A stretch of DNA of 64,000 nt, taken from positions 62,001-126,000 of the forward strand of contig NZ_JBBPCL010000003.1 of the NCBI RefSeq assembly GCF_038039215.1, in the 5' to 3' direction. The notes under the pieces were generated by a model. The model was not told the DNA's origin. It made no database searches and saw only the letters and a program-made list of their open reading frames with translations. A program made the translations under genes and the position numbers. Each line of letters opens with the position of its first letter. The stretch's first letter is position 1. The stretch comes from Pseudonocardia sp. T1-2H. Lineage in GTDB: Bacteria > Actinomycetota > Actinomycetes > Mycobacteriales > Pseudonocardiaceae. This document shows positions 1 through 64,000 of the stretch, piece by piece.

Positions 1-2
1 AC

Positions 3-239
3 GGCGCGGCACCGGACCCCGCGCTCGTCACCGAGGCCTGGGCGAACTGGCGGGCCGAGATCGCCCACGCCGACCGGTTCGTGGCGGAGGCGCCGGATCT
101 GGACGTCACGCGTGAGGAGAAGTGGCGGGGTGCGATGTCGCTGCGCTGGGTGCTGATCCACATGATCGAGGAGTACGGGCGGCACAACGGCCATGCGGAC
201 CTGCTGCGGGAACGGATCGACGGCGCGGTGGGGCAGTAG
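3..239 (+). CDS. DinB/DUF664-type protein, C-terminal part (partial)
   Basis: The reading frame is open from the window edge to a TAG stop and encodes the last 78 residues. It contains the segment SLRWVLIHMIEEYGRHNGHA near the C-terminus, which matches the mycothiol-dependent DinB-like DUF664 family: a helix carrying His residues that form the metal site, then an Arg-rich tail. These are small cytosolic four-helix proteins, many acting as thiol-dependent transferases. The 5' part lies outside the window, so substrate and start cannot be judged. Confidence 0.75.
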   Translation, partial: GAAPDPALVTEAWANWRAEIAHADRFVAEAPDLDVTREEKWRGAMSLRWVLIHMIEEYGRHNGHADLLRERIDGAVGQ

Positions 240-244
240 CCGCC

Positions 245-936
245 GTGCCCGAGCCGTTGCCGATCGCCGCTGCTCAGCCGCGCATCGAGCCCCACGACGT
301 CGAGGCCAACGCCCTGGCCCACGCCGCCGCGGTCCGCGAATCCGGGGCCCGTGTGGTCGTCTTCCCCGAACTCTCGCTGACCGGTTACGAGCTCGACGCC
401 GCCGTGATCACCACCGACGACCCGCGCCTCGCCCCGCTCGTCGACGCCTGCGCGGAGACCGGTTCGATCGCGCTCGCCGGGGCTCCGCTACCCGGCGACC
501 ACATCGCGATCCTGGCCGTCGCGGCGGCGGAGCCACGGTCGTCCACCGCAAGGTGCGGGTGGGGGACGAGGAGTCCGCGCGATTCACGCCGGGGGACGCG
601 CCCGCCGTCCTGGCCGTCGACGCTGGCGGCTCGGCCTCGCCGTCTGCCGGGACACGGGCATCCCGCAGCACGCCGCGGACACGGCCGCGCTGGGCATCGA
701 CGCCTACGTCGCCGGGGTTGGAGACGAAGGAGGACTCGGACGTGCCGGACGAGCGCGCCAGGCGCGTCGCCGCCGAGCACGGCGTCTGGGTGGTGACGGC
801 GAGCTTCGCCGGCGCGGCGGGCGGCGGCTTCCAGGAGGCCGCGGGTCGTTCCGGGATCTGGGCGCCGGACGGGGCCGTCGTCGCGGAGGCGGGGCCGGAG
901 GTCGGGGCTATCGTGCGTGGCACGCTGCGTGCATGA
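245..936 (+). pseudogene. Carbon-nitrogen hydrolase (nitrilase family), frameshifted
   Basis: The GTG at 245 opens a nitrilase-type protein: IAAAQPRIEPHDVEANALAH, then VVFPELSLTGY with the catalytic Glu, then VVHRKVR with the catalytic Lys. The frame changes near 525, again near 625 (where LAVCRDTGIPQHAAD carries the catalytic Cys) and returns near 716 to finish with SGIWAPDGAVVAEAG. All parts of the family fold are present in order, so only the frame is broken. Three indels in GC runs could mean real decay or sequence error. It would hydrolyse an amide or nitrile; the substrate is unknown. Confidence 0.7.
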
Positions 937-1625
937 CCGTTCTCGAGGACCGCGACGCCGCCGATCCCGAGGTGCTGTGCGCGATCGCTGCGGGTGGCCA
1001 AGCCGGTGAGCGGGTGTTCCGCCGCTGCACGTTCGACGAGGCGGACCTGGCGGATGTCGACCTCTCCGGCGCCGTGTTCGAGCAGTGCTCGCTGGCCGGG
1101 GCGAGGTTGGGAGGCGCCGATCTGGACGGCGTCCACGTGGTCGGCGGCAGCTTCGCGAGGGCGGATCTCACCGGCGCGGAGCTGAGCGAATCGCGGTTCA
1201 CCGACGTCGACCTCTCGCAGGCGCGGTTCACGGGCGCGCTGCTCGGCGAGGCCCGGTTCGACGGCTGCCGGCTCGTCGGCGCGGACCTGACGTCGCTGCG
1301 CGGCGTGGTCCTGACCTTCAGCTTCGACGGCAGCAACCTGCAGCTCGCGAGCCTGCAGGACGCGACGTTGAAGGGGCTGCGCCTCACCGGTGTCGACCTC
1401 AGTGACGCGGATCTGCGCGGTGCCGACCTGCGCGACACCGTGCTCGTGAACTGCGTGCTCCGCGGGACGGACCTCTCCCACACCCGGCTCGACCGCGCAG
1501 ACCTGCGCGGCGCGGACCTGGGCGAGCTCACCGCGGACGCGCCGCGGGACCTCGCGGGCGCGATCATCTCTCCCTCCCAGGCCGCGGACGTCTGTGGCGC
1601 GCTGGGCCTGACGGTGATCGGCTAG
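933..1625 (+). CDS. Pentapeptide-repeat protein
   Basis: This 230-residue protein is built largely of A(D/N)LXX-type pentapeptides, such as ADLADVDLSGAVF and ADLRGADLRDTVL, from about residue 30 to 190. Such repeats fold into a right-handed quadrilateral beta-helix. Some relatives (Qnr, MfpA) mimic DNA and protect gyrase, but most have no known role and nothing here points to gyrase protection specifically. The ATG overlaps the end of the preceding nitrilase frame by four bases, suggesting joint transcription. A convergent gene ends at 1622. Confidence 0.85.
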   Translation: MTVLEDRDAADPEVLCAIAAGGQAGERVFRRCTFDEADLADVDLSGAVFEQCSLAGARLGGADLDGVHVVGGSFARADLTGAELSESRFTDVDLSQARFTGALLGEARFDGCRLVGADLTSLRGVVLTFSFDGSNLQLASLQDATLKGLRLTGVDLSDADLRGADLRDTVLVNCVLRGTDLSHTRLDRADLRGADLGELTADAPRDLAGAIISPSQAADVCGALGLTVIG

Positions 1626-1939
1626 CCCGCGGCCTGGCGCGCCAGCCCGTCCAGGACCTCGGTCCGGTTCCCGGGCACCCGGACGTCGACGATCACCTCG
1701 TCTCCGCGCCGCACGTCGAACGTGAAGAACGAGCAGCACTCGGACTCCCGCGCGGCGAGGTCCCTAACCCGCGCCTCGACCTCGTCCGTCCCCGCGAGGT
1801 GCAGCCGCAGCCAGCCCGGCTCCCGCCGCTCGACCCGGCGCAGCGACGCCGTGAACAGCGCGTCGAACTCGTCGAGGCGAAGCGGCTGCTGGGCCGTCGG
1901 GAGGGTGCAGGCGTCAACCGGGACCCAGCTGTTCGACAT
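1622..1939 (-). CDS. Small Cys-containing protein of unknown function
   Basis: This 105-residue ORF contains ARESECCSFFTFDV, a paired-cysteine motif, followed by a short beta-rich end. Similar small actinobacterial proteins exist, but I cannot name a function. Adjacent Cys residues could bind a metal or be redox active (inference). The coding strand runs against the pentapeptide-repeat gene, and its start lies inside the end of the truncated methyltransferase fragment upstream. Confidence 0.6.
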   Translation of the reverse strand: MSNSWVPVDACTLPTAQQPLRLDEFDALFTASLRRVERREPGWLRLHLAGTDEVEARVRDLAARESECCSFFTFDVRRGDEVIVDVRVPGNRTEVLDGLARQAAG

Positions 1940-2284
1940 GCCCTCCAGTGTGCACCGGTGAGCGGCCGATGACGACGGTCGCGCCGAGGTCCTCGAAGGA
2001 CGCGACCCGGGTGACCAGCCTGCTCCGCTCGAACGCCGCGACGGTCCGCGGCGCCTGGTGCTCGCTCGTCTCGATCAGCAGGTGCCCGCCCGGTGCCAGC
2101 CACTCCGGTGCCCCGGCCGCGACCCGGCGCTGGATGTCGAGGCCGTCCGCGCCGCCGTCGAGGGCGACGTGGTGTTCGTGGTCCCGGGCCTCCGGCGGCA
2201 TCAGCCGGATCTCGGCGGTGGGGACGTAAGGCGCGTTCACGACGAGGACGTCCACCCGCCCCTGCAGCTCGCCGGGCAGGGGAG
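1914..2284 (-). pseudogene. PrmC/HemK-like N5-glutamine methyltransferase, 5'-truncated
   Basis: Only the C-terminal half remains. It contains VDVLVVNAPYVPTAEIRLMP, where NAPY stands in for the NPPY substrate-binding motif of HemK/PrmC methyltransferases, then a LAPGGHLLIETSEHQ strand of the Rossmann methyltransferase fold. Coding similarity runs upstream to about 2284 (LPGELQGR) and then stops abruptly; the next bases belong to an unrelated plasmid-type ORF. The SAM-binding N-terminus is missing, so the product cannot work. The break marks one edge of an inserted segment. Confidence 0.75.
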
Positions 2285-2412
2285 TTGACCTGGTTGCGCG
2301 CGGTCGGCGCCTTGGTGACCTTCCAGACCTTCCCGGCGTCGCCGGGGCGCTGGAACAGGCTGTCGAGGGTGACGAGGTCGTAGCGGTTGTAGGTGCGCCC
2401 GGTGCTGTTCAT
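2285..2412 (-). CDS. Truncated small plasmid-type protein (N-terminal part)
   Basis: An ATG preceded by a good ribosome-binding site (GAGGAG) opens a frame that reads TYNRYDLVTLDSLFQRPGDA and KVWKVTKAPTARNQVN. After about residue 43 it runs into the antisense of the methyltransferase fragment, so the 3' end was probably lost at the island junction near 2284. I do not recognise the family. The neighbouring small ORFs have the same style: short, well-spaced Shine-Dalgarno, no paralogues in view. Confidence 0.5.
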
Positions 2413-2534
2413 GGTTGCGGTTCTCCTCGGTGGGGATGGCGTTGTTCGGGTCCGGACGGGGAGGCACCGCGCCGAGGTCAGGGCGGCGCGGGCCCCTGCC
2501 GGGGCAGGTGGCGGGCGACGATCCCGCCGATGCA

Positions 2535-2558
2535 GGGCGGGCCCGCGCGGGCCCGCCC
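2535..2558. terminator. Perfect GC palindrome, probable terminator
   Basis: Two 11-base arms (GGGCGGGCCCG and its complement) are separated by two bases, just after the stop of the minus-strand 42-residue ORF. The position and strength suit transcription termination. There is no U-tract, as is usual in actinomycetes. Confidence 0.5.
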
Positions 2559-2566
2559 CGGGGGGC

Positions 2567-2695
2567 TCAGAAGCCCGGCTCCGCGAGCGCCCCGGCCAGC
2601 CCGGCGCCGATCTGGTCCTCGCGCTCGGCGTGGTCGTCGAAGTCGCGCCACTCGGTGGCGTTGAAGCTGGTCGGGGTGATCGCGGTGCGGAACAT
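2567..2695 (-). CDS. 42-residue small protein
   Basis: The ATG at 2695 has a GGGAGG ribosome-binding site seven bases upstream. The protein begins MFRTAITPTSFNATEWRDF and ends in a Gly/Ala stretch. The longer in-frame extension upstream is low-complexity Arg/Gly and unlikely to be translated. Function unknown; it belongs to the small-ORF set of the plasmid-like island. Confidence 0.5.
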   Translation of the reverse strand: MFRTAITPTSFNATEWRDFDDHAEREDQIGAGLAGALAEPGF

Positions 2696-3210
2696 CAGGG
2701 CCTCCCGGTGGTCGGTGCGGGTGGAACGCGGCTCTGCCTCAGCGCGGCCGGGTGGGGTCCCCGAAGGGGACGGGGAGGGGGTTCTGGCTGGCCCATCCCG
2801 CGTGGGACCGCCCCTGCCCGACCGGCAGCCGAGGACGCGACCGCAGCGCGGTCTCACCGGGATGGGTCGGCCAGGTTCATCTCCCCGCTCGCCCCACCCG
2901 GTTGTGCTGACCTCCGGGCGGTCCAGTCGTGCCGAGGACCGGGAGGCCACCCGGCCGTACCGCCCGGCCCGACCCGCCGGCACCGCTGCGCACCCGCGCT
3001 GCACCCGCGCTCGCCGCTGGCACCGGGCGAACCCGCACCGCACCGCACCGCCGCACACCTCGTGCCGCACCCGCGCTCGCGACTGGCACCGGGCGAACCC
3101 GCACCGGCTCGGCCCCGGGATCCCGCCCCGACCCCTCGCCAACTCCATTGGCCTTTGCCGGCGTGGCGGGGGTAGGGCGGCGGCGGGGCCGGCGCCCTAC
3201 CCGGTTCGCG
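2696..3210. other. Intergenic region without a convincing gene
   Basis: This GC-rich stretch carries shadow ORFs of biased composition in every frame and no recognisable protein. It holds a 39-base direct repeat pair, listed separately. Confidence 0.6.
3002..3105. repeat. 39-base direct repeat pair
   Basis: Copies at 3002-3040 and 3067-3105 differ by only two adjacent bases and share the core CTGGCACCGGGCGAACCCGC (with one shifted base at the left edge). They lie 3' of the ParB-like gene and could be leftovers of a plasmid control region or simple local duplication. Confidence 0.7.
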
Positions 3211-4977
3211 TCAGGCCGCCTCGGCGTCCCCGACCTCGTCGGTGGTGGCGCCGACCTGGGGTTCCTCGGCCCCGATGTTCTCGTCCCCGGCGGGGTCGCC
3301 GGTCTCGTCGGCGTATTCGTCGAGGTCGCTCAGCTCGCCGGTTTCGGCGGCGGTGGTGTCCTGGGCGGACTCGCGGTCGGCGTGGGGGTCGATGACGAGC
3401 TCCTCGACGGGCTCCAGCGGGTAGCCCCAGGACTTGAGCGCCCTCATGTAGGCCGCGCTCTCGGGCAGGCCGTTGCGCCAGCTGTGCCGGCCGAGGCTGT
3501 CCTCGGCGGCCGCGAGCAGGACCGCGAGGGTGAGCATGGTGGCCTTGGCCGCGTTCGCGGTCTCGGTGAGCTTCGCGATCGGGTTCGCCCGCCCGGCGTA
3601 GTAGCCGGCCGGGACCTCGAGGCCGAGCAGCTCGCAGGCCAGCTTGTTGCCGCCTTCGAGGGCCTTGCGCACGTCGTGGCCGCCCTGGGCGAGGACGGTC
3701 GCGATGTAGCGCCCGGCATCCTTCGGCGCGGTCTTGCGGGCCAGCAGCACCGTGCGCAGCCACTCCCGGCGCACCGTGACCGCGGCGTCCCACGCCTTGT
3801 TGTTCTCGACCACCCGGCGCTTCTCGGCGCGGCGGGTCTCCTTCTGCTCCTCCGACAGGCCCGCGTAGCTGGACCCGGACCCCTGCGACCCGGCCCCCTG
3901 CGACGCGGCCCCCGCGTAGCGGTCGGCGTGGCCGTTCCCGGCCGGGTCCAGGCAGTAGCTCTCCTCCTGGACCTGCGGGCCCTCTTCGCGGATCCACGAA
4001 CGCCGCAACACCGTGAGGTGCACGGCGTGCCCGGGGCAGCTCGCGTGGTCCGCGCTGCGCAGCGGGGTGCCCGAGGGGTCGTCGGCGCGGGGCCGCAAGT
4101 CGGTGGTCCGCCGGGCGGTGGCGTGGTCGTCGAGGTCGGCGAGCACGGCGATCCCGGCGTCGGTGAGCTCGGCGGCGCGGGCGGCGATCAGCGCGGTGTC
4201 CTCGCGGTCGTTGCGGACCCGCTGCACCACGTGGGCGAACCGTTCGGGCTCGCGCTGCGCGGTGACGGTCAGCGTCTTGATCGCCTCCCGGCCGGCGGGG
4301 GTGCCGTCGTCGAAGCCGGCGATGACCGCGGCCTGGTCCAGGGTGATGTCGTAGCGGTCCAGCACCGCAGCCGCCAGCTCGGAGCGGGCGACGGTGGTGG
4401 TGGCCCGGACCCGCCTGGCCGGGGTCCGGGTCTGCCGGGCGATCTGCGCCGCGGACAGGCCCAGGTCGAGCAGCTGCTGGTGGGCGCGGACCTCATCGAC
4501 GTCGACGATGTTCGCCCGGTGCTGGTTCTCCCCGAGCTGATCGACGATCCGCTCGATCTGCGCCGCGGCGCTCGCATCCGGCTCGGCCTCGACCTCCACG
4601 AGGACCTTGACCCGGTCCAGGCCGGCCCTGACCGCGGCCAGGGTCCGGCGCTGGCCCTTGCGCACGACCAGGGCCCCGTCCTCGACGCGGCGACGGACCG
4701 TGATCGGCTCCCGCACGCCACGGTCCCGGATGGAGGCCACGAAGTGCGGATCGAGCCGGACATCGACCCGGGTGTTCACCCCGACCACCAGCTCGCGGGG
4801 GTCGGCCCAGACCAACTCGCCGAGCCCGCCGGGCCGGCCGCCGCCCGCGGCGAGGGTGCTCTCCACGTCGGGGTTATCGACGCCGGGGTTTTCGACGTCG
4901 GGGTTTTCGACGTCGGGGTTTTCGACGTCGGGCACCGTGTCGGTGCGGGTCGGGTCGGGGGTGTCGATCGGGATCAT
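3211..4977 (-). CDS. ParB/RepB/Spo0J-type DNA-binding protein
   Basis: This protein has 588 residues. Residues 1-45 are a linker containing five PDVEN-like repeats. Residues 50-150 form a ParB N-terminal domain: a LGELVWADPRELVVGVNTR opening, then RDRGVREPITVRRR, and GQRRTLAAVRAG as the ParB box II-like segment. A helix-turn-helix follows (LGLSAAQIARQTRTPARRV). The C-terminal half is plasmid-specific, rich in Ala and ending in an acidic tail. It would bind a centromere-like site and help partition or regulate a plasmid or integrated element. No ParA gene is next to it. Two perfect hairpins sit immediately upstream of the start. Confidence 0.85.
   Translation of the reverse strand: MIPIDTPDPTRTDTVPDVENPDVENPDVENPGVDNPDVESTLAAGGGRPGGLGELVWADPRELVVGVNTRVDVRLDPHFVASIRDRGVREPITVRRRVEDGALVVRKGQRRTLAAVRAGLDRVKVLVEVEAEPDASAAAQIERIVDQLGENQHRANIVDVDEVRAHQQLLDLGLSAAQIARQTRTPARRVRATTTVARSELAAAVLDRYDITLDQAAVIAGFDDGTPAGREAIKTLTVTAQREPERFAHVVQRVRNDREDTALIAARAAELTDAGIAVLADLDDHATARRTTDLRPRADDPSGTPLRSADHASCPGHAVHLTVLRRSWIREEGPQVQEESYCLDPAGNGHADRYAGAASQGAGSQGSGSSYAGLSEEQKETRRAEKRRVVENNKAWDAAVTVRREWLRTVLLARKTAPKDAGRYIATVLAQGGHDVRKALEGGNKLACELLGLEVPAGYYAGRANPIAKLTETANAAKATMLTLAVLLAAAEDSLGRHSWRNGLPESAAYMRALKSWGYPLEPVEELVIDPHADRESAQDTTAAETGELSDLDEYADETGDPAGDENIGAEEPQVGATTDEVGDAEAA
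4860..4934. repeat. 15-bp tandem repeats inside the ParB-like gene
   Basis: Five tandem 15-base units encode PDVEN, PDVEN, PDVEN, PGVDN and PDVES at the N-terminus. The first three are nearly identical in DNA, so copy number may vary between strains. Confidence 0.8.
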
Positions 4978-5001
4978 GGCGGCCTCCGAGAAAGCGATCG
5001 G

Positions 5002-5057
5002 CCCGGGACAACGGGTTGTCCCGGGTGGGGAGTGCGTCCCGGTGTGGGACGCACTCC
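5002..5057. promoter_or_regulatory. Two adjacent perfect hairpins upstream of the ParB-like gene
   Basis: 5002-5025 has CCCGGGACAA and its complement around a 4-base loop. 5029-5057 has GGAGTGCGTCCC and its complement around a 5-base loop. They sit 25-80 bases before the ParB-like start. They could be a centromere/operator for that protein, part of an origin, or an attenuator in its leader RNA. The pairing is seen; the role is inferred. Confidence 0.5.
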
Positions 5058-5566
5058 ACGGCAGCCACCGGCCGGGCCGGGCGAGGGTTCGCGCTGGCCC
5101 GGCCGGTGTGAACCCGCGATGCGCGGCGGCCGGGGGGTCCGCGCCCTCGGGGTCGTGTTGGTGCGGGGCGGGTTCACCCGGGGCGGTGCCGGCGGCGGTT
5201 CATCGCCCACCAGGCCCGTGGCGGGGGATGCCAGAGTGCGCCGTCCCACAAGGAGGGAGCCGGACCCGGTGACCTCCGTGCCGGGACCCACCACGGCCTC
5301 GGCCATGCCGGGCCCGACCGACCCGAGCCCGGGCGGCCGCGTCCCTTCTCCTCCTGCTCCCGGTGGGGTGCGGGCCGCGTAGCGGCCGCACCCCACCCGC
5401 GATCCTCAGCCGGCCCGCGCGGTCCTCCGCCCTGCCCGCGCGTTCGGCCTCCGCGACCGGCCGGGTCTCGCCGTCGATCCGGACGGTGATGGTGAACCCG
5501 CGCGCTCGCAGCGGGTCAACGGTGCGAGTGATCGCGTCCTGTAAGGGCCAACCGCAGGTCAGCGAA
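5058..5566. other. Intergenic region with a terminator-like hairpin
   Basis: No believable gene is seen; open frames here are GC shadows. The only clear element is the hairpin at 5363-5396. The stretch between the ParB-like gene and the small membrane ORF may hold promoters, but none is obvious. Confidence 0.5.
5363..5396. terminator. Strong GC hairpin
   Basis: GTGGGGTGCGG-GCCGC pairs with GCGGCCGCACCCCAC around GTA, with a single extra G in the left arm. It lies about 170 bases past the small membrane-protein gene and could separate it from the ParB-like gene. Confidence 0.45.
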
Positions 5567-5809
5567 CTAGACCTGGTCCTCTTGACGTTCCGGGTAGAAG
5601 TACTCGGGCACGGGGACCCCCGGACGGGCTAACTCCCAACTCAGCAGGCGGATGTCCGCCAGCACCCTGACCTGCTCTGCCGCGGCCTCCCGCGCCTCCC
5701 GCCGGCCCGCACGGACGTGGTGTGCAATCTCGAAGAAGACCGCCACCGCAGCGAGGCCGATGAGTCCGAACAGCATTACGAGCCACCAGACCGCTACATC
5801 GCTCGCCAT
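5567..5809 (-). CDS. Small single-pass membrane protein
   Basis: This 80-residue protein has an N-terminal hydrophobic segment (VWWLVMLFGLIGLAAVAVFF, about residues 7-26). A charged helix follows (RAGRREAREAAAEQVRVLAD), then a Pro-rich end. A G-rich ribosome-binding site precedes the ATG. The helix after the membrane anchor could be a coiled coil. I do not recognise the family; comparable small membrane proteins are common on actinomycete conjugative plasmids. Confidence 0.6.
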   Translation of the reverse strand: MASDVAVWWLVMLFGLIGLAAVAVFFEIAHHVRAGRREAREAAAEQVRVLADIRLLSWELARPGVPVPEYFYPERQEDQV

Positions 5810-5873
5810 CGTCGCCCCCCCTTCTCACTGATCAAGAAGGGCGGAGCCTGCCATGACGCCTGCCTTATGGCCA

Positions 5874-6425
5874 CTAACCTCGACGGTCGCTGTCGTGCGG
5901 GGTTTCGTCGTGCAGGTGCCGCAGCGCCGGGTCGATGAGGGCATCCGGGGTGAGCCCGGCGTCGCGGGCGAGGTGGAACAGGTCGGCGATGAGGTCGCCG
6001 CCGACCTCGATGAGCACCTCCGGATCGTCGAAGTCACCGGCCCGGGCGCCGGTGTGTTCGCGGTAGGCCTGCAGGGCGGGGAGCGCGAGCTCGGCACAGT
6101 CCTTCTCCGCGGTGGGACCCGGCCGCTCTACCGCGCGGGCCAGGCCCCGGATCAGCGAGGGGGCGGACCGTCCGGGGTCGATCCCGAGCCCGGTGAACCA
6201 CCGGGCCAGGGTGGACACGGTGTCGCCGCCGTTCCAGCCGCCGTCGGCGTGTTCGCCGGTCTTGAGCTCGACGAACAGCGCGATGATCGCCCGCACGGCG
6301 GGCCGTTCGAGATCGAGATCCAGCGCGGCCGGGTGCAGCCGGTCGTGCTCGAGAAGCGCCGCCACGTACCCCGCGCCGGTGGTCGTGGGGTTGGTGGGCT
6401 GGTCGGTGTGCGCAGAGCTGGTCAT
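5874..6425 (-). CDS. Hypothetical 183-residue plasmid-type protein
   Basis: The sequence is balanced and looks genuine: AGYVAALLEHDRLHPAALDL near the start, an IIALFVELKTGEHADGGWNG segment, then a long helical C-terminal part. No catalytic motif or membrane segment is visible. It lies just downstream of the DUF932 gene on the same strand, across a hairpin terminator. The start at 6425 has an AGGAGGACAC ribosome-binding site. Function unknown. Confidence 0.65.
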   Translation of the reverse strand: MTSSAHTDQPTNPTTTGAGYVAALLEHDRLHPAALDLDLERPAVRAIIALFVELKTGEHADGGWNGGDTVSTLARWFTGLGIDPGRSAPSLIRGLARAVERPGPTAEKDCAELALPALQAYREHTGARAGDFDDPEVLIEVGGDLIADLFHLARDAGLTPDALIDPALRHLHDETPHDSDRRG

Positions 6426-6471
6426 GGTGTCCTCCTGGACGAGAGCGGGAGAGCCGGCGGGCCGCGCGGGC

Positions 6472-6498
6472 AGGGGCGGCGCGCTTGGCGCCGCCCCT
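6472..6498. terminator. Hairpin after the DUF932 gene
   Basis: AGGGGCGGCGC pairs perfectly with GCGCCGCCCCT around GCTTG. It starts eight bases past the DUF932 stop on the minus strand, as expected for its terminator. Confidence 0.65.
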
Positions 6499-6506
6499 CC
6501 CGGGGG

Positions 6507-7658
6507 TCAGCCGCGGCTGGCGTGGGCCGCGGCGAGGCTCATCGCCCGCAGGCCCTGGGCTTCCATCTCGTAGGCGGCGTCGGCGTTGGTGATCCGCTGT
6601 GCGGCGGAGGTGACCGCGTGCAGGACCCCACCGGCGGTGCGGTCCCCACCGGAGATGAAGTGGTTGAGGATCGTGTCCTGCTGCTCGCCGGTGAACCGCA
6701 GCGCCTTGCCCACGTGCTCCAGGGTTTCGGTCGGCGTGGTGACCTCGACCCCGGCGGCGGTGGTGATCTCGGCGAGTCGGCCCCTGACGAACTCGCGGTC
6801 CAGGAACGTCGCGACCGCGTCGCGGGCCTGCTTGATGACCAAATCCAGCGCGACCCGCTGGGTGTCGTCGGCCCAGCGGATCTGCCCCTCGGGCAGGCGC
6901 CCGCCCAGGTGGACCTCCTTGAGCACGTGCTCGGTCAGCGTCATCCCGTTGTTGCAGATCTCCACGGTGAGCTGCGGGGAGATCTTGAAGCTGCCGTTGC
7001 CGGTCTCGGAGTTGGAGATGACGAACCCGGCCCAGACCAGCGGGTTGTCCGCGCCCCGGGCGCCGGAGAACGGGCTGGTGTAGTGGGCCAGCAGGTCCGG
7101 GGCGTATTCGGCGATCTCGGTGGAGCGGACCTTGACATACATCCGGGTCTCGGTCAGGTCGGCGGAGGTGATGTCGACCTGTGCGCCGGCCTGGCGGATC
7201 CCGTCGAGCGCGGACATCAGCACGTCGAGGTTGTCGACGATGCGGAACTGGTCCGACAGCAGCGCCCGCATCACCCCGGTCTCGCCCTCCCCGGCGAGGC
7301 CGCGGACGAGGAAGCGGCGGGTCGGGTCGTGGGCGAGCCAGCCGTTGACGTTGGCGTCGTAGAGGCCGAGGTGGTTTTCCCGGACCCGGCGCAGGTACTG
7401 CGGCGGGATGTCGAGCTTCTTCGCGATCTGGTTGTCCGCGGCGGTGGTGGGCAGCAGCCGGGCATCGGTGCGGGTGACCCCGTCCAGGGTGAGCTCGTGG
7501 GCGGCGCCGGCCACGTGCAGCCGCCCATCGGCGGCGTGCAGGTTGCGGGCGGCGGTGACGACGTCGAGCTTCGCGGCGTGCTGCCCGCGCAGCACCTCCA
7601 CCAGGTCGGCGAGGGTGGCGTGGCGGGCGGTGAGCTGCGGGATCGTGGGCTGGGACAT
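6507..7658 (-). CDS. DUF932-family protein
   Basis: This 383-residue protein starts at the ATG at 7658, which has AGGAG seven bases upstream; the longer frame upstream is low-complexity and rejected. Residues 60-360 match DUF932: an IAKKLDIPPQYLRRVRENH segment, SDQFRIVDNLDVLMSALDGI, and SNSETGNGSFKISPQL followed by VEICNNGMT. The family is widespread on phages and conjugative plasmids, where a role near DNA metabolism or conjugation is suspected but not established. It supports reading 2285-13202 as a mobile-element island. Confidence 0.85.
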   Translation of the reverse strand: MSQPTIPQLTARHATLADLVEVLRGQHAAKLDVVTAARNLHAADGRLHVAGAAHELTLDGVTRTDARLLPTTAADNQIAKKLDIPPQYLRRVRENHLGLYDANVNGWLAHDPTRRFLVRGLAGEGETGVMRALLSDQFRIVDNLDVLMSALDGIRQAGAQVDITSADLTETRMYVKVRSTEIAEYAPDLLAHYTSPFSGARGADNPLVWAGFVISNSETGNGSFKISPQLTVEICNNGMTLTEHVLKEVHLGGRLPEGQIRWADDTQRVALDLVIKQARDAVATFLDREFVRGRLAEITTAAGVEVTTPTETLEHVGKALRFTGEQQDTILNHFISGGDRTAGGVLHAVTSAAQRITNADAAYEMEAQGLRAMSLAAAHASRG

Positions 7659-8131
7659 GAGCGCTCCTGTAGGGAGTCGAGGCGCCCCGGGACCGAGAGG
7701 GGATCGGTCCCGGGGCGGCCCCACCGCTGTGGTGAGGCGTGACTCGCCCGCACCCCGGGCGCCGGCGCGGGCGGGGGCCCGCGCTCGCCCGACCGGCGTG
7801 AGATCACTCCCGCAAACCGGCACCCGAGCCCCGCGACCGCAGCGGTGATCTCACCCGGGTCGGGCCGGGCAGGCGGGGCATCGACCGGGAAGCCGCGACC
7901 GGGGTGCAGAGTCACCACGCCCTCACCCAGGCGGAGGCGCGCCCGGGCCGCTCGCCGCGGAACAACCCATGCGGCGGGTCCAGGTGGGTCAACGACGCGG
8001 CCCCGCCGATCAGTCCTCGGCTACGCGCAGTTCTTTCGGTCCTGATGCGACCCCGCCTCACGCATCTCGAGCAACCTCGCAAGCCTGCGCCGGCCGAGAA
8101 GGTCGACGGAGAGGGCCGATAAGGTCCGCGA
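7659..8131. other. Intergenic region holding one copy of a 159-base repeat
   Basis: No gene is seen. A 10-base inverted repeat, GTGAGATCAC at 7798-7807 and its complement at 7845-7854, lies at its centre and might be an operator. 7836-7994 is duplicated further on (separate entry). Confidence 0.5.
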
Positions 8132-8719
8132 GTGCTCGCCGCAGATGCCCCGACGTCGGCAGATTGGCTCTCCGCCTGGGGGCAGGTAGGCGGTGCGGCA
8201 GCGACCGCCGCTGCAGTCATCGTTGCCCTGTGGATCGCCTCGAGGGATCGTCGACGGCTGGCCCAGGACCGGGCGGACGAGGCGCGAGGCAGGGCGGCGA
8301 TGGTGATCGCGGCGGCCAGCAACAGCAGTGTCATCGTCACGAATCACGGGCAGAGCCCGATCCGCCGCCCAGCGGTCGTGAGCAACTCGGTACCGGAAGA
8401 TGCCGAGATCACTTGGACTCCACAGGGGGCCGGACAGGTTGATCCGGTCTGCGAGGTCCTGGCGCCCGGCGCGAGTGTCACTGTGCCTGGCGGATTCCAG
8501 CGAGAGCGTGTTCGAGATGGCAGATCAGAGATGCATATCTACGACTATGACCGTCCGCCGTACGGCGCGGTCATGACGATCAGGTTCATCGATGTCGACG
8601 GGCGGCTCTGGTCGCGCACAGGGCTCGAGAGCCCGGAACTCGTGGCCGCCAACGAGCAGGGCGCCCGCGTCTGGAAGGTGGGACGCCTATCGCGGCCCTG
8701 GTCGCGGCGAGCGCGGTGA
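8132..8719 (+). CDS. Hypothetical membrane-anchored protein
   Basis: This 195-residue frame starts at GTG 8132. One hydrophobic segment is seen at about residues 17-37 (QVGGAAATAAAVIVALWIAS), then a basic stretch RDRRR and a beta-rich outer or cytosolic domain (SSVIVTNHGQSPIRRPAVV, TIRFIDVDGRLWSRTG). The layout resembles small actinobacterial proteins of unknown role that carry one N-terminal membrane helix and an immunoglobulin-like domain. Lower GC than its surroundings and its place between direct repeats suggest recent arrival. Confidence 0.6.
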   Translation: MLAADAPTSADWLSAWGQVGGAAATAAAVIVALWIASRDRRRLAQDRADEARGRAAMVIAAASNSSVIVTNHGQSPIRRPAVVSNSVPEDAEITWTPQGAGQVDPVCEVLAPGASVTVPGGFQRERVRDGRSEMHIYDYDRPPYGAVMTIRFIDVDGRLWSRTGLESPELVAANEQGARVWKVGRLSRPWSRRAR

Positions 8720-8809
8720 CCGGGCGAGGAGCGAGGGCGATCCTTGGGCTGGAGCTGACTGTGCGGGGCAAGGAGTAATAGATCGGTCACGCTGAGCGAC
8801 ACGATCTAC

Positions 8810-9256
8810 GTGAGTGACGACGTTGCAGACGCGAAGCACCTGCTCGAGCTATGGGACATGCTGCCCGGCTGGAGCCACAAGACTTTCTGGTCCGATCTTG
8901 CGGCAGCGCAGGGACGCGGCGGCGAAGGAAGGCACTACTTCGACGAGAAGATGAACACGATTCCAGTGATGCTGAGGCAGTACCTGGAGAACGATGGCGA
9001 GGGCGACTCCTTCTCGCTGCCCTATCTCGCGCAGTACGTCCTTATGTTCTTCGACTGCGAGAACCAGGCGATGTTCGAGGTGCTCGATGAGGTCACCGGA
9101 TACACGGCCGAGGCGGGCCGCTCAGGCCGGCGGTGGGCCGCGGACGCCACAGCAACGGCCTGGCGCCTGTACGTTCCTGGCCAGGCTCACACGATGCGCG
9201 GGATCCGGGACCCGGCCGACGACCAGCCTCCGTGGAAGCTCATCGAGGACGACTGA
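8810..9256 (+). CDS. Hypothetical 148-residue protein
   Basis: The frame begins at a GTG at 8810. It reads AKHLLELWDMLPGWSHKTFW and later YLAQYVLMFFDCENQAMFEV, a normal amphipathic composition with no biased repeats. It is acidic, with no membrane segment or known catalytic motif. It follows the membrane-anchored gene by about 90 bases and lies inside the segment bounded by the 159-base repeats. Function not recognised. Confidence 0.55.
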   Translation: MSDDVADAKHLLELWDMLPGWSHKTFWSDLAAAQGRGGEGRHYFDEKMNTIPVMLRQYLENDGEGDSFSLPYLAQYVLMFFDCENQAMFEVLDEVTGYTAEAGRSGRRWAADATATAWRLYVPGQAHTMRGIRDPADDQPPWKLIEDD

Positions 9257-9530
9257 CCCTGCGTGCGCCGGATGATCTTCTTCTTCACCGCCTGCAGGTC
9301 GGTCAGGCACTCCTCGATCACGTCGTCGGTGAGCCCGTAGCCGAAGGTGTGGGAGATCCGCTCGAGCGCGGCGAAGTCGTTCTGTGCGAGCGACCACAGC
9401 CGCAGCTCGACGGTGGGATCCAGGGTGGGCCCCGAGGACGAGCGTGCGGATCGACGCCGCCTTCCCGGCGCCGGGGATCGCCCCGACGACGACGTTGTTT
9501 TCGAACAGGCGGATCCGCCAGCTGATCCAC
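9257..9530 (-). pseudogene. Remnants of an FtsK/TraB-type DNA translocase and a second ORF
   Basis: On the minus strand, about 9425-9530 reads RIRLFENNVVVGAIPGAGKA: a strand plus a Walker A loop (GAIPGAGK) typical of FtsK/SpoIIIE-like transfer proteins of actinomycete conjugative elements. Adjacent bases 9257-9420 encode a separate scrap, LRLWSLAQNDFAALERISHT then GYGLTDDVIEECLTDLQAVK. Neither has a start, a full domain or a matching frame. They are remains of the conjugation module. Confidence 0.55.
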
Positions 9531-9544
9531 TTGCACGAACTGCG

Positions 9545-10576
9545 GGTCGAGTCCGTCGAGGAGATCTGCTCTCAGGCGGGTTCGCCAGGGTGGTCGTTCA
9601 CGTTCTCGGTGACCGGGGGAACCGCAGCGGTGATCTCACCCGGGTCGGGCCGGGCAGGCGGGGCATCGACCGGGAAGCCGCGGCCGGGGTGCAGAGTCAC
9701 CACGCCCTCACCCAGGCGGAGGCGCGCCCGGGCCGCTCGCCGCGGAACAACCCGTGCGGCGATCCAGGTGGGTCAACGGCCCTTGCCGGTGCGCGCCCTC
9801 CACGGCCTAGGGATCCGGTACGGGATGCCGGTAGCCCTTTCGTAGAGAATCCCCCGCTGGGCTGGCGATCCTCGGACCGTTGAAGAGGAAGAGCGGGGAT
9901 GGGTACTACCGGGGACGTTCCCCGACCCGGCTTCGCCCATCAGGCCAGTGCGGCCACAGGCCAACGATGACGAGGTCAGCTGCCGACGATGTCGGGCCCG
10001 GCCCAGAGCTCGACAGGTTCGCCGCGCACGGACTGCCACCCTGCGGCGAGCTCGGGCCCGGACAGGCCCGCGCGCAGCTTGGCCGATGTGTCCGTGCCGA
10101 ACCGCCTCCGGATCCCTTTGCGCAGCGCCTTCTGCGCCACGCGGGCCAGCACGTCCGCTTCGGTGTCTTGGGCGGCGGACAGCAGCGCGACAAACTCGTG
10201 ACGGCCCTGGCCGACGGTGCGGTTGGTTCCGCGGGCGGGCAGGGCGATGACCTCGGCGCTCATCGGAGTCTCGTCCTGCAGGCAGATGGACCGGGTCACC
10301 TCGGCCTCGACCAGGCCGGGGTCGATGCCGTCGGGGACTTGCACGCGCACCAGCGCCATCACCGGCACGGCCGTCATGGACATGCACCGCAGCCTAGGGC
10401 CCGACCCGCTCCCTGCGCGGATGAACTCCAGGCTCGCCGCATCTGCGCAGGCCAGAGGGTGGAAGCCGTGCGGGCATCCGCGTCAGCACGAGCTGCGGGA
10501 CGGTCGAGTCCGTCGAGGAGATCTGCTCTCAGGCGGTTCGCCAGGGTGGTCGTTCACGTTCTCGGTGACCGGGGGA
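9545..10576. repeat. 75-base direct repeat, copies at 9545-9620 and 10502-10576
   Basis: Both copies start GGTCGAGTCCGTCGAGGAGA and end with GTTCTCGGTGACCGGGGGA. They differ by one G in a run. The second copy overlaps the end of the minus-strand remnant at 10483-10698. The repeated piece is probably the 3' part of one mobile-element gene caught in two rearrangements. Confidence 0.9.
9976..10383 (-). CDS. Hypothetical 135-residue protein
   Basis: The frame has balanced composition: PVMALVRVQVPDGIDPGLVE, ARGTNRTVGQGRHEFVALLS, then a basic helix LRKGIRRRFGTD. The first half looks beta-rich, the second helical. No ribosome-binding site is strong, and two in-frame ATGs (10383 and 10377) are possible. 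I do not recognise the family. It sits among the conjugation-module remnants, so it is probably an accessory gene of that element. Confidence 0.5.
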   Translation of the reverse strand: MSMTAVPVMALVRVQVPDGIDPGLVEAEVTRSICLQDETPMSAEVIALPARGTNRTVGQGRHEFVALLSAAQDTEADVLARVAQKALRKGIRRRFGTDTSAKLRAGLSGPELAAGWQSVRGEPVELWAGPDIVGS

Positions 10577-10740
10577 GGGGAGATGACGAACTTCTCGACC
10601 ACGGTGTCGACGTCGGTGATCACCTGTCCGTCGGACCGGACCCAGTCGTTGCGCAGGTAGTGGAGGGCCCTGTCTTCACTGATCTTCGCGTCGAGCATCC
10701 GCTGCAGGATGGTCCGCGGCTGCTCCTACTCGGGGTTTCC
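10483..10740 (-). pseudogene. C-terminal remnant of a plasmid protein
   Basis: The frame reads QRMLDAKISEDRALHYLRND and GQVITDVDTVVEKFVISPPP, a natural-looking sequence. It has no proper start and changes to another composition at the duplicated 75-base segment. The 5' end runs into non-matching sequence near 10740. It is a fragment; its parent is not recognised. Confidence 0.4.
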
Positions 10741-10818
10741 TCAGGCACCCGGCGACGGTAGGGCCGGTGTCGGACAGTTCTGCCGCGGCCCCACACCGTC
10801 GTGGCCAGGGCCACGAGA

Positions 10819-10847
10819 GAAGGGGGCCGCCGCAGCGGGCCCCCTTC
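10819..10847. terminator. Hairpin after the zinc-ribbon gene
   Basis: GAAGGGGGCC pairs with GGCCCCCTTC around a 9-base loop, 13 bases past the stop codon at 10861 on the minus strand. Confidence 0.6.
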
Positions 10848-10860
10848 GGTGGGTGCGGGG

Positions 10861-11076
10861 TCAGACGTAGTTGATGTTGTGGGCGATGTGGACCGGGACG
10901 ATGTTGAGGATCTCGTGCTCGCCCCCGCAGTCGGGGCAGGTGATCCACTCGCCGACCTCGTGGCGCCCCGGCAGGATGCCGGCCTGGTAGCCCAGGGGGC
11001 AGGGGGCGCCGATGTCGACGAGGGCCGCCGGGGTGAGGTCGAGGGGGACACCGTCGATGCGCGGGATCTCGGCCAT
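10861..11076 (-). CDS. Small zinc-ribbon protein
   Basis: This 71-residue protein starts at the ATG at 11076 with a GGAG-type ribosome-binding site. It has one clear CPDCGGEHE knuckle near residue 48 and an earlier Cys (GAPCPLGY), so it probably binds one zinc ion. A terminator hairpin follows. Function unknown; such small ribbon proteins are common accessory genes on actinomycete plasmids. Confidence 0.6.
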   Translation of the reverse strand: MAEIPRIDGVPLDLTPAALVDIGAPCPLGYQAGILPGRHEVGEWITCPDCGGEHEILNIVPVHIAHNINYV

Positions 11077-11539
11077 GTCGTGCTCCTTCGCTGTGGGAGT
11101 TGAGGTGGGAACCGCGGCTTGCCCCCTGCGCGGTGCGGGTGGGGTCCCGCAGGGACGGCGGGGGTCCGGGCTCGTCTCGACCGGGTGGGATCGCGCAGCG
11201 ACCCCGACAGGGGCTCGTCTCACCCGTGTCGGACCGGGCCCGGTTCATCGCCGCTCGCCCCACCCCGTTGCCGTGCTGCCGTCAGGGCGGATTCCTCGCC
11301 CGGCTCCAGCGGCGAAGGTGAACCAGGACGATCACCCCCAGTATCGAACATGTGTTCGCTTCGGGTGCTAGCCTGTGGCCGCGGTCGCGGCGCTGAGGTG
11401 GGGAAGACCCCAGCACCGCGGCCGCCCACTTCCGGCGGTCCCGCCACGGATTGACGGCTGGAGATGTCGTCGACGACGTCGGCCTGGACTAGCGGCGTAG
11501 GGCTGCGCACTCGGATGGCAGCCCCCACGCTGGGCGGGG
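11077..11539. other. Intergenic region, no gene seen
   Basis: Only biased shadow ORFs are present. The part at 11240-11300 resembles the sequence near 2880-2930 (CGCTCGCCCCACC-type text upstream of small island genes), hinting at a repeated promoter or leader segment. Confidence 0.4.
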
Positions 11540-12043
11540 TCAGAGGATGCGCAGGGCGGTGCACTTCCCGAGGTCGAGCTCGGCGAGCTCGAAGCGGGCG
11601 GCCAGCGCCCGCGGCCGCCCGAGCTCGACCAGGGCCGTGACCTCGAGGGCGCCCTCGAGGGGCTGCGCGGCGTGGAACCGGCGCAGGCTGAGGGATCCGG
11701 CGCGGGCGCAGGCGGGCTCGATCTGCTCGAGGTAGGCGAGCACGCGGCGGTCGGCGTGCCGTCTGATCTGGGCCAGGCTGCGGCGCCCGACGGCGGCCTC
11801 CAGGATCGCCTGCAGCCCGCGGCGGGCGGCCGTGACCGCGGCCGCGTCCCGGGGGACGTCGCGGGTGAGCGGCCCGGCCTCCACCGGCGCGAGGGCCGCG
11901 GCCCGGTCCGGGGTGTGCCCGCAGGTCGGGCAGCCGTTCTGCGGCGCGTCCTCGAGCGGCGGTTCGATGTTCGGCCGGGAGATCCGGAACGCGGGGCCAG
12001 AGATGCACGGCGGGTGGGCGGTCTGGGTGTGGGAGCTGGGCAT
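11540..12043 (-). CDS. Rv3235-family-like protein
   Basis: This 167-residue protein starts at the ATG at 12043. Residues 1-55 contain NGCPTCGHTP, a half zinc-ribbon. The rest resembles the Rv3235 family of actinobacteria: a helix LQAILEAAVGRRSLAQIRRH, then VTALVELGRPRALAARFELA and the closing CTALRIL. The family has no established biochemical role. It lies head-to-head with the HTH gene at 12408, so the 364-base gap probably holds both promoters. Confidence 0.65.
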   Translation of the reverse strand: MPSSHTQTAHPPCISGPAFRISRPNIEPPLEDAPQNGCPTCGHTPDRAAALAPVEAGPLTRDVPRDAAAVTAARRGLQAILEAAVGRRSLAQIRRHADRRVLAYLEQIEPACARAGSLSLRRFHAAQPLEGALEVTALVELGRPRALAARFELAELDLGKCTALRIL

Positions 12044-12407
12044 GAGCGCTGTCCTCCGGGGTCGCGGCGGCCGGTGGCCGGCGCGTGCCCGCGGGGTGCG
12101 GGGCGGTGGGGCGCCGGCGGGACGGCGCTTCAGGCCGTGCCCGGGTCGGCGGGCAGGGCTCGCCGGAGGCGATCGCGCAGCGACCGGAGCGCAGCGCAGG
12201 GCCTTGCCCGTCGAGCGGGGCGCGGGCACCGTCTCGTCGTCGGCGACCACGACCCCACCCGTTCGGCTGCGTCCCGCACCTGCGTGCGCAGCCCGGAAGG
12301 TCCGCCCGCCGGCAGAGAGAGCAGCCCGCCCGGCGGCGGGGAACGAAGTTGTCCACAGATCTCTGGAAACGGCCCTCGGCCCCGTGTCCGCGACCAGGCT
12401 CGGGGTC

Positions 12408-13040
12408 ATGCCTCAGACACCCCGAACCGAGCTCGCCTCTGACCCGCTCGCCCCGCTGACCTCGCGCTCCCGCGCCTGGGTCGCGCTCGCCGAGTCGGCC
12501 CGGACCATCTCGGACTTCAGCCGCTCCCTGCTCCCGGGAGCAGCACACTGCACCCTCGGGGGCGTCGTCACCGGCGACGCCGTCCGCCTGGCCGCGCTGG
12601 CTCAGCGCCTGATCGCCGCGGCGATCGTGATGGAGCGGACCTGCGGAGCGAGCTGGGACGAACTCGCCGACCCCCTCGGAGTCACCGCCGCCGAGGCCCG
12701 CGAACAGTGGGAGCCGATCGTCGCGCAATGGGAGACCGACCTCGAGGCCGAGCGGGCGGCCTCACTCGCGCGCACCTCGTTGCTCCCGGTGGACTCGCCC
12801 GCGACCGCCGTCGAGCTCGACGACTGGGTCCGCCGGCACCGCGAGCCGGCCGACCTCGACGACCACCCGCACCCGGTGTCCGGGCAACTACAGCGCATGG
12901 ACCCGCTCCGCGAACTCCTGCACCTCGCCGGGACACGACGCGCACTGCTCGCCGCACACGACGGCCCACCGCCAGAGGTGCTCCTGACCCGACTAGCCGA
13001 CCGCGAGCGCACCCTCATCGCGGCGGCGTCACAGCCGTGA
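12408..13040 (+). CDS. Hypothetical HTH-containing plasmid protein
   Basis: This 210-residue protein starts at the ATG at 12408. Residues 70-100 (CGASWDELADPLGVTAAEAR) look like a sigma-factor-type helix-turn-helix. The C-terminal third has WVRRHREP and MDPLRELLHLAGTRRALLAA. A longer upstream frame is rejected because its composition is shadow-like. Pieces of paralogues of this gene recur at 52655-53090, at 55292-55410, and in inverted form at 55206-55233, so it belongs to a family spread through this region. Function unknown. Confidence 0.65.
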   Translation: MPQTPRTELASDPLAPLTSRSRAWVALAESARTISDFSRSLLPGAAHCTLGGVVTGDAVRLAALAQRLIAAAIVMERTCGASWDELADPLGVTAAEAREQWEPIVAQWETDLEAERAASLARTSLLPVDSPATAVELDDWVRRHREPADLDDHPHPVSGQLQRMDPLRELLHLAGTRRALLAAHDGPPPEVLLTRLADRERTLIAAASQP

Positions 13041-13051
13041 CCGACTGACCT

Positions 13052-13202
13052 TCACCCCGCCCGACTAATGGTGTCGACGTCGGCTCGCTGCCGCGCGAAC
13101 ACAGCCAGCGCACGCCCGAGCTCGTCCTGCGCCGGCCTGCGGACGTCGGCGGTCCGGGCGCGGTCCTGGTCGGCGAGGACTCCGAGGAGCCACTGCTGCT
13201 GG
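13052..13202 (-). pseudogene. C-terminal fragment of a minus-strand plasmid gene
   Basis: The minus strand reads QQQWLLGVLADQDRARTADV and ends DVDTISRAG. The same tail recurs near 55420-55490. The 5' end is cut at about 13202, where a DUF2252 fragment on the other strand begins. The parent protein is not recognised. Confidence 0.45.
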
Positions 13203-13687
13203 CTGCTGGGCCGCGACGACTCCGACCCGCTGTTCCTGCAGGCCAAGGAAGCGCAGAGTCGGTGGTGGCGACGGTCGGCCGGAGCAGCGAGTATCCGAAC
13301 GAGGGGCGGCGCGTCGTCACCGGACAGCGCCTCATGCAGGCCACCAGCGACATCTTCCTGGGCTGGGACCGCGTCGACGGGATCGACGGCGGCCCACGGG
13401 ACTTCTACCTGCGGCAGCTGCAGGACTGGAAGGCGTCGGCCACCGTGGAGGCCATGACGCCGGCCGGTATGGGCTGGTACGGGGCACTGTGCGGATGGAC
13501 GCTGGCCCGGGCGCACGCGCGATCGGGGGACCGGATCACCATAGCGGCCTACCTCGGCGGCGGCGACGTCGTCGACACGGCGCTCGCCGAGTTCGGCGAG
13601 GCCTACGCCGACCAGAACGAGCGCGACTACCGGAGCTTCGTCGCGGCCGTCGAGTCCGGCCGGTTGCCCGCGCAGACCGGGGTGTGA
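13203..13687 (+). pseudogene. DUF2252 protein, 5'-truncated and frameshifted
   Basis: The remnant reads DDSDPLFLQAKEAQ, then after a frame change near 13255 continues GQRLMQATSDIFLGW, DFYLRQLQDW, CGWTLARAHARSGD and AYADQNERDY to a natural TGA. That order is characteristic of the C-terminal third of DUF2252 proteins (about 400-450 residues in full, fold related to aminoglycoside phosphotransferases). About two thirds of the gene is missing at the 5' side. The break at 13203 is the likely right edge of the inserted island. Confidence 0.8.
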
Positions 13688-13748
13688 GCGCGTCCGGTCC
13701 GCCTGGTTCACCGGCGAGGCGCAGTCCCCGATGGGTACCCGGACAGGT

Positions 13749-14123
13749 ATGAGCACCGACACGAACACCACCGGCACCGTCGAGACGACCGACGTCCCGC
13801 AGGTCGACCCCGCCGAGGCCGCCCGGCTGATCGACGAGGGCGCGTTCCTCGTCGACGTGCGCGAGCCCGACGAGTTCGCCGCCGGTCACGCCCCGGGCGC
13901 GGTGAACATGCCGCTCGAGCAACTGGATCCCGAAGCGGTCCCCCGGGATCGGCTCATCATCACGACCTGCCGGACGGGACACCGGGGCGCGAAGGCCGCG
14001 GCCAGACTGCTGGCCGCCGGGTTCGACGTGCGCAACCTCACCGGCGGGATGACCGCGTGGGCGGCCGCCGGGCTGCCGGTCGTCCGGGACGACGGGAGCC
14101 CGGGGACGATCGCCGGCGGGTGA
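13749..14123 (+). CDS. Rhodanese-domain protein
   Basis: This 124-residue protein is a single rhodanese domain: FLVDVREPDEFAAGHAPGAV at residues 33-52, and an active-site loop CRTGHRG with Cys74. The catalytic loop has the usual six-residue CRxGxR form of single-domain rhodaneses, which move sulfane sulfur between thiols. The preferred start is the second ATG (13749), giving MSTDTN; the upstream one lacks a better ribosome-binding site. It probably belongs to the resident chromosome rather than the island. Confidence 0.9.
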   Translation: MSTDTNTTGTVETTDVPQVDPAEAARLIDEGAFLVDVREPDEFAAGHAPGAVNMPLEQLDPEAVPRDRLIITTCRTGHRGAKAAARLLAAGFDVRNLTGGMTAWAAAGLPVVRDDGSPGTIAGG

Positions 14124-14201
14124 GCCGCGCTCCCACGGCGGAGACGACGGCGTCGGGGCCCGGCGCACGGGTGCCGGACCCCGACAGTGCTGCCGACCGG
14201 G

Positions 14202-14372
14202 TCAGCCGTGCCCGAAGCAGTGGCTGCCGCAGTGCGAGAAACAGTGGGTCGCGCACTCGGCCTCCGCCACGACGGCCGGGACCGCCGCTTGGGCGATCAG
14301 CTGGCGGAACTCGTCACTCTGGAAGGCCTCAGCGCGCTCGTCCTCGGGAAGCGCCCGGGCGTGTCTTGAAAT
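14202..14372 (-). pseudogene. Remnant of a Cys/His-rich small peptide gene
   Basis: The minus-strand frame reads LPEDERAEAFQSDEFRQLIA followed by AVVAEAECATHCFSHCGSHC and FGHG to a TGA. Four Cys are spaced CX3CX3CX3C with a His before each later Cys. No start codon is found in the natural-looking part, and upstream sequence (beyond about 14372) belongs to a VapC remnant on the other strand, so the 5' end is lost. The leader-plus-Cys-rich-tail layout recalls RiPP precursors or metal-binding peptides; this is inference only. Confidence 0.45.
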
Positions 14373-14374
14373 CG

Positions 14375-14546
14375 CGCAGCTCGGTGGATTCACCGCCGCC
14401 GCCGCCCGCACCCGGACCGCCGGGCTGTCCCTGGGCGACCGCTGCTGCCTGGCCCTGGGCGCCCGGCTGGCGCTGCCCACGGTCACCGCGGACACCGCCT
14501 GGGCCGACCTGGGCCTGGACGAGATCACCGTCCAGATGATCCGCTG
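14375..14546 (+). pseudogene. VapC-type PIN toxin, C-terminal remnant
   Basis: In one plus-strand frame the sequence reads ARTRTAGLSLGDRCCLALGA, then LPTVTADTAWADLGLDEITV and ends QMIR. This is the C-terminal third of a VapC-like PIN ribonuclease: the GLSLGDR-CLA helix with an acidic metal ligand, and the TAD motif. The N-terminal acidic residues and the antitoxin partner are absent. It is a leftover of a toxin-antitoxin pair. Confidence 0.65.
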
Positions 14547-14726
14547 ACCGTCATGCGCAGCCGCCCCGACCGGTCCCGCCGACGATGAGCAGCGACCGCA
14601 CCGACCTGGAGCTCGCCGCCGGCAGCGAGCTCGACCCGGCCGCGCTCGACCCGGTCGGACATGGCTCGCGACCGCCGTCGCTCACTTATCCGGTCGTAGC
14701 CGTACTGGCGCTGACGGGGCCGGCGG

Positions 14727-15303
14727 TCAGTACATCGGTGGGCTCATCACCCAGATCGAGCGGGCCGGCACCTGCCCGGGGTTGCGGTAACTGTGCGGCA
14801 GACGGGGGTCCAGGAGCAGGGAGTCGCCCTCCTCGAGGAGGTACTCCTCCCCCTGCGATGACGACCAGCTGCCCGACGATGACGATGACGCACTCCTCGT
14901 CGGCCGGGTGGGTGTACGGCTCCTCGCCGGAGCCGTCACCGGGAGCGACCACGGAGTAGATGATCTGCAGCGTCTTGGCCCCGGGCGGGGTCAGCAAGTA
15001 GTCGTCCAGGGAGCCGGCCGGGTGGGCCAGTCGCTTCCGGTCGCCGGCCCGGACCACCATGCCCGGCATCTCCGACCCCACGAAAAGTGACGCGACACTC
15101 TCCCCGAGTGCCTCGGCCATGCGGCGCAGCGACGCCATCGACGGGTTGGCGACGCCGCGCTCGACCTGGGACACGAAGCTCTCGGAGACCCCGGCGGCGT
15201 CCGCCACCTCGCGCAAGGTGATGTTGTTCCGCCGGCGCAGCTCGCGCATGCGGCCCCCGAGGTCCCCGGGGGATCGACCGGCTTGCTCGTCACAGACCGC
15301 CAT
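14727..15303 (-). CDS. XRE-family regulator with cupin domain (frameshifted)
   Basis: From the ATG at 15303, residues 18-70 form a helix-turn-helix (MRELRRRNNITLREVADAAG, then VSESFVSQVERGVANPSMAS). A cupin domain follows (YSVVAPGDGSGEEPYTHPAD, then EECVIVIVGQLVVI). Near 14858 a one-base shift moves the frame to EEYLLEEGDSLLLDPRLPHS and the end WVMSPPMY. The joined protein, about 190 residues, has the usual length. Such regulators sense a small ligand in the cupin pocket and often control the neighbouring catabolic operon. It is divergent from the FAD monooxygenase, 150 bases apart, so it probably controls that cluster. The shift lies in a C/G run and may be a sequence error. Confidence 0.75.
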
Positions 15304-15455
15304 CTCTCCTAGGGAACGGGGCGACCCCGACTGTATCCGGGCGCCGACACGACCGGAGAAGTCCCACGCCTCTTGTGGCCACCGCCATGACTGAAGTAGC
15401 TTCCACAAAACTGAAGTGTGACTACAGAAGTCGCCCCCACGGTCGAGGGAGATAC

Positions 15456-16616
15456 GTGAGCAGCACGAAGCATGTCGAGATCGCCGGCGCGGGCCTGGCC
15501 GGGCTGACCATGGCAACCGCTCTGGCGCAGCGCGGCTGGTCGGTGCGGGTCCACGAACGGGGCGCCGAGCTCCGCGAGATCGGCGCGGGCATCTACCTCT
15601 GGGAGAACGCCCTCCGCGCACTGGAGGCGATCGGTGCCGCCGAGGCGGTCACGTCACGCGGCGAGCGGATCAACAGCCCCGAGCTGCGCGACCACAAGCA
15701 GCGGCTGCTGCAGCGCGAGTGGCTCCGCGACGGCCGGTTGTACACCGTCCTGCGCCGCGATCTGCACTCCGCACTGGTTCAGGCGGCCACCGATGCCGGC
15801 GTGGAGATCCGGACCAGCTCGGCGGTCATCGGTGCCGGTGCGGACGGGTCGCTGGACCTGGCCGACGGCAGCTCGGTGAAGGCCGACCTGGTGATCGGCG
15901 CCGACGGCGTCTACTCCCGGGTTCGCGACACGTTGGGCCTCACCCAGCAGATCACCAACCTCGGCGACGGTTGCGGGCGCCATCTCGTACCGCGCACCGA
16001 CGACGACCCGGTCAACGTGGCGTGGGAGGAATGGAACGGCGGACGCCGGGTGGGCGTCATCCCGTCGTCGCCCGAGTGGACCTACCTCTTCCTCTGCTGC
16101 CCGGAGGACGACACCGAAGGGACGGCGCAGCAGCCGTTCAACCGGCAGACCTGGATCGACTCCTTTCCCAGCTTCCGCTCCCAGCTCGAACGAGTGCCGG
16201 ACATGCCCGAGGGACGCTGGGCGGCGTTCTCCGACGTGGTCACCCGCCACTGGTACCGGGGGCGGGCCGCAGTCATCGGCGACGCGGCGCACGCCATGTC
16301 ACCCAATCTCGGGCAGGCGGCCTGCACCGCGATGGCCAACAGCATCGCGTTGGCCCAGTCCCTCGACGTGCATGACATCGACACGGCGCTGCAGGTGTGG
16401 CAGCGCAGCGAGAAGCCGGTGGTCGACCGGGTACAGCGCTACTCTCGGATGTACGGGAAGATCGGCACCCGCTGGCCCGACCAGGCGCTGGGCGCCCGGT
16501 CCGCGCTCATCTGGTCACTGGCCAAGGCCAAGCCCTTCCAGCGGCGCATCCAGTTCGCCGCCGGCTACTTCCCCACGCTTGACGCGGCCTCCGGGCCGGT
16601 CGGCGCGGGGCGCTGA
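15456..16616 (+). CDS. FAD-dependent aromatic monooxygenase, MHPCO-like
   Basis: This 386-residue protein starts at the GTG at 15456 (GAGGGAG upstream). It has a Rossmann GAGLAG motif at residues 11-16, IGADGVYSRVRD (DG motif) near 150, and VIGDAAHAMSPNLGQAA (GD motif) near 270: a class A flavoprotein hydroxylase. The N-terminal text GWSVRVHERGAELREIGAGI then YLWENALRALEAIG closely resembles, from memory, 2-methyl-3-hydroxypyridine-5-carboxylate oxygenase (MHPCO), which hydroxylates and opens a pyridine ring in vitamin B6 breakdown. 6-Hydroxynicotinate and salicylate hydroxylases are alternatives. The next gene starts seven bases downstream, so they are an operon. Confidence 0.8.
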   Translation: MSSTKHVEIAGAGLAGLTMATALAQRGWSVRVHERGAELREIGAGIYLWENALRALEAIGAAEAVTSRGERINSPELRDHKQRLLQREWLRDGRLYTVLRRDLHSALVQAATDAGVEIRTSSAVIGAGADGSLDLADGSSVKADLVIGADGVYSRVRDTLGLTQQITNLGDGCGRHLVPRTDDDPVNVAWEEWNGGRRVGVIPSSPEWTYLFLCCPEDDTEGTAQQPFNRQTWIDSFPSFRSQLERVPDMPEGRWAAFSDVVTRHWYRGRAAVIGDAAHAMSPNLGQAACTAMANSIALAQSLDVHDIDTALQVWQRSEKPVVDRVQRYSRMYGKIGTRWPDQALGARSALIWSLAKAKPFQRRIQFAAGYFPTLDAASGPVGAGR

Positions 16617-16623
16617 CGCCGTC

Positions 16624-18297
16624 GTGAGCACCATCGGAACCGAGCTGGCAGCAGACTTCGCGCTCACCGGCCGCGTCGTCACCGTCACCGGGACGGCGGA
16701 CGCGCAGGCGGTCGTCGTCCGTGGCGGACGGATCGACTCGGTCGGAGGCCGGGAGCTGGCCGAGCAGGCACGGGCCGCGGGCCTTCCGGTCCACGACGTC
16801 GGCGAGCGGCTGGTGCTGCCCGGCTTCGTCGACCCGCACATGCACCTGCAACACATCAGTGTGGGGCGGGGACGCGGGGTCGACTGCCGGTTCCCCGGCT
16901 GCGCGACCATCCCCGACGTCCTGGACGCGCTGCACGCCGGGCTGGCCGACATCTCCGGAGACGAGTGGCTGGTCGGCTACGCCAACCTCTTCTTCGACCA
17001 GAAGATCGCCGAACGGCGCTACCTGACCCGCGCCGAACTGGACCGGGTCAGCGACCGGGTGCCGATCGTGCTGCACATGGGCGGCCACGCCTCGGTGCTC
17101 AACACCCCGGCCCTGCGGCTGGCCGGGGTCGAGCGCTTCATGGCCGGTGCCGCCGGCGGCTGGGGCAGCCCAGTCGTCGAGGTGGACGAGGCCGGGCAGC
17201 CCACCGGGCTGGTCGCCGAGATCGACCCCATGCTCCCCATCCCCACCCCGGACGCCGGCACGGTGGAGGGGTACGTCGCCGACACCTTCCGCGACCTGTT
17301 CACCGCACACGGGGTCACCGCGTTCGGGGAGATGGTCGAGTCCACCGACGGCGCCGCGCTCCTGGAGCGGCTGACCGGCAGCGGCCGGCTGCCGGCACGC
17401 GCCGGGCTCTACCTCATGTCGCCGGCGGCGCTGCCGCTGACCGAGGCCACGAGCTGGGTCAGTGGTCACCGGCCTGCCGATCCCGACCGGCTGCGGGCCG
17501 TGGGCGTCAAAGTGTTCGCCGACGGCGGTTACTCCTCCCGCAACGCGGCCAGCCGGACGCCCTACGTGCTCGACCACGCCCCGCACCCCGGTTACCACGG
17601 CCGGTTGAACCTGCCCTACGCCTCGATCCGCGAGGCGATCGCCGCCACCCGGGCGGCGGGCGTACACCTGGCCATCCACACCAACGGCACTGCCGCGCAG
17701 GACGAGGCGCTGGCCGCGGTGCTCGGCTCGGGCGACCCCGCCGACCATCCGGCGGTGCGGATCGAGCACCTCGGCAACGTGCTCGACTCCCCTCGGGACC
17801 TGGCCACCTGGCGGCTGGCGGGGGTGCGCCCGGTCCTGCAGCCGGCGTTCCTGCACAACTTCGTGGGCGACTACGTGCCGATGCTCCTCGGCGACGCCGG
17901 GATGACCGGACGACTCCCGTTGCGCACCATCCTCGATGCCGGCGTGTTGCCGGCAGCCAGCTCGGACGTCTGCCTCGGGGCGGAGACCGAACAGTCGAAC
18001 CCGCTGTTCGGCATCTGGTGCCTGATGGCCCGGCGCAGCTACTGGGGCCGGCACGTCGAACCGGACGAGAAGATCAGCTTCAGCGAGGCGCTGCGCCTGT
18101 TCACGCTCGAAGGCGCGAAAGCACTGGGCATGGACGACCGCGTGGGCTCCATCGAGCCCGGGAAGTACGCCGACCTCGTCGTCCTGGACCGCGATCCGCG
18201 CACCGATATCGACGAGTTGCGGCGCACCCAGGTCGACTCGGTCTACCTGCAGGGCCGCGAGGTCCACCACCGGCCCGGCGCAGCACCCCCGCGCTGA
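16624..18297 (+). CDS. Amidohydrolase, YtcJ-like
   Basis: This 557-residue protein is a TIM-barrel amidohydrolase of the YtcJ (amidohydrolase 3) type. It has FVDPHMHLQH near residue 75 (HxH metal site), a KVFADGGYSSRNAA segment, HTNGTAAQDEAL, RIEHLGN, and SSDVCLGAE near the C-terminus, then the closing EPGKYADLVVLDRDP strand. It would cleave a C-N bond of an amide or enamide. In this operon the natural guess is the acyclic product made by the ring-opening monooxygenase. It replaces the alpha/beta-hydrolase used at that step in known B6 degraders, which makes the substrate uncertain. Confidence 0.85.
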   Translation: MSTIGTELAADFALTGRVVTVTGTADAQAVVVRGGRIDSVGGRELAEQARAAGLPVHDVGERLVLPGFVDPHMHLQHISVGRGRGVDCRFPGCATIPDVLDALHAGLADISGDEWLVGYANLFFDQKIAERRYLTRAELDRVSDRVPIVLHMGGHASVLNTPALRLAGVERFMAGAAGGWGSPVVEVDEAGQPTGLVAEIDPMLPIPTPDAGTVEGYVADTFRDLFTAHGVTAFGEMVESTDGAALLERLTGSGRLPARAGLYLMSPAALPLTEATSWVSGHRPADPDRLRAVGVKVFADGGYSSRNAASRTPYVLDHAPHPGYHGRLNLPYASIREAIAATRAAGVHLAIHTNGTAAQDEALAAVLGSGDPADHPAVRIEHLGNVLDSPRDLATWRLAGVRPVLQPAFLHNFVGDYVPMLLGDAGMTGRLPLRTILDAGVLPAASSDVCLGAETEQSNPLFGIWCLMARRSYWGRHVEPDEKISFSEALRLFTLEGAKALGMDDRVGSIEPGKYADLVVLDRDPRTDIDELRRTQVDSVYLQGREVHHRPGAAPPR

Positions 18298-18391
18298 GGC
18301 CGCCGGGGGCGATCAGCCCTGCTGCACGGACACCGCACTGCGCATGACGCGGCGATCGCGTCGCAGGACCCCATCACAAAGGAGTGGCACC

Positions 18392-19816
18392 ATGGGCAAT
18401 GACGCACGTCCGCAGGCCGGCATCCGAGGCCTGGAGACCCGCTCGATCGACTACGTCCCCCTCGCCGAGAGACACGGCGTCGTTTGGCACCAGGGCCCGT
18501 TCTGGTTCACCGGCGGGTTCGTCCTGCCGTCCATGCTGATCGGCTTCATCGGCCCGAGCATGGGGCTGGGACTGATCTGGTCCATCATCGGCTCGGTCAC
18601 CGGGATGGCCTTCGGCACCCTGTTCATGGCGCTGCACGCCAACCAGGGGCCGCGCCTGGGCCTGCCACAGATGATCCAGTCGCGGGCGCAGTTCGGGGCC
18701 CGGGGCGCCATGTTCCCGATGGCCGTCGCGATCTTCATCTACGTCGGCTACAACGTCTTCTACTTCATCCTGTCCACCGAGGCGATCGACATCGTCGTCC
18801 CCGGTGGGAAGATCTGGTACGTCCTCTTCGGGCTCCTCGCCGTAGGGATCGCGATGGTCGGCCACGACCTGCTGCACGTGTTCCAGCGATGGTCGAGCTT
18901 CGTCATCCTGGTCGTCTTCGCGGTCCTGACCGTGGTCGTGATCGTGAAGTACCCGGCCGCGGGCGCCCCGCCGCGGGCCTCCGGCTGGGCGTTCACGCCC
19001 TTCCTCGTGCAGTTCGCCGCCGCCGGCGGATACCAGATCAGCTACGCCATCTACGTGTCGGACTACAGCCGCTACCTGCCCGAGGACGCCCCGGCCAAGA
19101 AGCTGATCGGCTGGACGTTCATCGGCGGGCTGGCCGGTGCCGGCTGGCTGGCGTGCCTGGGTTCCCTGTTCGCCACCTACGTCGCCGCGTCCGACCCGAT
19201 CGTCGCCATGCACGAGGTGGGTAACCTGGTCTTCCCCGGTTTCGGGATCATCGCCGTGCTGGCCAGCGTGCCGCCGATGATCGGGACCTCCGGGGTCAAC
19301 GCCTACGGGGCGATGCTCACCGGGGCGACCATCGCCGACGGGATCCGGCATGTGCGACCCGGCGTGCGCACCCGGGTGATCGGCCTGCTGATCGTGGGTG
19401 TCGCCACCATCGTGGTCAGCCTGGCGATCCCCGACAACTACCTCAACGCCTTCAACACCTTCCTCGGCGTGATGGTCTACCTGTTGGTCCCGTGGACCGC
19501 CGTCAACCTGGTCGACTTCTACCTGGTCAGGCGGGGGCACTACAGCGTCACCGACATCGTCGACCCGCGCGGCGCCTACGGGCAGTGGTCGGCCCGCGGC
19601 CTGACCGCCTACTTCGCCGGCTTCCTGGCGATGGTGCCGTTCTTCTCGCTGAGCTTCTACAACGGGCCGGTGACCCAGGCGCTGGGCGGCGCGGACTTCT
19701 CCTTCGTCGTCGGGCTGCTGGTCTCCGGCGTCCTCTACTGGCTGATCAGCCGGCAGCGGGCCGGCCAGAGCTTCCCGGCGGAGATCGCCGCCGACCCGAC
19801 CCGGGTCACCACCTGA
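18392..19816 (+). CDS. NCS1-family permease (nucleobase/B6-type transporter)
   Basis: This 474-residue protein starts at the ATG at 18392 with an AAAGGAG site. About twelve hydrophobic segments are seen. The family marks are the N-terminal GPFWFTGGFVLPSMLIGFIG, GLPQMIQSRAQFGARGA and VSDYSRYLP motifs, as in cytosine/purine/thiamine/allantoin/hydantoin permeases. The yeast B6 transporter Tpn1 belongs to the same family, which fits the pyridine-catabolism idea. It would import the pathway substrate with H+ or Na+ across the cell membrane. It lies 94 bases after the amidohydrolase on the same strand. Confidence 0.9.
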   Translation: MGNDARPQAGIRGLETRSIDYVPLAERHGVVWHQGPFWFTGGFVLPSMLIGFIGPSMGLGLIWSIIGSVTGMAFGTLFMALHANQGPRLGLPQMIQSRAQFGARGAMFPMAVAIFIYVGYNVFYFILSTEAIDIVVPGGKIWYVLFGLLAVGIAMVGHDLLHVFQRWSSFVILVVFAVLTVVVIVKYPAAGAPPRASGWAFTPFLVQFAAAGGYQISYAIYVSDYSRYLPEDAPAKKLIGWTFIGGLAGAGWLACLGSLFATYVAASDPIVAMHEVGNLVFPGFGIIAVLASVPPMIGTSGVNAYGAMLTGATIADGIRHVRPGVRTRVIGLLIVGVATIVVSLAIPDNYLNAFNTFLGVMVYLLVPWTAVNLVDFYLVRRGHYSVTDIVDPRGAYGQWSARGLTAYFAGFLAMVPFFSLSFYNGPVTQALGGADFSFVVGLLVSGVLYWLISRQRAGQSFPAEIAADPTRVTT

Positions 19817-19932
19817 GCGAGCCCGTTCTCCGGCGCCGGGCGGTTCGCGGCGCCTTCCACCACAGGCGTCGGGTGGGCCGGTGCAGCCCCGCGCCGCCGG
19901 CCGACCCGACCCGCACAAGCGACAGGACAACC

Positions 19933-21408
19933 ATGAGCACACTGCACGCCGGCACCCACCCGAGCGAGGTCTTGGACTCGACCCCCACCCAACTCCTCAT
20001 CGGCGGCGTGTGGCGGAACTCCAGCAGCGGCCGCACGCTCGCCGTGGAGGACCCGGCGACGGGTCGGACCCTGGTGCACGTCGCCGACGCCACCGTCGAG
20101 GACGGGGACGCAGCGCTCGCCGCGGCCACGGCGGCGCAACCAGGCTGGGCCGCGACCCCGCCACGCGAGCGGGGCGAGATCCTGCGCCGGGCCTTCGAGA
20201 CCATCCTCTCCCGGATCGAGGACCTCGCCCTGCTGATGACGCTGGAGATGGGCAAGTCGCTGGCCGAGTCGCGGGCCGAGATCCGGTACGCCGCCGAGTT
20301 CTTCCGCTGGTTCTCCGAGGAGGCGGTCCGGATCGGTGGGCGGTTCGCCACCTCTCCGGACGGCGCGACGCGGCTGCTGACGATCAAGCGGCCGGTCGGC
20401 CCGTGCCTGTTCATCACGCCCTGGAACTTCCCCATGGCGATGGGCACCCGCAAGATCGGCCCCGCGGTGGCGGCCGGCTGCACGATGGTGGTCAAGCCGG
20501 CCGGCCAGACGCCGCTGAGCATGCTGGCGCTGGCCCAGATCCTGATCGACGCCGGCCTGCCCGACGGCGTCCTCAACGTGGTGACCACCTCCACCACCGG
20601 TGCGGTCATGGAACCGCTCATCCGCGATCCCCGACTGCGCAAGCTGTCCTTCACCGGTTCCACCCCCGTGGGGCAGCGCCTGATCGAGCAGTCCGCCCAG
20701 CAACTGCTGCGGACCTCCATGGAGCTCGGCGGGAACGCGCCGTTCCTGGTGTTCGACGACGCCGACCTCGACGCCGCCGTGGACGGCGCCGTCGCGGCCA
20801 AGATGCGCAACGTCGGCCAGGCCTGCACCGCGGCCAACCGCTTCCACGTGCAGGCCGGGATCGCGGAGGAGTTCACCCGCCGGCTCACCGAGCGGCTCGC
20901 CGCGCTGACCGTCGGGCCGGGCAGCGAGGACGGCGTGGAGGTCGGCCCGCTGGTCGACCAGGCCGGCCGCACCAAGGTTGCCAAACTGGTCGCGGATGCC
21001 GTCGCCCGAGGAGCCACGGTGACCACCGGCGGCCGGGCCATCGACGGCCCCGGGCACTTCTACGCCCCCACGGTGCTGGCCGACGTGCCGGCCGGCGCGC
21101 GCATCCTGCGGGAGGAGGTGTTCGGTCCGGTGGCCGCGATCGCCACGTTTAGCACCGAGGAGGAGGGCATCGCGGCCGCGAACGACACCGAGTACGGCCT
21201 GGCCGCCTACGTGTTCACCCGGGACGTCGGCTGCGCGCTGCGGGTCTGCGAGGCGCTCGAGGCCGGGATGATCGGCCTCAACCAGGGCGTCATCTCCAAC
21301 CCCGCGGCCCCCTTCGGCGGCCTGAAGGCCAGCGGATTCGGGCGTGAGGGCGGCAGCGAGGGCATCGAGGAGTACCTCGAGACCCAGTACGTCGGCATCG
21401 CCCCCTGA
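19933..21408 (+). CDS. gabD: Aldehyde dehydrogenase, probable succinate-semialdehyde dehydrogenase
   Basis: This 491-residue protein is a full-length NAD(P)-dependent aldehyde dehydrogenase. It has ITPWNFPMAMGTRKIGPAVA near residue 162, KPAGQTPLS, the catalytic Glu264 in MELGGNAPF, catalytic Cys298 in VGQACTAANRF, and EEVFGPVAAI. The GQACTAANRF context and the C-terminal PFGGLKASGFGREGGSEGIE are as in GabD-type succinate-semialdehyde dehydrogenases. It would turn succinate semialdehyde into succinate, feeding the TCA cycle, and is the last step of the inferred cluster. Related semialdehydes are possible substrates. Confidence 0.85.
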   Translation: MSTLHAGTHPSEVLDSTPTQLLIGGVWRNSSSGRTLAVEDPATGRTLVHVADATVEDGDAALAAATAAQPGWAATPPRERGEILRRAFETILSRIEDLALLMTLEMGKSLAESRAEIRYAAEFFRWFSEEAVRIGGRFATSPDGATRLLTIKRPVGPCLFITPWNFPMAMGTRKIGPAVAAGCTMVVKPAGQTPLSMLALAQILIDAGLPDGVLNVVTTSTTGAVMEPLIRDPRLRKLSFTGSTPVGQRLIEQSAQQLLRTSMELGGNAPFLVFDDADLDAAVDGAVAAKMRNVGQACTAANRFHVQAGIAEEFTRRLTERLAALTVGPGSEDGVEVGPLVDQAGRTKVAKLVADAVARGATVTTGGRAIDGPGHFYAPTVLADVPAGARILREEVFGPVAAIATFSTEEEGIAAANDTEYGLAAYVFTRDVGCALRVCEALEAGMIGLNQGVISNPAAPFGGLKASGFGREGGSEGIEEYLETQYVGIAP

Positions 21409-21839
21409 AGCGGAGCCTCAGGTCGGCCGGCTCCCGCGGGGAGCGGAAAGCACAGGTGCGCAGCGGGGGTGCGACCGCCGGGGGCGATGTCCTCTTCGGA
21501 GGTGCGCGCCGCATCGCTGTAGCGCAGCACGCTCTGCAGCAGCTCGTCCACGACGTCGGTCGTCTGAGTAGGCCTGTGTCAAGCCGCCTGGTGTTGATGT
21601 TGTGGGTGGGCTTGGGCTGCCGGAACATGCGGGCTCCAACGACGGCCGCGCCTTGGGCCCCGTCCTCCTCCGCGGCGCTCAGAAGCTCCTCGGCGGGGTC
21701 GCGGATGGCGTGTCAGGTCTCGGCTGATGAAGAGGTCGATTCCCTCTCCAGCCGGGACGCCACAAGCTGGCCTGCCCGGTACACCCAGGAGCGGGGACGT
21801 GGACCCGAAACCGTCGGGCCTCGGTGGGAGGCTGCCCAC
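21409..21839. other. Intergenic region, possible transposon scraps
   Basis: No intact gene is seen. The text around 21570-21740 is unlike its surroundings and resembles the ends of IS256-type insertions only loosely. One minus-strand frame reads VDELLQSVLRYSDAARTSEE before losing sense, so a decayed ORF is possible. Confidence 0.35.
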
Positions 21840-22136
21840 ATGACTGCTTGCCGGCACCCCGAGACCGACCCGATGCCGAACGACGTCGAGCACCTCGAGA
21901 CGCGCTGGACGAGCCGGGACGGCGACGACGTGGCCCGGGACGTGTCGCTGACCTTCGGGACGTGCACGACCTGCGGACATCTGATGGCCTCCGTCGTGCT
22001 CTGGGACCTCGAAGACCACGACCCGGACCACCCGGGCGCGCCACGCGCGACCGGCTGGCGCCCCCTCGAACCGGTCAACTACGACACTGTGCCGACCCGA
22101 CTCACCACCGAGCAGCTACACCGCGGCGGGTTCTAA
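21840..22136 (+). CDS. Small zinc-ribbon-like hypothetical protein
   Basis: This 98-residue protein starts at the ATG at 21840. It contains a FGTCTTCGHLMASVVLWDLE segment with a CxxCxH knuckle in the middle and an early Cys-x-x-His (ACRHPETDP), together enough for one zinc site. No other motif is seen. It lies alone between the catabolic cluster and the HIT gene. Function unknown. Confidence 0.55.
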   Translation: MTACRHPETDPMPNDVEHLETRWTSRDGDDVARDVSLTFGTCTTCGHLMASVVLWDLEDHDPDHPGAPRATGWRPLEPVNYDTVPTRLTTEQLHRGGF

Positions 22137-22396
22137 CCAGGAAACCCTGTCAACGAGCCGAGGATCGATCCCGCGGTGGCCGTGCTCGACCTCTCGGGCC
22201 GGGCTGGTGGCGGGCAGCCCCGGCGATCACGCCGTGGTCTGCTCGCGCAGCGGTGCCCTGTGCACGCCGGCGCGCACGCGCACGCCCCGTCGATCACCGG
22301 TTCGACGATGCCGACCCGCTGCCAGCGCTCGATGACCGGGGGCAGCACCTGGTCGGCAATCTGGGCGAGTCCGACTTGGCCCCTACACTCACGGTG

Positions 22397-22888
22397 ATGA
22401 GTGGTGTGGAAGGCCGCCTCGCGGCCGCGGAACGCGGCGAGAATCCCACCGTGCTGGCCCGACTCAAGACCGGCTGGGCGGTCATCGGCGACACCCAGCA
22501 CCTCCCCGGGTACTGCCTGCTGCTCTACCGGGGCGAGGCGAATCATCTCACCGACCTGCCGCGCGCCGAGCGGGCCGACTTCCTGCTCGACATGTCGCTG
22601 CTGGGCGAAGCGGTGCAGAACGTATGCAGCGCGCTCGATCCCCAGTTCCGGCGGGTCAACTACGAGGTGCTCGGCAACTCCTGGCCGCACCTGCACGCGC
22701 ACGTGCATCCGCGCTACAACTGGGAACCGGCCGCGCACCGCAGCTCCCCGGTGTGGACCTACCCGGACCGCAAGGACCCGCGCCACCAGCTCGACAGCCG
22801 CCACGACGCCCTGCGGACGAAGTTGTCCGACGAGCTGATGCGGATCACCACCGAGACGGGGATAGGGCCGGACGCGGCACTGCGCTGA
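22397..22888 (+). CDS. HIT-family protein
   Basis: This 163-residue protein carries the histidine-triad motif HLHAHVH at residues 98-104, preceded by RVNYEVLGNSWP. That context marks the HIT branch related to Fhit/HINT nucleotide hydrolases. An upstream LPGYCLLLYRGEANHLTDLP strand matches the nucleotide-binding sheet. It would hydrolyse or transfer nucleotidyl groups in the cytosol; the substrate is unknown. The ATG at 22397 is chosen because the long upstream frame is low-complexity. Confidence 0.85.
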   Translation: MSGVEGRLAAAERGENPTVLARLKTGWAVIGDTQHLPGYCLLLYRGEANHLTDLPRAERADFLLDMSLLGEAVQNVCSALDPQFRRVNYEVLGNSWPHLHAHVHPRYNWEPAAHRSSPVWTYPDRKDPRHQLDSRHDALRTKLSDELMRITTETGIGPDAALR

Positions 22889-22966
22889 CGTCTCTAACCC
22901 GCACAACCCAGGCCAGCTCGTCGATGTGGTCGGCCGGCTTCCACCAGCCCGGACGCTGCCCGGTCA

Positions 22967-23263
22967 TCAGCGGGGGACGTGCCGCCGGCGGACCAGGACG
23001 TGCACCCCGATCCAGAGCAGCGCCGGACCGACGTACGCCGCGTAGCGGAGCACCCCGGGGAGCTCGCCGACGGCGTCGGGGTCGAGGAACACCGGCAGGC
23101 TCCACGGGAACCCCAGCGCCAGGACGACGATCAGCACCAGGCCGGCGCCGATGTTCGCCCCACCGCCGCGGTCGGTGAGCACCAGGACGGCGAAGAGGAC
23201 GAGCGGCACGCCCACGACCAGCGCGTGCAGCGTCAGTCCCGGGTAACGGATCCGTCGGCGCAT
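22967..23263 (-). CDS. Small integral membrane protein
   Basis: This 98-residue protein has three hydrophobic segments: LTLHALVVGVPLVLFAVLVL, IGAGLVLIVVLALGFPW and YAAYVGPALLWIGVHVLV. It ends with a basic RRRHVPR. The layout resembles small actinobacterial membrane proteins of unknown function. No neighbour suggests a role. Confidence 0.65.
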   Translation of the reverse strand: MRRRIRYPGLTLHALVVGVPLVLFAVLVLTDRGGGANIGAGLVLIVVLALGFPWSLPVFLDPDAVGELPGVLRYAAYVGPALLWIGVHVLVRRRHVPR

Positions 23264-23384
23264 GGGGTGATGGTCGCCGTCACGACGACGAGGGACATCC
23301 GCGGATCTACCGAGATCCAGGAGGCCGTCGCCGCGGTCAGGCCGTGGCTGCCCATCGCGCGCGGCGCCCCGCTTGTTGCCGAGC

Positions 23385-23567
23385 TCAGGAGTCGGTTTCG
23401 GCGATCGACGCGCCGGCGGCGGCGTTCTGCACCGCCTCGCAGCCCTTCCTGGCCGCAGCCTTGGTCTCGTAGGCCTCGCCGCTGGCCACGACCTGCCCGT
23501 TGCTGGCCTTCAGCCGGAACCGGTACTTGCCGCCCCGGTCCTGGTAGACCTCGAACTTGCCCGCCAT
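23385..23567 (-). CDS. DUF1508 (YegP-like) protein
   Basis: This 60-residue protein starts at the ATG at 23567. It is a single DUF1508 repeat: KFEVYQDRGGKYRFRLKASN, then GQVVASGEAYETKAAARKGC. Two-repeat versions (YegP) are cytosolic proteins of unclear function linked to stress in some bacteria. The first dozen residues and the RFRLKA-NGQ signature make the family call firm. Confidence 0.85.
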   Translation of the reverse strand: MAGKFEVYQDRGGKYRFRLKASNGQVVASGEAYETKAAARKGCEAVQNAAAGASIAETDS

Positions 23568-23655
23568 CCTGTGCTCCCAAGGTCGGACTGAACAATGTGG
23601 ACGGCGGGGACGGTAGCGGCTGACCTGCAGTGATTCGCTCAGCGACGCGCAGGCC

Positions 23656-24146
23656 CTACCCGAACGGGGCGGGTCGCCCGGGCTCATCACCCCGTGAGGC
23701 GACCTCCCGAGCCGCCTTCGGGTTAGTCGCTACGACCCAAGCTAGGTTGCCGCGTCCGCCATCGAACTCGCCGAGAAGCTGCGGATCAGTGCTGACAACC
23801 TGGCCGGCGCGGATCCCACCAGCCTGAATCGACTCGATGGGCGCACCACTGACATATCGGCGAGCTATCGCGAGTGATCGGCCAGCGGGAACGACACCGA
23901 CCGGCCGTCGAGGGTGTTCACGAGCAATCGGTGACCCACGAAGTCGAAGTCGACGGCGAACGTCGGATCCAGGCCCATCGGTCGCGTCGTGATGCCGCGA
24001 CCGGTCAGGTGGAACGGGACGTTCCACCAGTGGTTGCGCCGCGAGCTCGCGGCGAGCCGGACCTTGCCGATCACCTGGACGAAGCGGTGCAGCGTCGGGA
24101 TCGTGTCCGACCAGCCCTCGTAGGGGATCGGCGGGAAGAGCTCCAT
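23656..24146 (-). pseudogene. DUF5996 protein, 3'-truncated
   Basis: From the ATG at 24146 the frame reads MELFPPIPYEGWSDTIPTLH, then VRLAASSRRNHWWNVPFHLT and GRGITTRPMGLDPTFAVDFD. This is the well-conserved N-terminus of DUF5996 proteins (about 300 residues in full). After about 93 residues it meets a stop (23865). A neighbouring frame to 23656 reads GNLAWVVATNPKAAREVASR, a scrap of another gene. The C-terminal two thirds are lost. Confidence 0.7.
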
Positions 24147-24384
24147 CAGCGCGTACCTCCTCCGAAGGTGTCGCCGGCCCACGAACGACGCCCGGCCGAT
24201 GCCTGGATGTTCCCGGTGCAGGGCCGCGATGTCGACCTGGTGACTGTCGCCGGCCCGCCAGGTCCTCCGGTCAGTGGTCCGGTTCGACGACGGCCCAGGC
24301 GCAGGTGAGGGTGCGCGCGGGCGGTCGCCGGGCCCGCCTCACCCACGCGGATCCAACAGCGAGACCCCACCCGGTCCCGGCTGG

Positions 24385-25286
24385 TCACAGAGCGGGCACC
24401 CGCAGGTGGTTCACCGCGGCCCGGGCCGCGGCGGCGATGGCGGCGTCGGCCCGCGGGACGGCGGTGTCGCTGCGCGCAGCGTGCGTGAAGACCGCGACGG
24501 CGACCGGGTGCTCGCCCGGGTAGGTCACCACACCGATCTCGTTGCGGACCGCGCCGACGGTCCCGGTCTTGCCCGCGACGGAGGCCGTGCCCGGGAATCC
24601 GGCGCGTAGCCGATGCGTCCAGACCTGCGCGCCGAGCACCCGCCGGGCGAACGCGGTCCCGGCGGCGGAGGCGAGCTCGCCGCGCCACAGCAGCGTGAGC
24701 AGCCGGGTGCTGTCGGCGGCGGTGGTCGACGAGCCGTAGGCCGGGTCGAGCTCGCGGACGGCGACCGGGGCGTCGTTGTCGGCGAGCACCGCGAAGGCGG
24801 CCGCGACGTCGTCGGCGCCGGTGTCGGCGAGCAGCCCGGCGAACACGTCCGCGGTGCCGCCGCGGACCCGCGTCCCGGGCAGGTCGAGCTCGGCCGGCAG
24901 CGCGGCCACCCGATCCCGGCCGAGCCGCGCGTGCACGACGTCCGCGGCGCCGTTGTCCGACACCGTGATCATCGAGGTGGCGAGGTCGCGCCAGGACATC
25001 GTGACCGGGTCGGCGAGCGCGGAGATCCCGGTCGGGCCGGGGGTGCGGCGGCCGGGAGCGACGGTGACCTGTTCGCGGGGGTCGAGCCGCCCGCGTCGAC
25101 GGCCCTGCAGTACGCGACCAGCACCAGGACCTTGTAGACCGACGCCATCACCACGGGCACGTCCGCGCCGACGGCGACCTCCCGCCCGGCCCAGCGCGGG
25201 CCGTCGCCGCTGACCGGGCGGGCATGCAGCCAGCCGCGCACGCCGGCGTCCCGGAAGGCGGCCCGGACCTCCTGCTCCGCGGTCAC
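24385..25286 (-). pseudogene. Class A beta-lactamase-related serine hydrolase (frameshifted)
   Basis: A GTG at 25286 overlaps the LysR stop (GTGA). The first frame reads VRGWLHARPVSGDGPRW and PVVMASVYKVLVLVAY, which includes the SxxK active site SVYK. Near 25090 the frame shifts by one base and continues RLDPREQVTV, SMITVSDNGAADVV (SDN loop) and SVAGKTGTVGAVRNEIGVVT (KTG box) to the stop. All class A landmarks are present, so an intact gene would encode a serine beta-lactamase-like enzyme of about 300 residues without an obvious signal peptide. The shift may be real or an error. Confidence 0.7.
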
Positions 25287-26152
25287 GTCGCCTCCCGGAG
25301 CACGGTGGCGAGCTCGTCGACGACGGCGGCCGGGGTGTCGTCGCGGTGCACGATCCGGACCCGGAACGGGACCGGGGCGCCGGCCGCGGCCCGGCGTGCC
25401 ACGCCGTCCGTTCCCAGATCGGGATCGGGGGTGAGAGCGAACCCGGCGCCGGTCGCGACCAGCGCCAGGACCGCGGCCGGGCCGTCCGCCTCGGCCGCGC
25501 GCACCGGGCGGCCGCGGGTCTCCAGGGTGTCCAGCAGCAGGTCGTGCGCAGCCGGGGCATGGCTGCGCGGCGCCGTCGCCAGATCCAGGTCCCGCAGCGC
25601 GCGCAACGCCACCGGCCCGCCGTCGCCGGCCGCCGGGTGCTCCGCAGGCAGCAGCACCTCCGTGGGCAGCGCGACGACGGGCCCGGCCCGGGCCGACTCC
25701 AGCACCGCCGGATGGGCGACGACGGCGACGTCCAGCGTCCCCGTCGACACGGCGTCGATCAGGGCGACCGTGGAGCCGCCGGTGAGCGCGGCGCGCCGGC
25801 CCGCGACCCGTCCCGCGCGGGCGGCCAGCCGTGCGGCGACGCGAGGCCCGAGATCCGCGACGACGCCGACCCGCAGCACCTGCGCGGCCTCCGCCTGCCG
25901 CCGGGCGGCCCGGCCGAGCGCCTCGGCGTCCTCCAGCAGGGCCCGGGCGCGGGGAAGCAGGTCCCGGCCCGCGGAGGTCAGCGCGACGCCGCCGGGGCCG
26001 CGGTCGAACAACCGCACGCCGAGCCGGTCCTCCAACCGCCGGACGCCCTGCGACAGCGGCGGCTGCGCCATCTCCAGCCGGCGGGCGGCGTTGCCGAAGT
26101 GCCGCTCCTCGGCGACGGTGACGAAGAACGTCAGGTGCCGCAGCAGGTCCAT
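25283..26152 (-). CDS. LysR-family regulator, divergent from the beta-lactamase gene
   Basis: This 289-residue protein has a typical N-terminal winged helix: LLRHLTFFVTVAEERHFGNA, then ARRLEMAQPPLSQGVRRLED. An effector-binding domain follows (LRVGVVADLGPRVAARLA onward). It lies back to back with a class A beta-lactamase gene and overlaps a second beta-lactamase-like gene by four bases, an arrangement like AmpR/bla pairs. By analogy it would control one or both genes in response to cell-wall or beta-lactam stress (inference). Confidence 0.85.
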   Translation of the reverse strand: MDLLRHLTFFVTVAEERHFGNAARRLEMAQPPLSQGVRRLEDRLGVRLFDRGPGGVALTSAGRDLLPRARALLEDAEALGRAARRQAEAAQVLRVGVVADLGPRVAARLAARAGRVAGRRAALTGGSTVALIDAVSTGTLDVAVVAHPAVLESARAGPVVALPTEVLLPAEHPAAGDGGPVALRALRDLDLATAPRSHAPAAHDLLLDTLETRGRPVRAAEADGPAAVLALVATGAGFALTPDPDLGTDGVARRAAAGAPVPFRVRIVHRDDTPAAVVDELATVLREAT

Positions 26153-26246
26153 CGCCCGCCATCACCTCGATCCATATCAAATAGGTTTTACACGCGGAGC
26201 ATCATCATATTTGAGCTATCACCCCGGATCTGATGATGTTCGCCGC
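26153..26246. promoter_or_regulatory. Divergent LysR-bla control region
   Basis: This AT-rich gap between the two starts contains CAAATA at 26178-26183 and its complement TATTTG at 26208-26213. The arms belong to longer ATATCAAATA and ATATTTGAG stretches. An AT-rich inverted repeat in a divergent LysR promoter is the expected regulator-binding site. Confidence 0.5.
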
Positions 26247-27140
26247 ATGATGATCTCCCGCCGCTCCCTGCTGCTCACCGGAGCCGTGTCGGTCGGTGCC
26301 GCCCTCGTGGGCTGCGCGGCACCGGCCGCGCCCACCCCGGCACCCCGGCAGATCCCGATCCCTCCCATGGAGGAGATCGAGCAGCGCTACGCCCGGCGCA
26401 TCGGCGTGCACGCACTCGACACGGTCACCGGAGCGACCGCCGGCCATCGCGACACCGAGCGGTTCCTCATGTGCTCGACGGCCAAGTCGCTCATGGCCGC
26501 CTTCGTGCTCCACCTGTCCACCACCGATCCCGGCCTGCTCGACCGCCGGGTGACCTACACGGGGGCCGACCTGCTGGAGTACGCGCCGATCACCTCGACG
26601 CACCTCGGCACCGGGATGACCGTCGCGGAGCTCTGCGCCGCCGCCGTGACCGTCTCGGACAACACCGCGCACAACCTGCTCCTCCGGGAGACCGGCGGCC
26701 CGGCCGCGCTGACGGCCTACCTGGCCGGCTTGGGCGACGCCGTCACGCGCGCCGACCGGCCGGAACCGGCGCTCAACGAACCGGCCGGGGACCAGGACAC
26801 CACCACCCCGGCCGCGCTGGCCGCGACCCTGCGGACCCTCACCACCGGCGACGCCCTCCCTGCCGCCCGGCGCGACCAGCTCGTGGCCTGGCTGCGTGCG
26901 AACACCACCGGCGACGCCCAGATCCGGGCCGGGGTCCCGGCGGGCTGGCAGGTCGGGGACAAGACCGGTAGCGGGTTCGCCGGGGAGAAGAACGACGTCG
27001 GCGTGCTGACCCCACCACAGGGGGCGCCGATCGTCCTGACCGTGTTCACCGTGCCCACGGACCCGGACGACGGGCGCGGCGAGGAGGCCGTGGCCGCCAC
27101 CACCCGGGCCGCGCTCGGCGCCCTCGGCGGCGCCCGGTGA
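26247..27140 (+). CDS. Class A beta-lactamase, lipoprotein-type
   Basis: This 297-residue protein has a twin-Arg/lipobox signal (RRSLLLTGAVSVGAALVGCA, Cys23 as the lipid-attachment residue). Its landmarks are Ser77-Thr-Ala-Lys80 (SxxK), Ser137-Asp-Asn139 (SDN), Glu173 in EPALNEP (the Glu166 equivalent with its Asn), and Lys239-Thr-Gly (KTGSG). All catalytic residues are present, so an exported, membrane-anchored penicillin-hydrolysing enzyme is expected. The substrate range cannot be read from sequence. The LysR gene is divergent. Confidence 0.92.
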   Translation: MMISRRSLLLTGAVSVGAALVGCAAPAAPTPAPRQIPIPPMEEIEQRYARRIGVHALDTVTGATAGHRDTERFLMCSTAKSLMAAFVLHLSTTDPGLLDRRVTYTGADLLEYAPITSTHLGTGMTVAELCAAAVTVSDNTAHNLLLRETGGPAALTAYLAGLGDAVTRADRPEPALNEPAGDQDTTTPAALAATLRTLTTGDALPAARRDQLVAWLRANTTGDAQIRAGVPAGWQVGDKTGSGFAGEKNDVGVLTPPQGAPIVLTVFTVPTDPDDGRGEEAVAATTRAALGALGGAR

Positions 27141-27436
27141 GGACCCGACCCGCGCACGGCGGACCGGCCCCGCTCCGCGGGCGACCTCGCACGACCTGGC
27201 GCGACCTCACCACGTGGGTCCCGCCGGAAGCGGAGCGCTGAGCTCCGCCGGGCGCCGGGCGCCGGAGACGCTGTCCTGTCAGGCCCTGCAGGCCCGCAGG
27301 GAGTGGTGTCGACGGGTCCAGGTCACAGGTCCCCCTGTGTCTCAGAATTCGGGTGGTCAACCGCCGACCGAGTGTCGGCCCGCTCGCCGTGTCTCGCGCG
27401 GCTCCTCCGGGCCGGCCCACGCACGGAAGCCCGACC
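27141..27436. other. Intergenic region, no gene seen
   Basis: This 296-base gap holds only shadow frames. It is the only place for the MFS transporter promoter. Confidence 0.5.
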
Positions 27437-29351
27437 ATGAACACCGCCAGCGCACCCGAAGTCCTCCGCACCGACATCCCCGCCCGGCTCGACAGATTGC
27501 CCTGGTCGCGCTTCCACCGGCGGATCGTCATCGGCCTCGGGACCGTGTGGGTCCTCGACGGTCTCGAGGTCACGATCGTCGGTGCCGTGGCCTCCCGGCT
27601 GACCGAGCCGGGCAGCGGGATCACGCTGAACTCCGCGGACATCGGGACCGCCGCGGCCGTCTATGTCGCCGGGGCCTGCATCGGTGCGTTGTTCTTCGGC
27701 CAGCTCACCGACCGCATCGGGCGCAAGAAGCTCTTCATGATCACGCTGGTCGTCTACCTCGTCGCGACGGTCCTGACGGCGTTCGCGTTCGCCCCGTGGT
27801 ACTTCTTCCTGTGCCGGTTCTTCACCGGCGTCGGCATCGGCGGGGAGTACTCCGCCATCAACTCCGCCATCGACGAGCTCATCCCCTCGCGCGTCCGCGG
27901 GCAGGTCGATCTCGCGATCAACGGCAGCTACTGGGTCGGTTCCGGGCTGGGTGCACTGGCCGCGCTGCTGCTGCTCGACCAGTCCCTGTTCGCGTCGGAC
28001 ATCGGCTGGCGGTTCGCCTTCGGGCTCGGCGCCGTGCTCGGCATCGGGATCCTGCTGGTGCGCCGGCACGTACCGGAGAGTCCACGGTGGCTGTTGTTGC
28101 ACGGCCGGGTGCGGGATGCCGAACGCATCGTCGAGCAGGTCGAGGACGAGGTGCGCGCGGAGACAGGGGCGGGACTACCCCGCCCGCCTACGCGATCACC
28201 ATCCGGATGCGCGGCAATATGCGGTACCGGGACCTGGTCGCGCTCGCGTTCCGGCGCTACCCCAACCGCGTGCTCCTGGGTCTCGCGCTGTTCATCGGGC
28301 AGGCGTTCCTCTACAACGCCGTGGTGTTCGACCTCGGGACGTTGCTGAGCGGCTTCTTCGGCGTCAGCTCGTCCTCGGTCCCCCTCTACATGGTCCTGTT
28401 CGCGGCGAGCAACTTCTTCGGCCCGCTGCTGCTGGGCCGGCTGTTCGACAACGTCGGGCGGATCCCGATGATCTCGGGCACCTACCTGGGCTCGGCCGTA
28501 CTGGTCGTCGTGCTCGGCGTCCTGCTGCGCAACGGCAGCCTCACGACGGGCACGTTCATGGTGCTGCTCCTGGCGGCGTTCTTCCTCGCCTCCGCGGGGG
28601 CGAAGCCGCGTACCTCACCGTGAGCGAGATCTTCCCGATGGAGGTCCGCGGGCTCGCGATCGCGTTGTTCTACGCGGTCGGGACGGCGGTGGGTGGCATC
28701 ACCGGACCGCTGCTCTTCGGGAACTTCATCCACAGCGGCAACGTGAACCTTGTCGCGCTCGGCTTCTTCGTCGGTGCCGCGGCGATGGCGATCGGCGGTA
28801 TCGCCGAGCTGTTCCTCGGGGTGCGGGCCGAAGGGCAGTCGCTGGAGAACATCGCCACGCCGCTCACCGCCGAGGAGGCGGAGGCCGACCCGCACGAGCA
28901 GGGCGCCATCCTGGCCGCGCGAGAGCCCGCGCGGACGACCGATCAGGAGCATCAGGCCACACGCGAGCGCAACCTGCGGATCGTGCGACGTGCGGCCGAG
29001 CGCGCCGAACACGAGCGGCACGGGGCGAGACGTGTCCGCCCCGGCCCGGGGTCGGCGTTCTACTCACCCGGCCAGATCGGCTCGGCGGGAACCACGAGCC
29101 GGTGGTCGGCCGCCTCGGACGAGGCCCTGGACCGGGAGCTCGAGGTGATCGGCCGTGCGGTGGACCGGCACGGTCCGATGCGGCGCGGAGCCCTTGCAGG
29201 CTATGTCGACGGCCGTCGCTGGGGCCCGCTCCGCTTCCAGCGCGCTCTGCGGCAGGCGGTGGCGGAGGGACGGGTGCAGCGGATCTCCGGTGACGCCTAC
29301 GGCTCGCGCGGGCCGGCCGGCACGTCGGAGACCATCTCCTCCGATCGTTGA
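27437..29351 (+). pseudogene. MFS transporter with C-terminal extension (two frameshifts)
   Basis: From the ATG at 27437 the frame encodes [40 protein letters not shown] (MFS motif A) and [20 protein letters not shown], typical of the sugar/aromatic-acid porter group. The frame slips near 28165 (continuing [20 protein letters not shown]) and again near 28605 (continuing AYLTVSEIFPMEVRGLAIAL). All twelve segments are present in order. After the last one, about 190 extra residues include a basic helix and a winged-helix-like end (GPMRRGALAGYVDGRRWGPL). The shifts are in G/C runs and may be artefacts. The substrate is unknown. Confidence 0.75.
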
Positions 29352-29393
29352 GCCCCGCCCCGGCGTCGCAGGCGCGGGGACATCGGCCTCGGG

Positions 29394-30512
29394 TCACTCG
29401 CCCGGTGGGACGCTGCGCGGCCCGCGCCGGAGCCGCTCCTGCGGGGTGACGACCGAGAAGTCGACGGGAACCGAACCGGGGCGCGTCTCGTCGCCCGGGA
29501 CGCCGGGGAGCGCATCGGGGTGCTCGGTGCGCAGGAAGGCGATCAGCTGCTCGCGGATCTCGCAGCGCAGGTCCCAGTTGCTGGGCGCGTCCGCGGACGA
29601 GGCCAGGACGCGCACGACCATGGTCCACGGGGTCGAGTCCACGACCTGCAGGACCCAGTCCCGCCGGTCCCACAGGGGCGACAGCTCGACGATCCGGCGG
29701 GTCTCGGCGCGCAACTCCTCGACGGGGGCCGTGTAGGCCAGGTGCAGCTCTACCGACCCGAGGACGCGTGCCTCGTTGCGCGTCCAGTTCTGGAACGGTG
29801 TGGTGATGAAATAGGCCGTCGGCAGCATGAGGCGCCGCTCGTCCCACAACCGCACGACGACGTGGGTCAGGGCGAGCTCCTCGATCCGGCCCCACTCGTC
29901 TTCGACGACCACCACGTCGTCGAAACGGAGCTGGTCGCTCAGCGCCAGCTGGAGCCCGGCGAGCACGTTGCGCAGGGTGGTCTGCGCGGCAAGGCCGGCA
30001 ATGGCCCCGGCGACTCCCGCCGACGCGAGGAGGGACGCGCCGAGCGCACGCAGCGAGTCGAACGTCATGAGCATAGTGCCGAGAGCCAGCACGGCGACGA
30101 TCGCCGCGGTCAGACGGCGGAGCACGCCGATCTGGGTGCGGACCTTCCGGACCCGCCGGTTGTTCTGGACGTCCATGGGGAGCCGGCGGAACGCCATGTC
30201 CTCGATGACGTAGAGGACCCCGATCACCATCCAGGCCGCGGCACCGATGAGCGCGAGCAGGAGTACCTGGTGCAGGGCGCTGCTGATGGGGCCCTCCGCG
30301 GGCACGGCGGTGTAGAGCGCGTAGACCAGCAGCAACAGCATCCAGGCCTTGTGGCAGCGCCTGTGCAGCAGGCCCAGCACGTAGTAGTGGTACCGACGTG
30401 TCGCCCAGTGGATGACGAGGCTGGACACCCGGCCGACGACCAGCGCGCCGGCGGCCCACGCCGCCACAGTCCCGATCTCGCGCAGAACCTGCTCAGTCGG
30501 CACGATGCGCAC
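29394..30512 (-). CDS. MscS-family mechanosensitive channel
   Basis: This 372-residue protein has four to five N-terminal hydrophobic segments. The MscS pore helix follows (SLLASAGVAGAIAGLAAQTT then LRNVLAGLQLALSDQ), then the beta domain DDVVVVEDEWGRIEELALTH and the cytoplasmic vestibule. It would release solutes across the cell membrane on osmotic downshock. The C-terminal tail is longer and basic, as in larger MscS relatives. The start overlaps the end of the ABC remnant by about 20 bases. Confidence 0.9.
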   Translation of the reverse strand: MRIVPTEQVLREIGTVAAWAAGALVVGRVSSLVIHWATRRYHYYVLGLLHRRCHKAWMLLLLVYALYTAVPAEGPISSALHQVLLLALIGAAAWMVIGVLYVIEDMAFRRLPMDVQNNRRVRKVRTQIGVLRRLTAAIVAVLALGTMLMTFDSLRALGASLLASAGVAGAIAGLAAQTTLRNVLAGLQLALSDQLRFDDVVVVEDEWGRIEELALTHVVVRLWDERRLMLPTAYFITTPFQNWTRNEARVLGSVELHLAYTAPVEELRAETRRIVELSPLWDRRDWVLQVVDSTPWTMVVRVLASSADAPSNWDLRCEIREQLIAFLRTEHPDALPGVPGDETRPGSVPVDFSVVTPQERLRRGPRSVPPGE

Positions 30513-31317
30513 TCCCGGGTCCGCGGTCCGCCCAGCGTTCGAGGTCCCACATGCGCCGGTAGGGCCCGGGGACGGTCAGCATGTCCCCGTGCGTTCCGCG
30601 CTGGACCACCCGCCCGCCGTCCAGGACGACGACCTCGTCGACCGCGCCGAGCATCGCCAGCCGGTGGGTCACGAGCAGCGTCGTGCGTCCCGCCGTCGCA
30701 GCCAGGAGGTCGGCGGTGAGGGTGTCCGCCGTCGCGGTGTCGAGGTGCTCGGCGGGCTCGTCGAGCAGCAGGACCGGGGGGTCCGCGAGCAGGGCGCGGG
30801 ACAACGCGATCCGCTGCCGCTGCCCGCCGGAGATGCGCGACCCGTGCTCGCCGACGCACGTCGCGAGCCCGTCCGGGAGCTCGCGGACCCAGGTCAGCAG
30901 CCGAGCGGTGGCGAGAGCCGCGTCCAGCTCCTCCGGCGTGGCGGTCCGGCGCGCGAGCAGGACGACTGTGCGGGTGGCGATCTCCGCGCCGAGGGCCTCG
31001 ACCACCGCGCGCTCGCTCGTGGCGTCCAGCCCGCTCGTCGGTTCGTCCAGGACGAGAAGCGGCGCGGTGGCCAGGAGGGTCCGGGCCAGGGCGATCCGCT
31101 GCCGCTGGCCTGCCGAGAGCCCGGCGCCCTGCTCGCCGAGGACCGTCTCCACGCCCTGCTCGAGCCCGTCGATGAAGTCGGCGCCCGCGGCGCGCAGGGC
31201 TCGCCGCACCTCACCGGCGGCCGCCGCCGGATCGGCCAGCCGGACGTTGTCGGCGATCGTCCCCGCGAGCAGGTGGGTGATCCCGAACTGCCATCGAGCG
31301 AGGTCGAGCGCGTCCAC
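30493..31317 (-). pseudogene. Chimeric remnant of a cydD-cydC ABC exporter
   Basis: The frame holds two ABC-ATPase tails in a row. Residues 15-120 read HLLAGTIADNVRLADP, LSAGQRQRIALARTLL and LLVLDEPTSGLD, as in CydD. Residues 140-260 read LLTWVRELPDGLATCVGEHG, ISGGQRQRIALSRALL and VLLLDEPAEHLD, as in CydC. Two signature motifs and two Walker B boxes are present, but no Walker A and no membrane domain. An internal deletion evidently joined the 3' parts of adjacent genes. It cannot hydrolyse ATP. CydDC exports thiols for cytochrome bd assembly. Confidence 0.75.
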
Positions 31318-31532
31318 GAGACCCTCCGCCGCTCGCCGGGCCCGGGACGTTCTCGTCCTGGTGCCGCGAGCGTTCGGCCAATGGTCAGCGCCACGCCGCC
31401 GTGGCGCGTCGGCCCCGCAGCGTGAGCGACCGGACGGGCGGCGGACCTGTCAGCACAGGGTGCCCGGGGACGGCAGGACATCCGCCGGGCGGCGTGGCAT
31501 CGCCTGCATGCCGACCGGTCCGGGCTGGCGAT

Positions 31533-31751
31533 CTAGATCTTCCGTGCTCGGGTGGCGACATATCGGAAGCTGTCCTGCTGGGCAGGCACGTAGTCGAACT
31601 CCACCCGATCGCCTTCCTCGAAGGATCGGAACCCCTCGGCTTCGATCACGCTGAAGTGGATGAAGGCGTTGTGGTTCGCCGGCAGGTCGGGGCTGGAGAT
31701 GGCGCCCCATCCGCGCTCTGTCTTGAAGAACTTGACGGTGCCGTACATCAT
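31533..31751 (-). CDS. Cold-shock-domain protein
   Basis: This ~72-residue protein reads MYGTVKFFKTERGWGAISSP, then AFIHFSVIEAEGFRSFEEGD and RVEFDYVPAQQDSFRYVATR. RNP1 (KTERGWGAI) is altered from the usual KGFGFI and RNP2 is AFIHFS, so RNA/ssDNA binding is likely but specialised. It would act as a cytosolic nucleic-acid chaperone. Start choice is uncertain (31751, 31748 or 31769), as no ribosome-binding site is strong. Confidence 0.8.
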   Translation of the reverse strand: MMYGTVKFFKTERGWGAISSPDLPANHNAFIHFSVIEAEGFRSFEEGDRVEFDYVPAQQDSFRYVATRARKI

Positions 31752-31911
31752 CCAGGCAGCGAACCGCATGCGAGGCGGTCGAACAACATCGGACGGACAG
31801 AGAGCCGTCGCCACGCGCCGCACAGCAGGTCCTCGAGGGGCTGGCGGCGCGAGGGTGGCGGGCACGCTGCGCGAGGACGACTCTGGCCCGCCCAGGGCTG
31901 GGCTCACGTCC

Positions 31912-32056
31912 CGACCGCGACTGGCTACTACCCCTGCTCGCGATCAATGCCGGGGCGCTCGGGCTGCAGAGCAGCGCGATCCAGCGTCTCGGGGTGTCGG
32001 GCCTGTCGACCGTGTACCTGACCGGCACCTTGACCTCAGTGGTCATCCGACTCACT
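31912..32056 (+). pseudogene. DUF1275 (YoaK-like) membrane protein fragment
   Basis: In one plus-strand frame the bases read LLAINAGALGLQSSAIQRLG, then VSGLSTVYLTGTLTSVVIRL. This is the signature middle of DUF1275 membrane proteins. Nothing before or after continues the protein. The fragment ends exactly where the first type I-E-like CRISPR repeat begins. Confidence 0.7.
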
Positions 32057-32146
32057 TTCGTCCCCGCGCTCGCGGGGGTGGTCCCGAGTCGGCCGGCGAC
32101 ACCACCGTCTGATCCAGGTCGTCCCCGCGCTCGCGGGGAGTACGGC
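32057..32146. CRISPR. One-spacer type I-E-like CRISPR remnant
   Basis: Repeat 1 at 32057-32085 and repeat 2 at 32118-32146 share 20 identical bases (TCGTCCCCGCGCTCGCGGGG); the last 8-9 bases of repeat 2 are degenerate, as is common for a terminal repeat. Between them lies a 32-base spacer (32086-32117). A 29-base repeat, a 32-base spacer and a CCCCGCG-CGCGGGG stem are exactly type I-E geometry. No I-E cas genes are in the window. Confidence 0.75.
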
Positions 32147-32446
32147 ACGCTCGAGGTGCCTCAACTCCGACCGCGTGCTCAACACCGGGCAGATGGTCGC
32201 GTGAGTCGACCCAAGCAGCCCCCGCGAAGGGCGAACGAGTGCACCTGCGAATCGAGCAGGGCCGGGAGCAGCTGTTCTCGACGAAGACAGTTCAGCGCTT
32301 GAGCAGTTAACCGACCTGCGGGGTCCGCTGATTGACCTTTGGGGATTCGCGGCGCGTACCGGCGGACACGCCGTCTGCTGGTCGCTCGCGTCGTTCGGGG
32401 CGGTCCTGCTGGTAGCTCGCCCTGGTCGGGTTGATGATGGAAGGTT
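32147..32446. other. Intergenic region after the CRISPR remnant
   Basis: No further repeats and no convincing gene are seen. Confidence 0.5.
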
Positions 32447-32959
32447 CTAGTCGTCCTGGTCGGCGAAGCTGATCAGGGCGGCCGCTGCCGCGATGGCCGT
32501 CCTCACCGAGCCGTTGTGTGTGCCATCGAAGTAGAAACACACGTTCCCGTTGGGACGCTGATCAGCACTCTCCAGAGTGGCGGCGAACTCTTTGACGCCG
32601 ACATTGGCGCACGTGATGTTCCGAGTGTTCAGGTACAGCGTCACTCGGTCCTTGCGCCCGACGTACAGCAGCCGCAGGTACTCCTCGTTCTCGGTCGCCT
32701 TCGTCGGCTCGGGCGCTACCGCGGTCCATCCAAGGCTGATCAGCTGGTCGTGAACGTCTTTGACCTCGGGTGCATGACGCGCGAAGCGATCAAGGATGCG
32801 ACCGACACGCAGAGCTGCAGGATCTGTAGAACTTGGCTCGACGGCCGGGGTGACTGCAGCCGCCGCGGCCGGAAGGGGGCGGACGATCATCCCGTCATCT
32901 GTGAACCGGATGTCGCCCGTGAAACCGGGCTGCAAAGTCAAATGCACCGTTCGCGACAT
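32447..32959 (-). CDS. Hypothetical 170-residue protein
   Basis: The start at ATG 32959 gives MSRTVHLTLQPGFTGDIRFT. A middle helix reads LRVGRILDRFARHAPEVKDV, and the C-terminal half is beta-rich (VTLYLNTRNITCANVGVKEF, NVCFYFDGTH). The C-terminal part looks like a small alpha/beta domain that could bind a nucleotide or peptide, but no catalytic motif is clear. GC is lower than around it and the upstream region is AT-rich, both suggesting transfer. Function unknown. Confidence 0.65.
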   Translation of the reverse strand: MSRTVHLTLQPGFTGDIRFTDDGMIVRPLPAAAAAVTPAVEPSSTDPAALRVGRILDRFARHAPEVKDVHDQLISLGWTAVAPEPTKATENEEYLRLLYVGRKDRVTLYLNTRNITCANVGVKEFAATLESADQRPNGNVCFYFDGTHNGSVRTAIAAAAALISFADQDD

Positions 32960-33025
32960 GTGGCCTGCTCCCGCTCGTGATCGATCGCCGCCACGGCTCG
33001 TCACCGCGCGCCTAGAGCTCGAAAA

Positions 33026-33038
33026 TTTACCCCGTAAA
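33026..33038. promoter_or_regulatory. Short palindrome upstream of the hypothetical gene
   Basis: TTTACCCCGTAAA is an inverted repeat in an unusually AT-rich patch 67 bases before the minus-strand start. It could be an operator. Confidence 0.3.
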
Positions 33039-33552
33039 ACTCCAAAGGTCTAGTGTCGGGCGACCACGCGGGTCGAGCAGCCCCTACGGCCCACCCAAGC
33101 CCAGCCGGCGCCGCGACACCGCGCGGCAGGGGCTCGAGGAGGGCGCCTCGTATCAAGTCGGGTCGACGACGTATCGACGACGTATCGCGATATGCCGATA
33201 AGGCACATTATGACAGTTGCTCCTCGACAAGGCTGGTACGGCCTCTGATGGCCGCGTCATCCCTCACGTCAGTTACGGCGCGGGTTGTCGCCCGGCCGCG
33301 ACCGCCCGGGTCGCCCGCCGTGGTGAAGGACCGGCGCAGGTTCGATCTCCGGCGCAGGCGCGAGGACAGCACGGGTGTGCGCGCCCAGCCCGGGATCGGC
33401 GGCACGACGTGGGTCGTCGAGGATGTCGACGTCGCGCCGTAGGCCCGGCCGGCCCCCGGTGAGCGGTGAGGCACCCGTCCCGCACGCGCCGCAACGCCGC
33501 CTCGGAAGGGGGAGTCGCGGCGCACACGGATCGGGGAGAGCGTCGGTCATGG
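33039..33552. other. Gene-poor region with a dif-like site
   Basis: No gene is convincing. It contains a 12-base tandem (CGACGACGTATC-type) near 33163-33187 and the Xer-type site listed separately. Confidence 0.5.
33191..33218. other. dif-like Xer recombination site
   Basis: The 28 bases split as 11 (TATGCCGATAA), 6 (GGCACA) and 11 (TTATGACAGTT). The inner GATAA and TTATG-CA halves, the 6-base centre and the overall length match bacterial dif sites bound by XerC and XerD, with a CCGATAA left arm as I recall for actinobacterial dif. It could be the chromosomal dif at the replication terminus, or a dif-like site used by a mobile element. No xer gene is in the window. Confidence 0.5.
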
Positions 33553-34140
33553 TCACGCAGCGGGGCCGTCCGCAGGCACCCAGCCCTGATCCTGTCGGGG
33601 TGTCCAGGCCCGCATGAGGTCCAGCAGCGGGCGCACCTCGGTCTCGGCCAGGATCAACGCTCGGTCCTCCTCTCGGAGGAAGCGCTCCGCCACGGCGTGG
33701 TCGAAGAACCGGAGCAGCGCCTCGTAGTACCCGGCGGTGTTCAACAGCCCGGTCGGCTTGTGGTGCAGCCCCAGCTGCAACCAGGCGATCGCCTCGGCGA
33801 ACTCCTCGAGGGTTCCGAGCCCGCCGGGCAGGGCGATGAAGCCGTCGGAGAGCTCGGCCATGCGCGCCTTGCGCTCGTGCATCGAGTCGACGACATGCAG
33901 CTCGGTCAGGCCCTCGTGCGCCCACCCCTGGTCGAAGTCGTATTTGGGGATGACGCCGACGACCTGACCGCCGGCTTCCAGGACGCCGTCGGCCAACGCC
34001 CCCATCGTCCCCGTCGAGTTACCGCCGTAGACGAGCCGAATCCCGTCGGAGGCGAGAATCCCCGCCAGTTCACCGACGGCGTGCAGATAGACGGGTTGGC
34101 GACCCCGGCTGGAGCCGCAGAACACGCACAAGGACCTCAT
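33553..34140 (-). CDS. LOG-family protein (TIGR00730, lysine-decarboxylase-like)
   Basis: This 195-residue protein starts at the ATG at 34140. It has an N-terminal Rossmann strand LCVFCGSSRG, the VYGGNSTGTMGALADGVLEA nucleotide-binding loop, a MHERKARMAELSDGFIALPG helix and the PGGLGTLEE box that defines the family. LOG proteins release the free base from cytokinin or other nucleoside 5'-monophosphates; they are often misnamed lysine decarboxylases. It would act in the cytosol. No operon partner is seen. Confidence 0.9.
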   Translation of the reverse strand: MRSLCVFCGSSRGRQPVYLHAVGELAGILASDGIRLVYGGNSTGTMGALADGVLEAGGQVVGVIPKYDFDQGWAHEGLTELHVVDSMHERKARMAELSDGFIALPGGLGTLEEFAEAIAWLQLGLHHKPTGLLNTAGYYEALLRFFDHAVAERFLREEDRALILAETEVRPLLDLMRAWTPRQDQGWVPADGPAA

Positions 34141-34548
34141 CTGCAGAACCTCTCTCTCGGGCCCAACTCGTTGGGCGCGCGGTGTCGAAATCCGGGTCCC
34201 GTCGGGGCGGGGGAGCGTGCCCACGGGCTCCAGGCCGAGATCGGTGGCCGACTGGAAGGCGCCGCGACATCGTCGAGTACTCCGGCCGGCGCCCCGACCG
34301 CCATGCAGGCCGTGGCCCACTCCGCTGCGGGGCGGGTGGCGAGGAGTTCGACGTGCAGAGGTGCGAGTGCACTCGGCGGCGGAACCATGACCGTGGGAGG
34401 CCTCCGTCCTCGGGTGAACCGTTTCAAAACGCAGCCCTGCCGCTTGGACAGCCCAAACCTGGGCCCCGGCCGAAGGTCGCACGATGTGCTAGCTGACAGT
34501 GCCCTGATGAAGAACGTGCGTCGAGGCCTTGATCGAGACCGTACTGCA

Positions 34549-34651
34549 AGATACGTTTCTACCATCGTGATCCCAATCACTGTCAATATCTGCAGGTGGC
34601 CCCTCGCAACCTCTTCGGGTTGAAACGTTTCTGTCATGAGCAGCATGACAG
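34549..34651. promoter_or_regulatory. Two LacI-type operators and an inverted repeat
   Basis: AGATACGTTTCT (34549-34560) and TGAAACGTTTCT (34621-34632) both match the TGNAANCGNTTNCA style of LacI/GalR operators, with CG at the centre. CTGTCATG-AGCAG-CATGACAG (34631-34651) is a perfect 8-base hairpin over a start codon. No LacI regulator is nearby. Confidence 0.45.
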
Positions 34652-34830
34652 CCTCCACGGCCGCGACCTCCGGAGCGCCCAGGCTCCCGGACGGCTCGTG
34701 CGGGCTGCTAGTTCCGCGGCTCGTATCTGGGCGGGCGTTTGGTGGTTCATCGGGCGCGGTTCCGTTCACTGGGGCGCCGGGAGAGGTACGCCGGCGCCTG
34801 ATGAGGGGCGGGCGGCAGGTGAGCGGGGTG

Positions 34831-34865
34831 GACGTCGCGGGCCGGTCGATCCGGCCCGCGACGTC
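34831..34865. terminator. 15-bp perfect hairpin, probable bidirectional terminator
   Basis: GACGTCGCGGGCCGG pairs with its complement around TCGAT. It would shield the CRISPR side from transcription entering from the left, or end the transposase transcript. Confidence 0.6.
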
Positions 34866-34877
34866 TCCGCCACCCGG

Positions 34878-35117
34878 CTAGGGCGTGTCCTGTAAGTCCT
34901 GGCGCAGCCACAACACTGCGGCGACGATGGTGATCTCGGCGCGGAAGTAGGCGGCGCGCTTGGCGTAGCGGGTGGCCAGGTCGCGGAACTGCTTGAGCCG
35001 GTTGAAGCAGCGCTCGACGACGTTGCGGCCTGCGTAGACGGTTGGGTCGAACGCCGGTGGGCGTCCGCCGCGCAAGCCCTTGGCCTGGCGGCGGGCGATC
35101 TGATCCTCTCGCTCGGG
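34878..35117 (-). pseudogene. IS5-family transposase, C-terminal remnant
   Basis: The frame reads PEREDQIARRQAKGLRGGRP, then VYAGRNVVERCFNRLKQFRD and RYAKRAAYFRAEITIVAAVL before a stop. This is the C-terminal end of an IS5-group DDE transposase, including the catalytic Glu region (VERCFNRLK). The catalytic Asp residues and N-terminus are missing. The stop side carries GGCGTGTCCTGTAAG, probably the element's terminal repeat. On the 5' side it runs directly into the oldest end of the CRISPR array. Confidence 0.75.
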
Positions 35118-35157
35118 GCTGCCCCTCCAGGAAGGCGATGACGTGCCCCCGGTAGGA

Positions 35158-38100
35158 GTTGCGATCCTCGGCCACCGCGAACAGTGGCCGCTGCCGGTTC
35201 GGGCAGGACATGGCCCAGTTGTCCCTGGGTTGCGATCCTCGGCCACCGCGAACAGTGGCCGCTGCGCGTCCGCGCCGCCGCCCGGCGTGGGCAGCATCAG
35301 GTTGCGATCCTCGGCCACCGCGAACAGTGGCCGCTGCCGATGTGGTTCGCGGCCTTCTCGATGACCTTGGTGTTGCGATCCTCGGCCACCGCGAACAGTG
35401 GCCGCTGCCGGTTCGGGCAGGACATGGCCCAGTTGTCCCTGGGTTGCGATCCTCGGCCACCGCGAACAGTGGCCGCTGCGCGTCCGCGCCGCCGCCCGGC
35501 GTGGGCAGCATCAGGTTGCGATCCTCGGCCACCGCGAACAGTGGCCGCTGCCGATGTGGTTCGCGGCCTTCTCGATGACCTTGGTGTTGCGATCCTCGGC
35601 CACCGCGAACAGTGGCCGCTGCCGCCGCTGGGCCTGATGCTCGACGAGGCCGCGCAGCTGTTGCGATCCTCGGCCACCGCGAACAGTGGCCGCTGCCGTC
35701 GAGATCTGCGAGTCCATCACCACGGCCGTGTTGCGATCCTCGGCCACCGCGAACAGTGGCCGCTGCTGGCCGCCGAGTGGACCACGGCGACCAGCACGAT
35801 GTTGCGATCCTCGGCCACCGCGAACAGTGGCCGCTGCGCGGTCTGGTGACGACCTCTTCCTGCTGACCCGGGTTGCGATCCTCGGCCACCGCGAACAGTG
35901 GCCGCTGCAGGTGCAGGCCGACGACGTGGCCGCCTCGGTGAAGTTGCGATCCTCGGCCACCGCGAACAGTGGCCGCTGCCCTGCGTCGAGGTGGTGGATT
36001 GACGCCGGGTCGGGTTGCGATCCTCGGCCACCGCGAACAGTGGCCGCTGCCCGAGCTGCACCGCCCGGTTCCACCCGTCGGTGATGTTGCGATCCTCGGC
36101 CACCGCGAACAGTGGCCGCTGCCCCGGGGTGGGGAGGGGGGCGTGGTGTCGTGCGTGTTGCGATCCTCGGCCACCGCGAACAGTGGCCGCTGCGGTCGCC
36201 GGCTACCTCGAGGAGACCCGCGCGAAAGTTGCGATCCTCGGCCACCGCGAACAGTGGCCGCTGCGAGCACCTGGTCAAGGTCGCTCAGGCCAAGGCCGAG
36301 GTTGCGATCCTCGGCCACCGCGAACAGTGGCCGCTGCTCCCGGTCTCGTCGGCCTTGCCGCCGAGCAGCCCGTTGCGATCCTCGGCCACCGCGAACAGTG
36401 GCCGCTGCCTGTGTTCGCGACCGTGCTGTGGGACCTGGACCGGAAGTTGCGATCCTCGGCCACCGCGAACAGTGGCCGCTGCGGCGCGAGCTTGTCACGA
36501 CCGGCGCGGGCGGAAAGGTTGCGATCCTCGGCCACCGCGAACAGTGGCCGCTGCCCGGTCGAGCAGGGCGTCGCGCAGCTCCTCGAAGTTGCGATCCTCG
36601 GCCACCGCGAACAGTGGCCGCTGCCCCAGATCCGGGCCGTCCCGGACAGCGTCATCGTGTTGCGATCCTCGGCCACCGCGAACAGTGGCCGCTGCCCGCT
36701 GCCCTTGTTCGACCCGGATGCGCCTGCGGTCGTTGCGATCCTCGGCCACCGCGAACAGTGGCCGCTGCGGCTCGACGCCGACGCCACGTGGGGCACGCCG
36801 GAGTTGCGATCCTCGGCCACCGCGAACAGTGGCCGCTGCAGTTCGAGCCGAACGGCGACGTCCTCCTCTCGAGGTTGCGATCCTCGGCCACCGCGAACAG
36901 TGGCCGCTGCGGCGCTGCTTGTTGCCCTCGTCGCCGAGGGAGTCGTTGCGATCCTCGGCCACCGCGAACAGTGGCCGCTGCGGGTCCCGGCGGGCGGGGC
37001 CACCGGGCAGCTGTTGTTGCGATCCTCGGCCACCGCGAACAGTGGCCGCTGCGGCTACGCGTCCCGTGGTGCCGCGTGCACCGACGTGTTGCGATCCTCG
37101 GCCACCGCGAACAGTGGCCGCTGCCGGTGCCGTTCGACCAACCAGGAGACCCCCGCATGTTGCGATCCTCGGCCACCGCGAACAGTGGCCGCTGCACGGG
37201 CGCCGCCCGCACGTCCGCCGCCTGGAGCGGTTGCGATCCTCGGCCACCGCGAACAGTGGCCGCTGCGTTCGTGGACGGCCCACTCGGTGGCGACTTCCAG
37301 GTTGCGATCCTCGGCCACCGCGAACAGTGGCCGCTGCTCCCGGCCTTGACCACGCCGGCCGACCAGCGCCGGTTGCGATCCTCGGCCACCGCGAACAGTG
37401 GCCGCTGCTGCAGGTGGAGGACGCCCGGTCCAGCGCGACGATGTCGTTGCGATCCTCGGCCACCGCGAACAGTGGCCGCTGCACTAGGTGACCACAGCAC
37501 TCGCCCCCCCAGCCGGTGTTGCGATCCTCGGCCACCGCGAACAGTGGCCGCTGCAGGGCCACGAGGGTGTCCCCGTCCACGACCCGCTGTTGCGATCCTC
37601 GGCCACCGCGAACAGTGGCCGCTGCCGCCGAGGACGAGGGTCCCGTGGCCGAGGTAGAGGTTGCGATCCTCGGCCACCGCGAACAGTGGCCGCTGCGTGT
37701 TGATCGCCGTGGGAATGTCGTCGACCTGGGAGTTGCGATCCTCGGCCACCGCGAACAGTGGCCGCTGCGCCTGCTCGGGGCCGGCGCCGATGCCGTGCAC
37801 GATGTTGCGATCCTCGGCCACCGCGAACAGTGGCCGCTGCTCGCCGCCAGCGCAGCCTCAGCGGCGTCGACCATGGCGTTGCGATCCTCGGCCACCGCGA
37901 ACAGTGGCCGCTGCTGCCGACCCACCGCGGCGCCCACGCCTCCTCCCGCTCGTTGCGATCCTCGGCCACCGCGAACAGTGGCCGCTGCCTGACCTCGGAC
38001 ATGGCTAACCCGATCAGCTCGGTGTTGCGATCCTCGGCCACCGCGAACAGTGGCCGCTGCGTGTCGACACCCGCGTCGCGTGCCGGCACTGCGGGTTGCG

Positions 38101-38274
38101 ATCCTCGGCCACCGCGAACAGTGGCCGCTGCTGCCCCACCACGAAAGAGGACACGCTGTGAAGCAGGTTGCGATCCTCGGCCACCGCGAACAGTGGCCGC
38201 TGCTCTGCGCCGCGTAAGTGATGACCTGCCGCTCCGAGTTGCGATCCTCGGCCACCGCGAACAGTGGCCGCTGC
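35158..38274 (-). CRISPR. Type I-C CRISPR array, 44 repeats and 43 spacers
   Basis: I counted 44 copies of a 37-base repeat that reads GTTGCGATCCTCGGCCACCG at its plus-strand left end and finishes AACAGTGGCCGCTGC. Starts run from 35158 to 38238 with 33-38-base spacers. The array is downstream of the minus-strand cas genes, so the transcribed repeat is the complement, ending GAGGATCGCAAC. It folds as CGGCCAC/GTGGCCG and leaves AGGATCGCAAC, 11 bases after the stem, the length of the 5' handle made by Cas5d in type I-C. Repeats are almost identical over the whole array. The three oldest spacers occur twice, so 40 spacers are distinct. Confidence 0.97.
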
Positions 38275-38405
38275 CCTGATTGAACAGGAAGAACGTTTGA
38301 TCGCTGCTTCACAAGCGCGCTTCATCGCTGTAGCTGGTGCAACACGCCTGCTGCGCGGTTGGGGATGTGCAGGCGTGTCGTCCACCGCTTCAGGTTCCGA
38401 AGTGG
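38275..38405 (-). promoter_or_regulatory. CRISPR leader
   Basis: This 131-base non-coding stretch between the newest repeat (38238-38274) and the cas2 stop (38406) is richer in A/T than its surroundings near the repeat (GATTGAACAGGAAGAACGTT). Position makes it the leader: it should hold the array promoter reading toward lower coordinates and the site where new spacers are added. Confidence 0.7.
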
Positions 38406-38696
38406 TCAGACGATCAACGGGCCATGGTGGGGTGGCGCGATGGCAGCTCCCAGGTGGTGGGCTTCCGCGAAGGTGCCCTGGTTGAGGCGGTACACGCGCA
38501 CGCTGTCCCGCTGGTGGTCGATGACGTCGGATAGCGCCGCTTCGAGGCGGACGCGTTGGACGGGATCACACACGATCTCGAACACGGATTTCTGGACTCG
38601 ATGCCCGATTCCCTCGCAGACCTTGGCGACGCGACGCAGCCGGCGCTCACCCTCCCGGTCGGTGGTGTCGACGTCGTAGGTGATGAGAAGTTCCAT
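38406..38696 (-). CDS. cas2: CRISPR-associated endonuclease Cas2 (type I-C)
   Basis: This 96-residue protein starts at the ATG at 38696. It reads MELLITYDVDTTDREGERRL, then RVAKVCEGIGHRVQKSVFEI, the Cas2 ferredoxin-like fold with the conserved Asp of the first strand. Length is normal. With Cas1 it forms the integrase that adds spacers at the leader end. The start overlaps the cas1 stop by one base; the array leader follows. Confidence 0.95.
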   Translation of the reverse strand: MELLITYDVDTTDREGERRLRRVAKVCEGIGHRVQKSVFEIVCDPVQRVRLEAALSDVIDHQRDSVRVYRLNQGTFAEAHHLGAAIAPPHHGPLIV

Positions 38697-39712
38697 CAGG
38701 TCACCGTCCACGGCAGGTACGACTCGCTGTCGCCGCGGAGGTGTCGGGCCAGCAGTCGGGCCTGAACGAGCGGCAGCAGGGCGGCCGGAAGGTCGCTGAC
38801 GAGGCCGGCATGGTGCCATTTCCGCTCGCGGGCAGTGGACCACTGTTCCAGGAACATCCGTCGCCCCTCGTCGGTCAACTGCACTGCCCCGCCGGGGAGC
38901 GTCTCGGTGTGGCGGGTCGCGACCTGGCCACGGTTGAACAGGGTCAAGACGAGCCGGTCGACGAGCAGCGGCCGGAACTCCTCCATCAGGTCCAGAGCCA
39001 GCGCCGGCTTTCCCGATCGCACCCCGTGCAGGTAGCCGATGTACGGGTCGAGGCCGACCTGCTCCAGCGCGCCGTGCACGGCGACGCGCAACATGCCGTA
39101 TCCGAAGGACAGCAAGCAGTTGACCGGGTCCAGGGTGGGCCGCCGTGTCCGTCCGGCGCCGACACCGGGAGACAGCACGTCGAGGCCGCGGAAGTAGCCT
39201 CGGGCGGCCTGGCCCTCGATGCCGAGTACCGCGGTCAGCGATCGGGCGGCGGCGAGCTCGGTGAGCGCCTCCGCGTGTCGGGCAGCGATCTCACGGAGTC
39301 GTGTCTGCCGGGCGCCGCTGCTGTCACGTGCCGCGCGGAGCAACAGCTGGCGGTAGTTGTGCAGTTTGCCGGCGACAAGACACCGTCCGAGCATCAGACG
39401 GTGCCCCGGATCCTCGTAGGCGCGGAACTGACCGAGCCGCAGCATCGGGTTACCGGTCTGGGGGCCGCTGACTCGGCCGAGGAAGCGGCCGTTGCGGGTC
39501 ACCCAGGTGACAGACCGGCCGTCAGCGGCGCACCGGTGCAGCAGGTCGTCGGACAGGGCTACGCCGTTCCACGCGACGATGTGGTCGAGCCGCACCAGCG
39601 GGACGAGGTGGCGGCCGGTCCGCTCGGGGTGCACGAGCCGTAGCGCGTCGCCGTCCAGGTGCAGGCTGGTGCCTGGGGTCGTCGCGTAGAGCGTGTTGAG
39701 CAGTTCAACCAT
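38696..39712 (-). CDS. cas1: CRISPR-associated integrase Cas1 (type I-C)
   Basis: This 338-residue protein starts at the ATG at 39712 (MVELLNTLYATTPGTSLHLD). The C-terminal domain carries the three metal ligands: Glu in LGIEGQAARGYF, His in DPYIGYLHGVRSGKP and Asp in LALDLMEEFRP. It cuts and joins new spacers into the array. It overlaps cas4 by eight bases and cas2 by one, so the adaptation genes are translated together. Confidence 0.97.
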   Translation of the reverse strand: MVELLNTLYATTPGTSLHLDGDALRLVHPERTGRHLVPLVRLDHIVAWNGVALSDDLLHRCAADGRSVTWVTRNGRFLGRVSGPQTGNPMLRLGQFRAYEDPGHRLMLGRCLVAGKLHNYRQLLLRAARDSSGARQTRLREIAARHAEALTELAAARSLTAVLGIEGQAARGYFRGLDVLSPGVGAGRTRRPTLDPVNCLLSFGYGMLRVAVHGALEQVGLDPYIGYLHGVRSGKPALALDLMEEFRPLLVDRLVLTLFNRGQVATRHTETLPGGAVQLTDEGRRMFLEQWSTARERKWHHAGLVSDLPAALLPLVQARLLARHLRGDSESYLPWTVT

Positions 39713-40337
39713 GCCACTCACCTTCGGGACGTGGCATGAACAACCCGTCGACGTGCTTGGGTGCCTCAGGCATGCAGCCTGGCCGCAGGGAGCAGCGCCG
39801 ACACCGCGAGTCATGCACGGGTTCCGGGAGAAGGCTCTGCTCGAGCAGCGCTCGCACCGCTGTAGTGGTGGTTTGGACCCGGGCGACCAGAGCATCATCG
39901 ACGCGGATTTCGTGGCGGCGGCGATCCTTGCCGGCGAAGATCACGCCGGTTGGGACCTCGGCCTGGAACATCTCGCGCAGGCAGAGCACCTGCGCGCCGA
40001 CCTGCACATCGGCGGGCCCGCCCGGCCGGTAGGAGCCCGACTTGTGCTCGACGGGCAGTGGGCCGGTGGGATCGAACTGCACGACGTCGCAGACGCCGTG
40101 CAGCCCGAATTCCTCGCTCCACACCGGCAACGAGCGGAACAACCGGCTGTGGTCGCGGCCGTGCCCCATTCCGGGGCGATTCACCGCAGCGTGCGCGAGG
40201 TCGCCCCGGACGGTGTCGACGGTGGTGTCGAAGTACCCCTCGACGTGGATCAGAGCCGCCTGCCGGGGGCAGTAGGCGTGGTGCTCCAGCGCCGAGATCG
40301 GGATGCTTCGGGGCCCCTCGCCGGGCCGGTCCAGCAC
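39705..40337 (-). CDS. cas4: CRISPR-associated exonuclease Cas4 (type I-C)
   Basis: A GTG at 40337, two bases after the cas7 stop, gives 210 residues. The four Fe-S cysteines are one in HHAYCPRQAAL near the N-terminus and three in SRCRRCSLRPGC at the C-terminus. RecB-type nuclease residues are in GVCDVVQFD and VEHKSGSYRP. Cas4 trims prespacers and selects the PAM side for Cas1-Cas2. The long frame upstream of 40337 is antisense to cas7 and rejected. Confidence 0.93.
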   Translation of the reverse strand: MLDRPGEGPRSIPISALEHHAYCPRQAALIHVEGYFDTTVDTVRGDLAHAAVNRPGMGHGRDHSRLFRSLPVWSEEFGLHGVCDVVQFDPTGPLPVEHKSGSYRPGGPADVQVGAQVLCLREMFQAEVPTGVIFAGKDRRRHEIRVDDALVARVQTTTTAVRALLEQSLLPEPVHDSRCRRCSLRPGCMPEAPKHVDGLFMPRPEGEWHG

Positions 40338-40339
40338 CC

Positions 40340-41233
40340 TCAGCTGACCAGCTTGGTCAGCTGTACCCCGGCGGGCAGCCCGTCGTCGTCGACCGAGACG
40401 ATGTAGTCGGAGAAGCTGCGGGGCACCGACTCGATCGCGTCCTCGATGCGCTGGATGCGGACCCGCTCGGTGAGCCGGTGGGCTGGGGCGGCGCCGAAGG
40501 CATCGGGGTGGGTGAAGACGTAGAGCCCGCGGGGGGTGAGCCGGCCGCGGGTTGCGGATCGGTCGTGGTCGAACATCATCTCCAGGCTGCGGTGCAGCAG
40601 GTCGAGGTCGCGGCTGTCCACCCCGGTCTGGGCGCCGCGGTTGGCGGAGTAGTAGATCTCGGCGCGGTACAGGCCGTAGGGCACGGTCCACTTGCCGCCC
40701 ATCTCGGTGGACTCGCCCTTGTCGATGTCTTCCTGGCGGGTCTGGGTGACGCGGGTGATGGCGTGGTCCATCGGGAAGACCGGGTCGATGCTGCGGCCCA
40801 TGGTCACCTGTACCGGGCCCCGGACCTGGCCCAGGGCGGGGGTTTTACCGACCGAGAGCACCGCGCCGAACAGCCGGATGTCGACGTAGCGGTCACACAG
40901 CCAGGCCCGTGCGGCGCCGGCCTGTTCGGCGGTCACCTTGCCCTTGCCGCCGACCTCCAGACCGGTCGCTTGGTAGGAGGCCTCCAGGCGGGGGTTCAGG
41001 GCGTGTCCGGCCTGGACGAACACCTCGTAGCGGGGGTCGTCGCCGGCGGCGAGGGCGATGGTGTCGCGGATCTTGCGCTTGAGCGACACGTCGGTGACCA
41101 GGCCCTGGCCGGACTCGTCGTCCATGCGCGGGCGGTTCCCAGCGTCCGGGTCGCCGTTGGGGTTACCGTCCACAACGTCGAAGAGGAACACCATGTCGTG
41201 GCGGACCGTGGGGTCCAGGTGCGGGGCGGTCAT
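40340..41233 (-). CDS. cas7c: Cas7 (Csd2), type I-C Cascade backbone
   Basis: This 297-residue protein begins with the family signature FLFDVVDGNPNGDPDAGNRP (residues 17-36), then DVSLKRKIRD. It has RLFGAVLSVGKTPALGQVRG and PYGLYRAEIYYSANRG further on. It binds the crRNA spacer along the Cascade complex. It lies between cas8c (one-base overlap) and cas4 (two-base gap). Confidence 0.96.
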   Translation of the reverse strand: MTAPHLDPTVRHDMVFLFDVVDGNPNGDPDAGNRPRMDDESGQGLVTDVSLKRKIRDTIALAAGDDPRYEVFVQAGHALNPRLEASYQATGLEVGGKGKVTAEQAGAARAWLCDRYVDIRLFGAVLSVGKTPALGQVRGPVQVTMGRSIDPVFPMDHAITRVTQTRQEDIDKGESTEMGGKWTVPYGLYRAEIYYSANRGAQTGVDSRDLDLLHRSLEMMFDHDRSATRGRLTPRGLYVFTHPDAFGAAPAHRLTERVRIQRIEDAIESVPRSFSDYIVSVDDDGLPAGVQLTKLVS

Positions 41234-43011
41234 CAGGCGGTCTCCTCGACGGCGTCGACGTCATCGGTGGGGGTGGCGTGGGCTGCGCGGATGGAGGCGA
41301 AGCGGTGCGCGCGTTGGTGGTGGTAGCCGAGCAGGAACAGCGACTGCTCGTGCAGCGTGGTCCGCGCCGGCACATCCCCAGTGGGGTCGAGCAGACCGAA
41401 CAGCTCGTCCAAGGCCTTCTGGTGGCGGACGGCGGCGGGTGGCTTCGTGCGGCGGAGCTTGCGTAGCCAGGCGATGGCGTCGCGCTGCCCGGTGACCAGC
41501 GCGGCGCGGGGGTTGCTGATCGCCCCTGCGAAGAACCGGTCGCCGTAGGTGGCGTTGCGCTGCCCGCTGGCGTCGTACTGGATCTGTTCGAGGACGGCGA
41601 AGGCGCGCCCGGCGACGTAGGCCGGGGTGGTGTTGGACGGGTCGAGTCCGGGCATCGGTTTCTCCGTGGTCAGGGGGTGGCGCGTCAGGATCAGCCGGAG
41701 CAGCGCGGCGCGCGCGTCATCAAGGCGGCCGTCGGTGCGCACCCGGTGCACGAGATGCGCGAGCAGCGAGGGCGGTAGCGGGGTGCGGCGCAGCGCCGCA
41801 CGCACCAGGTCGCGATGCACCCCGTCGGGCCGGTCGGCCCCCTTGGCTCCGAACTCGGCGTAACGGCCCCCGTCGCGAGCCCGCACCAACCGCCCGCAGA
41901 CCAGGGCGAATCGGCCCAGGCCGTGGTGGGTGGGTCCATCGGGGCGGGTGGAGACGATCTCGTGGTCGGCGAACCAGGCCGCAATGTTGGTCTTGACCTG
42001 GTCCAGCGGCATCTCCAGCCAGTCCCGCACCATGATGCGGGCGACGTTGCCGCCGACGGTCAGGGAGCAGAACTTCGTCGGGTCGGGTCTCTGCCCGCCC
42101 GCGGGGCGGCCGCGGTGCACCGCCTCCAGCAGCGCGGTGACCTCCGCTGCGGAGGGCTGCTGCAGGATCGTCATCGCGTCGAAGCTGGCCTCCTCGGTGG
42201 TCCACCACGCCAGGCGGCTGTCCTGCCCGCCGTAGGTCGAGGAATGCTCGGAATCCAGGGCGCGGACCAGTCCGGCGGTGACGGCTTCCCCGCAGCTCAT
42301 GCAGACCGGGCTGGCGGCCAACTGGGTGGTCAGGTCGTAGCCGAAGACCCGCTCGTTCACACTGACCAGGGCGGTGTCGTTCGTGGCGCCCGGCACCAGC
42401 CGCGAGGGAACCCGGCCGGGCAGGGTGTCTAGCAGCGGCCCCACCTGGCCGCAGATCAGGCACAGCCCGTGTCCTGCTAGGGAGCCTTTGCGGCGGGCCA
42501 CCTCCGTGGCCCAGAACGCGGGCACCGACGCGGCCCGGTAAGCGGGCACCCCACCGACGGCGATGAGCACGCCGCTTTTGGCGGTGCAGTCCTCGGGGCG
42601 CTGCAGCGCGGTGGCGGCGCCGCTGCGGTAGAACGCCGACACCGCGCGGGCGACCGGGTCGGCGCCGCCCTCGTCGCTGTCCGCCCAGCGGTGGGTCAGG
42701 TCGACGAACGCGGCGTGGCACTGCGCGACGCGTTCGGGCTTGCTGTCCTCGTCGGCCCAGCCGAGCACGTATTGCGCGTCGTCCGCGGCGAGGTTGGCGG
42801 CGACTCCCGCGGTGCGCACCATGGTCGGTACCGCGTGCACGACCCCGCGGGCGCGTCCCTTCGCGTCGACCTCGACGAGGGGCTGCAGGGTGTCGGTCTC
42901 CGGCTGCCCGTCCAGCCGGAGGTCAAGCCGCCAGCCGAACTGCCGTTCGCGGTGGAACGGGGCCGCGGCTTCGTCGCGGCCGGCGTACTCGACGAGCCGG
43001 TGTAGCAGCAT
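41233..43011 (-). CDS. cas8c: Cas8c (Csd1), type I-C large subunit
   Basis: This 592-residue protein starts at the ATG at 43011 (MLLHRLVEYAG). It has the Csd1 layout: an N-terminal domain with CLICGQVGPLLDTLPG then SPVCMSCGEAVTAGLVRALD (paired CxxC knuckles), and a C-terminal helical part that in type I-C is also made separately as Cas11c from an internal start. It recognises the PAM and starts R-loop formation. An internal start may exist near codon 480, but I cannot fix it. It overlaps cas5c and cas7 by one base each. Confidence 0.95.
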   Translation of the reverse strand: MLLHRLVEYAGRDEAAAPFHRERQFGWRLDLRLDGQPETDTLQPLVEVDAKGRARGVVHAVPTMVRTAGVAANLAADDAQYVLGWADEDSKPERVAQCHAAFVDLTHRWADSDEGGADPVARAVSAFYRSGAATALQRPEDCTAKSGVLIAVGGVPAYRAASVPAFWATEVARRKGSLAGHGLCLICGQVGPLLDTLPGRVPSRLVPGATNDTALVSVNERVFGYDLTTQLAASPVCMSCGEAVTAGLVRALDSEHSSTYGGQDSRLAWWTTEEASFDAMTILQQPSAAEVTALLEAVHRGRPAGGQRPDPTKFCSLTVGGNVARIMVRDWLEMPLDQVKTNIAAWFADHEIVSTRPDGPTHHGLGRFALVCGRLVRARDGGRYAEFGAKGADRPDGVHRDLVRAALRRTPLPPSLLAHLVHRVRTDGRLDDARAALLRLILTRHPLTTEKPMPGLDPSNTTPAYVAGRAFAVLEQIQYDASGQRNATYGDRFFAGAISNPRAALVTGQRDAIAWLRKLRRTKPPAAVRHQKALDELFGLLDPTGDVPARTTLHEQSLFLLGYHHQRAHRFASIRAAHATPTDDVDAVEETA

Positions 43012-43676
43012 CAGGCCGCCCCGGAGCCGGGGATGCCCTGGGCGGGGACGTGCAGCACGCCGTGGTCGAGGCGGGCGGTGAACCAGGTGAACGACGCCGG
43101 GGTGGTGGAGTGGTCCACGGTGTGCAGCATGATCCCCAGGTCCTCGGTCACCTCGATCGCGGGCCGCTCGTCGGGCTCCCCGAAGTAGGCGGTGAACTCC
43201 CGCGTCCCCAGGTAGGGCTGGCTGAAGCAGCTGCCCCGCCCGACGCGGCGGCGGAACTGGTCTCGGTAGGCCGCCGCCGGTTTGGTCGCCCGCTCCCGCA
43301 GGTCCACGTGTGCGTGGATGCGGTAGGCGACATCGCGCAGGCACACCGCGTTGCGCTGCACCCGGTGGGCCACGGTGTCGATCCGGCGGCGCCCCGAGGC
43401 GGCTTCGGTCAGCGAGGCGAGGTCGGTGGTCTCGTTGCGGCGCTGGGTGAACTGGCGGATCGGGTTCAGCACCTCGATCGCCACCACCCGCCAGGTCATC
43501 TCCGGCTTCCAGAAGATCGACTCCAGCACGCCGACCGCGGCCGACGGGGTCATCACCGGGTAGGAGACCCGCTCCACTTTCAACTCGGGACGGGTGAACA
43601 GCGCGCCGTCGCCCCACACCTGCACCACCACCGGGGGCGCGCCATCCGCGGACCGCGGCAGGTTCACCGTCACCAC
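43011..43676 (-). CDS. cas5c: Cas5c (Cas5d), type I-C crRNA-processing subunit
   Basis: This 221-residue protein starts at a GTG at 43676, overlapping the cas3 end by seven bases. It reads VQVWGDGALFTRPELKVERV, then SYPVMTPSAAVGVLESIFWK, the conserved RAMP start. A GSCFSQPYLGTREFTAYFGE segment near residue 150 is typical of Cas5d. In type I-C this protein, not Cas6, cuts the repeat hairpin; accordingly no cas6 gene is present. The 11-base handle predicted from the repeat agrees. Confidence 0.95.
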   Translation of the reverse strand: MVTVNLPRSADGAPPVVVQVWGDGALFTRPELKVERVSYPVMTPSAAVGVLESIFWKPEMTWRVVAIEVLNPIRQFTQRRNETTDLASLTEAASGRRRIDTVAHRVQRNAVCLRDVAYRIHAHVDLRERATKPAAAYRDQFRRRVGRGSCFSQPYLGTREFTAYFGEPDERPAIEVTEDLGIMLHTVDHSTTPASFTWFTARLDHGVLHVPAQGIPGSGAA

Positions 43677-45889
43677 ACCATCTCCTTCGCAATCTCGTCC
43701 TCATCGATGCCGTGCTGCGGGTGGTAGTCGCCGAGCCACTCCCGCAGGTCCCCCACCACCGGGGCGGACAGCGCGGCGACGTCGGGGCGGGCCATCAGCC
43801 GCTCGGGCATCGCGACGGTGAACCGCTGCAGCGCCCGGAAGAGGTCGCGCCGCGCCCCGTCGGTGGCGCGCAGCTCGGCGAGCAGCCGGGCGGCCTCGCC
43901 GTCGCCGTCGTAGCCGGTCACCACCACCGGCACGGTCTCGTCATCGAGCATCCGGAACGCCAACCGCGGATTGCGGGCGCCCGACTCCCCGGCCTCGATC
44001 CATGGCCCGTCCGCCACCGCGGCGAAATCCAGCCCTCGACGGTTCCGCTGAATCGTCGTCGCCCGCTGGCCGCGATCGGTGCCCATGGCCTCGTACAACC
44101 GCCGGTAGTAGTCCTCCAGCACGATGAGGTCATCGGGGTCCGCGCGGCCCGGGCCGAAGCAGATCGAGGTCACCCCGACCGGGGTCCGATAGCTCGGGGG
44201 TGCCCCCGCGTCGGCCGCGTCGAACACGACCACGCGACCCGGCTCGGCGCGGCGGCCCTCCCGGTTGGCCCGGCCCGCCGCCTGCTGCAGCGAGTCCGCG
44301 GGGGCGAGCGCGCGGTAGACCGCGGGGAAGTCGACATCCACGCCGGCCTCAATCAGCTGGGTGGACACCAGCAACACCGGTTCGTCCGCGGCGAGGCGGT
44401 CCTGCACTTCGGCGAGCACCGCGCGCCGGTGCGCCGGGCACATCCGGGTGGACAGATGCCGCACCGCGCCGCCGCGCTCGTTGAGCAAGCCGGCCAGCTC
44501 TCGCGCATCGCGCACGGTGTTCACCACGACCAGCGCCTGGCGCTGGGAGGCAACCCGGTCGGCGACCTCAGCCAGCGTCGGCTGGGGATCCAGCCACCAC
44601 TCGTAGCGCACCCGGCGCAGCCGGTCGTAGACCGCGGCAGGCTGGTCCACCACGTCGGTGATGCGCATCTGCTGCCACACCTGCAGATGTTGGAACGCGG
44701 GCTGGGTCGCGGAGGCGAGCAGGACAGTGGTGCCGAAGTGCTCGGTCAGCAGCCGCAGCCCGTCGAGGATCGGCACCAGCAGCTGCGCGGGCAACGCCTG
44801 CACCTCATCCAGCACGATCACCGCGTTCGCCAGCCGGTGCAGCTTGCGCGACCGGGCCGGTTTGCGCCCGAACAGCGAGTCGAACAACTGCACCGTGGTC
44901 GTGACCACGAACGGGGCGTCCCAGTTCTCCGCGCCCAGCCGGGCCCGATCCCCGTCCTGCTCGACCGCCGAGTGGTGCTCCACGACGTTCTCCGCGCCGA
45001 GGAGCTCACGGTAGACCTGGGCGTTCTGCTCGGTGATCGTCACGAACGGCACCGCCACGATCACCCGGGACTGGCCGTACCGGACCGCGTGATGCAGCGC
45101 GAACGCCGCCGCCGTCATCGTCTTGCCCGACCCGGTCGGCGCCGGCAGCCGGTACAACCCGGGCGGGCCAGCCGCCGCGGCCACCGCCGCCGCGTACAGC
45201 TCCGCGCGCACACCGTCGACCGGGGAGGCTGGCCGGTCGGCCAGCAGCGCCGCCCGCCGGTGCTCGAAGCGGCGCAGCAGCGTGGCCATGTCCGCCGGCG
45301 GCGCAACCTGCGGGCCGGCGAGCCCGGCGAAGTGCGCCCCGGTGTCGAGGTGATCGGCATCGACCAGCGCGGAGAACGCCAACCGCAGGCCCATCTCCAG
45401 CACCAGCGGATCCCGCCGCCACGCCTCGGGGATCAGTGGCTCCCCGTCGATGATGGGGCGCGCCTCTGGCAGCTCCGCCAATAGCCGGTCGGCTGTGGCG
45501 CGATCGGCCGGATCGAGGTCCTTCGCGACGAACCCCCGCAGGTCTTCCAGCGCCCCGAGGCCGCCGTGGTGGCCCAGCACAGCGAGCGCCGCCGGTCCCG
45601 CCGCGTCGAGCAGCAGCCGGGCGCCCAGCGACTTGTGATCCCCACCCACCCGGTTGCCGGTGCCGTCGGCTCCGCGTAGGCGGTCCTGCCAGCCACAGTC
45701 GGCCTTGCCCGCGTCGTGCAGCAGACCCAGCGCCGCGCCCAGATCACCGGCCCCGAACGGCGCGGTGAAGTTGCGAGTGAGGGCGGCCGTCGACCGGAGA
45801 TGCCCCGCCAAGCTGTGCCAGCGACCCGCTCCGTTCCGGCTATGCGCCCACAAAGCGAGGCTCGGGTTGTAGCCCGACCGCGAGGTCAA
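43670..45889 (-). CDS. cas3: Cas3 nuclease-helicase (type I-C)
   Basis: This 739-residue protein has an N-terminal HD nuclease (WHSLAGHLRST, LLHDAGKADCGW, GDHKSLGARLL, LGHHGGLGAL). A superfamily 2 helicase follows: Walker A PTGSGKT, DEVQ box, SATQP motif III, and STQLIEAGVDVD plus QAAGRANREG as motifs V and VI. It degrades the non-target strand after Cascade binding. The first in-frame start is a TTG at 45889 that overlaps the stop of the upstream PH-domain gene (TTGA), which implies coupled translation. Confidence 0.96.
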   Translation of the reverse strand: MTSRSGYNPSLALWAHSRNGAGRWHSLAGHLRSTAALTRNFTAPFGAGDLGAALGLLHDAGKADCGWQDRLRGADGTGNRVGGDHKSLGARLLLDAAGPAALAVLGHHGGLGALEDLRGFVAKDLDPADRATADRLLAELPEARPIIDGEPLIPEAWRRDPLVLEMGLRLAFSALVDADHLDTGAHFAGLAGPQVAPPADMATLLRRFEHRRAALLADRPASPVDGVRAELYAAAVAAAAGPPGLYRLPAPTGSGKTMTAAAFALHHAVRYGQSRVIVAVPFVTITEQNAQVYRELLGAENVVEHHSAVEQDGDRARLGAENWDAPFVVTTTVQLFDSLFGRKPARSRKLHRLANAVIVLDEVQALPAQLLVPILDGLRLLTEHFGTTVLLASATQPAFQHLQVWQQMRITDVVDQPAAVYDRLRRVRYEWWLDPQPTLAEVADRVASQRQALVVVNTVRDARELAGLLNERGGAVRHLSTRMCPAHRRAVLAEVQDRLAADEPVLLVSTQLIEAGVDVDFPAVYRALAPADSLQQAAGRANREGRRAEPGRVVVFDAADAGAPPSYRTPVGVTSICFGPGRADPDDLIVLEDYYRRLYEAMGTDRGQRATTIQRNRRGLDFAAVADGPWIEAGESGARNPRLAFRMLDDETVPVVVTGYDGDGEAARLLAELRATDGARRDLFRALQRFTVAMPERLMARPDVAALSAPVVGDLREWLGDYHPQHGIDEDEIAKEMVW

Positions 45890-46263
45890 CGTGCGACGTA
45901 GTTGCTCAGCAGCGCCTGCACCTCGTAGACGTCCGCACCTTTGCCGAACTGCTTACTGATCGGCGTGGGGCTGCCCGACAGCCAGATCTTCAACTCCGCG
46001 TCGAGGTCGAAGGTCCCCGCCGTCTCGACGCTGAAGTGCGTGATGCTCCGGTACGGCACGGTGTGGTACTCGACCTTCCGCCCGGTCATGCCCTGCTTGT
46101 CGACCAGGATCAACCGCCGATCGGTGAACAGAAAGGCATCCCGCACCAGCTGATAGGCCGCCTGGACCTGCTCACCCTGCCCCAGCAGCCGGGAGTACTC
46201 CTGCGCCGCGGCGGCGGGATCGATGCGGGAGGCGTTGCCGATGATTCCGTCCAGAAGGCCCAC
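45886..46263 (-). CDS. Bacterial PH-domain protein (bPH1/YvbH-like)
   Basis: This 125-residue protein reads EYSRLLGQGEQVQAAYQLVR, then DAFLFTDRRLILVDKQGMTG and VEYHTVPYRSITHFSVETAG, the strand order of the bacterial pleckstrin-homology domain (FLFTDRRLIL and PYRSITHF are hallmarks). No membrane segment is seen. The last codon and stop overlap the cas3 start, so it may be the first gene of the CRISPR operon. The molecular role of bPH1 proteins is not settled, and a link to CRISPR is inference. Confidence 0.85.
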   Translation of the reverse strand: MGLLDGIIGNASRIDPAAAAQEYSRLLGQGEQVQAAYQLVRDAFLFTDRRLILVDKQGMTGRKVEYHTVPYRSITHFSVETAGTFDLDAELKIWLSGSPTPISKQFGKGADVYEVQALLSNYVAR

Positions 46264-46672
46264 AGGGCTGCTCCGTTAGTCAGAGGGGTCTGACTCTGTG
46301 TCGTTCCCCTCAAATCGCGCGTTACGTGCTGCTCGTCGGGCCATCAGGACTGACTAGACGCCGGGCCCGCGGCGGGATCTGCGGGGCTGTGGCTTCCACC
46401 AACTATGGGAGGTGCACGGTAGACGCCGGGTGCGTTCACCGGCTCCACGTGATCATCTCAGGGCGCCACTCCGCCCGCCGTCTTCGCCTGAGCCGCCGTG
46501 GGTTCGGGCACGAGCCCAGGCCGCCCAGTCCGCGGTGAAGTGGGCGACCAGACCACTCACGAGCGATTGGTCGCTGACGACATGGCCGCCTGACCCACCT
46601 CCAAATGAAAACAACCGGCAGAGACGGGAGTTGATGAGGCGGGAGTAGCGGGAGGCGCTAGCCTCGGCCACG
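46264..46672. other. Intergenic region upstream of the CRISPR operon
   Basis: It must contain the cas-operon promoter (minus strand) and that of the acetyltransferase (plus strand). No gene or clear hexamers are identified. Confidence 0.5.
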
Positions 46673-47191
46673 ATGATCCGTGATCGGAGGGACGAGGACC
46701 TCGACCGCCTCGGCGACATCGTCTCCAAGCTGGATGACCAGGCCAGCATCCTCGCGGGGCGACGGCCACGGGACTGGCTCCAGGAAGTCGAGGCCGAGCG
46801 CTCATGGGTGTTCGACCAGGCGCCGGTGAGCGTCGCTCCCACCAAGAACGTGGTCGGTCACGTCCAGATCTACCGACCGCGACACGCGCCCTGGGCTGAC
46901 GACGTCAGCGCGCACACCGGCCGCCAGTTCGATGACCTGCTGGTGATTGGACGACTGTTCGTGAAGCCGGTCAAGCACGACTACGGCATCGCGCGGTACC
47001 TGCTGAAGGAGGCAGTGAAATATGTCGAGACCCGGGGGCGTCTCGCGGTGCTCGACCCTGCCAGCCTCGCCTTCGTCCCTCGATCGCTGTGCGCAAAGCT
47101 CGGCTTCGAGGAGGTCCGGACCGATGCCCATGCTGCGGATCAACGCGTCCTGGTCCGGCAGCCGATGGGCGCCGAGCGGGCGATATCCTGA
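46673..47191 (+). CDS. GNAT-family acetyltransferase
   Basis: This 172-residue protein reads MIRDRRDEDLDRLGDIVSKL, has a VVGHVQIYRPRHAPWAD strand, and then the acetyl-CoA segment LLVIGRLFVKPVKHDYGIAR followed by YLLKEAVKYVETRG. The pyrophosphate-binding loop is the less common KHDYGIARYLL instead of RGxGxG/A. It would acetylate an amine in the cytosol; no substrate is suggested by the neighbours. Confidence 0.75.
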   Translation: MIRDRRDEDLDRLGDIVSKLDDQASILAGRRPRDWLQEVEAERSWVFDQAPVSVAPTKNVVGHVQIYRPRHAPWADDVSAHTGRQFDDLLVIGRLFVKPVKHDYGIARYLLKEAVKYVETRGRLAVLDPASLAFVPRSLCAKLGFEEVRTDAHAADQRVLVRQPMGAERAIS

Positions 47192-47237
47192 CTCGGCGTT
47201 GCTCGAGCCCTGACCAGGCATGATCGGCACCAGCCAG

Positions 47238-47545
47238 CTACGCGATGTCCAGCGCCCTCACCAAGAGGTCAGCTCCTGCATCTGCTGAAGCTCCCGTCCT
47301 TGAACTTGATTGCCGATAATCAGACTTATGACAGTGGGGCCCGCGGCTCTTGTCGAGGTGCCGGTAGACGGTGGGGCGGGTGCCGCCGAACTCCGCCGCG
47401 ATCTGGGCCACGGTGTAGGCGCGCTTACCGTCGTTGCCGACCTCGTCGTACATCTGCTGGGCGAGCTTGACCTGCCGGGGGCCGAGTTTCGGCTTCTGTC
47501 CGCCAATGCGGCCGCGGGTCCGGGCACGAGTGCAGGTGAGAATGC
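47238..47545 (-). pseudogene. Serine resolvase, C-terminal remnant
   Basis: The minus strand reads RTRGRIGGQKPKLGPRQVKL, then AQQMYDEVGNDG and YTVAQIAAEFGGTRPTVYRH. This is the linker and helix-turn-helix of a Tn3/Hin-type resolvase, closely similar to the intact one at 49029-49631. The catalytic domain is absent and the C-terminus drifts into unrelated sequence. Confidence 0.7.
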
Positions 47546-47696
47546 GGTAGACCGCCGGAGGCAGACGTCCTGAAGCGACCGTGACAGGTCATGTGGATTG
47601 CCGCGACGCGGTTCGCGCTGGGAGGCTGCTCGGGCTTATCTCCGGCGCGGTGGACGGTGGACGGCGTGGGCTCGGTAGGGCGTCCCGGAGGGTCTC

Positions 47697-48938
47697 ATGG
47701 TTAGGCACGGACGACGAGTGGTCCGGTGGTTGACGGCGGTGAGTGCGGCCCTGGCCACGCTCGGGCTCGGGCTCGGGCTCGGGGCGGCGGCGCCGGCGGC
47801 GCTCGCGGAGCAGGCACCACCTGACGAGGCGGCGAAGGTGGTGGACACGGTCCGCTCCACGATGGAGTCCGCCCACCTCAGGGCGGTCATCGTGAAGGTC
47901 ACCCGGGGAGAAGACGTCGTGCTCCGGGAGGCCTTCGGCCCGTCGATGGAGGGCGTGCCCGCCTCGCCCGACATGCACTTCCGCAACGGTGCCGTGGCGT
48001 TCGCCTACGTGAGCACCCTGCTGCTGAAGTTCGTCGATGAGGGCAGGGTGGGGCTCGACGACCCGATCGCGCGCTGGGAGCCGACTCTGCCCTACGCGGA
48101 CACGGTCACCCTCCGGATGCTGACCAACCAGACCACCGGCTACCCCGACTACGAGACGGACCCGGCGTGGCTCGCGGCCTTCAACGCCGACCCCTTCCAC
48201 CTCTTCACCTACGAGGAGCGGCTGAAGTACGCGTTCAGCAGGCCGCAACAGTTCCCGCCCGGCACGAACTGGAGCTACGCGCACACCAACTTCATGATCC
48301 TCGGCGAGATCCTCGCGAAGATCGGCGGCAAGCCGCTCGACGCTCTGCTCGCGGAGAAGGTGCTCGGCCCGATGGGCTTGGAGGACACGGTCGGAACCCT
48401 GACCTCGGAGGTCCCGGAACCGGCCCTGCACACCTACACCGGTGAGCGGAAGCCGGCGCTCGGCACGCCGCCAGCCACCTTCAGCGAGGAGGCGACCTAC
48501 TGGAATACACAGTGGGGCACGCCGATGGGCGCGAACCAGACCACCACAATCGACGACCTGGCCACCACTGCGGTCGCCGTCGGCACCGGCTCTCTGCTGT
48601 CCCCGGCGAGCCGGGAGGCGATGACCGGACCGAGCCTGCTGGGCTTCGGCACGAAGGAACCGGCGTGCGAGCCGACCTGCTTCACCCAGGTCGACGGCTA
48701 CAACTACGGCCTGGGCGTGGTCCGCTCAGGCTCGTGGATCCTGCAGAACCCGCAGTTGAGCGGCTTCTCCGCGACCGAGGCCTACCTCCCATCGCACAAG
48801 ATTGCGATCGCGGTCGCGGTGACCTACCTTCCCGAGGCGTTCGACGCCCAGGGCAACTTCGCGAACAGCAGCGACCTGCTCTTCCGTCGGATCGGCGCGG
48901 TCGTGGCGCCGGACGCGGCCCCACCGATGCCGAAGTAG
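47697..48938 (+). CDS. Exported serine-hydrolase (class C beta-lactamase) homologue lacking SxxK
   Basis: This 413-residue protein has a signal peptide (VRWLTAVSAALATLGLGLGL, cleavage near AALAEQ). The family core is clear: FVDEGRVGLDDPIARWEPTL, TVTLRMLTNQTTGYPDY, a Tyr194-Ala-His segment in GTNWSYAHTNFMILGEIL, and the C-terminal serpin-like end. But where active relatives have SxxK, this one has Ala99-Val-Ala-Phe102 in FRNGAVAFAY, so both nucleophile and base are missing. It may be a binding protein or pseudoenzyme. It sits between a resolvase remnant and an intact resolvase, so it may have moved with them. Confidence 0.8.
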   Translation: MVRHGRRVVRWLTAVSAALATLGLGLGLGAAAPAALAEQAPPDEAAKVVDTVRSTMESAHLRAVIVKVTRGEDVVLREAFGPSMEGVPASPDMHFRNGAVAFAYVSTLLLKFVDEGRVGLDDPIARWEPTLPYADTVTLRMLTNQTTGYPDYETDPAWLAAFNADPFHLFTYEERLKYAFSRPQQFPPGTNWSYAHTNFMILGEILAKIGGKPLDALLAEKVLGPMGLEDTVGTLTSEVPEPALHTYTGERKPALGTPPATFSEEATYWNTQWGTPMGANQTTTIDDLATTAVAVGTGSLLSPASREAMTGPSLLGFGTKEPACEPTCFTQVDGYNYGLGVVRSGSWILQNPQLSGFSATEAYLPSHKIAIAVAVTYLPEAFDAQGNFANSSDLLFRRIGAVVAPDAAPPMPK

Positions 48939-49028
48939 GGATCGCACGGCCCGGCATGCTCCGAGCCCGGCCGGCACCGGACGGGCCTGACGCGCTTGGC
49001 CGAGTTCGGCGCCCGACCGGAGCGGAGG

Positions 49029-49631
49029 TCAGCTGCTGACCCGCGCCGGCGGCGTCTCCCGCCGACTAGCCTCGAGTTCGTCGAGGCGGTCGAGATGGCG
49101 GTAGATCGTCGGCCGGGTGACGCCGAACTCGGCGGCGATCTGGGCGACGGTGAGTTCCCCAGCCTCGTACATCTCCCGCGCCAGCCGGGCTTGGCGCTCC
49201 CCCAGCTTCGGCTTCTGCCCGCCCGTCCTCCCCCGCGCCCGGGCGGCGGCGAGCCCGTCGCGGGTGCGCTCGGACATCAGGGCGTGTTCGAACTCGGCGA
49301 TCGCACCCAGAATCTGGAAGAACATCCGCCCGACCGCGGTCGAGGTGTCGATGCCCTGATCGAGCACCACCAGATCCACCCCCTCGTCCTGCAGCCGGCC
49401 GGAGAGGTCGATCAGGTGCTCCAGCGACCGGCCGAGGCGATCGAGCTTGGTGACCACGAGCTGGTCCCCCGCACGCAGCGTCCGCAGGGCCTCGTCGAGC
49501 TCGGGCCGGCGCGCCAGCTTCCCCGACGCGGTGTCGATGAACACCCGCTCGCAACCGGCCGCACTCAACGCGTCGGCTTGGGCCTCGGGATGTTGGTCGC
49601 GGGTGGAGACCCGTCCATAACCGATCCGCAC
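49029..49631 (-). CDS. Serine recombinase (resolvase/invertase family)
   Basis: This 200-residue protein is complete. It opens MRIGYGRVSTRDQHPEAQAD with the catalytic Ser9 (GRVST). It continues QLVVTKLDRLGRSLEHLIDL (conserved active-site Arg residues) and AIAEFEHALMSERTRDGLAA. A helix-turn-helix closes it (LTVAQIAAEFGVTRPTIYRH). This is the Tn3-resolvase/Hin size class, which resolves cointegrates or inverts short segments. No flanking res sites or transposase were identified, so the parent element is partial. Confidence 0.92.
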   Translation of the reverse strand: MRIGYGRVSTRDQHPEAQADALSAAGCERVFIDTASGKLARRPELDEALRTLRAGDQLVVTKLDRLGRSLEHLIDLSGRLQDEGVDLVVLDQGIDTSTAVGRMFFQILGAIAEFEHALMSERTRDGLAAARARGRTGGQKPKLGERQARLAREMYEAGELTVAQIAAEFGVTRPTIYRHLDRLDELEASRRETPPARVSS

Positions 49632-49988
49632 GCCGTGGAATGTATCGCAAACCCAGTTGTGCGTGACTTAGGCGCGGACACGAGTCTTGTTACAACCTTC
49701 ACCTGCGGAAACGCCCGGTCGTCGGAAGCGTCTCGCGAACGATCGTTTCTCCGACACCACGTCTCGGACTCCTGGCCTGCTGTCTCCGATGGCGCTGGGA
49801 CAGGTGAGGTCATGCCGGTGTCAGCTGGCTCCTCTGTTCATCGTGCTCGTATGGCCCACCTCACAGGCCCTTGCAAGACAGTTCGCAAGTCAGGTGTTGC
49901 GGTTACTGCGATTATTGCGGATAGTGCATCTAGCGGCTCCGCACGCCCGCGGCAGCCGCTAGCGATACAGAGAGGCCAGGAGGCCGTC
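49632..49988. other. Intergenic region with antitoxin promoter
   Basis: No gene is seen. The right end carries a promoter-like TTGCGG and GATAGT pair and an AGGAGG ribosome-binding site for the antitoxin gene. Confidence 0.5.
49897..49925 (+). promoter_or_regulatory. Possible sigma-70-type promoter of the antitoxin-PIN operon
   Basis: TTGCGG (49897-49902) and GATAGT (49920-49925) are 17 bases apart, 64 bases before the antitoxin ATG, in an AT-richer patch. Confidence 0.35.
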
Positions 49989-50447
49989 ATGGCATCCCTA
50001 CTGCTCGACCCGGTCCGCCCGGACGACACCGACGTCACCACCGCAGTTGAGGCGCTCCCGCACGTCAAGGACTACCTGACCCGGCACCCGGGTCATGAAG
50101 CTGTTCGACTGGTCGTCGACGACGAGCGCCAAGACTCCCTGACTGTCCCGCGTGGTGCGGTCGAACTGCTGGCCCGCATCCTCGCGCACATGGCCAAGGG
50201 TCAAGGCGTCTCCGTCGTTCCCTCACATGCGGAACTGACGACCCAGCAGGCCGCCGACATGCTCAACGTCAGTCGTCCGTTCCTCATCGGACTGCTCGAC
50301 GCGGGCGAGATCGAGTACCGCAAGGTCGGCAAGCACCGCCGGATCAAGGCCGAGTCACTGATCGCCTACATGCGCGAGGACGACCGCAGCCACCGCGCGG
50401 CCGCGGACGAACTCTCCTCGCTGAGCCAGGAGATGGGCCTGCTCTGA
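49989..50447 (+). CDS. Excisionase-type HTH antitoxin
   Basis: This 152-residue protein starts at the ATG at 49989, which has AGGAGG upstream. The N-terminal 80 residues are a dimer-type domain. Residues 85-135 form a MerR/excisionase-like helix-turn-helix: ELTTQQAADMLNVSRPFLIG, then LLDAGEIEYRKVGKHRRIKA. A PIN-domain gene starts one base after its stop. The pair is a recognised toxin-antitoxin layout: this protein would bind the toxin and repress the operon. Confidence 0.85.
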   Translation: MASLLLDPVRPDDTDVTTAVEALPHVKDYLTRHPGHEAVRLVVDDERQDSLTVPRGAVELLARILAHMAKGQGVSVVPSHAELTTQQAADMLNVSRPFLIGLLDAGEIEYRKVGKHRRIKAESLIAYMREDDRSHRAAADELSSLSQEMGLL

Positions 50448-50448
50448 C

Positions 50449-51000
50449 GTGGCTTTCGTAGTCCTCTATGACGCATGCGTGCTCTACCCGAACCTCCTGC
50501 GCGACCTGCTCATTCGGGTCGCGCAGGCAGGTTTGGTACAGGCGAAGTGGACGAACGAGATCCTCGAGGAGACCTTCCGCAACCTGAAGGAAGACCGCCC
50601 GGACCTGGACCCGGCGATGCTCGACCGCACCCGCGAGCTCATGGGCCGGGCGATCCGTGACGTCCTGATCACCGGCTATGAACCCCTGATCCCGATGCTC
50701 GAACTGCCGGACGCGAACGACCGTCATGTCCTCGCGGCCGCGATCAAAGCGCGTGCGCAGGTCATCGTCACCACCAACATCAAGGACTTTCCCAAACCTG
50801 CGCTGAGCCCATGGCAGATCGAGGCCCAGCACCCCGATGAGTTCGTGCACGACCTCGTCGACCTCCACCCGAAGGCCGTCTTCGGCGAGGTTCAGCGCAT
50901 CGCCGACTCGACGAGCAAGCCACCGCTGAGTGTCGATGAGGTGCTCACCGGACTCAGTCGCTGTGGACTGGTCGAGTCCGTCGCCGCACTCCGCTCCTGA
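50449..51000 (+). CDS. PIN-domain toxin
   Basis: This 183-residue protein begins at GTG 50449 and reads FVVLYDACVLYPNLLRDLLI, with the first PIN Asp in YDACVLYP. Further acidic residues are in LPDANDRHVLAAAIKARAQV, and IVTTNIKDFP follows. The acidic set (Asp, Glu, Asp, Asp) of a Mg-dependent RNase appears complete. It probably cleaves RNA when released from the HTH antitoxin. It is longer than classic VapC (about 130 residues), matching the larger PIN-3-type group paired with excisionase-like antitoxins. Confidence 0.85.
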   Translation: MAFVVLYDACVLYPNLLRDLLIRVAQAGLVQAKWTNEILEETFRNLKEDRPDLDPAMLDRTRELMGRAIRDVLITGYEPLIPMLELPDANDRHVLAAAIKARAQVIVTTNIKDFPKPALSPWQIEAQHPDEFVHDLVDLHPKAVFGEVQRIADSTSKPPLSVDEVLTGLSRCGLVESVAALRS

Positions 51001-51021
51001 TAGGTCTGCGGCGCCGGGCCG

Positions 51022-51228
51022 TTAGACCTCCTCCAGAGGCTCGACCCGCTTGAGGAACGAGCGGACGGCGAGGTAGTCGGCGAGCGGCTGCTTGTGCTCA
51101 CCGCAGGCCACCCAGACCTTCTCGCGGTCGGGAGTGTGCAGCCTGGGGTTGTTCCACACAACCGCCCAGGTCGCGGGGGCCTGGCATCCCTTGGCCGAGC
51201 AGATCGCTGGGCCCTCCTGGCCACTCAC
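51022..51228 (-). CDS. Small Cys-rich zinc-type protein
   Basis: From the GTG at 51228, 68 residues read AICSAKGCQAPATWAVVWNN, then WVACGEHKQPLADYLAVRSF. Four ligands (CxxxxC and CGEH) suit one zinc ion. Similar short proteins occur next to many actinobacterial genes, sometimes under misleading names. Longer frames upstream are low-complexity. Function unknown. Confidence 0.7.
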   Translation of the reverse strand: MSGQEGPAICSAKGCQAPATWAVVWNNPRLHTPDREKVWVACGEHKQPLADYLAVRSFLKRVEPLEEV

Positions 51229-51603
51229 CGGGTCAGTCTGGCAGGCGGGCGTGACCTGCCGCCAGGAGAGACCCGCCCGTCGTCGGCCGCCTCGACGGCC
51301 GCTCGGCTGTGCCGACGGCACGTCGTACGTCGCGGAGCAGACGCGCGAGGCGCATGCCCAGGTGATCCGCAGCCCCGGAGGCTGAGCTCCTGGCCGAGCA
51401 CGATCTGCCGTTAGCGTCGAACGACGTGCTGGTGATGCCGTCCGAGGCGTCGGCCGACGGCTGCGGATGACCGAGCTGGCCGGCCGGGTGCTGCTGTTGC
51501 GGTCGTGGCTGACCCGGCTGAACCGCCGCCCGTACAGCAAGATCCACTCAGTCGGCGACTCACTACCGACGGCTGGGTGGTGGATCCGGGCCTAGGCTGG
51601 GGT
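51229..51603. other. Intergenic region before moaA
   Basis: No gene is convincing; a short frame near 51467 (MTELAGRVLLLRSWLTRLNR) could be a scrap of a cofactor-synthesis gene but has no support. Confidence 0.4.
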
Positions 51604-52653
51604 ATGGCGCAAACATCGGGGGACGCAGGAGGGGACGCGGTCAGGCCGGCGGTCCGCGACCGCCGCGCCCGACCACTGCGCGACCTGCGGATATCGGTCA
51701 CCGACCGCTGCAACTTCCGCTGCGGCTACTGCATGCCGCGCGACGTCTTCGGCCCCGACCACGCGTTCCTGCCGCGCAGCGAGCTGCTGTCCTACGAAGA
51801 GCTCGGCCGGCTGGTACGGGTCTTCGCCGACCTCGGCGTCAGCAAGGTCCGGCTCACCGGCGGTGAGCCGCTGCTGCGCCGCGACCTCGACGCCCTGGTG
51901 TCCCTCGTCGCGTCGACACCGGGCATCACCGACGTCGCGCTGACCACCAACGGCTCGCTGCTCGCCAGCCACGCGCAGAGTCTGCGCCACGCGGGGCTGC
52001 ACCGCGTGACGGTCAGCCTGGACAGCCTCGACCCGACAGTGTTCGCGGCCATGGGCGACACGAAAGTCCCTCTGTCGAAGGTGCTCGACGGCATCGCCGC
52101 GGCCGCCGACGCCGGGTTGTCGCCAATCAAGCTCAACACCGTGCTGCGCCGAGGGATGAACGAGGCCGGTCTGCTCGACCTGGTCGAGTTCGCCCGCGAC
52201 GGCGGCCATGTGCTGCGGTGCATCGAGTACATGGACGTGGGCAACTCCAATGGCTGGGACCGGTCGGAGGTCGTCACCTCGGCCGAGGTGCTGGACCAGA
52301 TCGCCGCAATGCACCCGGTCGAACCCGTGGCGGCGGCGCGCCCGGGCGAGGTCGCCCAACGCTGGCGCTTCCTCGACGGACGTGGCGAGTTCGGGCTGAT
52401 CTCGTCGGTGAGCACGCCGTTCTGCAGCACCTGCACCCGAGCCAGGGTCACCGCGGTCGGCGAGCTCTACACCTGCTTGTTCGCCGCGCACGGGCGTGAC
52501 CTGCGCGGCCTGCTCCGGGGTGGGGTCGACGACGACGCGCTGCATGCTGCGATCGCCGCCGCTTGGGGCGCCCGGGACGACCGCTATTCCGAACTGCGTG
52601 GCCTGAGCACCGTAGACCTCCCGAAGCCGGAGATGTCCTACCTCGGCGGCTGA
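51604..52653 (+). CDS. moaA: GTP 3',8-cyclase MoaA
   Basis: This 349-residue protein starts at the ATG at 51604. The radical-SAM cluster is Cys36-x3-Cys40-x2-Cys43 in TDRCNFRCGYC. KVRLTGGEPLLRRDLD follows, and the second Fe-S cluster is FCSTCTRARVTAVGELYTCL. The C-terminus ends in Gly-Gly, as active MoaA proteins need. It turns GTP into 3',8-cyclo-7,8-dihydro-GTP, the first step of molybdenum-cofactor synthesis. No other moa gene is adjacent, so it is an isolated copy here. Confidence 0.95.
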   Translation: MAQTSGDAGGDAVRPAVRDRRARPLRDLRISVTDRCNFRCGYCMPRDVFGPDHAFLPRSELLSYEELGRLVRVFADLGVSKVRLTGGEPLLRRDLDALVSLVASTPGITDVALTTNGSLLASHAQSLRHAGLHRVTVSLDSLDPTVFAAMGDTKVPLSKVLDGIAAAADAGLSPIKLNTVLRRGMNEAGLLDLVEFARDGGHVLRCIEYMDVGNSNGWDRSEVVTSAEVLDQIAAMHPVEPVAAARPGEVAQRWRFLDGRGEFGLISSVSTPFCSTCTRARVTAVGELYTCLFAAHGRDLRGLLRGGVDDDALHAAIAAAWGARDDRYSELRGLSTVDLPKPEMSYLGG

Positions 52654-52654
52654 T

Positions 52655-53090
52655 ACCCGGCTTTGGTGCGGACGCCGGTCAGGACTGCGATGCCGCGGTC
52701 CGGGGCAGGGTCGACGACGAGGGGTTGCCCCAGGTGCTCGCCGACCCGCCGGATCTGCTGGCGCGGCGGCTGGATGAGTGGGTGGTGCGCCACCGCGAGC
52801 CCGGCGATCCGATCGCCGGCGAGCATCCGGTCAGCGACGCGCTGGAGCGGATGAACCCGCTGCGCGAGCTGCTGCACCTCGAGGGGGTGCGCCGCGAGCT
52901 GTGGGCCTCCTCCGCCGGCGCCCCGCCGCCGGCGCTGCTGGCCCCGCTTGCGGAGCGGGAGGCCGAGCTCGAGGAAGCCCTCGCGAAGGCTGCCCCGCCC
53001 AACGAGGCTGGCGAGCACGCCGCAGCGGCGGCGAAGGCCCGCGCCTACGCCGCGCAGTTGCGCGGCCCGACCACTAGTACTTGCGGCGGC
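52655..53090 (+). pseudogene. Fragment homologous to the HTH plasmid gene at 12408
   Basis: A frame without a proper start reads LARRLDEWVVRHREPGDPIA, then ALERMNPLRELLHLEGVRRE and APLAEREAELEEALA. It matches the C-terminal third of the HTH gene at 12408 (VELDDWVRRHREP, MDPLRELLHLAGTRRAL). The N-terminal part with the HTH is missing. Confidence 0.6.
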
Positions 53091-53271
53091 GAGTACCCCG
53101 CCCGCGGAATACGTCCTTGACCTTCTCCCAAGCCCGCTTCACCTTGCTCTTCACCTCATCGGCCCCGCCTTCGACTTGGAGGCGCCTGTCTCCGGTGACC
53201 TCGCCGGTGTTCCGCTTGATACGGCCGCGGAGCTCCTGCGCCTTGTTCCTGACCTTGTCCGCGAAGCTCAC
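53074..53271 (-). CDS. CsbD-like small stress protein
   Basis: The GTG at 53271 starts a 65-residue protein: FADKVRNKAQELRGRIKRNT, then GEVTGDRRLQVEGGADEVKS and VKRAWEKVKDVFRG. These are the charged helical repeats of CsbD-like proteins, which are induced by general stress in many bacteria; their biochemical role is unknown. The frame is fused upstream to an unrelated scrap, so the internal GTG is preferred. Confidence 0.75.
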   Translation of the reverse strand: MSFADKVRNKAQELRGRIKRNTGEVTGDRRLQVEGGADEVKSKVKRAWEKVKDVFRGRGTRRRKY

Positions 53272-53399
53272 AACAGCCCCTTCCTCGTCGCCGAAAGTGG
53301 TCAGCCCCGTGCTCGGGGCGCCGCCGGCTCGACCCCACGACGCCCCGATCGGAACCGTGCCGGCCGTCGTCGATATCGCCTTCCGCCACCCGTCCCGAG

Positions 53400-53532
53400 C
53401 CCTTCTCCCTCGGCGCGTGCGCTGGACGAGCGGGCCGAGCCGCCGCTGCCCGGCACCCGCCAGCGCGTCCTTCGGCAGCGCCTCGGTGAGGCCGCCGGTC
53501 TTCTCCTGCTCAGTACCCGCGTCGTCAGCCAT
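53400..53532 (-). pseudogene. SRPBCC-type protein, N-terminal remnant
   Basis: The frame from 53532 reads MADDAGTEQEKTGGLTEALP, then DALAGAGQRRLGPLVQRTRR before losing sense. This resembles the start of an SRPBCC-family protein that follows the next gene upstream in gas-vesicle-type clusters. The fold itself is gone. It overlaps the end of the upstream gene by eight bases, as natural neighbours do. Confidence 0.4.
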
Positions 53533-54112
53533 TGCTGTTGCCCGGACGGGCTCGAGCAGGGCGGGCGCCCTTGCCGGCGGCCGCGGTCTTCTTCACGGCG
53601 CGGCCCGGCCCGCCGGAGGTCGAGGTAGCGCTGCGCTTGACCGTCGCGGTCGCGGCGCCGCCTCCGCCGCCGCCTGCTCGGGCCGGTGCCGCCTTCGCTG
53701 CCCGGCGGTTTGGACCGCGCGGGGGTGGCTTCACCTCGCCGTTTTCGTCCGCCGCCACGTCGTCGGGCTCGGGTTCAGGTTCAGGCCTCGCGCGGCGCGG
53801 GGTGCCGAGGTCGCCCCTGGACTCCACACGCTTGCCGACCCGATCGGCCAGGGACTCCACCTGATGGGCGGCCATGCCCATTGCGGCGCCCTTGCCCGCC
53901 TCGATGAGTCGGCCCCGCACCTGATCGGTGAGTTGAGCAAGCTCCGGCGAGCTGCTCAGAAGCTTCGCCCCGCGGGCAAGGAGCTCACCGGGACCCCCGG
54001 CGCCCTCGCCCGCTGCCCTACCGGCCAGCATCATCGCGAGCTTCATCTTTTTGGTCCGCCCGAGGACGTAGCCACCGACGATGCCGAGGGCTACCCGCGC
54101 TCCGCACTTCAC
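53525..54112 (-). CDS. Gas-vesicle-cluster-type hypothetical protein
   Basis: This 195-residue protein begins MKCGARVALGIVGGYVLGRT, then KKMKLAMMLAGRAAG, an N-terminal membrane-leaning helix. It continues with helices (AKLLSSSPELAQLTDQVRGR) and a disordered Pro/Glu then Lys/Arg/Ala-rich tail. The N-terminus resembles proteins found in actinobacterial gas-vesicle clusters next to an SRPBCC gene, sometimes mislabelled DNA primase. No gvpA or other gas-vesicle gene is present, so it seems orphaned. Exact function unknown. Confidence 0.6.
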   Translation of the reverse strand: MKCGARVALGIVGGYVLGRTKKMKLAMMLAGRAAGEGAGGPGELLARGAKLLSSSPELAQLTDQVRGRLIEAGKGAAMGMAAHQVESLADRVGKRVESRGDLGTPRRARPEPEPEPDDVAADENGEVKPPPRGPNRRAAKAAPARAGGGGGGAATATVKRSATSTSGGPGRAVKKTAAAGKGARPARARPGNSNG

Positions 54113-54630
54113 GGGATCTCCTATGTCGGTTTACCGGGCCCCGCCCGTACCGCGTACCGCATCACTCACATGCGAGCGGCCGTTCCTCGCGTCACCGACT
54201 CTGCGCAATGCACGACCGCCCGTGGGGACGCCAGGATCCACCTATGATCAAGCTCTTGCACGCCTTTGAGGACTGCTCTGGACCAGATTTGACCATTCGG
54301 CTGCACTGACCAGGTCCAATAGCCCTCGACGTGGACACAGATACGACGGTCGAGGGACACGACCCTTGTCCCCGGACGGCGGAACCGGCGGACACGTACC
54401 CGGTCTCGCCCAAGATCGTCTGACACGACGGACCCGGCAGCCGGAGCCAGACCCCCGCGGAACGGCTCGCGAACGCTTCGAATCTGACCGTCGAAATTGG
54501 GATTCCTCGACCCGGCTCGGCACCCCGGGACGCGCCTACCTGGTGCACGGCCAGAGCTCGGCGCGTGATGATCCAGGCCGGTGACAGGCGCTCGTGGTGA
54601 GCAGAGCCGCGTACGGCGATCTGAGGCGTC
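54113..54630. other. Intergenic region, no gene seen
   Basis: Several shadow frames exist, with no coherent protein. Lower GC near 54240-54310 may be a promoter area. Confidence 0.45.
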
Positions 54631-54936
54631 CTACCCGAGGACGACGCGTTGGTCTCCGAAGTTGGCCACCACATCGACAGTGCCGCCTAGAGCCTCCACG
54701 TACGCGCGGATGGTGCCGAGACCAGCCTTCGTCAGCTCGCCGCGTTCAATTGCGGAGACAGACGGCTGGCTGACATGCATCCGCTGGGCGAGCTCGCGCT
54801 GAGTTACACCCTGCTCGGCTCGGATCTCGCGGAGCTGGTGTGCACGGACGACTTCGTCAAGGTGTGCACGGTGAAGGGCCACGCGGTCCTCTCGCGGCGG
54901 CCGCTTTGCCCGAACCTCGCGCCAGTTACTACTCAT
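54631..54936 (-). CDS. XRE-type antitoxin (HigA-like)
   Basis: This 101-residue protein has an LREIRAEQGVTQRELAQRMH segment, then VSQPSVSAIERGELTKAGLG, a classic XRE helix-turn-helix. A TIRAYVEALGGTVDVVANFG end follows, typical of antitoxins paired with Gp49/HigB toxins. The ATG overlaps the toxin frame upstream by eight bases. It would bind the toxin and repress the pair. It looks intact, although the toxin is not. Confidence 0.85.
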   Translation of the reverse strand: MSSNWREVRAKRPPREDRVALHRAHLDEVVRAHQLREIRAEQGVTQRELAQRMHVSQPSVSAIERGELTKAGLGTIRAYVEALGGTVDVVANFGDQRVVLG

Positions 54937-55235
54937 CGCCCTCGCCCTCCATCCAGCGTTCGTATCGCTTCTCTGCGACCGGTACGGCTTCGTCGTACCA
55001 GTCCTGCCAGCGCCCGGACTTGTCTCCCGCTACCAACAGCACAGCCCGCCGGGCTGGATCGAAGATGAACAAGATCCGCACCTCCGACGTTCCTGCTGAT
55101 CCGGACCGAAGCTCTTTCAGGTTGTGAAGCGGTGATCCCTTGATCTTGTCGACCAAGGGTCGTCCTAGCGTGGGTCCGTCCTGCTCCAGCTTGTCGATAG
55201 CGATCCGGGTCAGGAGCACCTCTGGCGGTGGGCCG
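54929..55235 (-). pseudogene. HigB/Gp49-type toxin, 5' end replaced
   Basis: The C-terminal part is well conserved: LVDKIKGSPLHNLKELRSGS, then EVRILFIFDPARRAVLLVAG and WQDWYDEAVPVAEKRYERWM, as in RelE-superfamily Gp49 toxins. The natural N-terminus is gone before IDKLEQDGPTLGRP. Instead the frame runs into an inverted 28-base piece of the HTH plasmid gene (PPPEVLLTR). The toxin has probably lost its first strand and helix and is inactive. Confidence 0.75.
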
Positions 55236-55291
55236 GTCGAGCCGCACCGAGTTCCCGGCCCCCGGTTCAGGGCACGTAAACGCGACGCGCG

Positions 55292-55490
55292 CTGATCGCC
55301 GCACACGACGGCTCACCGCCGAAGGTGCTCCTGACCCGGCTCGCCGACCGCGAGCGCACTCTCATCGCGACGGCGTCCGCCGGCCGTGACGGGCTGACCG
55401 TTACCCGGGCCGACTGATGGTGTCGACGTCGGCTCACTGGCGCGCGAACACAGCCAGAGCACGCCCGAGCTCGTCCTGCGCCGGCGTGTC
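55292..55490 (+). pseudogene. Second copy of the HTH-gene 3' end and its convergent partner
   Basis: The plus strand reads LIAAHDGSPPKVLLTRLADR then ERTLIATASAG and stops. The bases up to about 55485 repeat the convergent gene tail seen at 13052-13137. Neither gene is complete. Confidence 0.65.
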
Positions 55491-55913
55491 CGCCGCCGAT
55501 TGTCGCGCTGACCTGCCCCGACGAGGAACGGCCCACGGTTCGGGAAGCCAGCGTCTCCGAGGCACGGTAGAGCCGGATGGTGGTGCTCACGTCTGTCGGG
55601 GCACGAGGGTCCCCATCCTCTCGATCGTGGTCAACATCCGGTCGAGCAGATTCGCGGCGGCGCAGCGGCGCGCCGGCCGCCGGGACCAGACAGGACGGCC
55701 CGGCGTTGGTCTCGGTCTCGGTCAGGTTGGCGAGCGCGGGGAAGCTCGGCTGGTGATTCCCGCGAACGGATCGCGCATCTCGGTCGCTTCCCGCCGATCG
55801 TGTTCCGCGGAGGCTCGATCACCGTCGAAGCAGTCCGGCGACGGGTGCAGCGGCTCAGATCCCGAGCATCGTCGTGGCGTTCTCCTGTCACGGCGGCGGC
55901 AACCATCCAGCTC
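55491..55913. other. Gene-poor stretch after the integrase
   Basis: No convincing gene is seen. It may hold the second attachment arm of the integrase module, but no repeat of the 58089-58124 site was found. Confidence 0.4.
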
Positions 55914-56942
55914 TTACAGCCCGAGCTGGGTGGCCGCGTTGTCCTGCCAGGCCGTCTCGAGCCGCACGTAGGCCCCCAGCGTGGCCAGCGACCGGTGTCG
56001 GGTCTGGTGGGCGATGGCGCGGTCCGACGCGCCGCGCAGGTGGGCGTAGGTGACGAACCCGGCGCGCAACGAGTGCGCGGAGAACGGGCCGCCGGGCAGC
56101 CCGGCCCGCGCGACGGCCGCCTGGACCAGGTCGTTGATCGACTCGGGGTGCAGGGCGCGGCCCAGCACCCGGTTGCCCCGGCTGATCTTGCGGAACACCG
56201 GCCCGTCGGCGATGCCGGCGGCGTCCAGCCAGGTCTGCACCGCGGTGACCGGGCAGTGCGCCCGGCGCCCGGCGCGGGGGAGCACGACGAGCTCGTGCTC
56301 CTCGCCGCGCTGGTTCGTCTTCGACCGCGGCAGGGTGAGGACCAGCCCGCGGTCGTGCGCGCTGATCTCCTCGACCCGCAGGGCCGCGAGCTCGGAGCGG
56401 CGCAGCGCGGCGAAGAACCCGACCAGCAGCAGCGCCCGGTCCCGGAGGCCGGCCAGATCGGGTTCGGGCGGGCGGGTCTTCCAGACCTTGGTCTGCGGGC
56501 AGTGGTCGAGCACGTCGAACAGCGCCGGCGGCATCAGCGGGGCGGCCTGGTCGGGCGGGGCGCCGTGGGTGCGGCGGATGCCCTCCCAGACCGCGACCAC
56601 CCGGGCGCCGGTGGTCGGGTCCGGCAGGTCGCGCAGCTGGTGGGCGAACCGGATCGAGGACAGCCGACGGCTCATCGTGCCGACCTTCGCCCCGGCCCGG
56701 GCCAGCTCGGTCAGGTAGGCCGAGATGGTGTCGGCGGCCGCGGGCAGCGGATCGCGGGGCAGCCGGGCGCACCAGGCGGTGAACTCGGCCCAGTCGCTGC
56801 GGTAGCCGCGCAGGGTGTTCGGGGCGCGGGCGGCCTCGACGTAGGCGGCCTCGTCCTCGGAAAGCGGGAGCTCCGTGGCAAGCTCGAGCGGGTCGGCGTG
56901 GAGGCCTGGGACAGGCGGGCCGCCGCTCGGCTCGATGGTCAT
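55914..56942 (-). CDS. Tyrosine recombinase (integrase)
   Basis: This 342-residue protein has an N-terminal SAM-like core-binding domain (residues 35-125; PNTLRGYRSDWAEFTAWCAR) and a full catalytic domain. The active-site set is Arg181/182 (FFAALRRSELAALR), Lys208 (PRSKTN), His290-x2-Arg293 (FSAHSLRAGF), His316 (HQTRHRSL) and Tyr325 (TLGAYVR). It resembles phage/plasmid integrases rather than XerC/D. Its start overlaps the upstream HEPN-like gene by four bases (ATGA), so the two are co-translated. Confidence 0.93.
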   Translation of the reverse strand: MTIEPSGGPPVPGLHADPLELATELPLSEDEAAYVEAARAPNTLRGYRSDWAEFTAWCARLPRDPLPAAADTISAYLTELARAGAKVGTMSRRLSSIRFAHQLRDLPDPTTGARVVAVWEGIRRTHGAPPDQAAPLMPPALFDVLDHCPQTKVWKTRPPEPDLAGLRDRALLLVGFFAALRRSELAALRVEEISAHDRGLVLTLPRSKTNQRGEEHELVVLPRAGRRAHCPVTAVQTWLDAAGIADGPVFRKISRGNRVLGRALHPESINDLVQAAVARAGLPGGPFSAHSLRAGFVTYAHLRGASDRAIAHQTRHRSLATLGAYVRLETAWQDNAATQLGL

Positions 56943-58069
56943 GCCGATTCCTCGGAGGCCTGGCGGGCGAGAAGCCGGTCGGTGAGCTCAATCGTGGCCA
57001 GGTACCACCAGAACACCCAGTCGTGGAACGCCGGGTCGTAGTCGGTGTGCTGCTTCTCGTTGCTGTGCCGTAGATCGAACCTGTTCGCGATGAGAAAGAG
57101 AGCATCCTCGTCTGCGCTGAACAACCCAGCCTTCAGCAGGCCCTTCCGCTTCTCCAGGATCCGGTGCAGCGCGACGACTGCTGAGCGCTTGTCGTGTGTT
57201 GTCGCCTCGCGCCGTCGGAACAGCGAGATCGCGTGTTGGACCTCATCAGCGGCTTCGGGGTCGGGGGAGGCCAGGGCCCGCTCGATGAGCTCGCTGCGTG
57301 CCTCGTCGGTGACCCGCACCAGCCGGCCCTCGTCCTCGCCGGTGTCGGCGAGCCGCAGGTCGTCTCTGCAGTCGGCCAGGACCCGGTTGACCAGCACGCG
57401 GTACACGCGACGACCCGCATCGACGTCGAAGTCCTCGAAGTGCGGGCCACAGACCTCGGGCTCGTGCAGCCAGCGCCGCCGCGGCCGGGCCACGAGGTCG
57501 TGGAGGACTTCGACCAGGCCGTAGAACGTGTCCGGATCAAGCGTCTCGGGACGCACCGGCCAGAGCTTCCGGCCGGGCGGCCCGGGGTTGTTCAGGCGTT
57601 CCATCAGCTCGGCGTCGAGGTCAGGCTGCTTCGAGGGGCCCTTCTCGACGCACGGCGTACTGAAATCCCGGGCCAGGTAGCCCAAGTCGTCGAGCCGCCA
57701 GACAAGGAACGCGAAGTGGAACGGCGCATCCACCGGCGTGAGCGGGGGCTCGATGAGGGCTCCGGGTTGCCGCGCGGGCCAGTAGGGCCGGGGCTCGACG
57801 TGCTCGCGGAGCTCGTCGAGGTGCAGGAGGAGCTCGTCGACCCAGCGGCGCCCCGCCCACTGCTCGCCCTGGGCCATGTCGACCTCGAAGACGTGGTGGA
57901 AGTCGCCGGCGGGGATCTGCGTGTGGAAGGCCTCCTCCAGCAGTCCGTAGACGTCCGAGGGCGCCCAACCGCGGAAGGGATGTTCGTAGAGCGCGAGCAG
58001 CTCGTCGCGGACGAGCTCGCGGGGCCAGTCCAGCGCGTAGTCGACGGAGGTCCAGATCGAGGGCGGCAC
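56939..58069 (-). CDS. HEPN-like protein coupled to the integrase
   Basis: This 376-residue soluble protein has no recognised full-length family. The N-terminal two thirds are alpha/beta with many Trp and His (LYEHPFRGWAPSDVYGLLEE, FHHVFEVDMAQGEQWAGRRW). The last 110 residues are helical: KRSAVVALHRILEKRKGLLK, DEDALFLIANRFDLRHSNEK, then DWVFWWYLATIELTDRLLAR. They contain Arg334-x6-His341 (RHSNEKQH), the RX4-6H motif of HEPN ribonucleases. RNA cleavage, possibly in defence or element maintenance, is therefore possible but inferred. It is translationally coupled to the integrase. An inverted repeat lies 20 bases upstream of its start. Confidence 0.65.
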   Translation of the reverse strand: MPPSIWTSVDYALDWPRELVRDELLALYEHPFRGWAPSDVYGLLEEAFHTQIPAGDFHHVFEVDMAQGEQWAGRRWVDELLLHLDELREHVEPRPYWPARQPGALIEPPLTPVDAPFHFAFLVWRLDDLGYLARDFSTPCVEKGPSKQPDLDAELMERLNNPGPPGRKLWPVRPETLDPDTFYGLVEVLHDLVARPRRRWLHEPEVCGPHFEDFDVDAGRRVYRVLVNRVLADCRDDLRLADTGEDEGRLVRVTDEARSELIERALASPDPEAADEVQHAISLFRRREATTHDKRSAVVALHRILEKRKGLLKAGLFSADEDALFLIANRFDLRHSNEKQHTDYDPAFHDWVFWWYLATIELTDRLLARQASEESA

Positions 58070-58088
58070 GCGGGCGCACGCTACCGGC

Positions 58089-58124
58089 TATTACCCGGGA
58101 TTCCGTGCATTATCCCGGGTAATA
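58089..58124. promoter_or_regulatory. 13-bp perfect inverted repeat beside the integrase module
   Basis: TATTACCCGGGAT (58089-58101) and its complement (58112-58124) flank 10 bases, TCCGTGCATT. Arms of this size around a short spacer are what tyrosine recombinases bind at a crossover core. The position just upstream of the HEPN-like gene also allows an operator role. Confidence 0.5.
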
Positions 58125-58168
58125 CGAGTCGGTGAACGGATCTCGGTCCAGCCTCGGTGCCGGCTCGG

Positions 58169-58458
58169 TCAGTGGCCGAGCAGGGTGGCTAGCGCCGCCG
58201 CGGTGGTGCCGCACGACAGGTAGCCGGTGACCTTGTGAAAGTTGAACACGCCGACCGGAGTGGTCAGGTCGGCGTCGATGCCGGTGAAGTACCCGGCGGC
58301 CAGGCCGCACGGGACCGCGATCACATCGCCCGGGTCGGCGATGTTGATCCACCGCTGGACTCCCGGCGGGCGCTGCCCGCGTCCCCTGGTGGGGCCAGGT
58401 TGGAGCCGGTCGAAGATGACGTTCGGCATGCCCAGTGGCGACCCAAAGGTGACCAGCA
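58169..58458 (-). pseudogene. Alpha/beta hydrolase, C-terminal part (split by IS)
   Basis: The frame reads LLVTFGSPLGMPNVIFDRLQ, then GVQRWINIADPGDVIAVPCG and NFHKVTGYLSCGTTAAALAT. This is the continuation of the hydrolase at 59570-60107: a strand with the GSPL turn, the catalytic Asp in DPGDVIAVP and His in NFHKV. The IS481-family element separates the two halves. Confidence 0.75.
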
Positions 58459-59569
58459 GCTAGATGTGGTGACCCACCAGGTTGTTGACCGGCCCTAGCT
58501 TGGGGAGTCGGGTGATGGGTGGGTGGCCGCCGATGGCGGAGTGGGCTCGTTGAGTGTTGTAGGCGTGGACCCAGCTGTCGAGCGCGGCGAGCCGTTCGGT
58601 GTTGGACAGCCACGCCTGGGCGTAGGCGAACTCGTCGAGCAGGGTCCGGTTGAACCGCTCGGCCCTCCCGTTCGTCCAGGGACAGTGCGGGCGGGTGAAC
58701 CGGCGTCGGATCTGGAGTTCGGCGCAGGCCCCGGTCCACTGCCTCCCGACGCGGTAGACCCTGGCGTTGTCGGTCAGGACACGGCGGACGGTGACCCCGT
58801 GGCGGGCGAACCAGGCCGTTGCCCGGCGCAGGAACCCGGCGCAGTTGGGGTCACGCTCATCGGGGAGTGCTTCGAGGTAGGCCAGCCGGGAATGGTCGTC
58901 GACCGCGACATGGAGGAAGTCGTAGCCGTTGCCACGCCCACGAACCGCTTCGCTGCGTCCGTGTAGCCGCCAGCCGCCGCCCTCGGGGACTCGTCCGAGC
59001 TTCTTCACATCGACATGGAGCAGGTCGCCGGGTCGGGGGTGCTCGTAGCGGCGGGGGGAGTGTTGGCGGCGCACCGGGGCGCCGGTGATCGGGTCGATCG
59101 CGCGCAGCGGCAGGACCTGGTTGCGGCGCAGGATCCGTCCAACGGTCGAGGCCACCAGCCCGAGCCGGCGGGCCAGGAACACCGGGCCCCGACGAGCGGT
59201 GGCCCGCAAGGCCAGGACCCGTGCTTCGATCTCGGCCGGGATCCGGGCAGGGCTGCGGTGTGGGCGGGAGGAACGGTCGAGTAGCCCGGCCCAGCCCTCG
59301 GTCTGGTAGCGGCGGATCCACTTGTAGACGGTGGCCCGGGAGATCCCGAGCTGTTCAGCGATCCGAGCCGCCGGCCACCCCGCCCGCCAGCGAGTCACGA
59401 TCAGCCGGCGGGCATAGACCGTCGTGCGGGCATTAGCGTGTGCCACCGAGGACCTCCGGTGTTCGAGGCGGATGCGTCAGACACACCCACTTCGCCCGGA
59501 GGTCCTCCCTCAGATCAACCCGACACGCCCTGCGGCCCGTCAACAACGTCCCGGGTCACCACAGCTAGA
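58459..59569 (-). mobile_element. IS481-family insertion sequence
   Basis: The element spans about 58465-59563 (1,099 bp). The left end starts TGTGGTGACCCACCAGGTTG; the complement of the right end starts TGTGGTGACCCGGGACGTTG. Both then continue TTGAC, so the terminal inverted repeats are clear. GCTAGA occurs on both outer sides (58459-58464 and 59564-59569) as a likely 6-base target duplication. One transposase gene fills the element. It interrupts an alpha/beta hydrolase. Confidence 0.85.
58460..59446 (-). CDS. IS481-family transposase
   Basis: This 328-residue protein starts at the GTG at 59446. It has an N-terminal helix-turn-helix (WPAARIAEQLGISRATVYKW) and an rve/DDE core with Asp in LLHVDVKKLG, Asp in VLTDNARVYR and Glu in NGRAERFNRTLLDEF. 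The end IGGHPPITRLPKL is typical of IS481. It looks intact. The frame reads through the left terminal repeat and ends at a TAG that overlaps the target duplication, so its last codons depend on the insertion site. Confidence 0.93.
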   Translation of the reverse strand: MAHANARTTVYARRLIVTRWRAGWPAARIAEQLGISRATVYKWIRRYQTEGWAGLLDRSSRPHRSPARIPAEIEARVLALRATARRGPVFLARRLGLVASTVGRILRRNQVLPLRAIDPITGAPVRRQHSPRRYEHPRPGDLLHVDVKKLGRVPEGGGWRLHGRSEAVRGRGNGYDFLHVAVDDHSRLAYLEALPDERDPNCAGFLRRATAWFARHGVTVRRVLTDNARVYRVGRQWTGACAELQIRRRFTRPHCPWTNGRAERFNRTLLDEFAYAQAWLSNTERLAALDSWVHAYNTQRAHSAIGGHPPITRLPKLGPVNNLVGHHI

Positions 59570-60107
59570 CCTCAAGATCGGCCCGCGCCCACAAGGTCTC
59601 GTAGGCGACCACCGAGCCCAGAGAGTGCGCGAGCACCACCCGCGGCCGCTCGCGCCCGATCGTGTCGGCGACGGTGTCGCGCACGGCGGCCCGTCGGTCT
59701 GGGTCGGTGAGATAGCGGTTGACCTCTCGACAGGAGGTGGCGACTAGTAGCCGCACCAGCGCATGATCGAGCCCGAACTCCTTCGCGATCCAGTTCGCCG
59801 CCGCCCGGGCTGGTTGGGTCAGCCGCCCCTGCGCCACCTCGGTCGGGGCACCGAGCGCGTGGGCCCACCCGAGCAGGAGCTGCTGCTCGGGATCGGTCAG
59901 CTGCGCCGGGTCGCCGACACCTTGCGCGGTATCGCCGGCGAGGTGGTGGGCGTAGTAGGCCACCACCGCCTCGACCTGCGAACCGGTGCCGAGACCCTGA
60001 CGGACCGCCGGTGTCCACCGGCGGCCCAGGATCGCGGCTGCGTCGTCGGGGGTTCGGCCGGCCTGACAGTTCCCGATCCCGTGGATCCCCACCACACGGA
60101 CCGTCAC
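59570..60107 (-). pseudogene. Alpha/beta hydrolase, N-terminal part (split by IS)
   Basis: A GTG at 60107 opens VRVVGIHGIGNCQAGRTPDD, with the HGIG oxyanion region. It continues VEAVVAYYAHHLAGDTAQGV and VLLVATSCREVNRYL-like text (seen as LLVATSCREVNRYLTD), then RVVLAHSLGSVVAYETLW with the nucleophile Ser in HSLGS. The frame ends at a TAG at the target duplication. The rest of the gene is 58169-58458. The GTG overlaps the stop of the WD40 gene (GTGA), so the two were an operon. Confidence 0.8.
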
Positions 60108-61076
60108 CGCGGCTCCTTCTCGGTCCGCTCAAGGATCACGATGTCCCAGCCGATCCCGGCCACGATCACCTCTCCCGCGCCCACTGCAAGCGCCTGGCAG
60201 CTCCCCGGCAGATCCACGCGGTCGATCTCCCCCGCCCGGACAGGTCCCAGATCCGCACCCTGCCGCCGACGCCGCCGGTGACGGCGATCGGGCGCCCGTC
60301 GAGCGTCGTGCAGGCCACCGCCGTCACGCCGCCGCGGTGGGCGGTGAGCGGGTTGCCGATCGGGGTGCCGGTGGTGAGGTCCCAGATCCGCACCGTGCTG
60401 TCGCCGCCGACGCCGACGCCGCCGGTGACGGCGATCGGGCGCCCGTCCAACGTCGTGCAGGCCACCGCCGTCACGGCGGCGGTGTGGCCGGTGAGAGTCG
60501 CGCGGAGGGCGGTGTTGACTTGGCTACCGGTAGCCCAGCGTGGCCGCCACCAAGGAGGCGGTGGCACGGCGGAGATGCTCTCACTAAGGCGCGGTACGCC
60601 GTAGCGCGCCGCGTCGATGGCCAGGATGTCGCGCCGTTGCCGGGTAGTCCGGGTGGCGTGCCGGTCGGCCGAGGCCCGGTAGGTGGCGGCGGCCAGTCGG
60701 GCGTTCGGGTCGATGGCGTGGTCGAGGGCAGGGGTGAGCGTGGCCGGGTCGGCGTGGACGAGGAACCCGGGATCGGTGAGGAGTTCATCGACGCGGTGCG
60801 CGTCGGTGGCGTGCTGGATGAGGTGGTGCACCCGCCCGGACTCGCCGTGGCGCCGGGCGCTGCTCCCAGCGGCGGCCACGGGGCTCGATCGGAACGGTGC
60901 TCAGGAGGCCGTCGAGGTTTCGGTCGGCGCCGGTGTCGGGGTCAGTGGCACCGATTCGGGGGTCGGTGCGAAGGTGGTCGGCCAGGCCTTGGTGGAACAG
61001 CCGGTACAGCGCGGCGCCGTCGGTGTCGGCGGTGGTGCGCAGGTAGAACGACAGCGCCGCGAGCTCGTCGGCAACC
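60104..61076 (-). pseudogene. STAND/WD40 signalling protein, truncated and frameshifted
   Basis: The remnant starts NEVADELAALSFYLRTTADT then ALYRLFHQGLADHLRTDP, a helical region found after the NTPase in STAND proteins. Near 60880 the frame shifts to VHHLIQHATDAHRVDELLTD and TYRASADRHATRTTRQRRDI. Two near-identical WD40 repeats follow (GHTAAVTAVACTTLDGRPIA ... VRIWDLTTG). A last shift near 60235 leads to IDRVDLPGSCQALAVGAGEV and a stop at 60104. The P-loop domain is missing. Intact relatives are large sensors in signalling or defence. Confidence 0.7.
60230..60480. repeat. Two near-identical WD40-coding units
   Basis: The segments around 60250-60325 and 60375-60475 encode the same VTAVACTTLDGRPIAVTGGV text with almost the same bases, which points to recent duplication and a risk of assembly collapse. 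Confidence 0.7.
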
Positions 61077-62465
61077 TCGTTAACATTCGGCGGCTCCGGG
61101 CGCCCCGTGACCGCTGCCAGCACCGCGGGGAGCACCGCGCGTGCGATGCCCGCCCCGCGTGCGGCCGGGCCCCCGCGCCGCGACGTAGATCTTCGCGAAG
61201 ACCTGGTGGAGCAGGTGATACTGCCGGACGAACTCCGAACGATCCAACGTCGTCTCCACCACGGCGTGCTGCAGGTCGTAGAGGTCCCAGCGTGGGCGGC
61301 CGTTGGGCTGCAGCTCGACCACCTGCTCCAGGTGGGCGCCCCACTCCGTCCCGGGGATCGGGGTCAGGATCGTGAAGGTCGGATAGTCGACGTCGTTGTC
61401 CCGGATGAAGGCTACGACGTCGGCGAACTGGCGGTGGGTGTAGCTGGGCTTGATGATAAAGTTGGACATGGTCGCGATGCCGAGCTCGCGGGCGGTGGCG
61501 AGGGCCTGCACGATTTGGCCCCGGCGCTGGCGCTTGTGGTACTCGGCCAGCTCGTCGTCGAAGATCGACTCGATGCCGAAGAAGACGCGCCGCAGGCCGA
61601 GGTCGTGCCAGCGCTCCATCAGCGTCCTGTCCCGCAGGAACGAGTCGATCCGGCAGTAGCTGAAGTACTCCTTCTGCAGGCCTGCCGCGGCGATCCGGTC
61701 GGCAAGGGCGTGCATGCGCCGCACATTGACGAAGGGCTCGTCGTCGACGAGGAACACATCGGACTCGGGGATCGCGGCGATCTCGGCCACGACATCGTCG
61801 ACGTCCCGGACCATGTACTTGCCGTCCATGATCTTCCAGAGGGAGCAGAACGAGCACCGGAACGGGCACCCGACCGTGGTCCGGACCAGCGCGATCGGCT
61901 GCATCCAGTCGATGAAGTACCGGTGCCGGTCACCCCGCGTCAGCTCGCGGTCGGGCCAGGGCATCCGCGTGAGGTCGACGGCCGCCGGCGGCCCGCCCGA
62001 CACGAACTGCCGGTCCCGCAGGCGGCTCCACAGCCCAGGGATGCCGGTGCCCGAGCCGCCGCTCCCGATCTGTTCGAGCAGCGCGCCGAACGGTGCGGTG
62101 CCCTCCCCCACCACGACGTGGTCCACCGGCGGCTCGAAGAAGTCGTCAGGGAGCAGCGTCGCGTGGTGGCCGCCGACGACGGTGCGACACGCCGGGAGGA
62201 CGCGCTTGACCAGAGCGCAGATCTCCAGGTTGCGCAGGACGTGCATCGAGTAGCCGGTCACGCCCGCGACGTCGGGTCGCCATGCCGCGAGCACGCCCTC
62301 CAGGTCGTCGGGGTGCAGCCGCAGGTCGAGGATCCGCACCTCGTGCCCGGCCAGCCGCGCGGTCGCACCGACGTACTCGAGGGCGAGCGGCTCGGCGATC
62401 GCACCCAGGTCACCCCACCCGATCAGCTCCCAGGCCACGTTCGGGTAGATCAGCAGCACCCGCAT
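61077..62465 (-). CDS. B12-binding radical SAM protein
   Basis: This ~461-residue protein has an N-terminal cobalamin-binding domain (residues 1-150: LLIYPNVAWELIGWGDLGAI, DVAGVTGYSMHVLRNLEICA, RTVVGGHHATLLPDDF) and a radical-SAM core with Cys200-x3-Cys204-x2-Cys207 (VGCPFRCSFCSLWK). Such enzymes methylate unactivated carbons or act in natural-product or hopanoid pathways; the substrate is unknown. A slip in a G5 run near 61165 changes the tail. Correcting it gives ARAVLPAVLAAVTGRPEPPN, which then runs straight into the STAND remnant near 61076. Confidence 0.85.
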
Positions 62466-62513
62466 CGCCGGCTCCTCATCCGTCGGTCCCCAGGCTCACC
62501 GGATCCTTCGCAC

Positions 62514-64000
62514 TCACCGGAGGGTCACCGTCAACGTCCACGACCGGAACACCCCGAGGCTCAACCGGAACCGGTCGGCGACCCTCAGCCGCCACCGTCC
62601 GCGGATCGGCTGGCCGGTCAGGCCCAGCAGGCCGGGCGCCGACGCCGCGTCGTACACCATGACGAGGTCCGTGCCCGGGTCGGGATCCGCGGTACGCAGG
62701 ACGACGTTCGTGCCTGCTGGGCTCGTTACCGTGACCTCGAGGTCGCCGCGGAACTCGTGCGCGACGTCGACCGCCACCTCGACCGTCCCGACCACGCCGT
62801 CGACGTCGAATGACACCTCGCTGGAGATCCCGACCGGATCCTTGTCCGGGATGGCCCGCCGGGGCCGGGCCGTCGCGCTGTGCCGCGTGGGAGTAACGAC
62901 GGGGATCCCGGGCGTCGAGAAGTCCTCGACGAGACCGTCGAGGCGGGCCCCGTCGCTCGACGCCCCCGGCCCCATCCCGAACCGGGCGAAGGCCGTCCAC
63001 AGCGCGGTCCGCGCCGCGGCGTGCGCGACGGCGGTGAGTTTTCCGCTGGCACGCATGCCCTCGAGCGCGCGCAGCATCGCGTCGCGCGCGTCGAGGAAGC
63101 TCGGGTTGGCCGGGGCGAGCTTGAGCGAGTCGACCACGACCTGCAGCGCCAGCGGCGTGCCGGTTCCGCGGGCGAACTCCATCAGGGTCGCACACCACAG
63201 CTCGCCGATCTGGTGCTTGGTGGCGAACTCGGGCGTCCCGAGGTCGCCGAAGCTGCCGGGGTAGTCGGCGTCGTAGCGGTGGCGGCGGATCCCGTCCGGA
63301 TTGTCCACCACCCACGCACCGATGACCGGCTCCTCCGTGATGCTGCAGGCGAAGAAGTCGCTCCAGCCCTCGCTCATCCCAGCGCTCTGCGCTGCGGTGA
63401 GCGACAGGGTGTTGATCGGCCCGCCGACGAGGCGGCTGGTCACCCCGTGGGTGTACTCGTGGAACACGACGGTCGCGTCGAGCGCGGTGTGCCGGCCGGT
63501 CGCCTCGACGATCCCCACATTGAGGCGAGGCCGCGCCCCGTCCTTCGGGGTCGTCATGTTCGCGGTGGCCGCGACGGTGCCCGGGAACACCGTCGCCACG
63601 ACCGAATCGCTCGCCACCCCGCCACGGCTGAGCGTGTCGGCCTGGAAGTTCCCGTCGGCCTCCCGGAACCCGAGCAGGTAGAACAGGTCGTGCAGGAGGC
63701 AGCAATAGTAGAAGAGGTTGACGACCCGTTGCGGGCCGGCGTCCGCGCCGCTGAACTCGACCTGCCCCCCACGACGGTGCCGCTCACCGGCTCGCCACCC
63801 TGCGTGTCGACCGCGGACACGCTGTTGCCCACCGTCTGCAGGCCGACGAGCCAGTCGTCGGGGAAACCGGCCGGGAGCGCGGTCGCGGTCTGCACCGGGT
63901 ACTCCCCCAGTGGTCGCGGGAACTGCACGGTGGTCCGCTGTTCGGCGCCGTTCTGCAGGAAGACCTCCCCGCGCCCGGCTATGCCCTGCGTGATCGAGGT
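62514..64000 (-). pseudogene. Fungalysin-type (M36) metallopeptidase, partial and frameshifted
   Basis: The gene runs off the right edge. The visible part has VQFPRPLGEYPVQTATALPA, then (after a one-base slip in a G6 run near 63765) RVVNLFYYCCLLHDLFYLLG. The zinc site is FHEYTHGVTSRLVGG (HExxH) with the third ligand in GMSEGWSDFFA. The C-terminal 110 residues are a P-domain-like beta sandwich (VSFDVDGVVGTVEVAVDVAH, RGRWRLRVADRF). M36 enzymes are secreted endopeptidases made with a propeptide, here presumably beyond 64000. The slip may be a sequence error. Confidence 0.8.

Follow-up and report, generated by a model that had tools for sequence, protein, structure and literature searches.

A candidate pyridine-ring catabolic operon in Pseudonocardia sp. 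T1-2H, built around a flavin monooxygenase and a metal amidohydrolase that recur together in actinobacteria

Genes, regulator and candidate operator of the locus

The analysed stretch of DNA, 64,000 nucleotides of the soil actinomycete Pseudonocardia sp. T1-2H and hereafter the window, belongs to contig C3 in an assembly of three contigs totalling 7.0 Mb. The locus includes five genes and a pair of short repeats, listed below with the Pfam scores of the four co-directional genes in brackets.

14727..15306, minus strand: regulator of the XRE type with an intact HTH half; the cupin half is encoded in a different frame, and the open frame runs to 14686
15390..15417, plus strand: candidate operator consisting of two ACTGAAGT repeats with a spacing of 20 bp, in the gap separating the regulator and FMO genes (pattern search and conservation)
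15456..16616, plus strand: class A FAD monooxygenase (FMO) of the MHPCO/AqdB superclade, GTG start; predicted ring-opening oxygenase (FAD_binding_3, 92.6 bits)
16624..18297, plus strand: YtcJ-type Amidohydro_3 metal amidohydrolase (AH), GTG start; predicted N-acyl enamide hydrolase (Amidohydro_3, 206 bits; Amidohydro_1, 81 bits)
18392..19816, plus strand: NCS1-family permease; predicted importer of the ring substrate (Transp_cyt_pur, 131 bits)
19933..21408, plus strand: succinate-semialdehyde-dehydrogenase-like (SSADH-like) aldehyde dehydrogenase (Aldedh, 543 bits)

The FMO, AH, NCS1 and SSADH-like genes are separated by gaps of 7, 94 and 116 bases, and the regulator gene is divergent. Open reading frames and Pfam matches placed all five genes where the initial annotation had put them, with exactly the 7 bases that it had counted between the FMO stop and AH. 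The FMO query sequence was taken from 15465, not from the GTG at 15456. An Rfam scan of the whole window at gathering scores gave no match.

The HTH domain of the regulator matches HTH_3 with 50.8 bits. The cupin half sits in another frame, and the regulator of the window is thus readable through its HTH half alone; of the divergent XRE-cupin regulator described initially, the divergent XRE/HTH gene was confirmed but the cupin half is out of frame here. The gene is open from end to end, cupin included, in the near-identical locus L009, and the cupin half is also open in L011, L046 and L052. The second ACTGAAGT repeat of the pair ends 38 bases 5' of the FMO start, and the double pattern, with up to 2 mismatches allowed, occurs nowhere else in the window or the genome. 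Ten of 37 loci carry ACTGAAGT upstream of FMO, where its overall frequency in the loci predicts 0.25, and 27 lack it; the ten positive loci include two pairs of close relatives (the window with L009, and L012 with L013). Both repeats and their spacing are kept in L052, which comes from another family. The XRE-cupin regulator may act on these repeats as its operator.

Relatives of the encoded enzymes

MHPCO is the best solved relative of FMO, by sequence and by fold, as the initial label of an MHPCO-like monooxygenase would suggest, but phylogeny sets the two apart. MHPCO groups with the quinolone 3-hydroxylases (AqdB1 and the oxoquinaldine monooxygenase), with support of 100/92 for 9 rows and 99/88 for 11, and the clade of the window lies outside; forcing this clade together with MHPCO is disfavored (p-AU 0.0325), in a tree where the MHPCO, Novosphingobium, L047 and outgroup rows call for long-branch caution and the MHPCO row is a 336-residue fragment. 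The row WIN_FMO_15375 was dropped from this tree as a duplicate of the window's FMO. FMO is 38.4% identical to the oxoquinaldine 3-monooxygenase of pAL1, 37.2% to MHPCO and 36.6% to AqdB1 from Rhodococcus erythropolis BG43. AqdB1 and the pAL1 enzyme belong to the same superclade as FMO but adjoin a 2,4-dioxygenase and have Phe at the position of Arg211. Bit scores and fold Z ruled out that FMO is of the salicylate, NicC or dihydroxypyridine hydroxylase type, the last two families having been compared by these measures only, outside the tree.

Arg181, Arg211 and Tyr223 (MHPCO numbering), which together with Tyr82 are residues of the MHPCO pocket, are kept in 51 of 51 rows of the FMO family, L047 being left out of these counts. 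Tyr82 is not kept, and residue 82 is Pro in 29 rows, Trp in 17 and another residue in 5. Arg181 and Tyr223 occur in outgroups too and are thus not diagnostic. The nearest structure alone cannot separate hydroxylating from ring-opening flavin enzymes, and since MHPCO groups with quinolone 3-hydroxylases, apart from the clade of FMO, ring opening is not proven by sequence.

AH keeps the metal site of YtcJ-type Amidohydro_3 hydrolases, made up of HxH, Lys, a pair of His and Asp at positions located by alignment, and is found at 99% identity in another genome of the same genus. E-2AMS hydrolase, which follows MHPCO in vitamin B6 breakdown, is of the alpha/beta fold type. The initial annotation had a metal amidohydrolase take the place of such an enzyme, and this agrees with Pfam, which assigned the hydrolase gene of the operon to Amidohydro_3 and found no E-2AMS-type hydrolase beside FMO among the five genes; hydrolysis of an N-acyl enamide is its predicted role. 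The dehydrogenase appears closest in sequence to succinate semialdehyde dehydrogenases, matching E. coli GabD with 518 bits.

Plasmid p2MP of Arthrobacter sp. 68b reportedly carries a pyr pathway leading from pyridine through N-(4-oxobut-1-enyl)formamide, 4-formamidobut-3-enoate and succinate semialdehyde to succinate. Its region holds a luciferase-like monooxygenase (LLM), a flavin reductase and an amidohydrolase together, plus two SSADHs, so that a flavin monooxygenase, an Amidohydro_3-like amidohydrolase and SSADHs lie in one plasmid region, a combination also seen in the window. The dehydrogenase of the window is 62% identical over 483 aa to one of these SSADHs, located about 10.7 kb further away, and 37% to the other, which is nearer the p2MP amidohydrolase. 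The five genes include no LLM with flavin reductase, the pair present on p2MP, and AH belongs to another subfamily than the p2MP amidohydrolase. Orthology of AH with the p2MP amidohydrolase was ruled out, since the two are 26% identical and the best match of the p2MP protein in this genome is another protein (29%). A search of the genome with the L046 LLM at 1e-30 gave no match, an empty result that shows nothing by itself.

Recurrence of the FMO-AH pair

Scanning genome contigs with an AH alignment yielded 49 AH loci, some of them closely related to one another. An FMO (at least 50% identity) lies no more than 5 kb from AH in 34 loci, an LLM in 11, and neither in four (L023, L037, L039 and L041); because flank lengths differ and several loci stop at a contig end, the locus counts are lower bounds. 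The pairing of FMO with AH is beyond chance. The importer in the 34 FMO loci is of the ABC type in 24 and an NCS1 permease like that of the window in 7, with neither in 3. An XRE regulator is present in 18, and FMO is on the opposite strand in 16. One aldehyde dehydrogenase was matched in 18 FMO loci, none in 16 and two in none, these being matches to two dehydrogenase queries only, with some loci cut by contig ends. Two types of aldehyde dehydrogenase occur between loci. Another NCS1-type permease is present in all 11 LLM loci, along with one dehydrogenase in 7 and two in 4.

The 24 loci with an ABC importer, found on plasmids of R. pyridinivorans and A. crystallopoietes and in Arthrobacter, Microbacterium, Planosporangium and others, resemble the window in FMO (54-69%) and AH (44-64%), and many have an XRE-cupin regulator. 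They differ in having an ABC importer where the window has NCS1, and in many of them a substrate-binding protein lies between FMO and AH. We know of no characterization of these loci. In L009-L011, FMO and AH are direct neighbors in the same orientation. The four-gene order FMO-AH-NCS1-SSADH, which the initial annotation proposed to look for outside this strain, was found again in two closely related loci, both truncated where their contig stops: in L009 the contig ends after 93 dehydrogenase residues, and L010 has only 87 FMO residues. L011 has FMO-AH-NCS1 and no dehydrogenase match.

The core pair of FMO and AH, whose function is predicted, recurs in many actinobacteria. FMO-type loci were found on plasmids of R. 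pyridinivorans, R. rhodochrous and A. crystallopoietes, and S. fredii NGR234 carries one as well (FMO 54%, AH 41%). The system is rare. With the genome of the window included, a cut-off of 1e-90 gave AH matches in 3 of the 62 genomes searched in the genus and in 6 of 397 in the order, and a cut-off of 1e-60 gave FMO matches in 3 of 396 genomes of the phylum; the other two FMO matches of the phylum search (L073 and L074) are placed in the tree on the side of MHPCO and AqdB.

Proposed pathway, alternatives and exchange of oxygenases

Pyridine rings are common in cofactors, alkaloids, drugs and pesticides, and to our knowledge few complete routes for their degradation have been described. The gene set of the window probably imports a hydroxylated pyridine ring, opens it and yields succinate. 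We give about an even chance to the more specific reading of a compact operon that breaks down a ring of the 3-hydroxypyridine type, comprising import, ring opening by FMO, hydrolysis by AH and a dehydrogenase step to succinate. The NCS1 permease would import the ring compound. FMO would add O2 beside the ring hydroxyl and cleave C2-C3, giving an N-formyl (or N-acetyl) enamide already bearing a carboxylate; for a ring with no other substituent this product would be 4-formamidobut-3-enoate. AH would then cut the C-N bond to give succinate semialdehyde, ammonia and formate or acetate (or the amide), and the dehydrogenase would convert succinate semialdehyde to succinate. We infer every reaction and substrate of this model, the genes, their order and conservation, the metal-ligand positions and the conservation of the operator being observed.

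Ring opening is the likely role of FMO, since the context favors it: 34 of 49 AH loci have an FMO no more than 5 kb away and 11 the unrelated LLM, with two to four swaps on the AH tree. The initially proposed route of transport, ring opening, C-N cleavage and SSADH is in keeping with the gene set, the intact metal ligands of AH and the recurring FMO-AH pairing; a sister relation of FMO with MHPCO was not borne out by the tree. Against the model stand that FMO is as near to the oxoquinaldine monooxygenase as it is to MHPCO, the non-conservation of Tyr82, the clustering of MHPCO with quinolone 3-hydroxylases, the undiagnostic Arg181 and Tyr223, and the FMO loci with no dehydrogenase match.

The same three-step scheme might act on a different N-heteroaromatic, such as a substituted pyridine, a pyrazine or an alkaloid fragment, and lead to a different C4-C5 semialdehyde. 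Variation at residue 82, the varied importers and the two aldehyde dehydrogenase types would all fit such a range of substrates, but the dehydrogenase is nearest to succinate semialdehyde dehydrogenases (GabD; p2MP SSADH), and we consider this alternative unlikely.

A hydroxylating FMO is the basis of another alternative. The 4-hydroxypyridine (kpi) cluster of Arthrobacter sp. IN13 comprises, in the part of its description available, the FAD_binding_3 hydroxylase KpiA, the amidohydrolase-family (Pfam01979) dioxygenase KpiC, the NCS1-type permease KpiP, the alpha/beta hydrolase KpiB and the FAH protein KpiD, with no SSADH named there (PMC7356986). By this description it resembles the window in joining a FAD_binding_3 monooxygenase, an amidohydrolase-family protein, an NCS1-type permease and regulators in one cluster. 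By Kpi/Aqd-like logic, FMO would only hydroxylate (for example 4-pyridone at C3) and another enzyme, possibly AH as a KpiC-like dioxygenase, would open the ring. MHPCO and hydroxylases are indeed intermingled in the FMO tree, and AH also matches the KpiC family Amidohydro_1. However, AH is primarily Amidohydro_3 (206 versus 81 bits), it has all hydrolase metal ligands, and its family pairs with LLM too; Pfam found neither a KpiB-type alpha/beta hydrolase nor a KpiD-type FAH protein among the five genes, and an SSADH is ill-suited to a formylpyruvate end. We regard this alternative as distinctly improbable.

In the B6 route, E-2AMS hydrolase releases succinic semialdehyde, ammonia, acetate and CO2, according to the available part of PMC3538738. 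Pathway I (Mesorhizobium loti) shares with the window a class A FAD monooxygenase of the same fold with Arg181, Arg211 and Tyr223, and hydrolysis of the amide of the ring-opened product to succinate semialdehyde, which is predicted for the window. It differs in that FMO lies in a clade apart from MHPCO and that the hydrolase of the window is a metal amidohydrolase, not of the E-2AMS hydrolase type. True vitamin B6 catabolism, with FMO acting on MHPC or on 5-pyridoxic acid (the latter in pathway II, which the available part of PMC3538738 gives for Arthrobacter Cr-7) and the dehydrogenase on succinate semialdehyde or 2-(hydroxymethyl)-4-oxobutanoate, would agree with the similarity of FMO to MHPCO and with that second pathway, but MHPCO is not sister to the FMO family and genes for the earlier B6 steps are absent among the five; we regard it as the least probable of these alternatives.

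Relative to the kpi and B6 precedents, the separate FMO clade, the different amidohydrolase subfamily and the SSADH are new in the operon. Amidohydrolase-family proteins have precedents in pyridine routes (kpi and, reportedly, pyr), and the operon thus varies an existing theme; these precedents temper the initial statement that no described operon with such a composition was known. In searches restricted to open-licence papers we recognized none that treats an MHPCO-like FMO jointly with a YtcJ amidohydrolase and an SSADH, a weak negative. For a short conversion of a hydroxypyridine to succinate, the FMO-AH family supplies specific enzymes that can be tested.

We tentatively propose, as a somewhat speculative extension, that the AH family could stand at the center of a modular and so far undescribed system, largely actinobacterial, that opens N-heteroaromatic rings. 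Through repeated gene exchange, a conserved enamide hydrolase would be joined with either of two unrelated kinds of flavin ring-opening oxygenase, a single-component class A FMO or a two-component luciferase-like enzyme, and with either of two unrelated importers, NCS1 or ABC of the sugar type; each combination would suit a different pyridine. Cleavage of 3-hydroxypyridine in the manner of MHPCO would yield in one step 4-formamidobut-3-enoate, which the pyr route reportedly also forms; on chemical grounds this would explain why one hydrolase family could serve two unrelated oxygenases, and also why FMO loci display just one dehydrogenase. The distance between AH and the p2MP amidohydrolase, and between the window's dehydrogenase and the p2MP SSADH nearest that amidohydrolase, speaks against such a shared intermediate. 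If true, recurrent swapping of the ring-opening oxygenase on one hydrolase would help to explain how such pathways, some of them plasmid-borne, evolve and spread.

Rows without a known partner and the p2MP row were dropped from the AH tree for counting switches, which reduced it from 57 rows to 52 (39 FMO, 13 LLM). Four FMO/LLM switches are needed on this tree, three without L052 and two without L050 too; a single switch is left once S. fredii and pYKAM101 are dropped as well, which weakens the case for swapping. The FMO of L052 is a decayed fragment, kept in the count of 34 among 49 loci and left out in the switch recount. The AH-associated LLM is 39% identical to the LLM of p2MP. With the same query, LLMs from plasmids of Rhodococcus, Aminobacter and Pseudonocardia reach 35-38% identity, so that the p2MP LLM is not singular, which, like the 37% of the nearer SSADH, counts against the p2MP parallel, and the link to p2MP is one of family, not orthology.

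Further monooxygenase copies and pairs

Copies of the class A FAD monooxygenase (FMO), alone or beside an amidohydrolase, were observed at these loci:

G000 C1:2034365-2035471, contig C1, second FMO of the superclade in the window's own genome (L002), 44% identical
L047:15075-18190, divergent pair of FMO (39%) and amidohydrolase (29%), adjoining a cluster of the luciferase-like monooxygenase (LLM) type
L052:7037-7356, broken FMO remnant

The second copy in the window's genome follows a permease gene, of amino-acid type as judged by eye, and is placed in the tree on the side of MHPCO and the AqdB quinolone 3-hydroxylases. The divergent L047 pair suggests that the pairing of FMO and amidohydrolase may extend past the present family. 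Planosporangium flavigriseum carries two pairs of FMO and the YtcJ-type amidohydrolase (AH) inside 20 kb (L027), and additional AH loci elsewhere in its genome.

Regulator frame, locus decay and plasmid p2MP

14686-15306, window, regulator gene with its cupin half out of frame in this assembly
6503-7654 and 15827-16978, plasmid p2MP (L062), two LLM copies

The regulator gene is open in the near-identical relative, and the frame break may be a real change or a sequencing error. Despite its FMO remnant, L052 keeps the regulator, the operator repeats, the NCS1 permease, AH and a dehydrogenase. On p2MP, the two LLM copies share one protein accession and bracket the SSADH-amidohydrolase region.

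Other genes of the window

24385-25560, - strand, beta-lactamase-family protein (PF13354)
35150 (start), CRISPR array of 44 repeat copies, adjoining the Cas genes
40340-45889, - strand, Cas7, Csd1 and Cas3-like genes

The listed open frame of the PF13354 protein overlaps a LysR-type regulator gene (25283-26152). The CRISPR-Cas set is Type I-C-like. The 44 repeat copies, 30 of them listed, are spaced about 71 bases apart, and a block of three consecutive spacers occurs twice (35150-35355 and 35364-35569).
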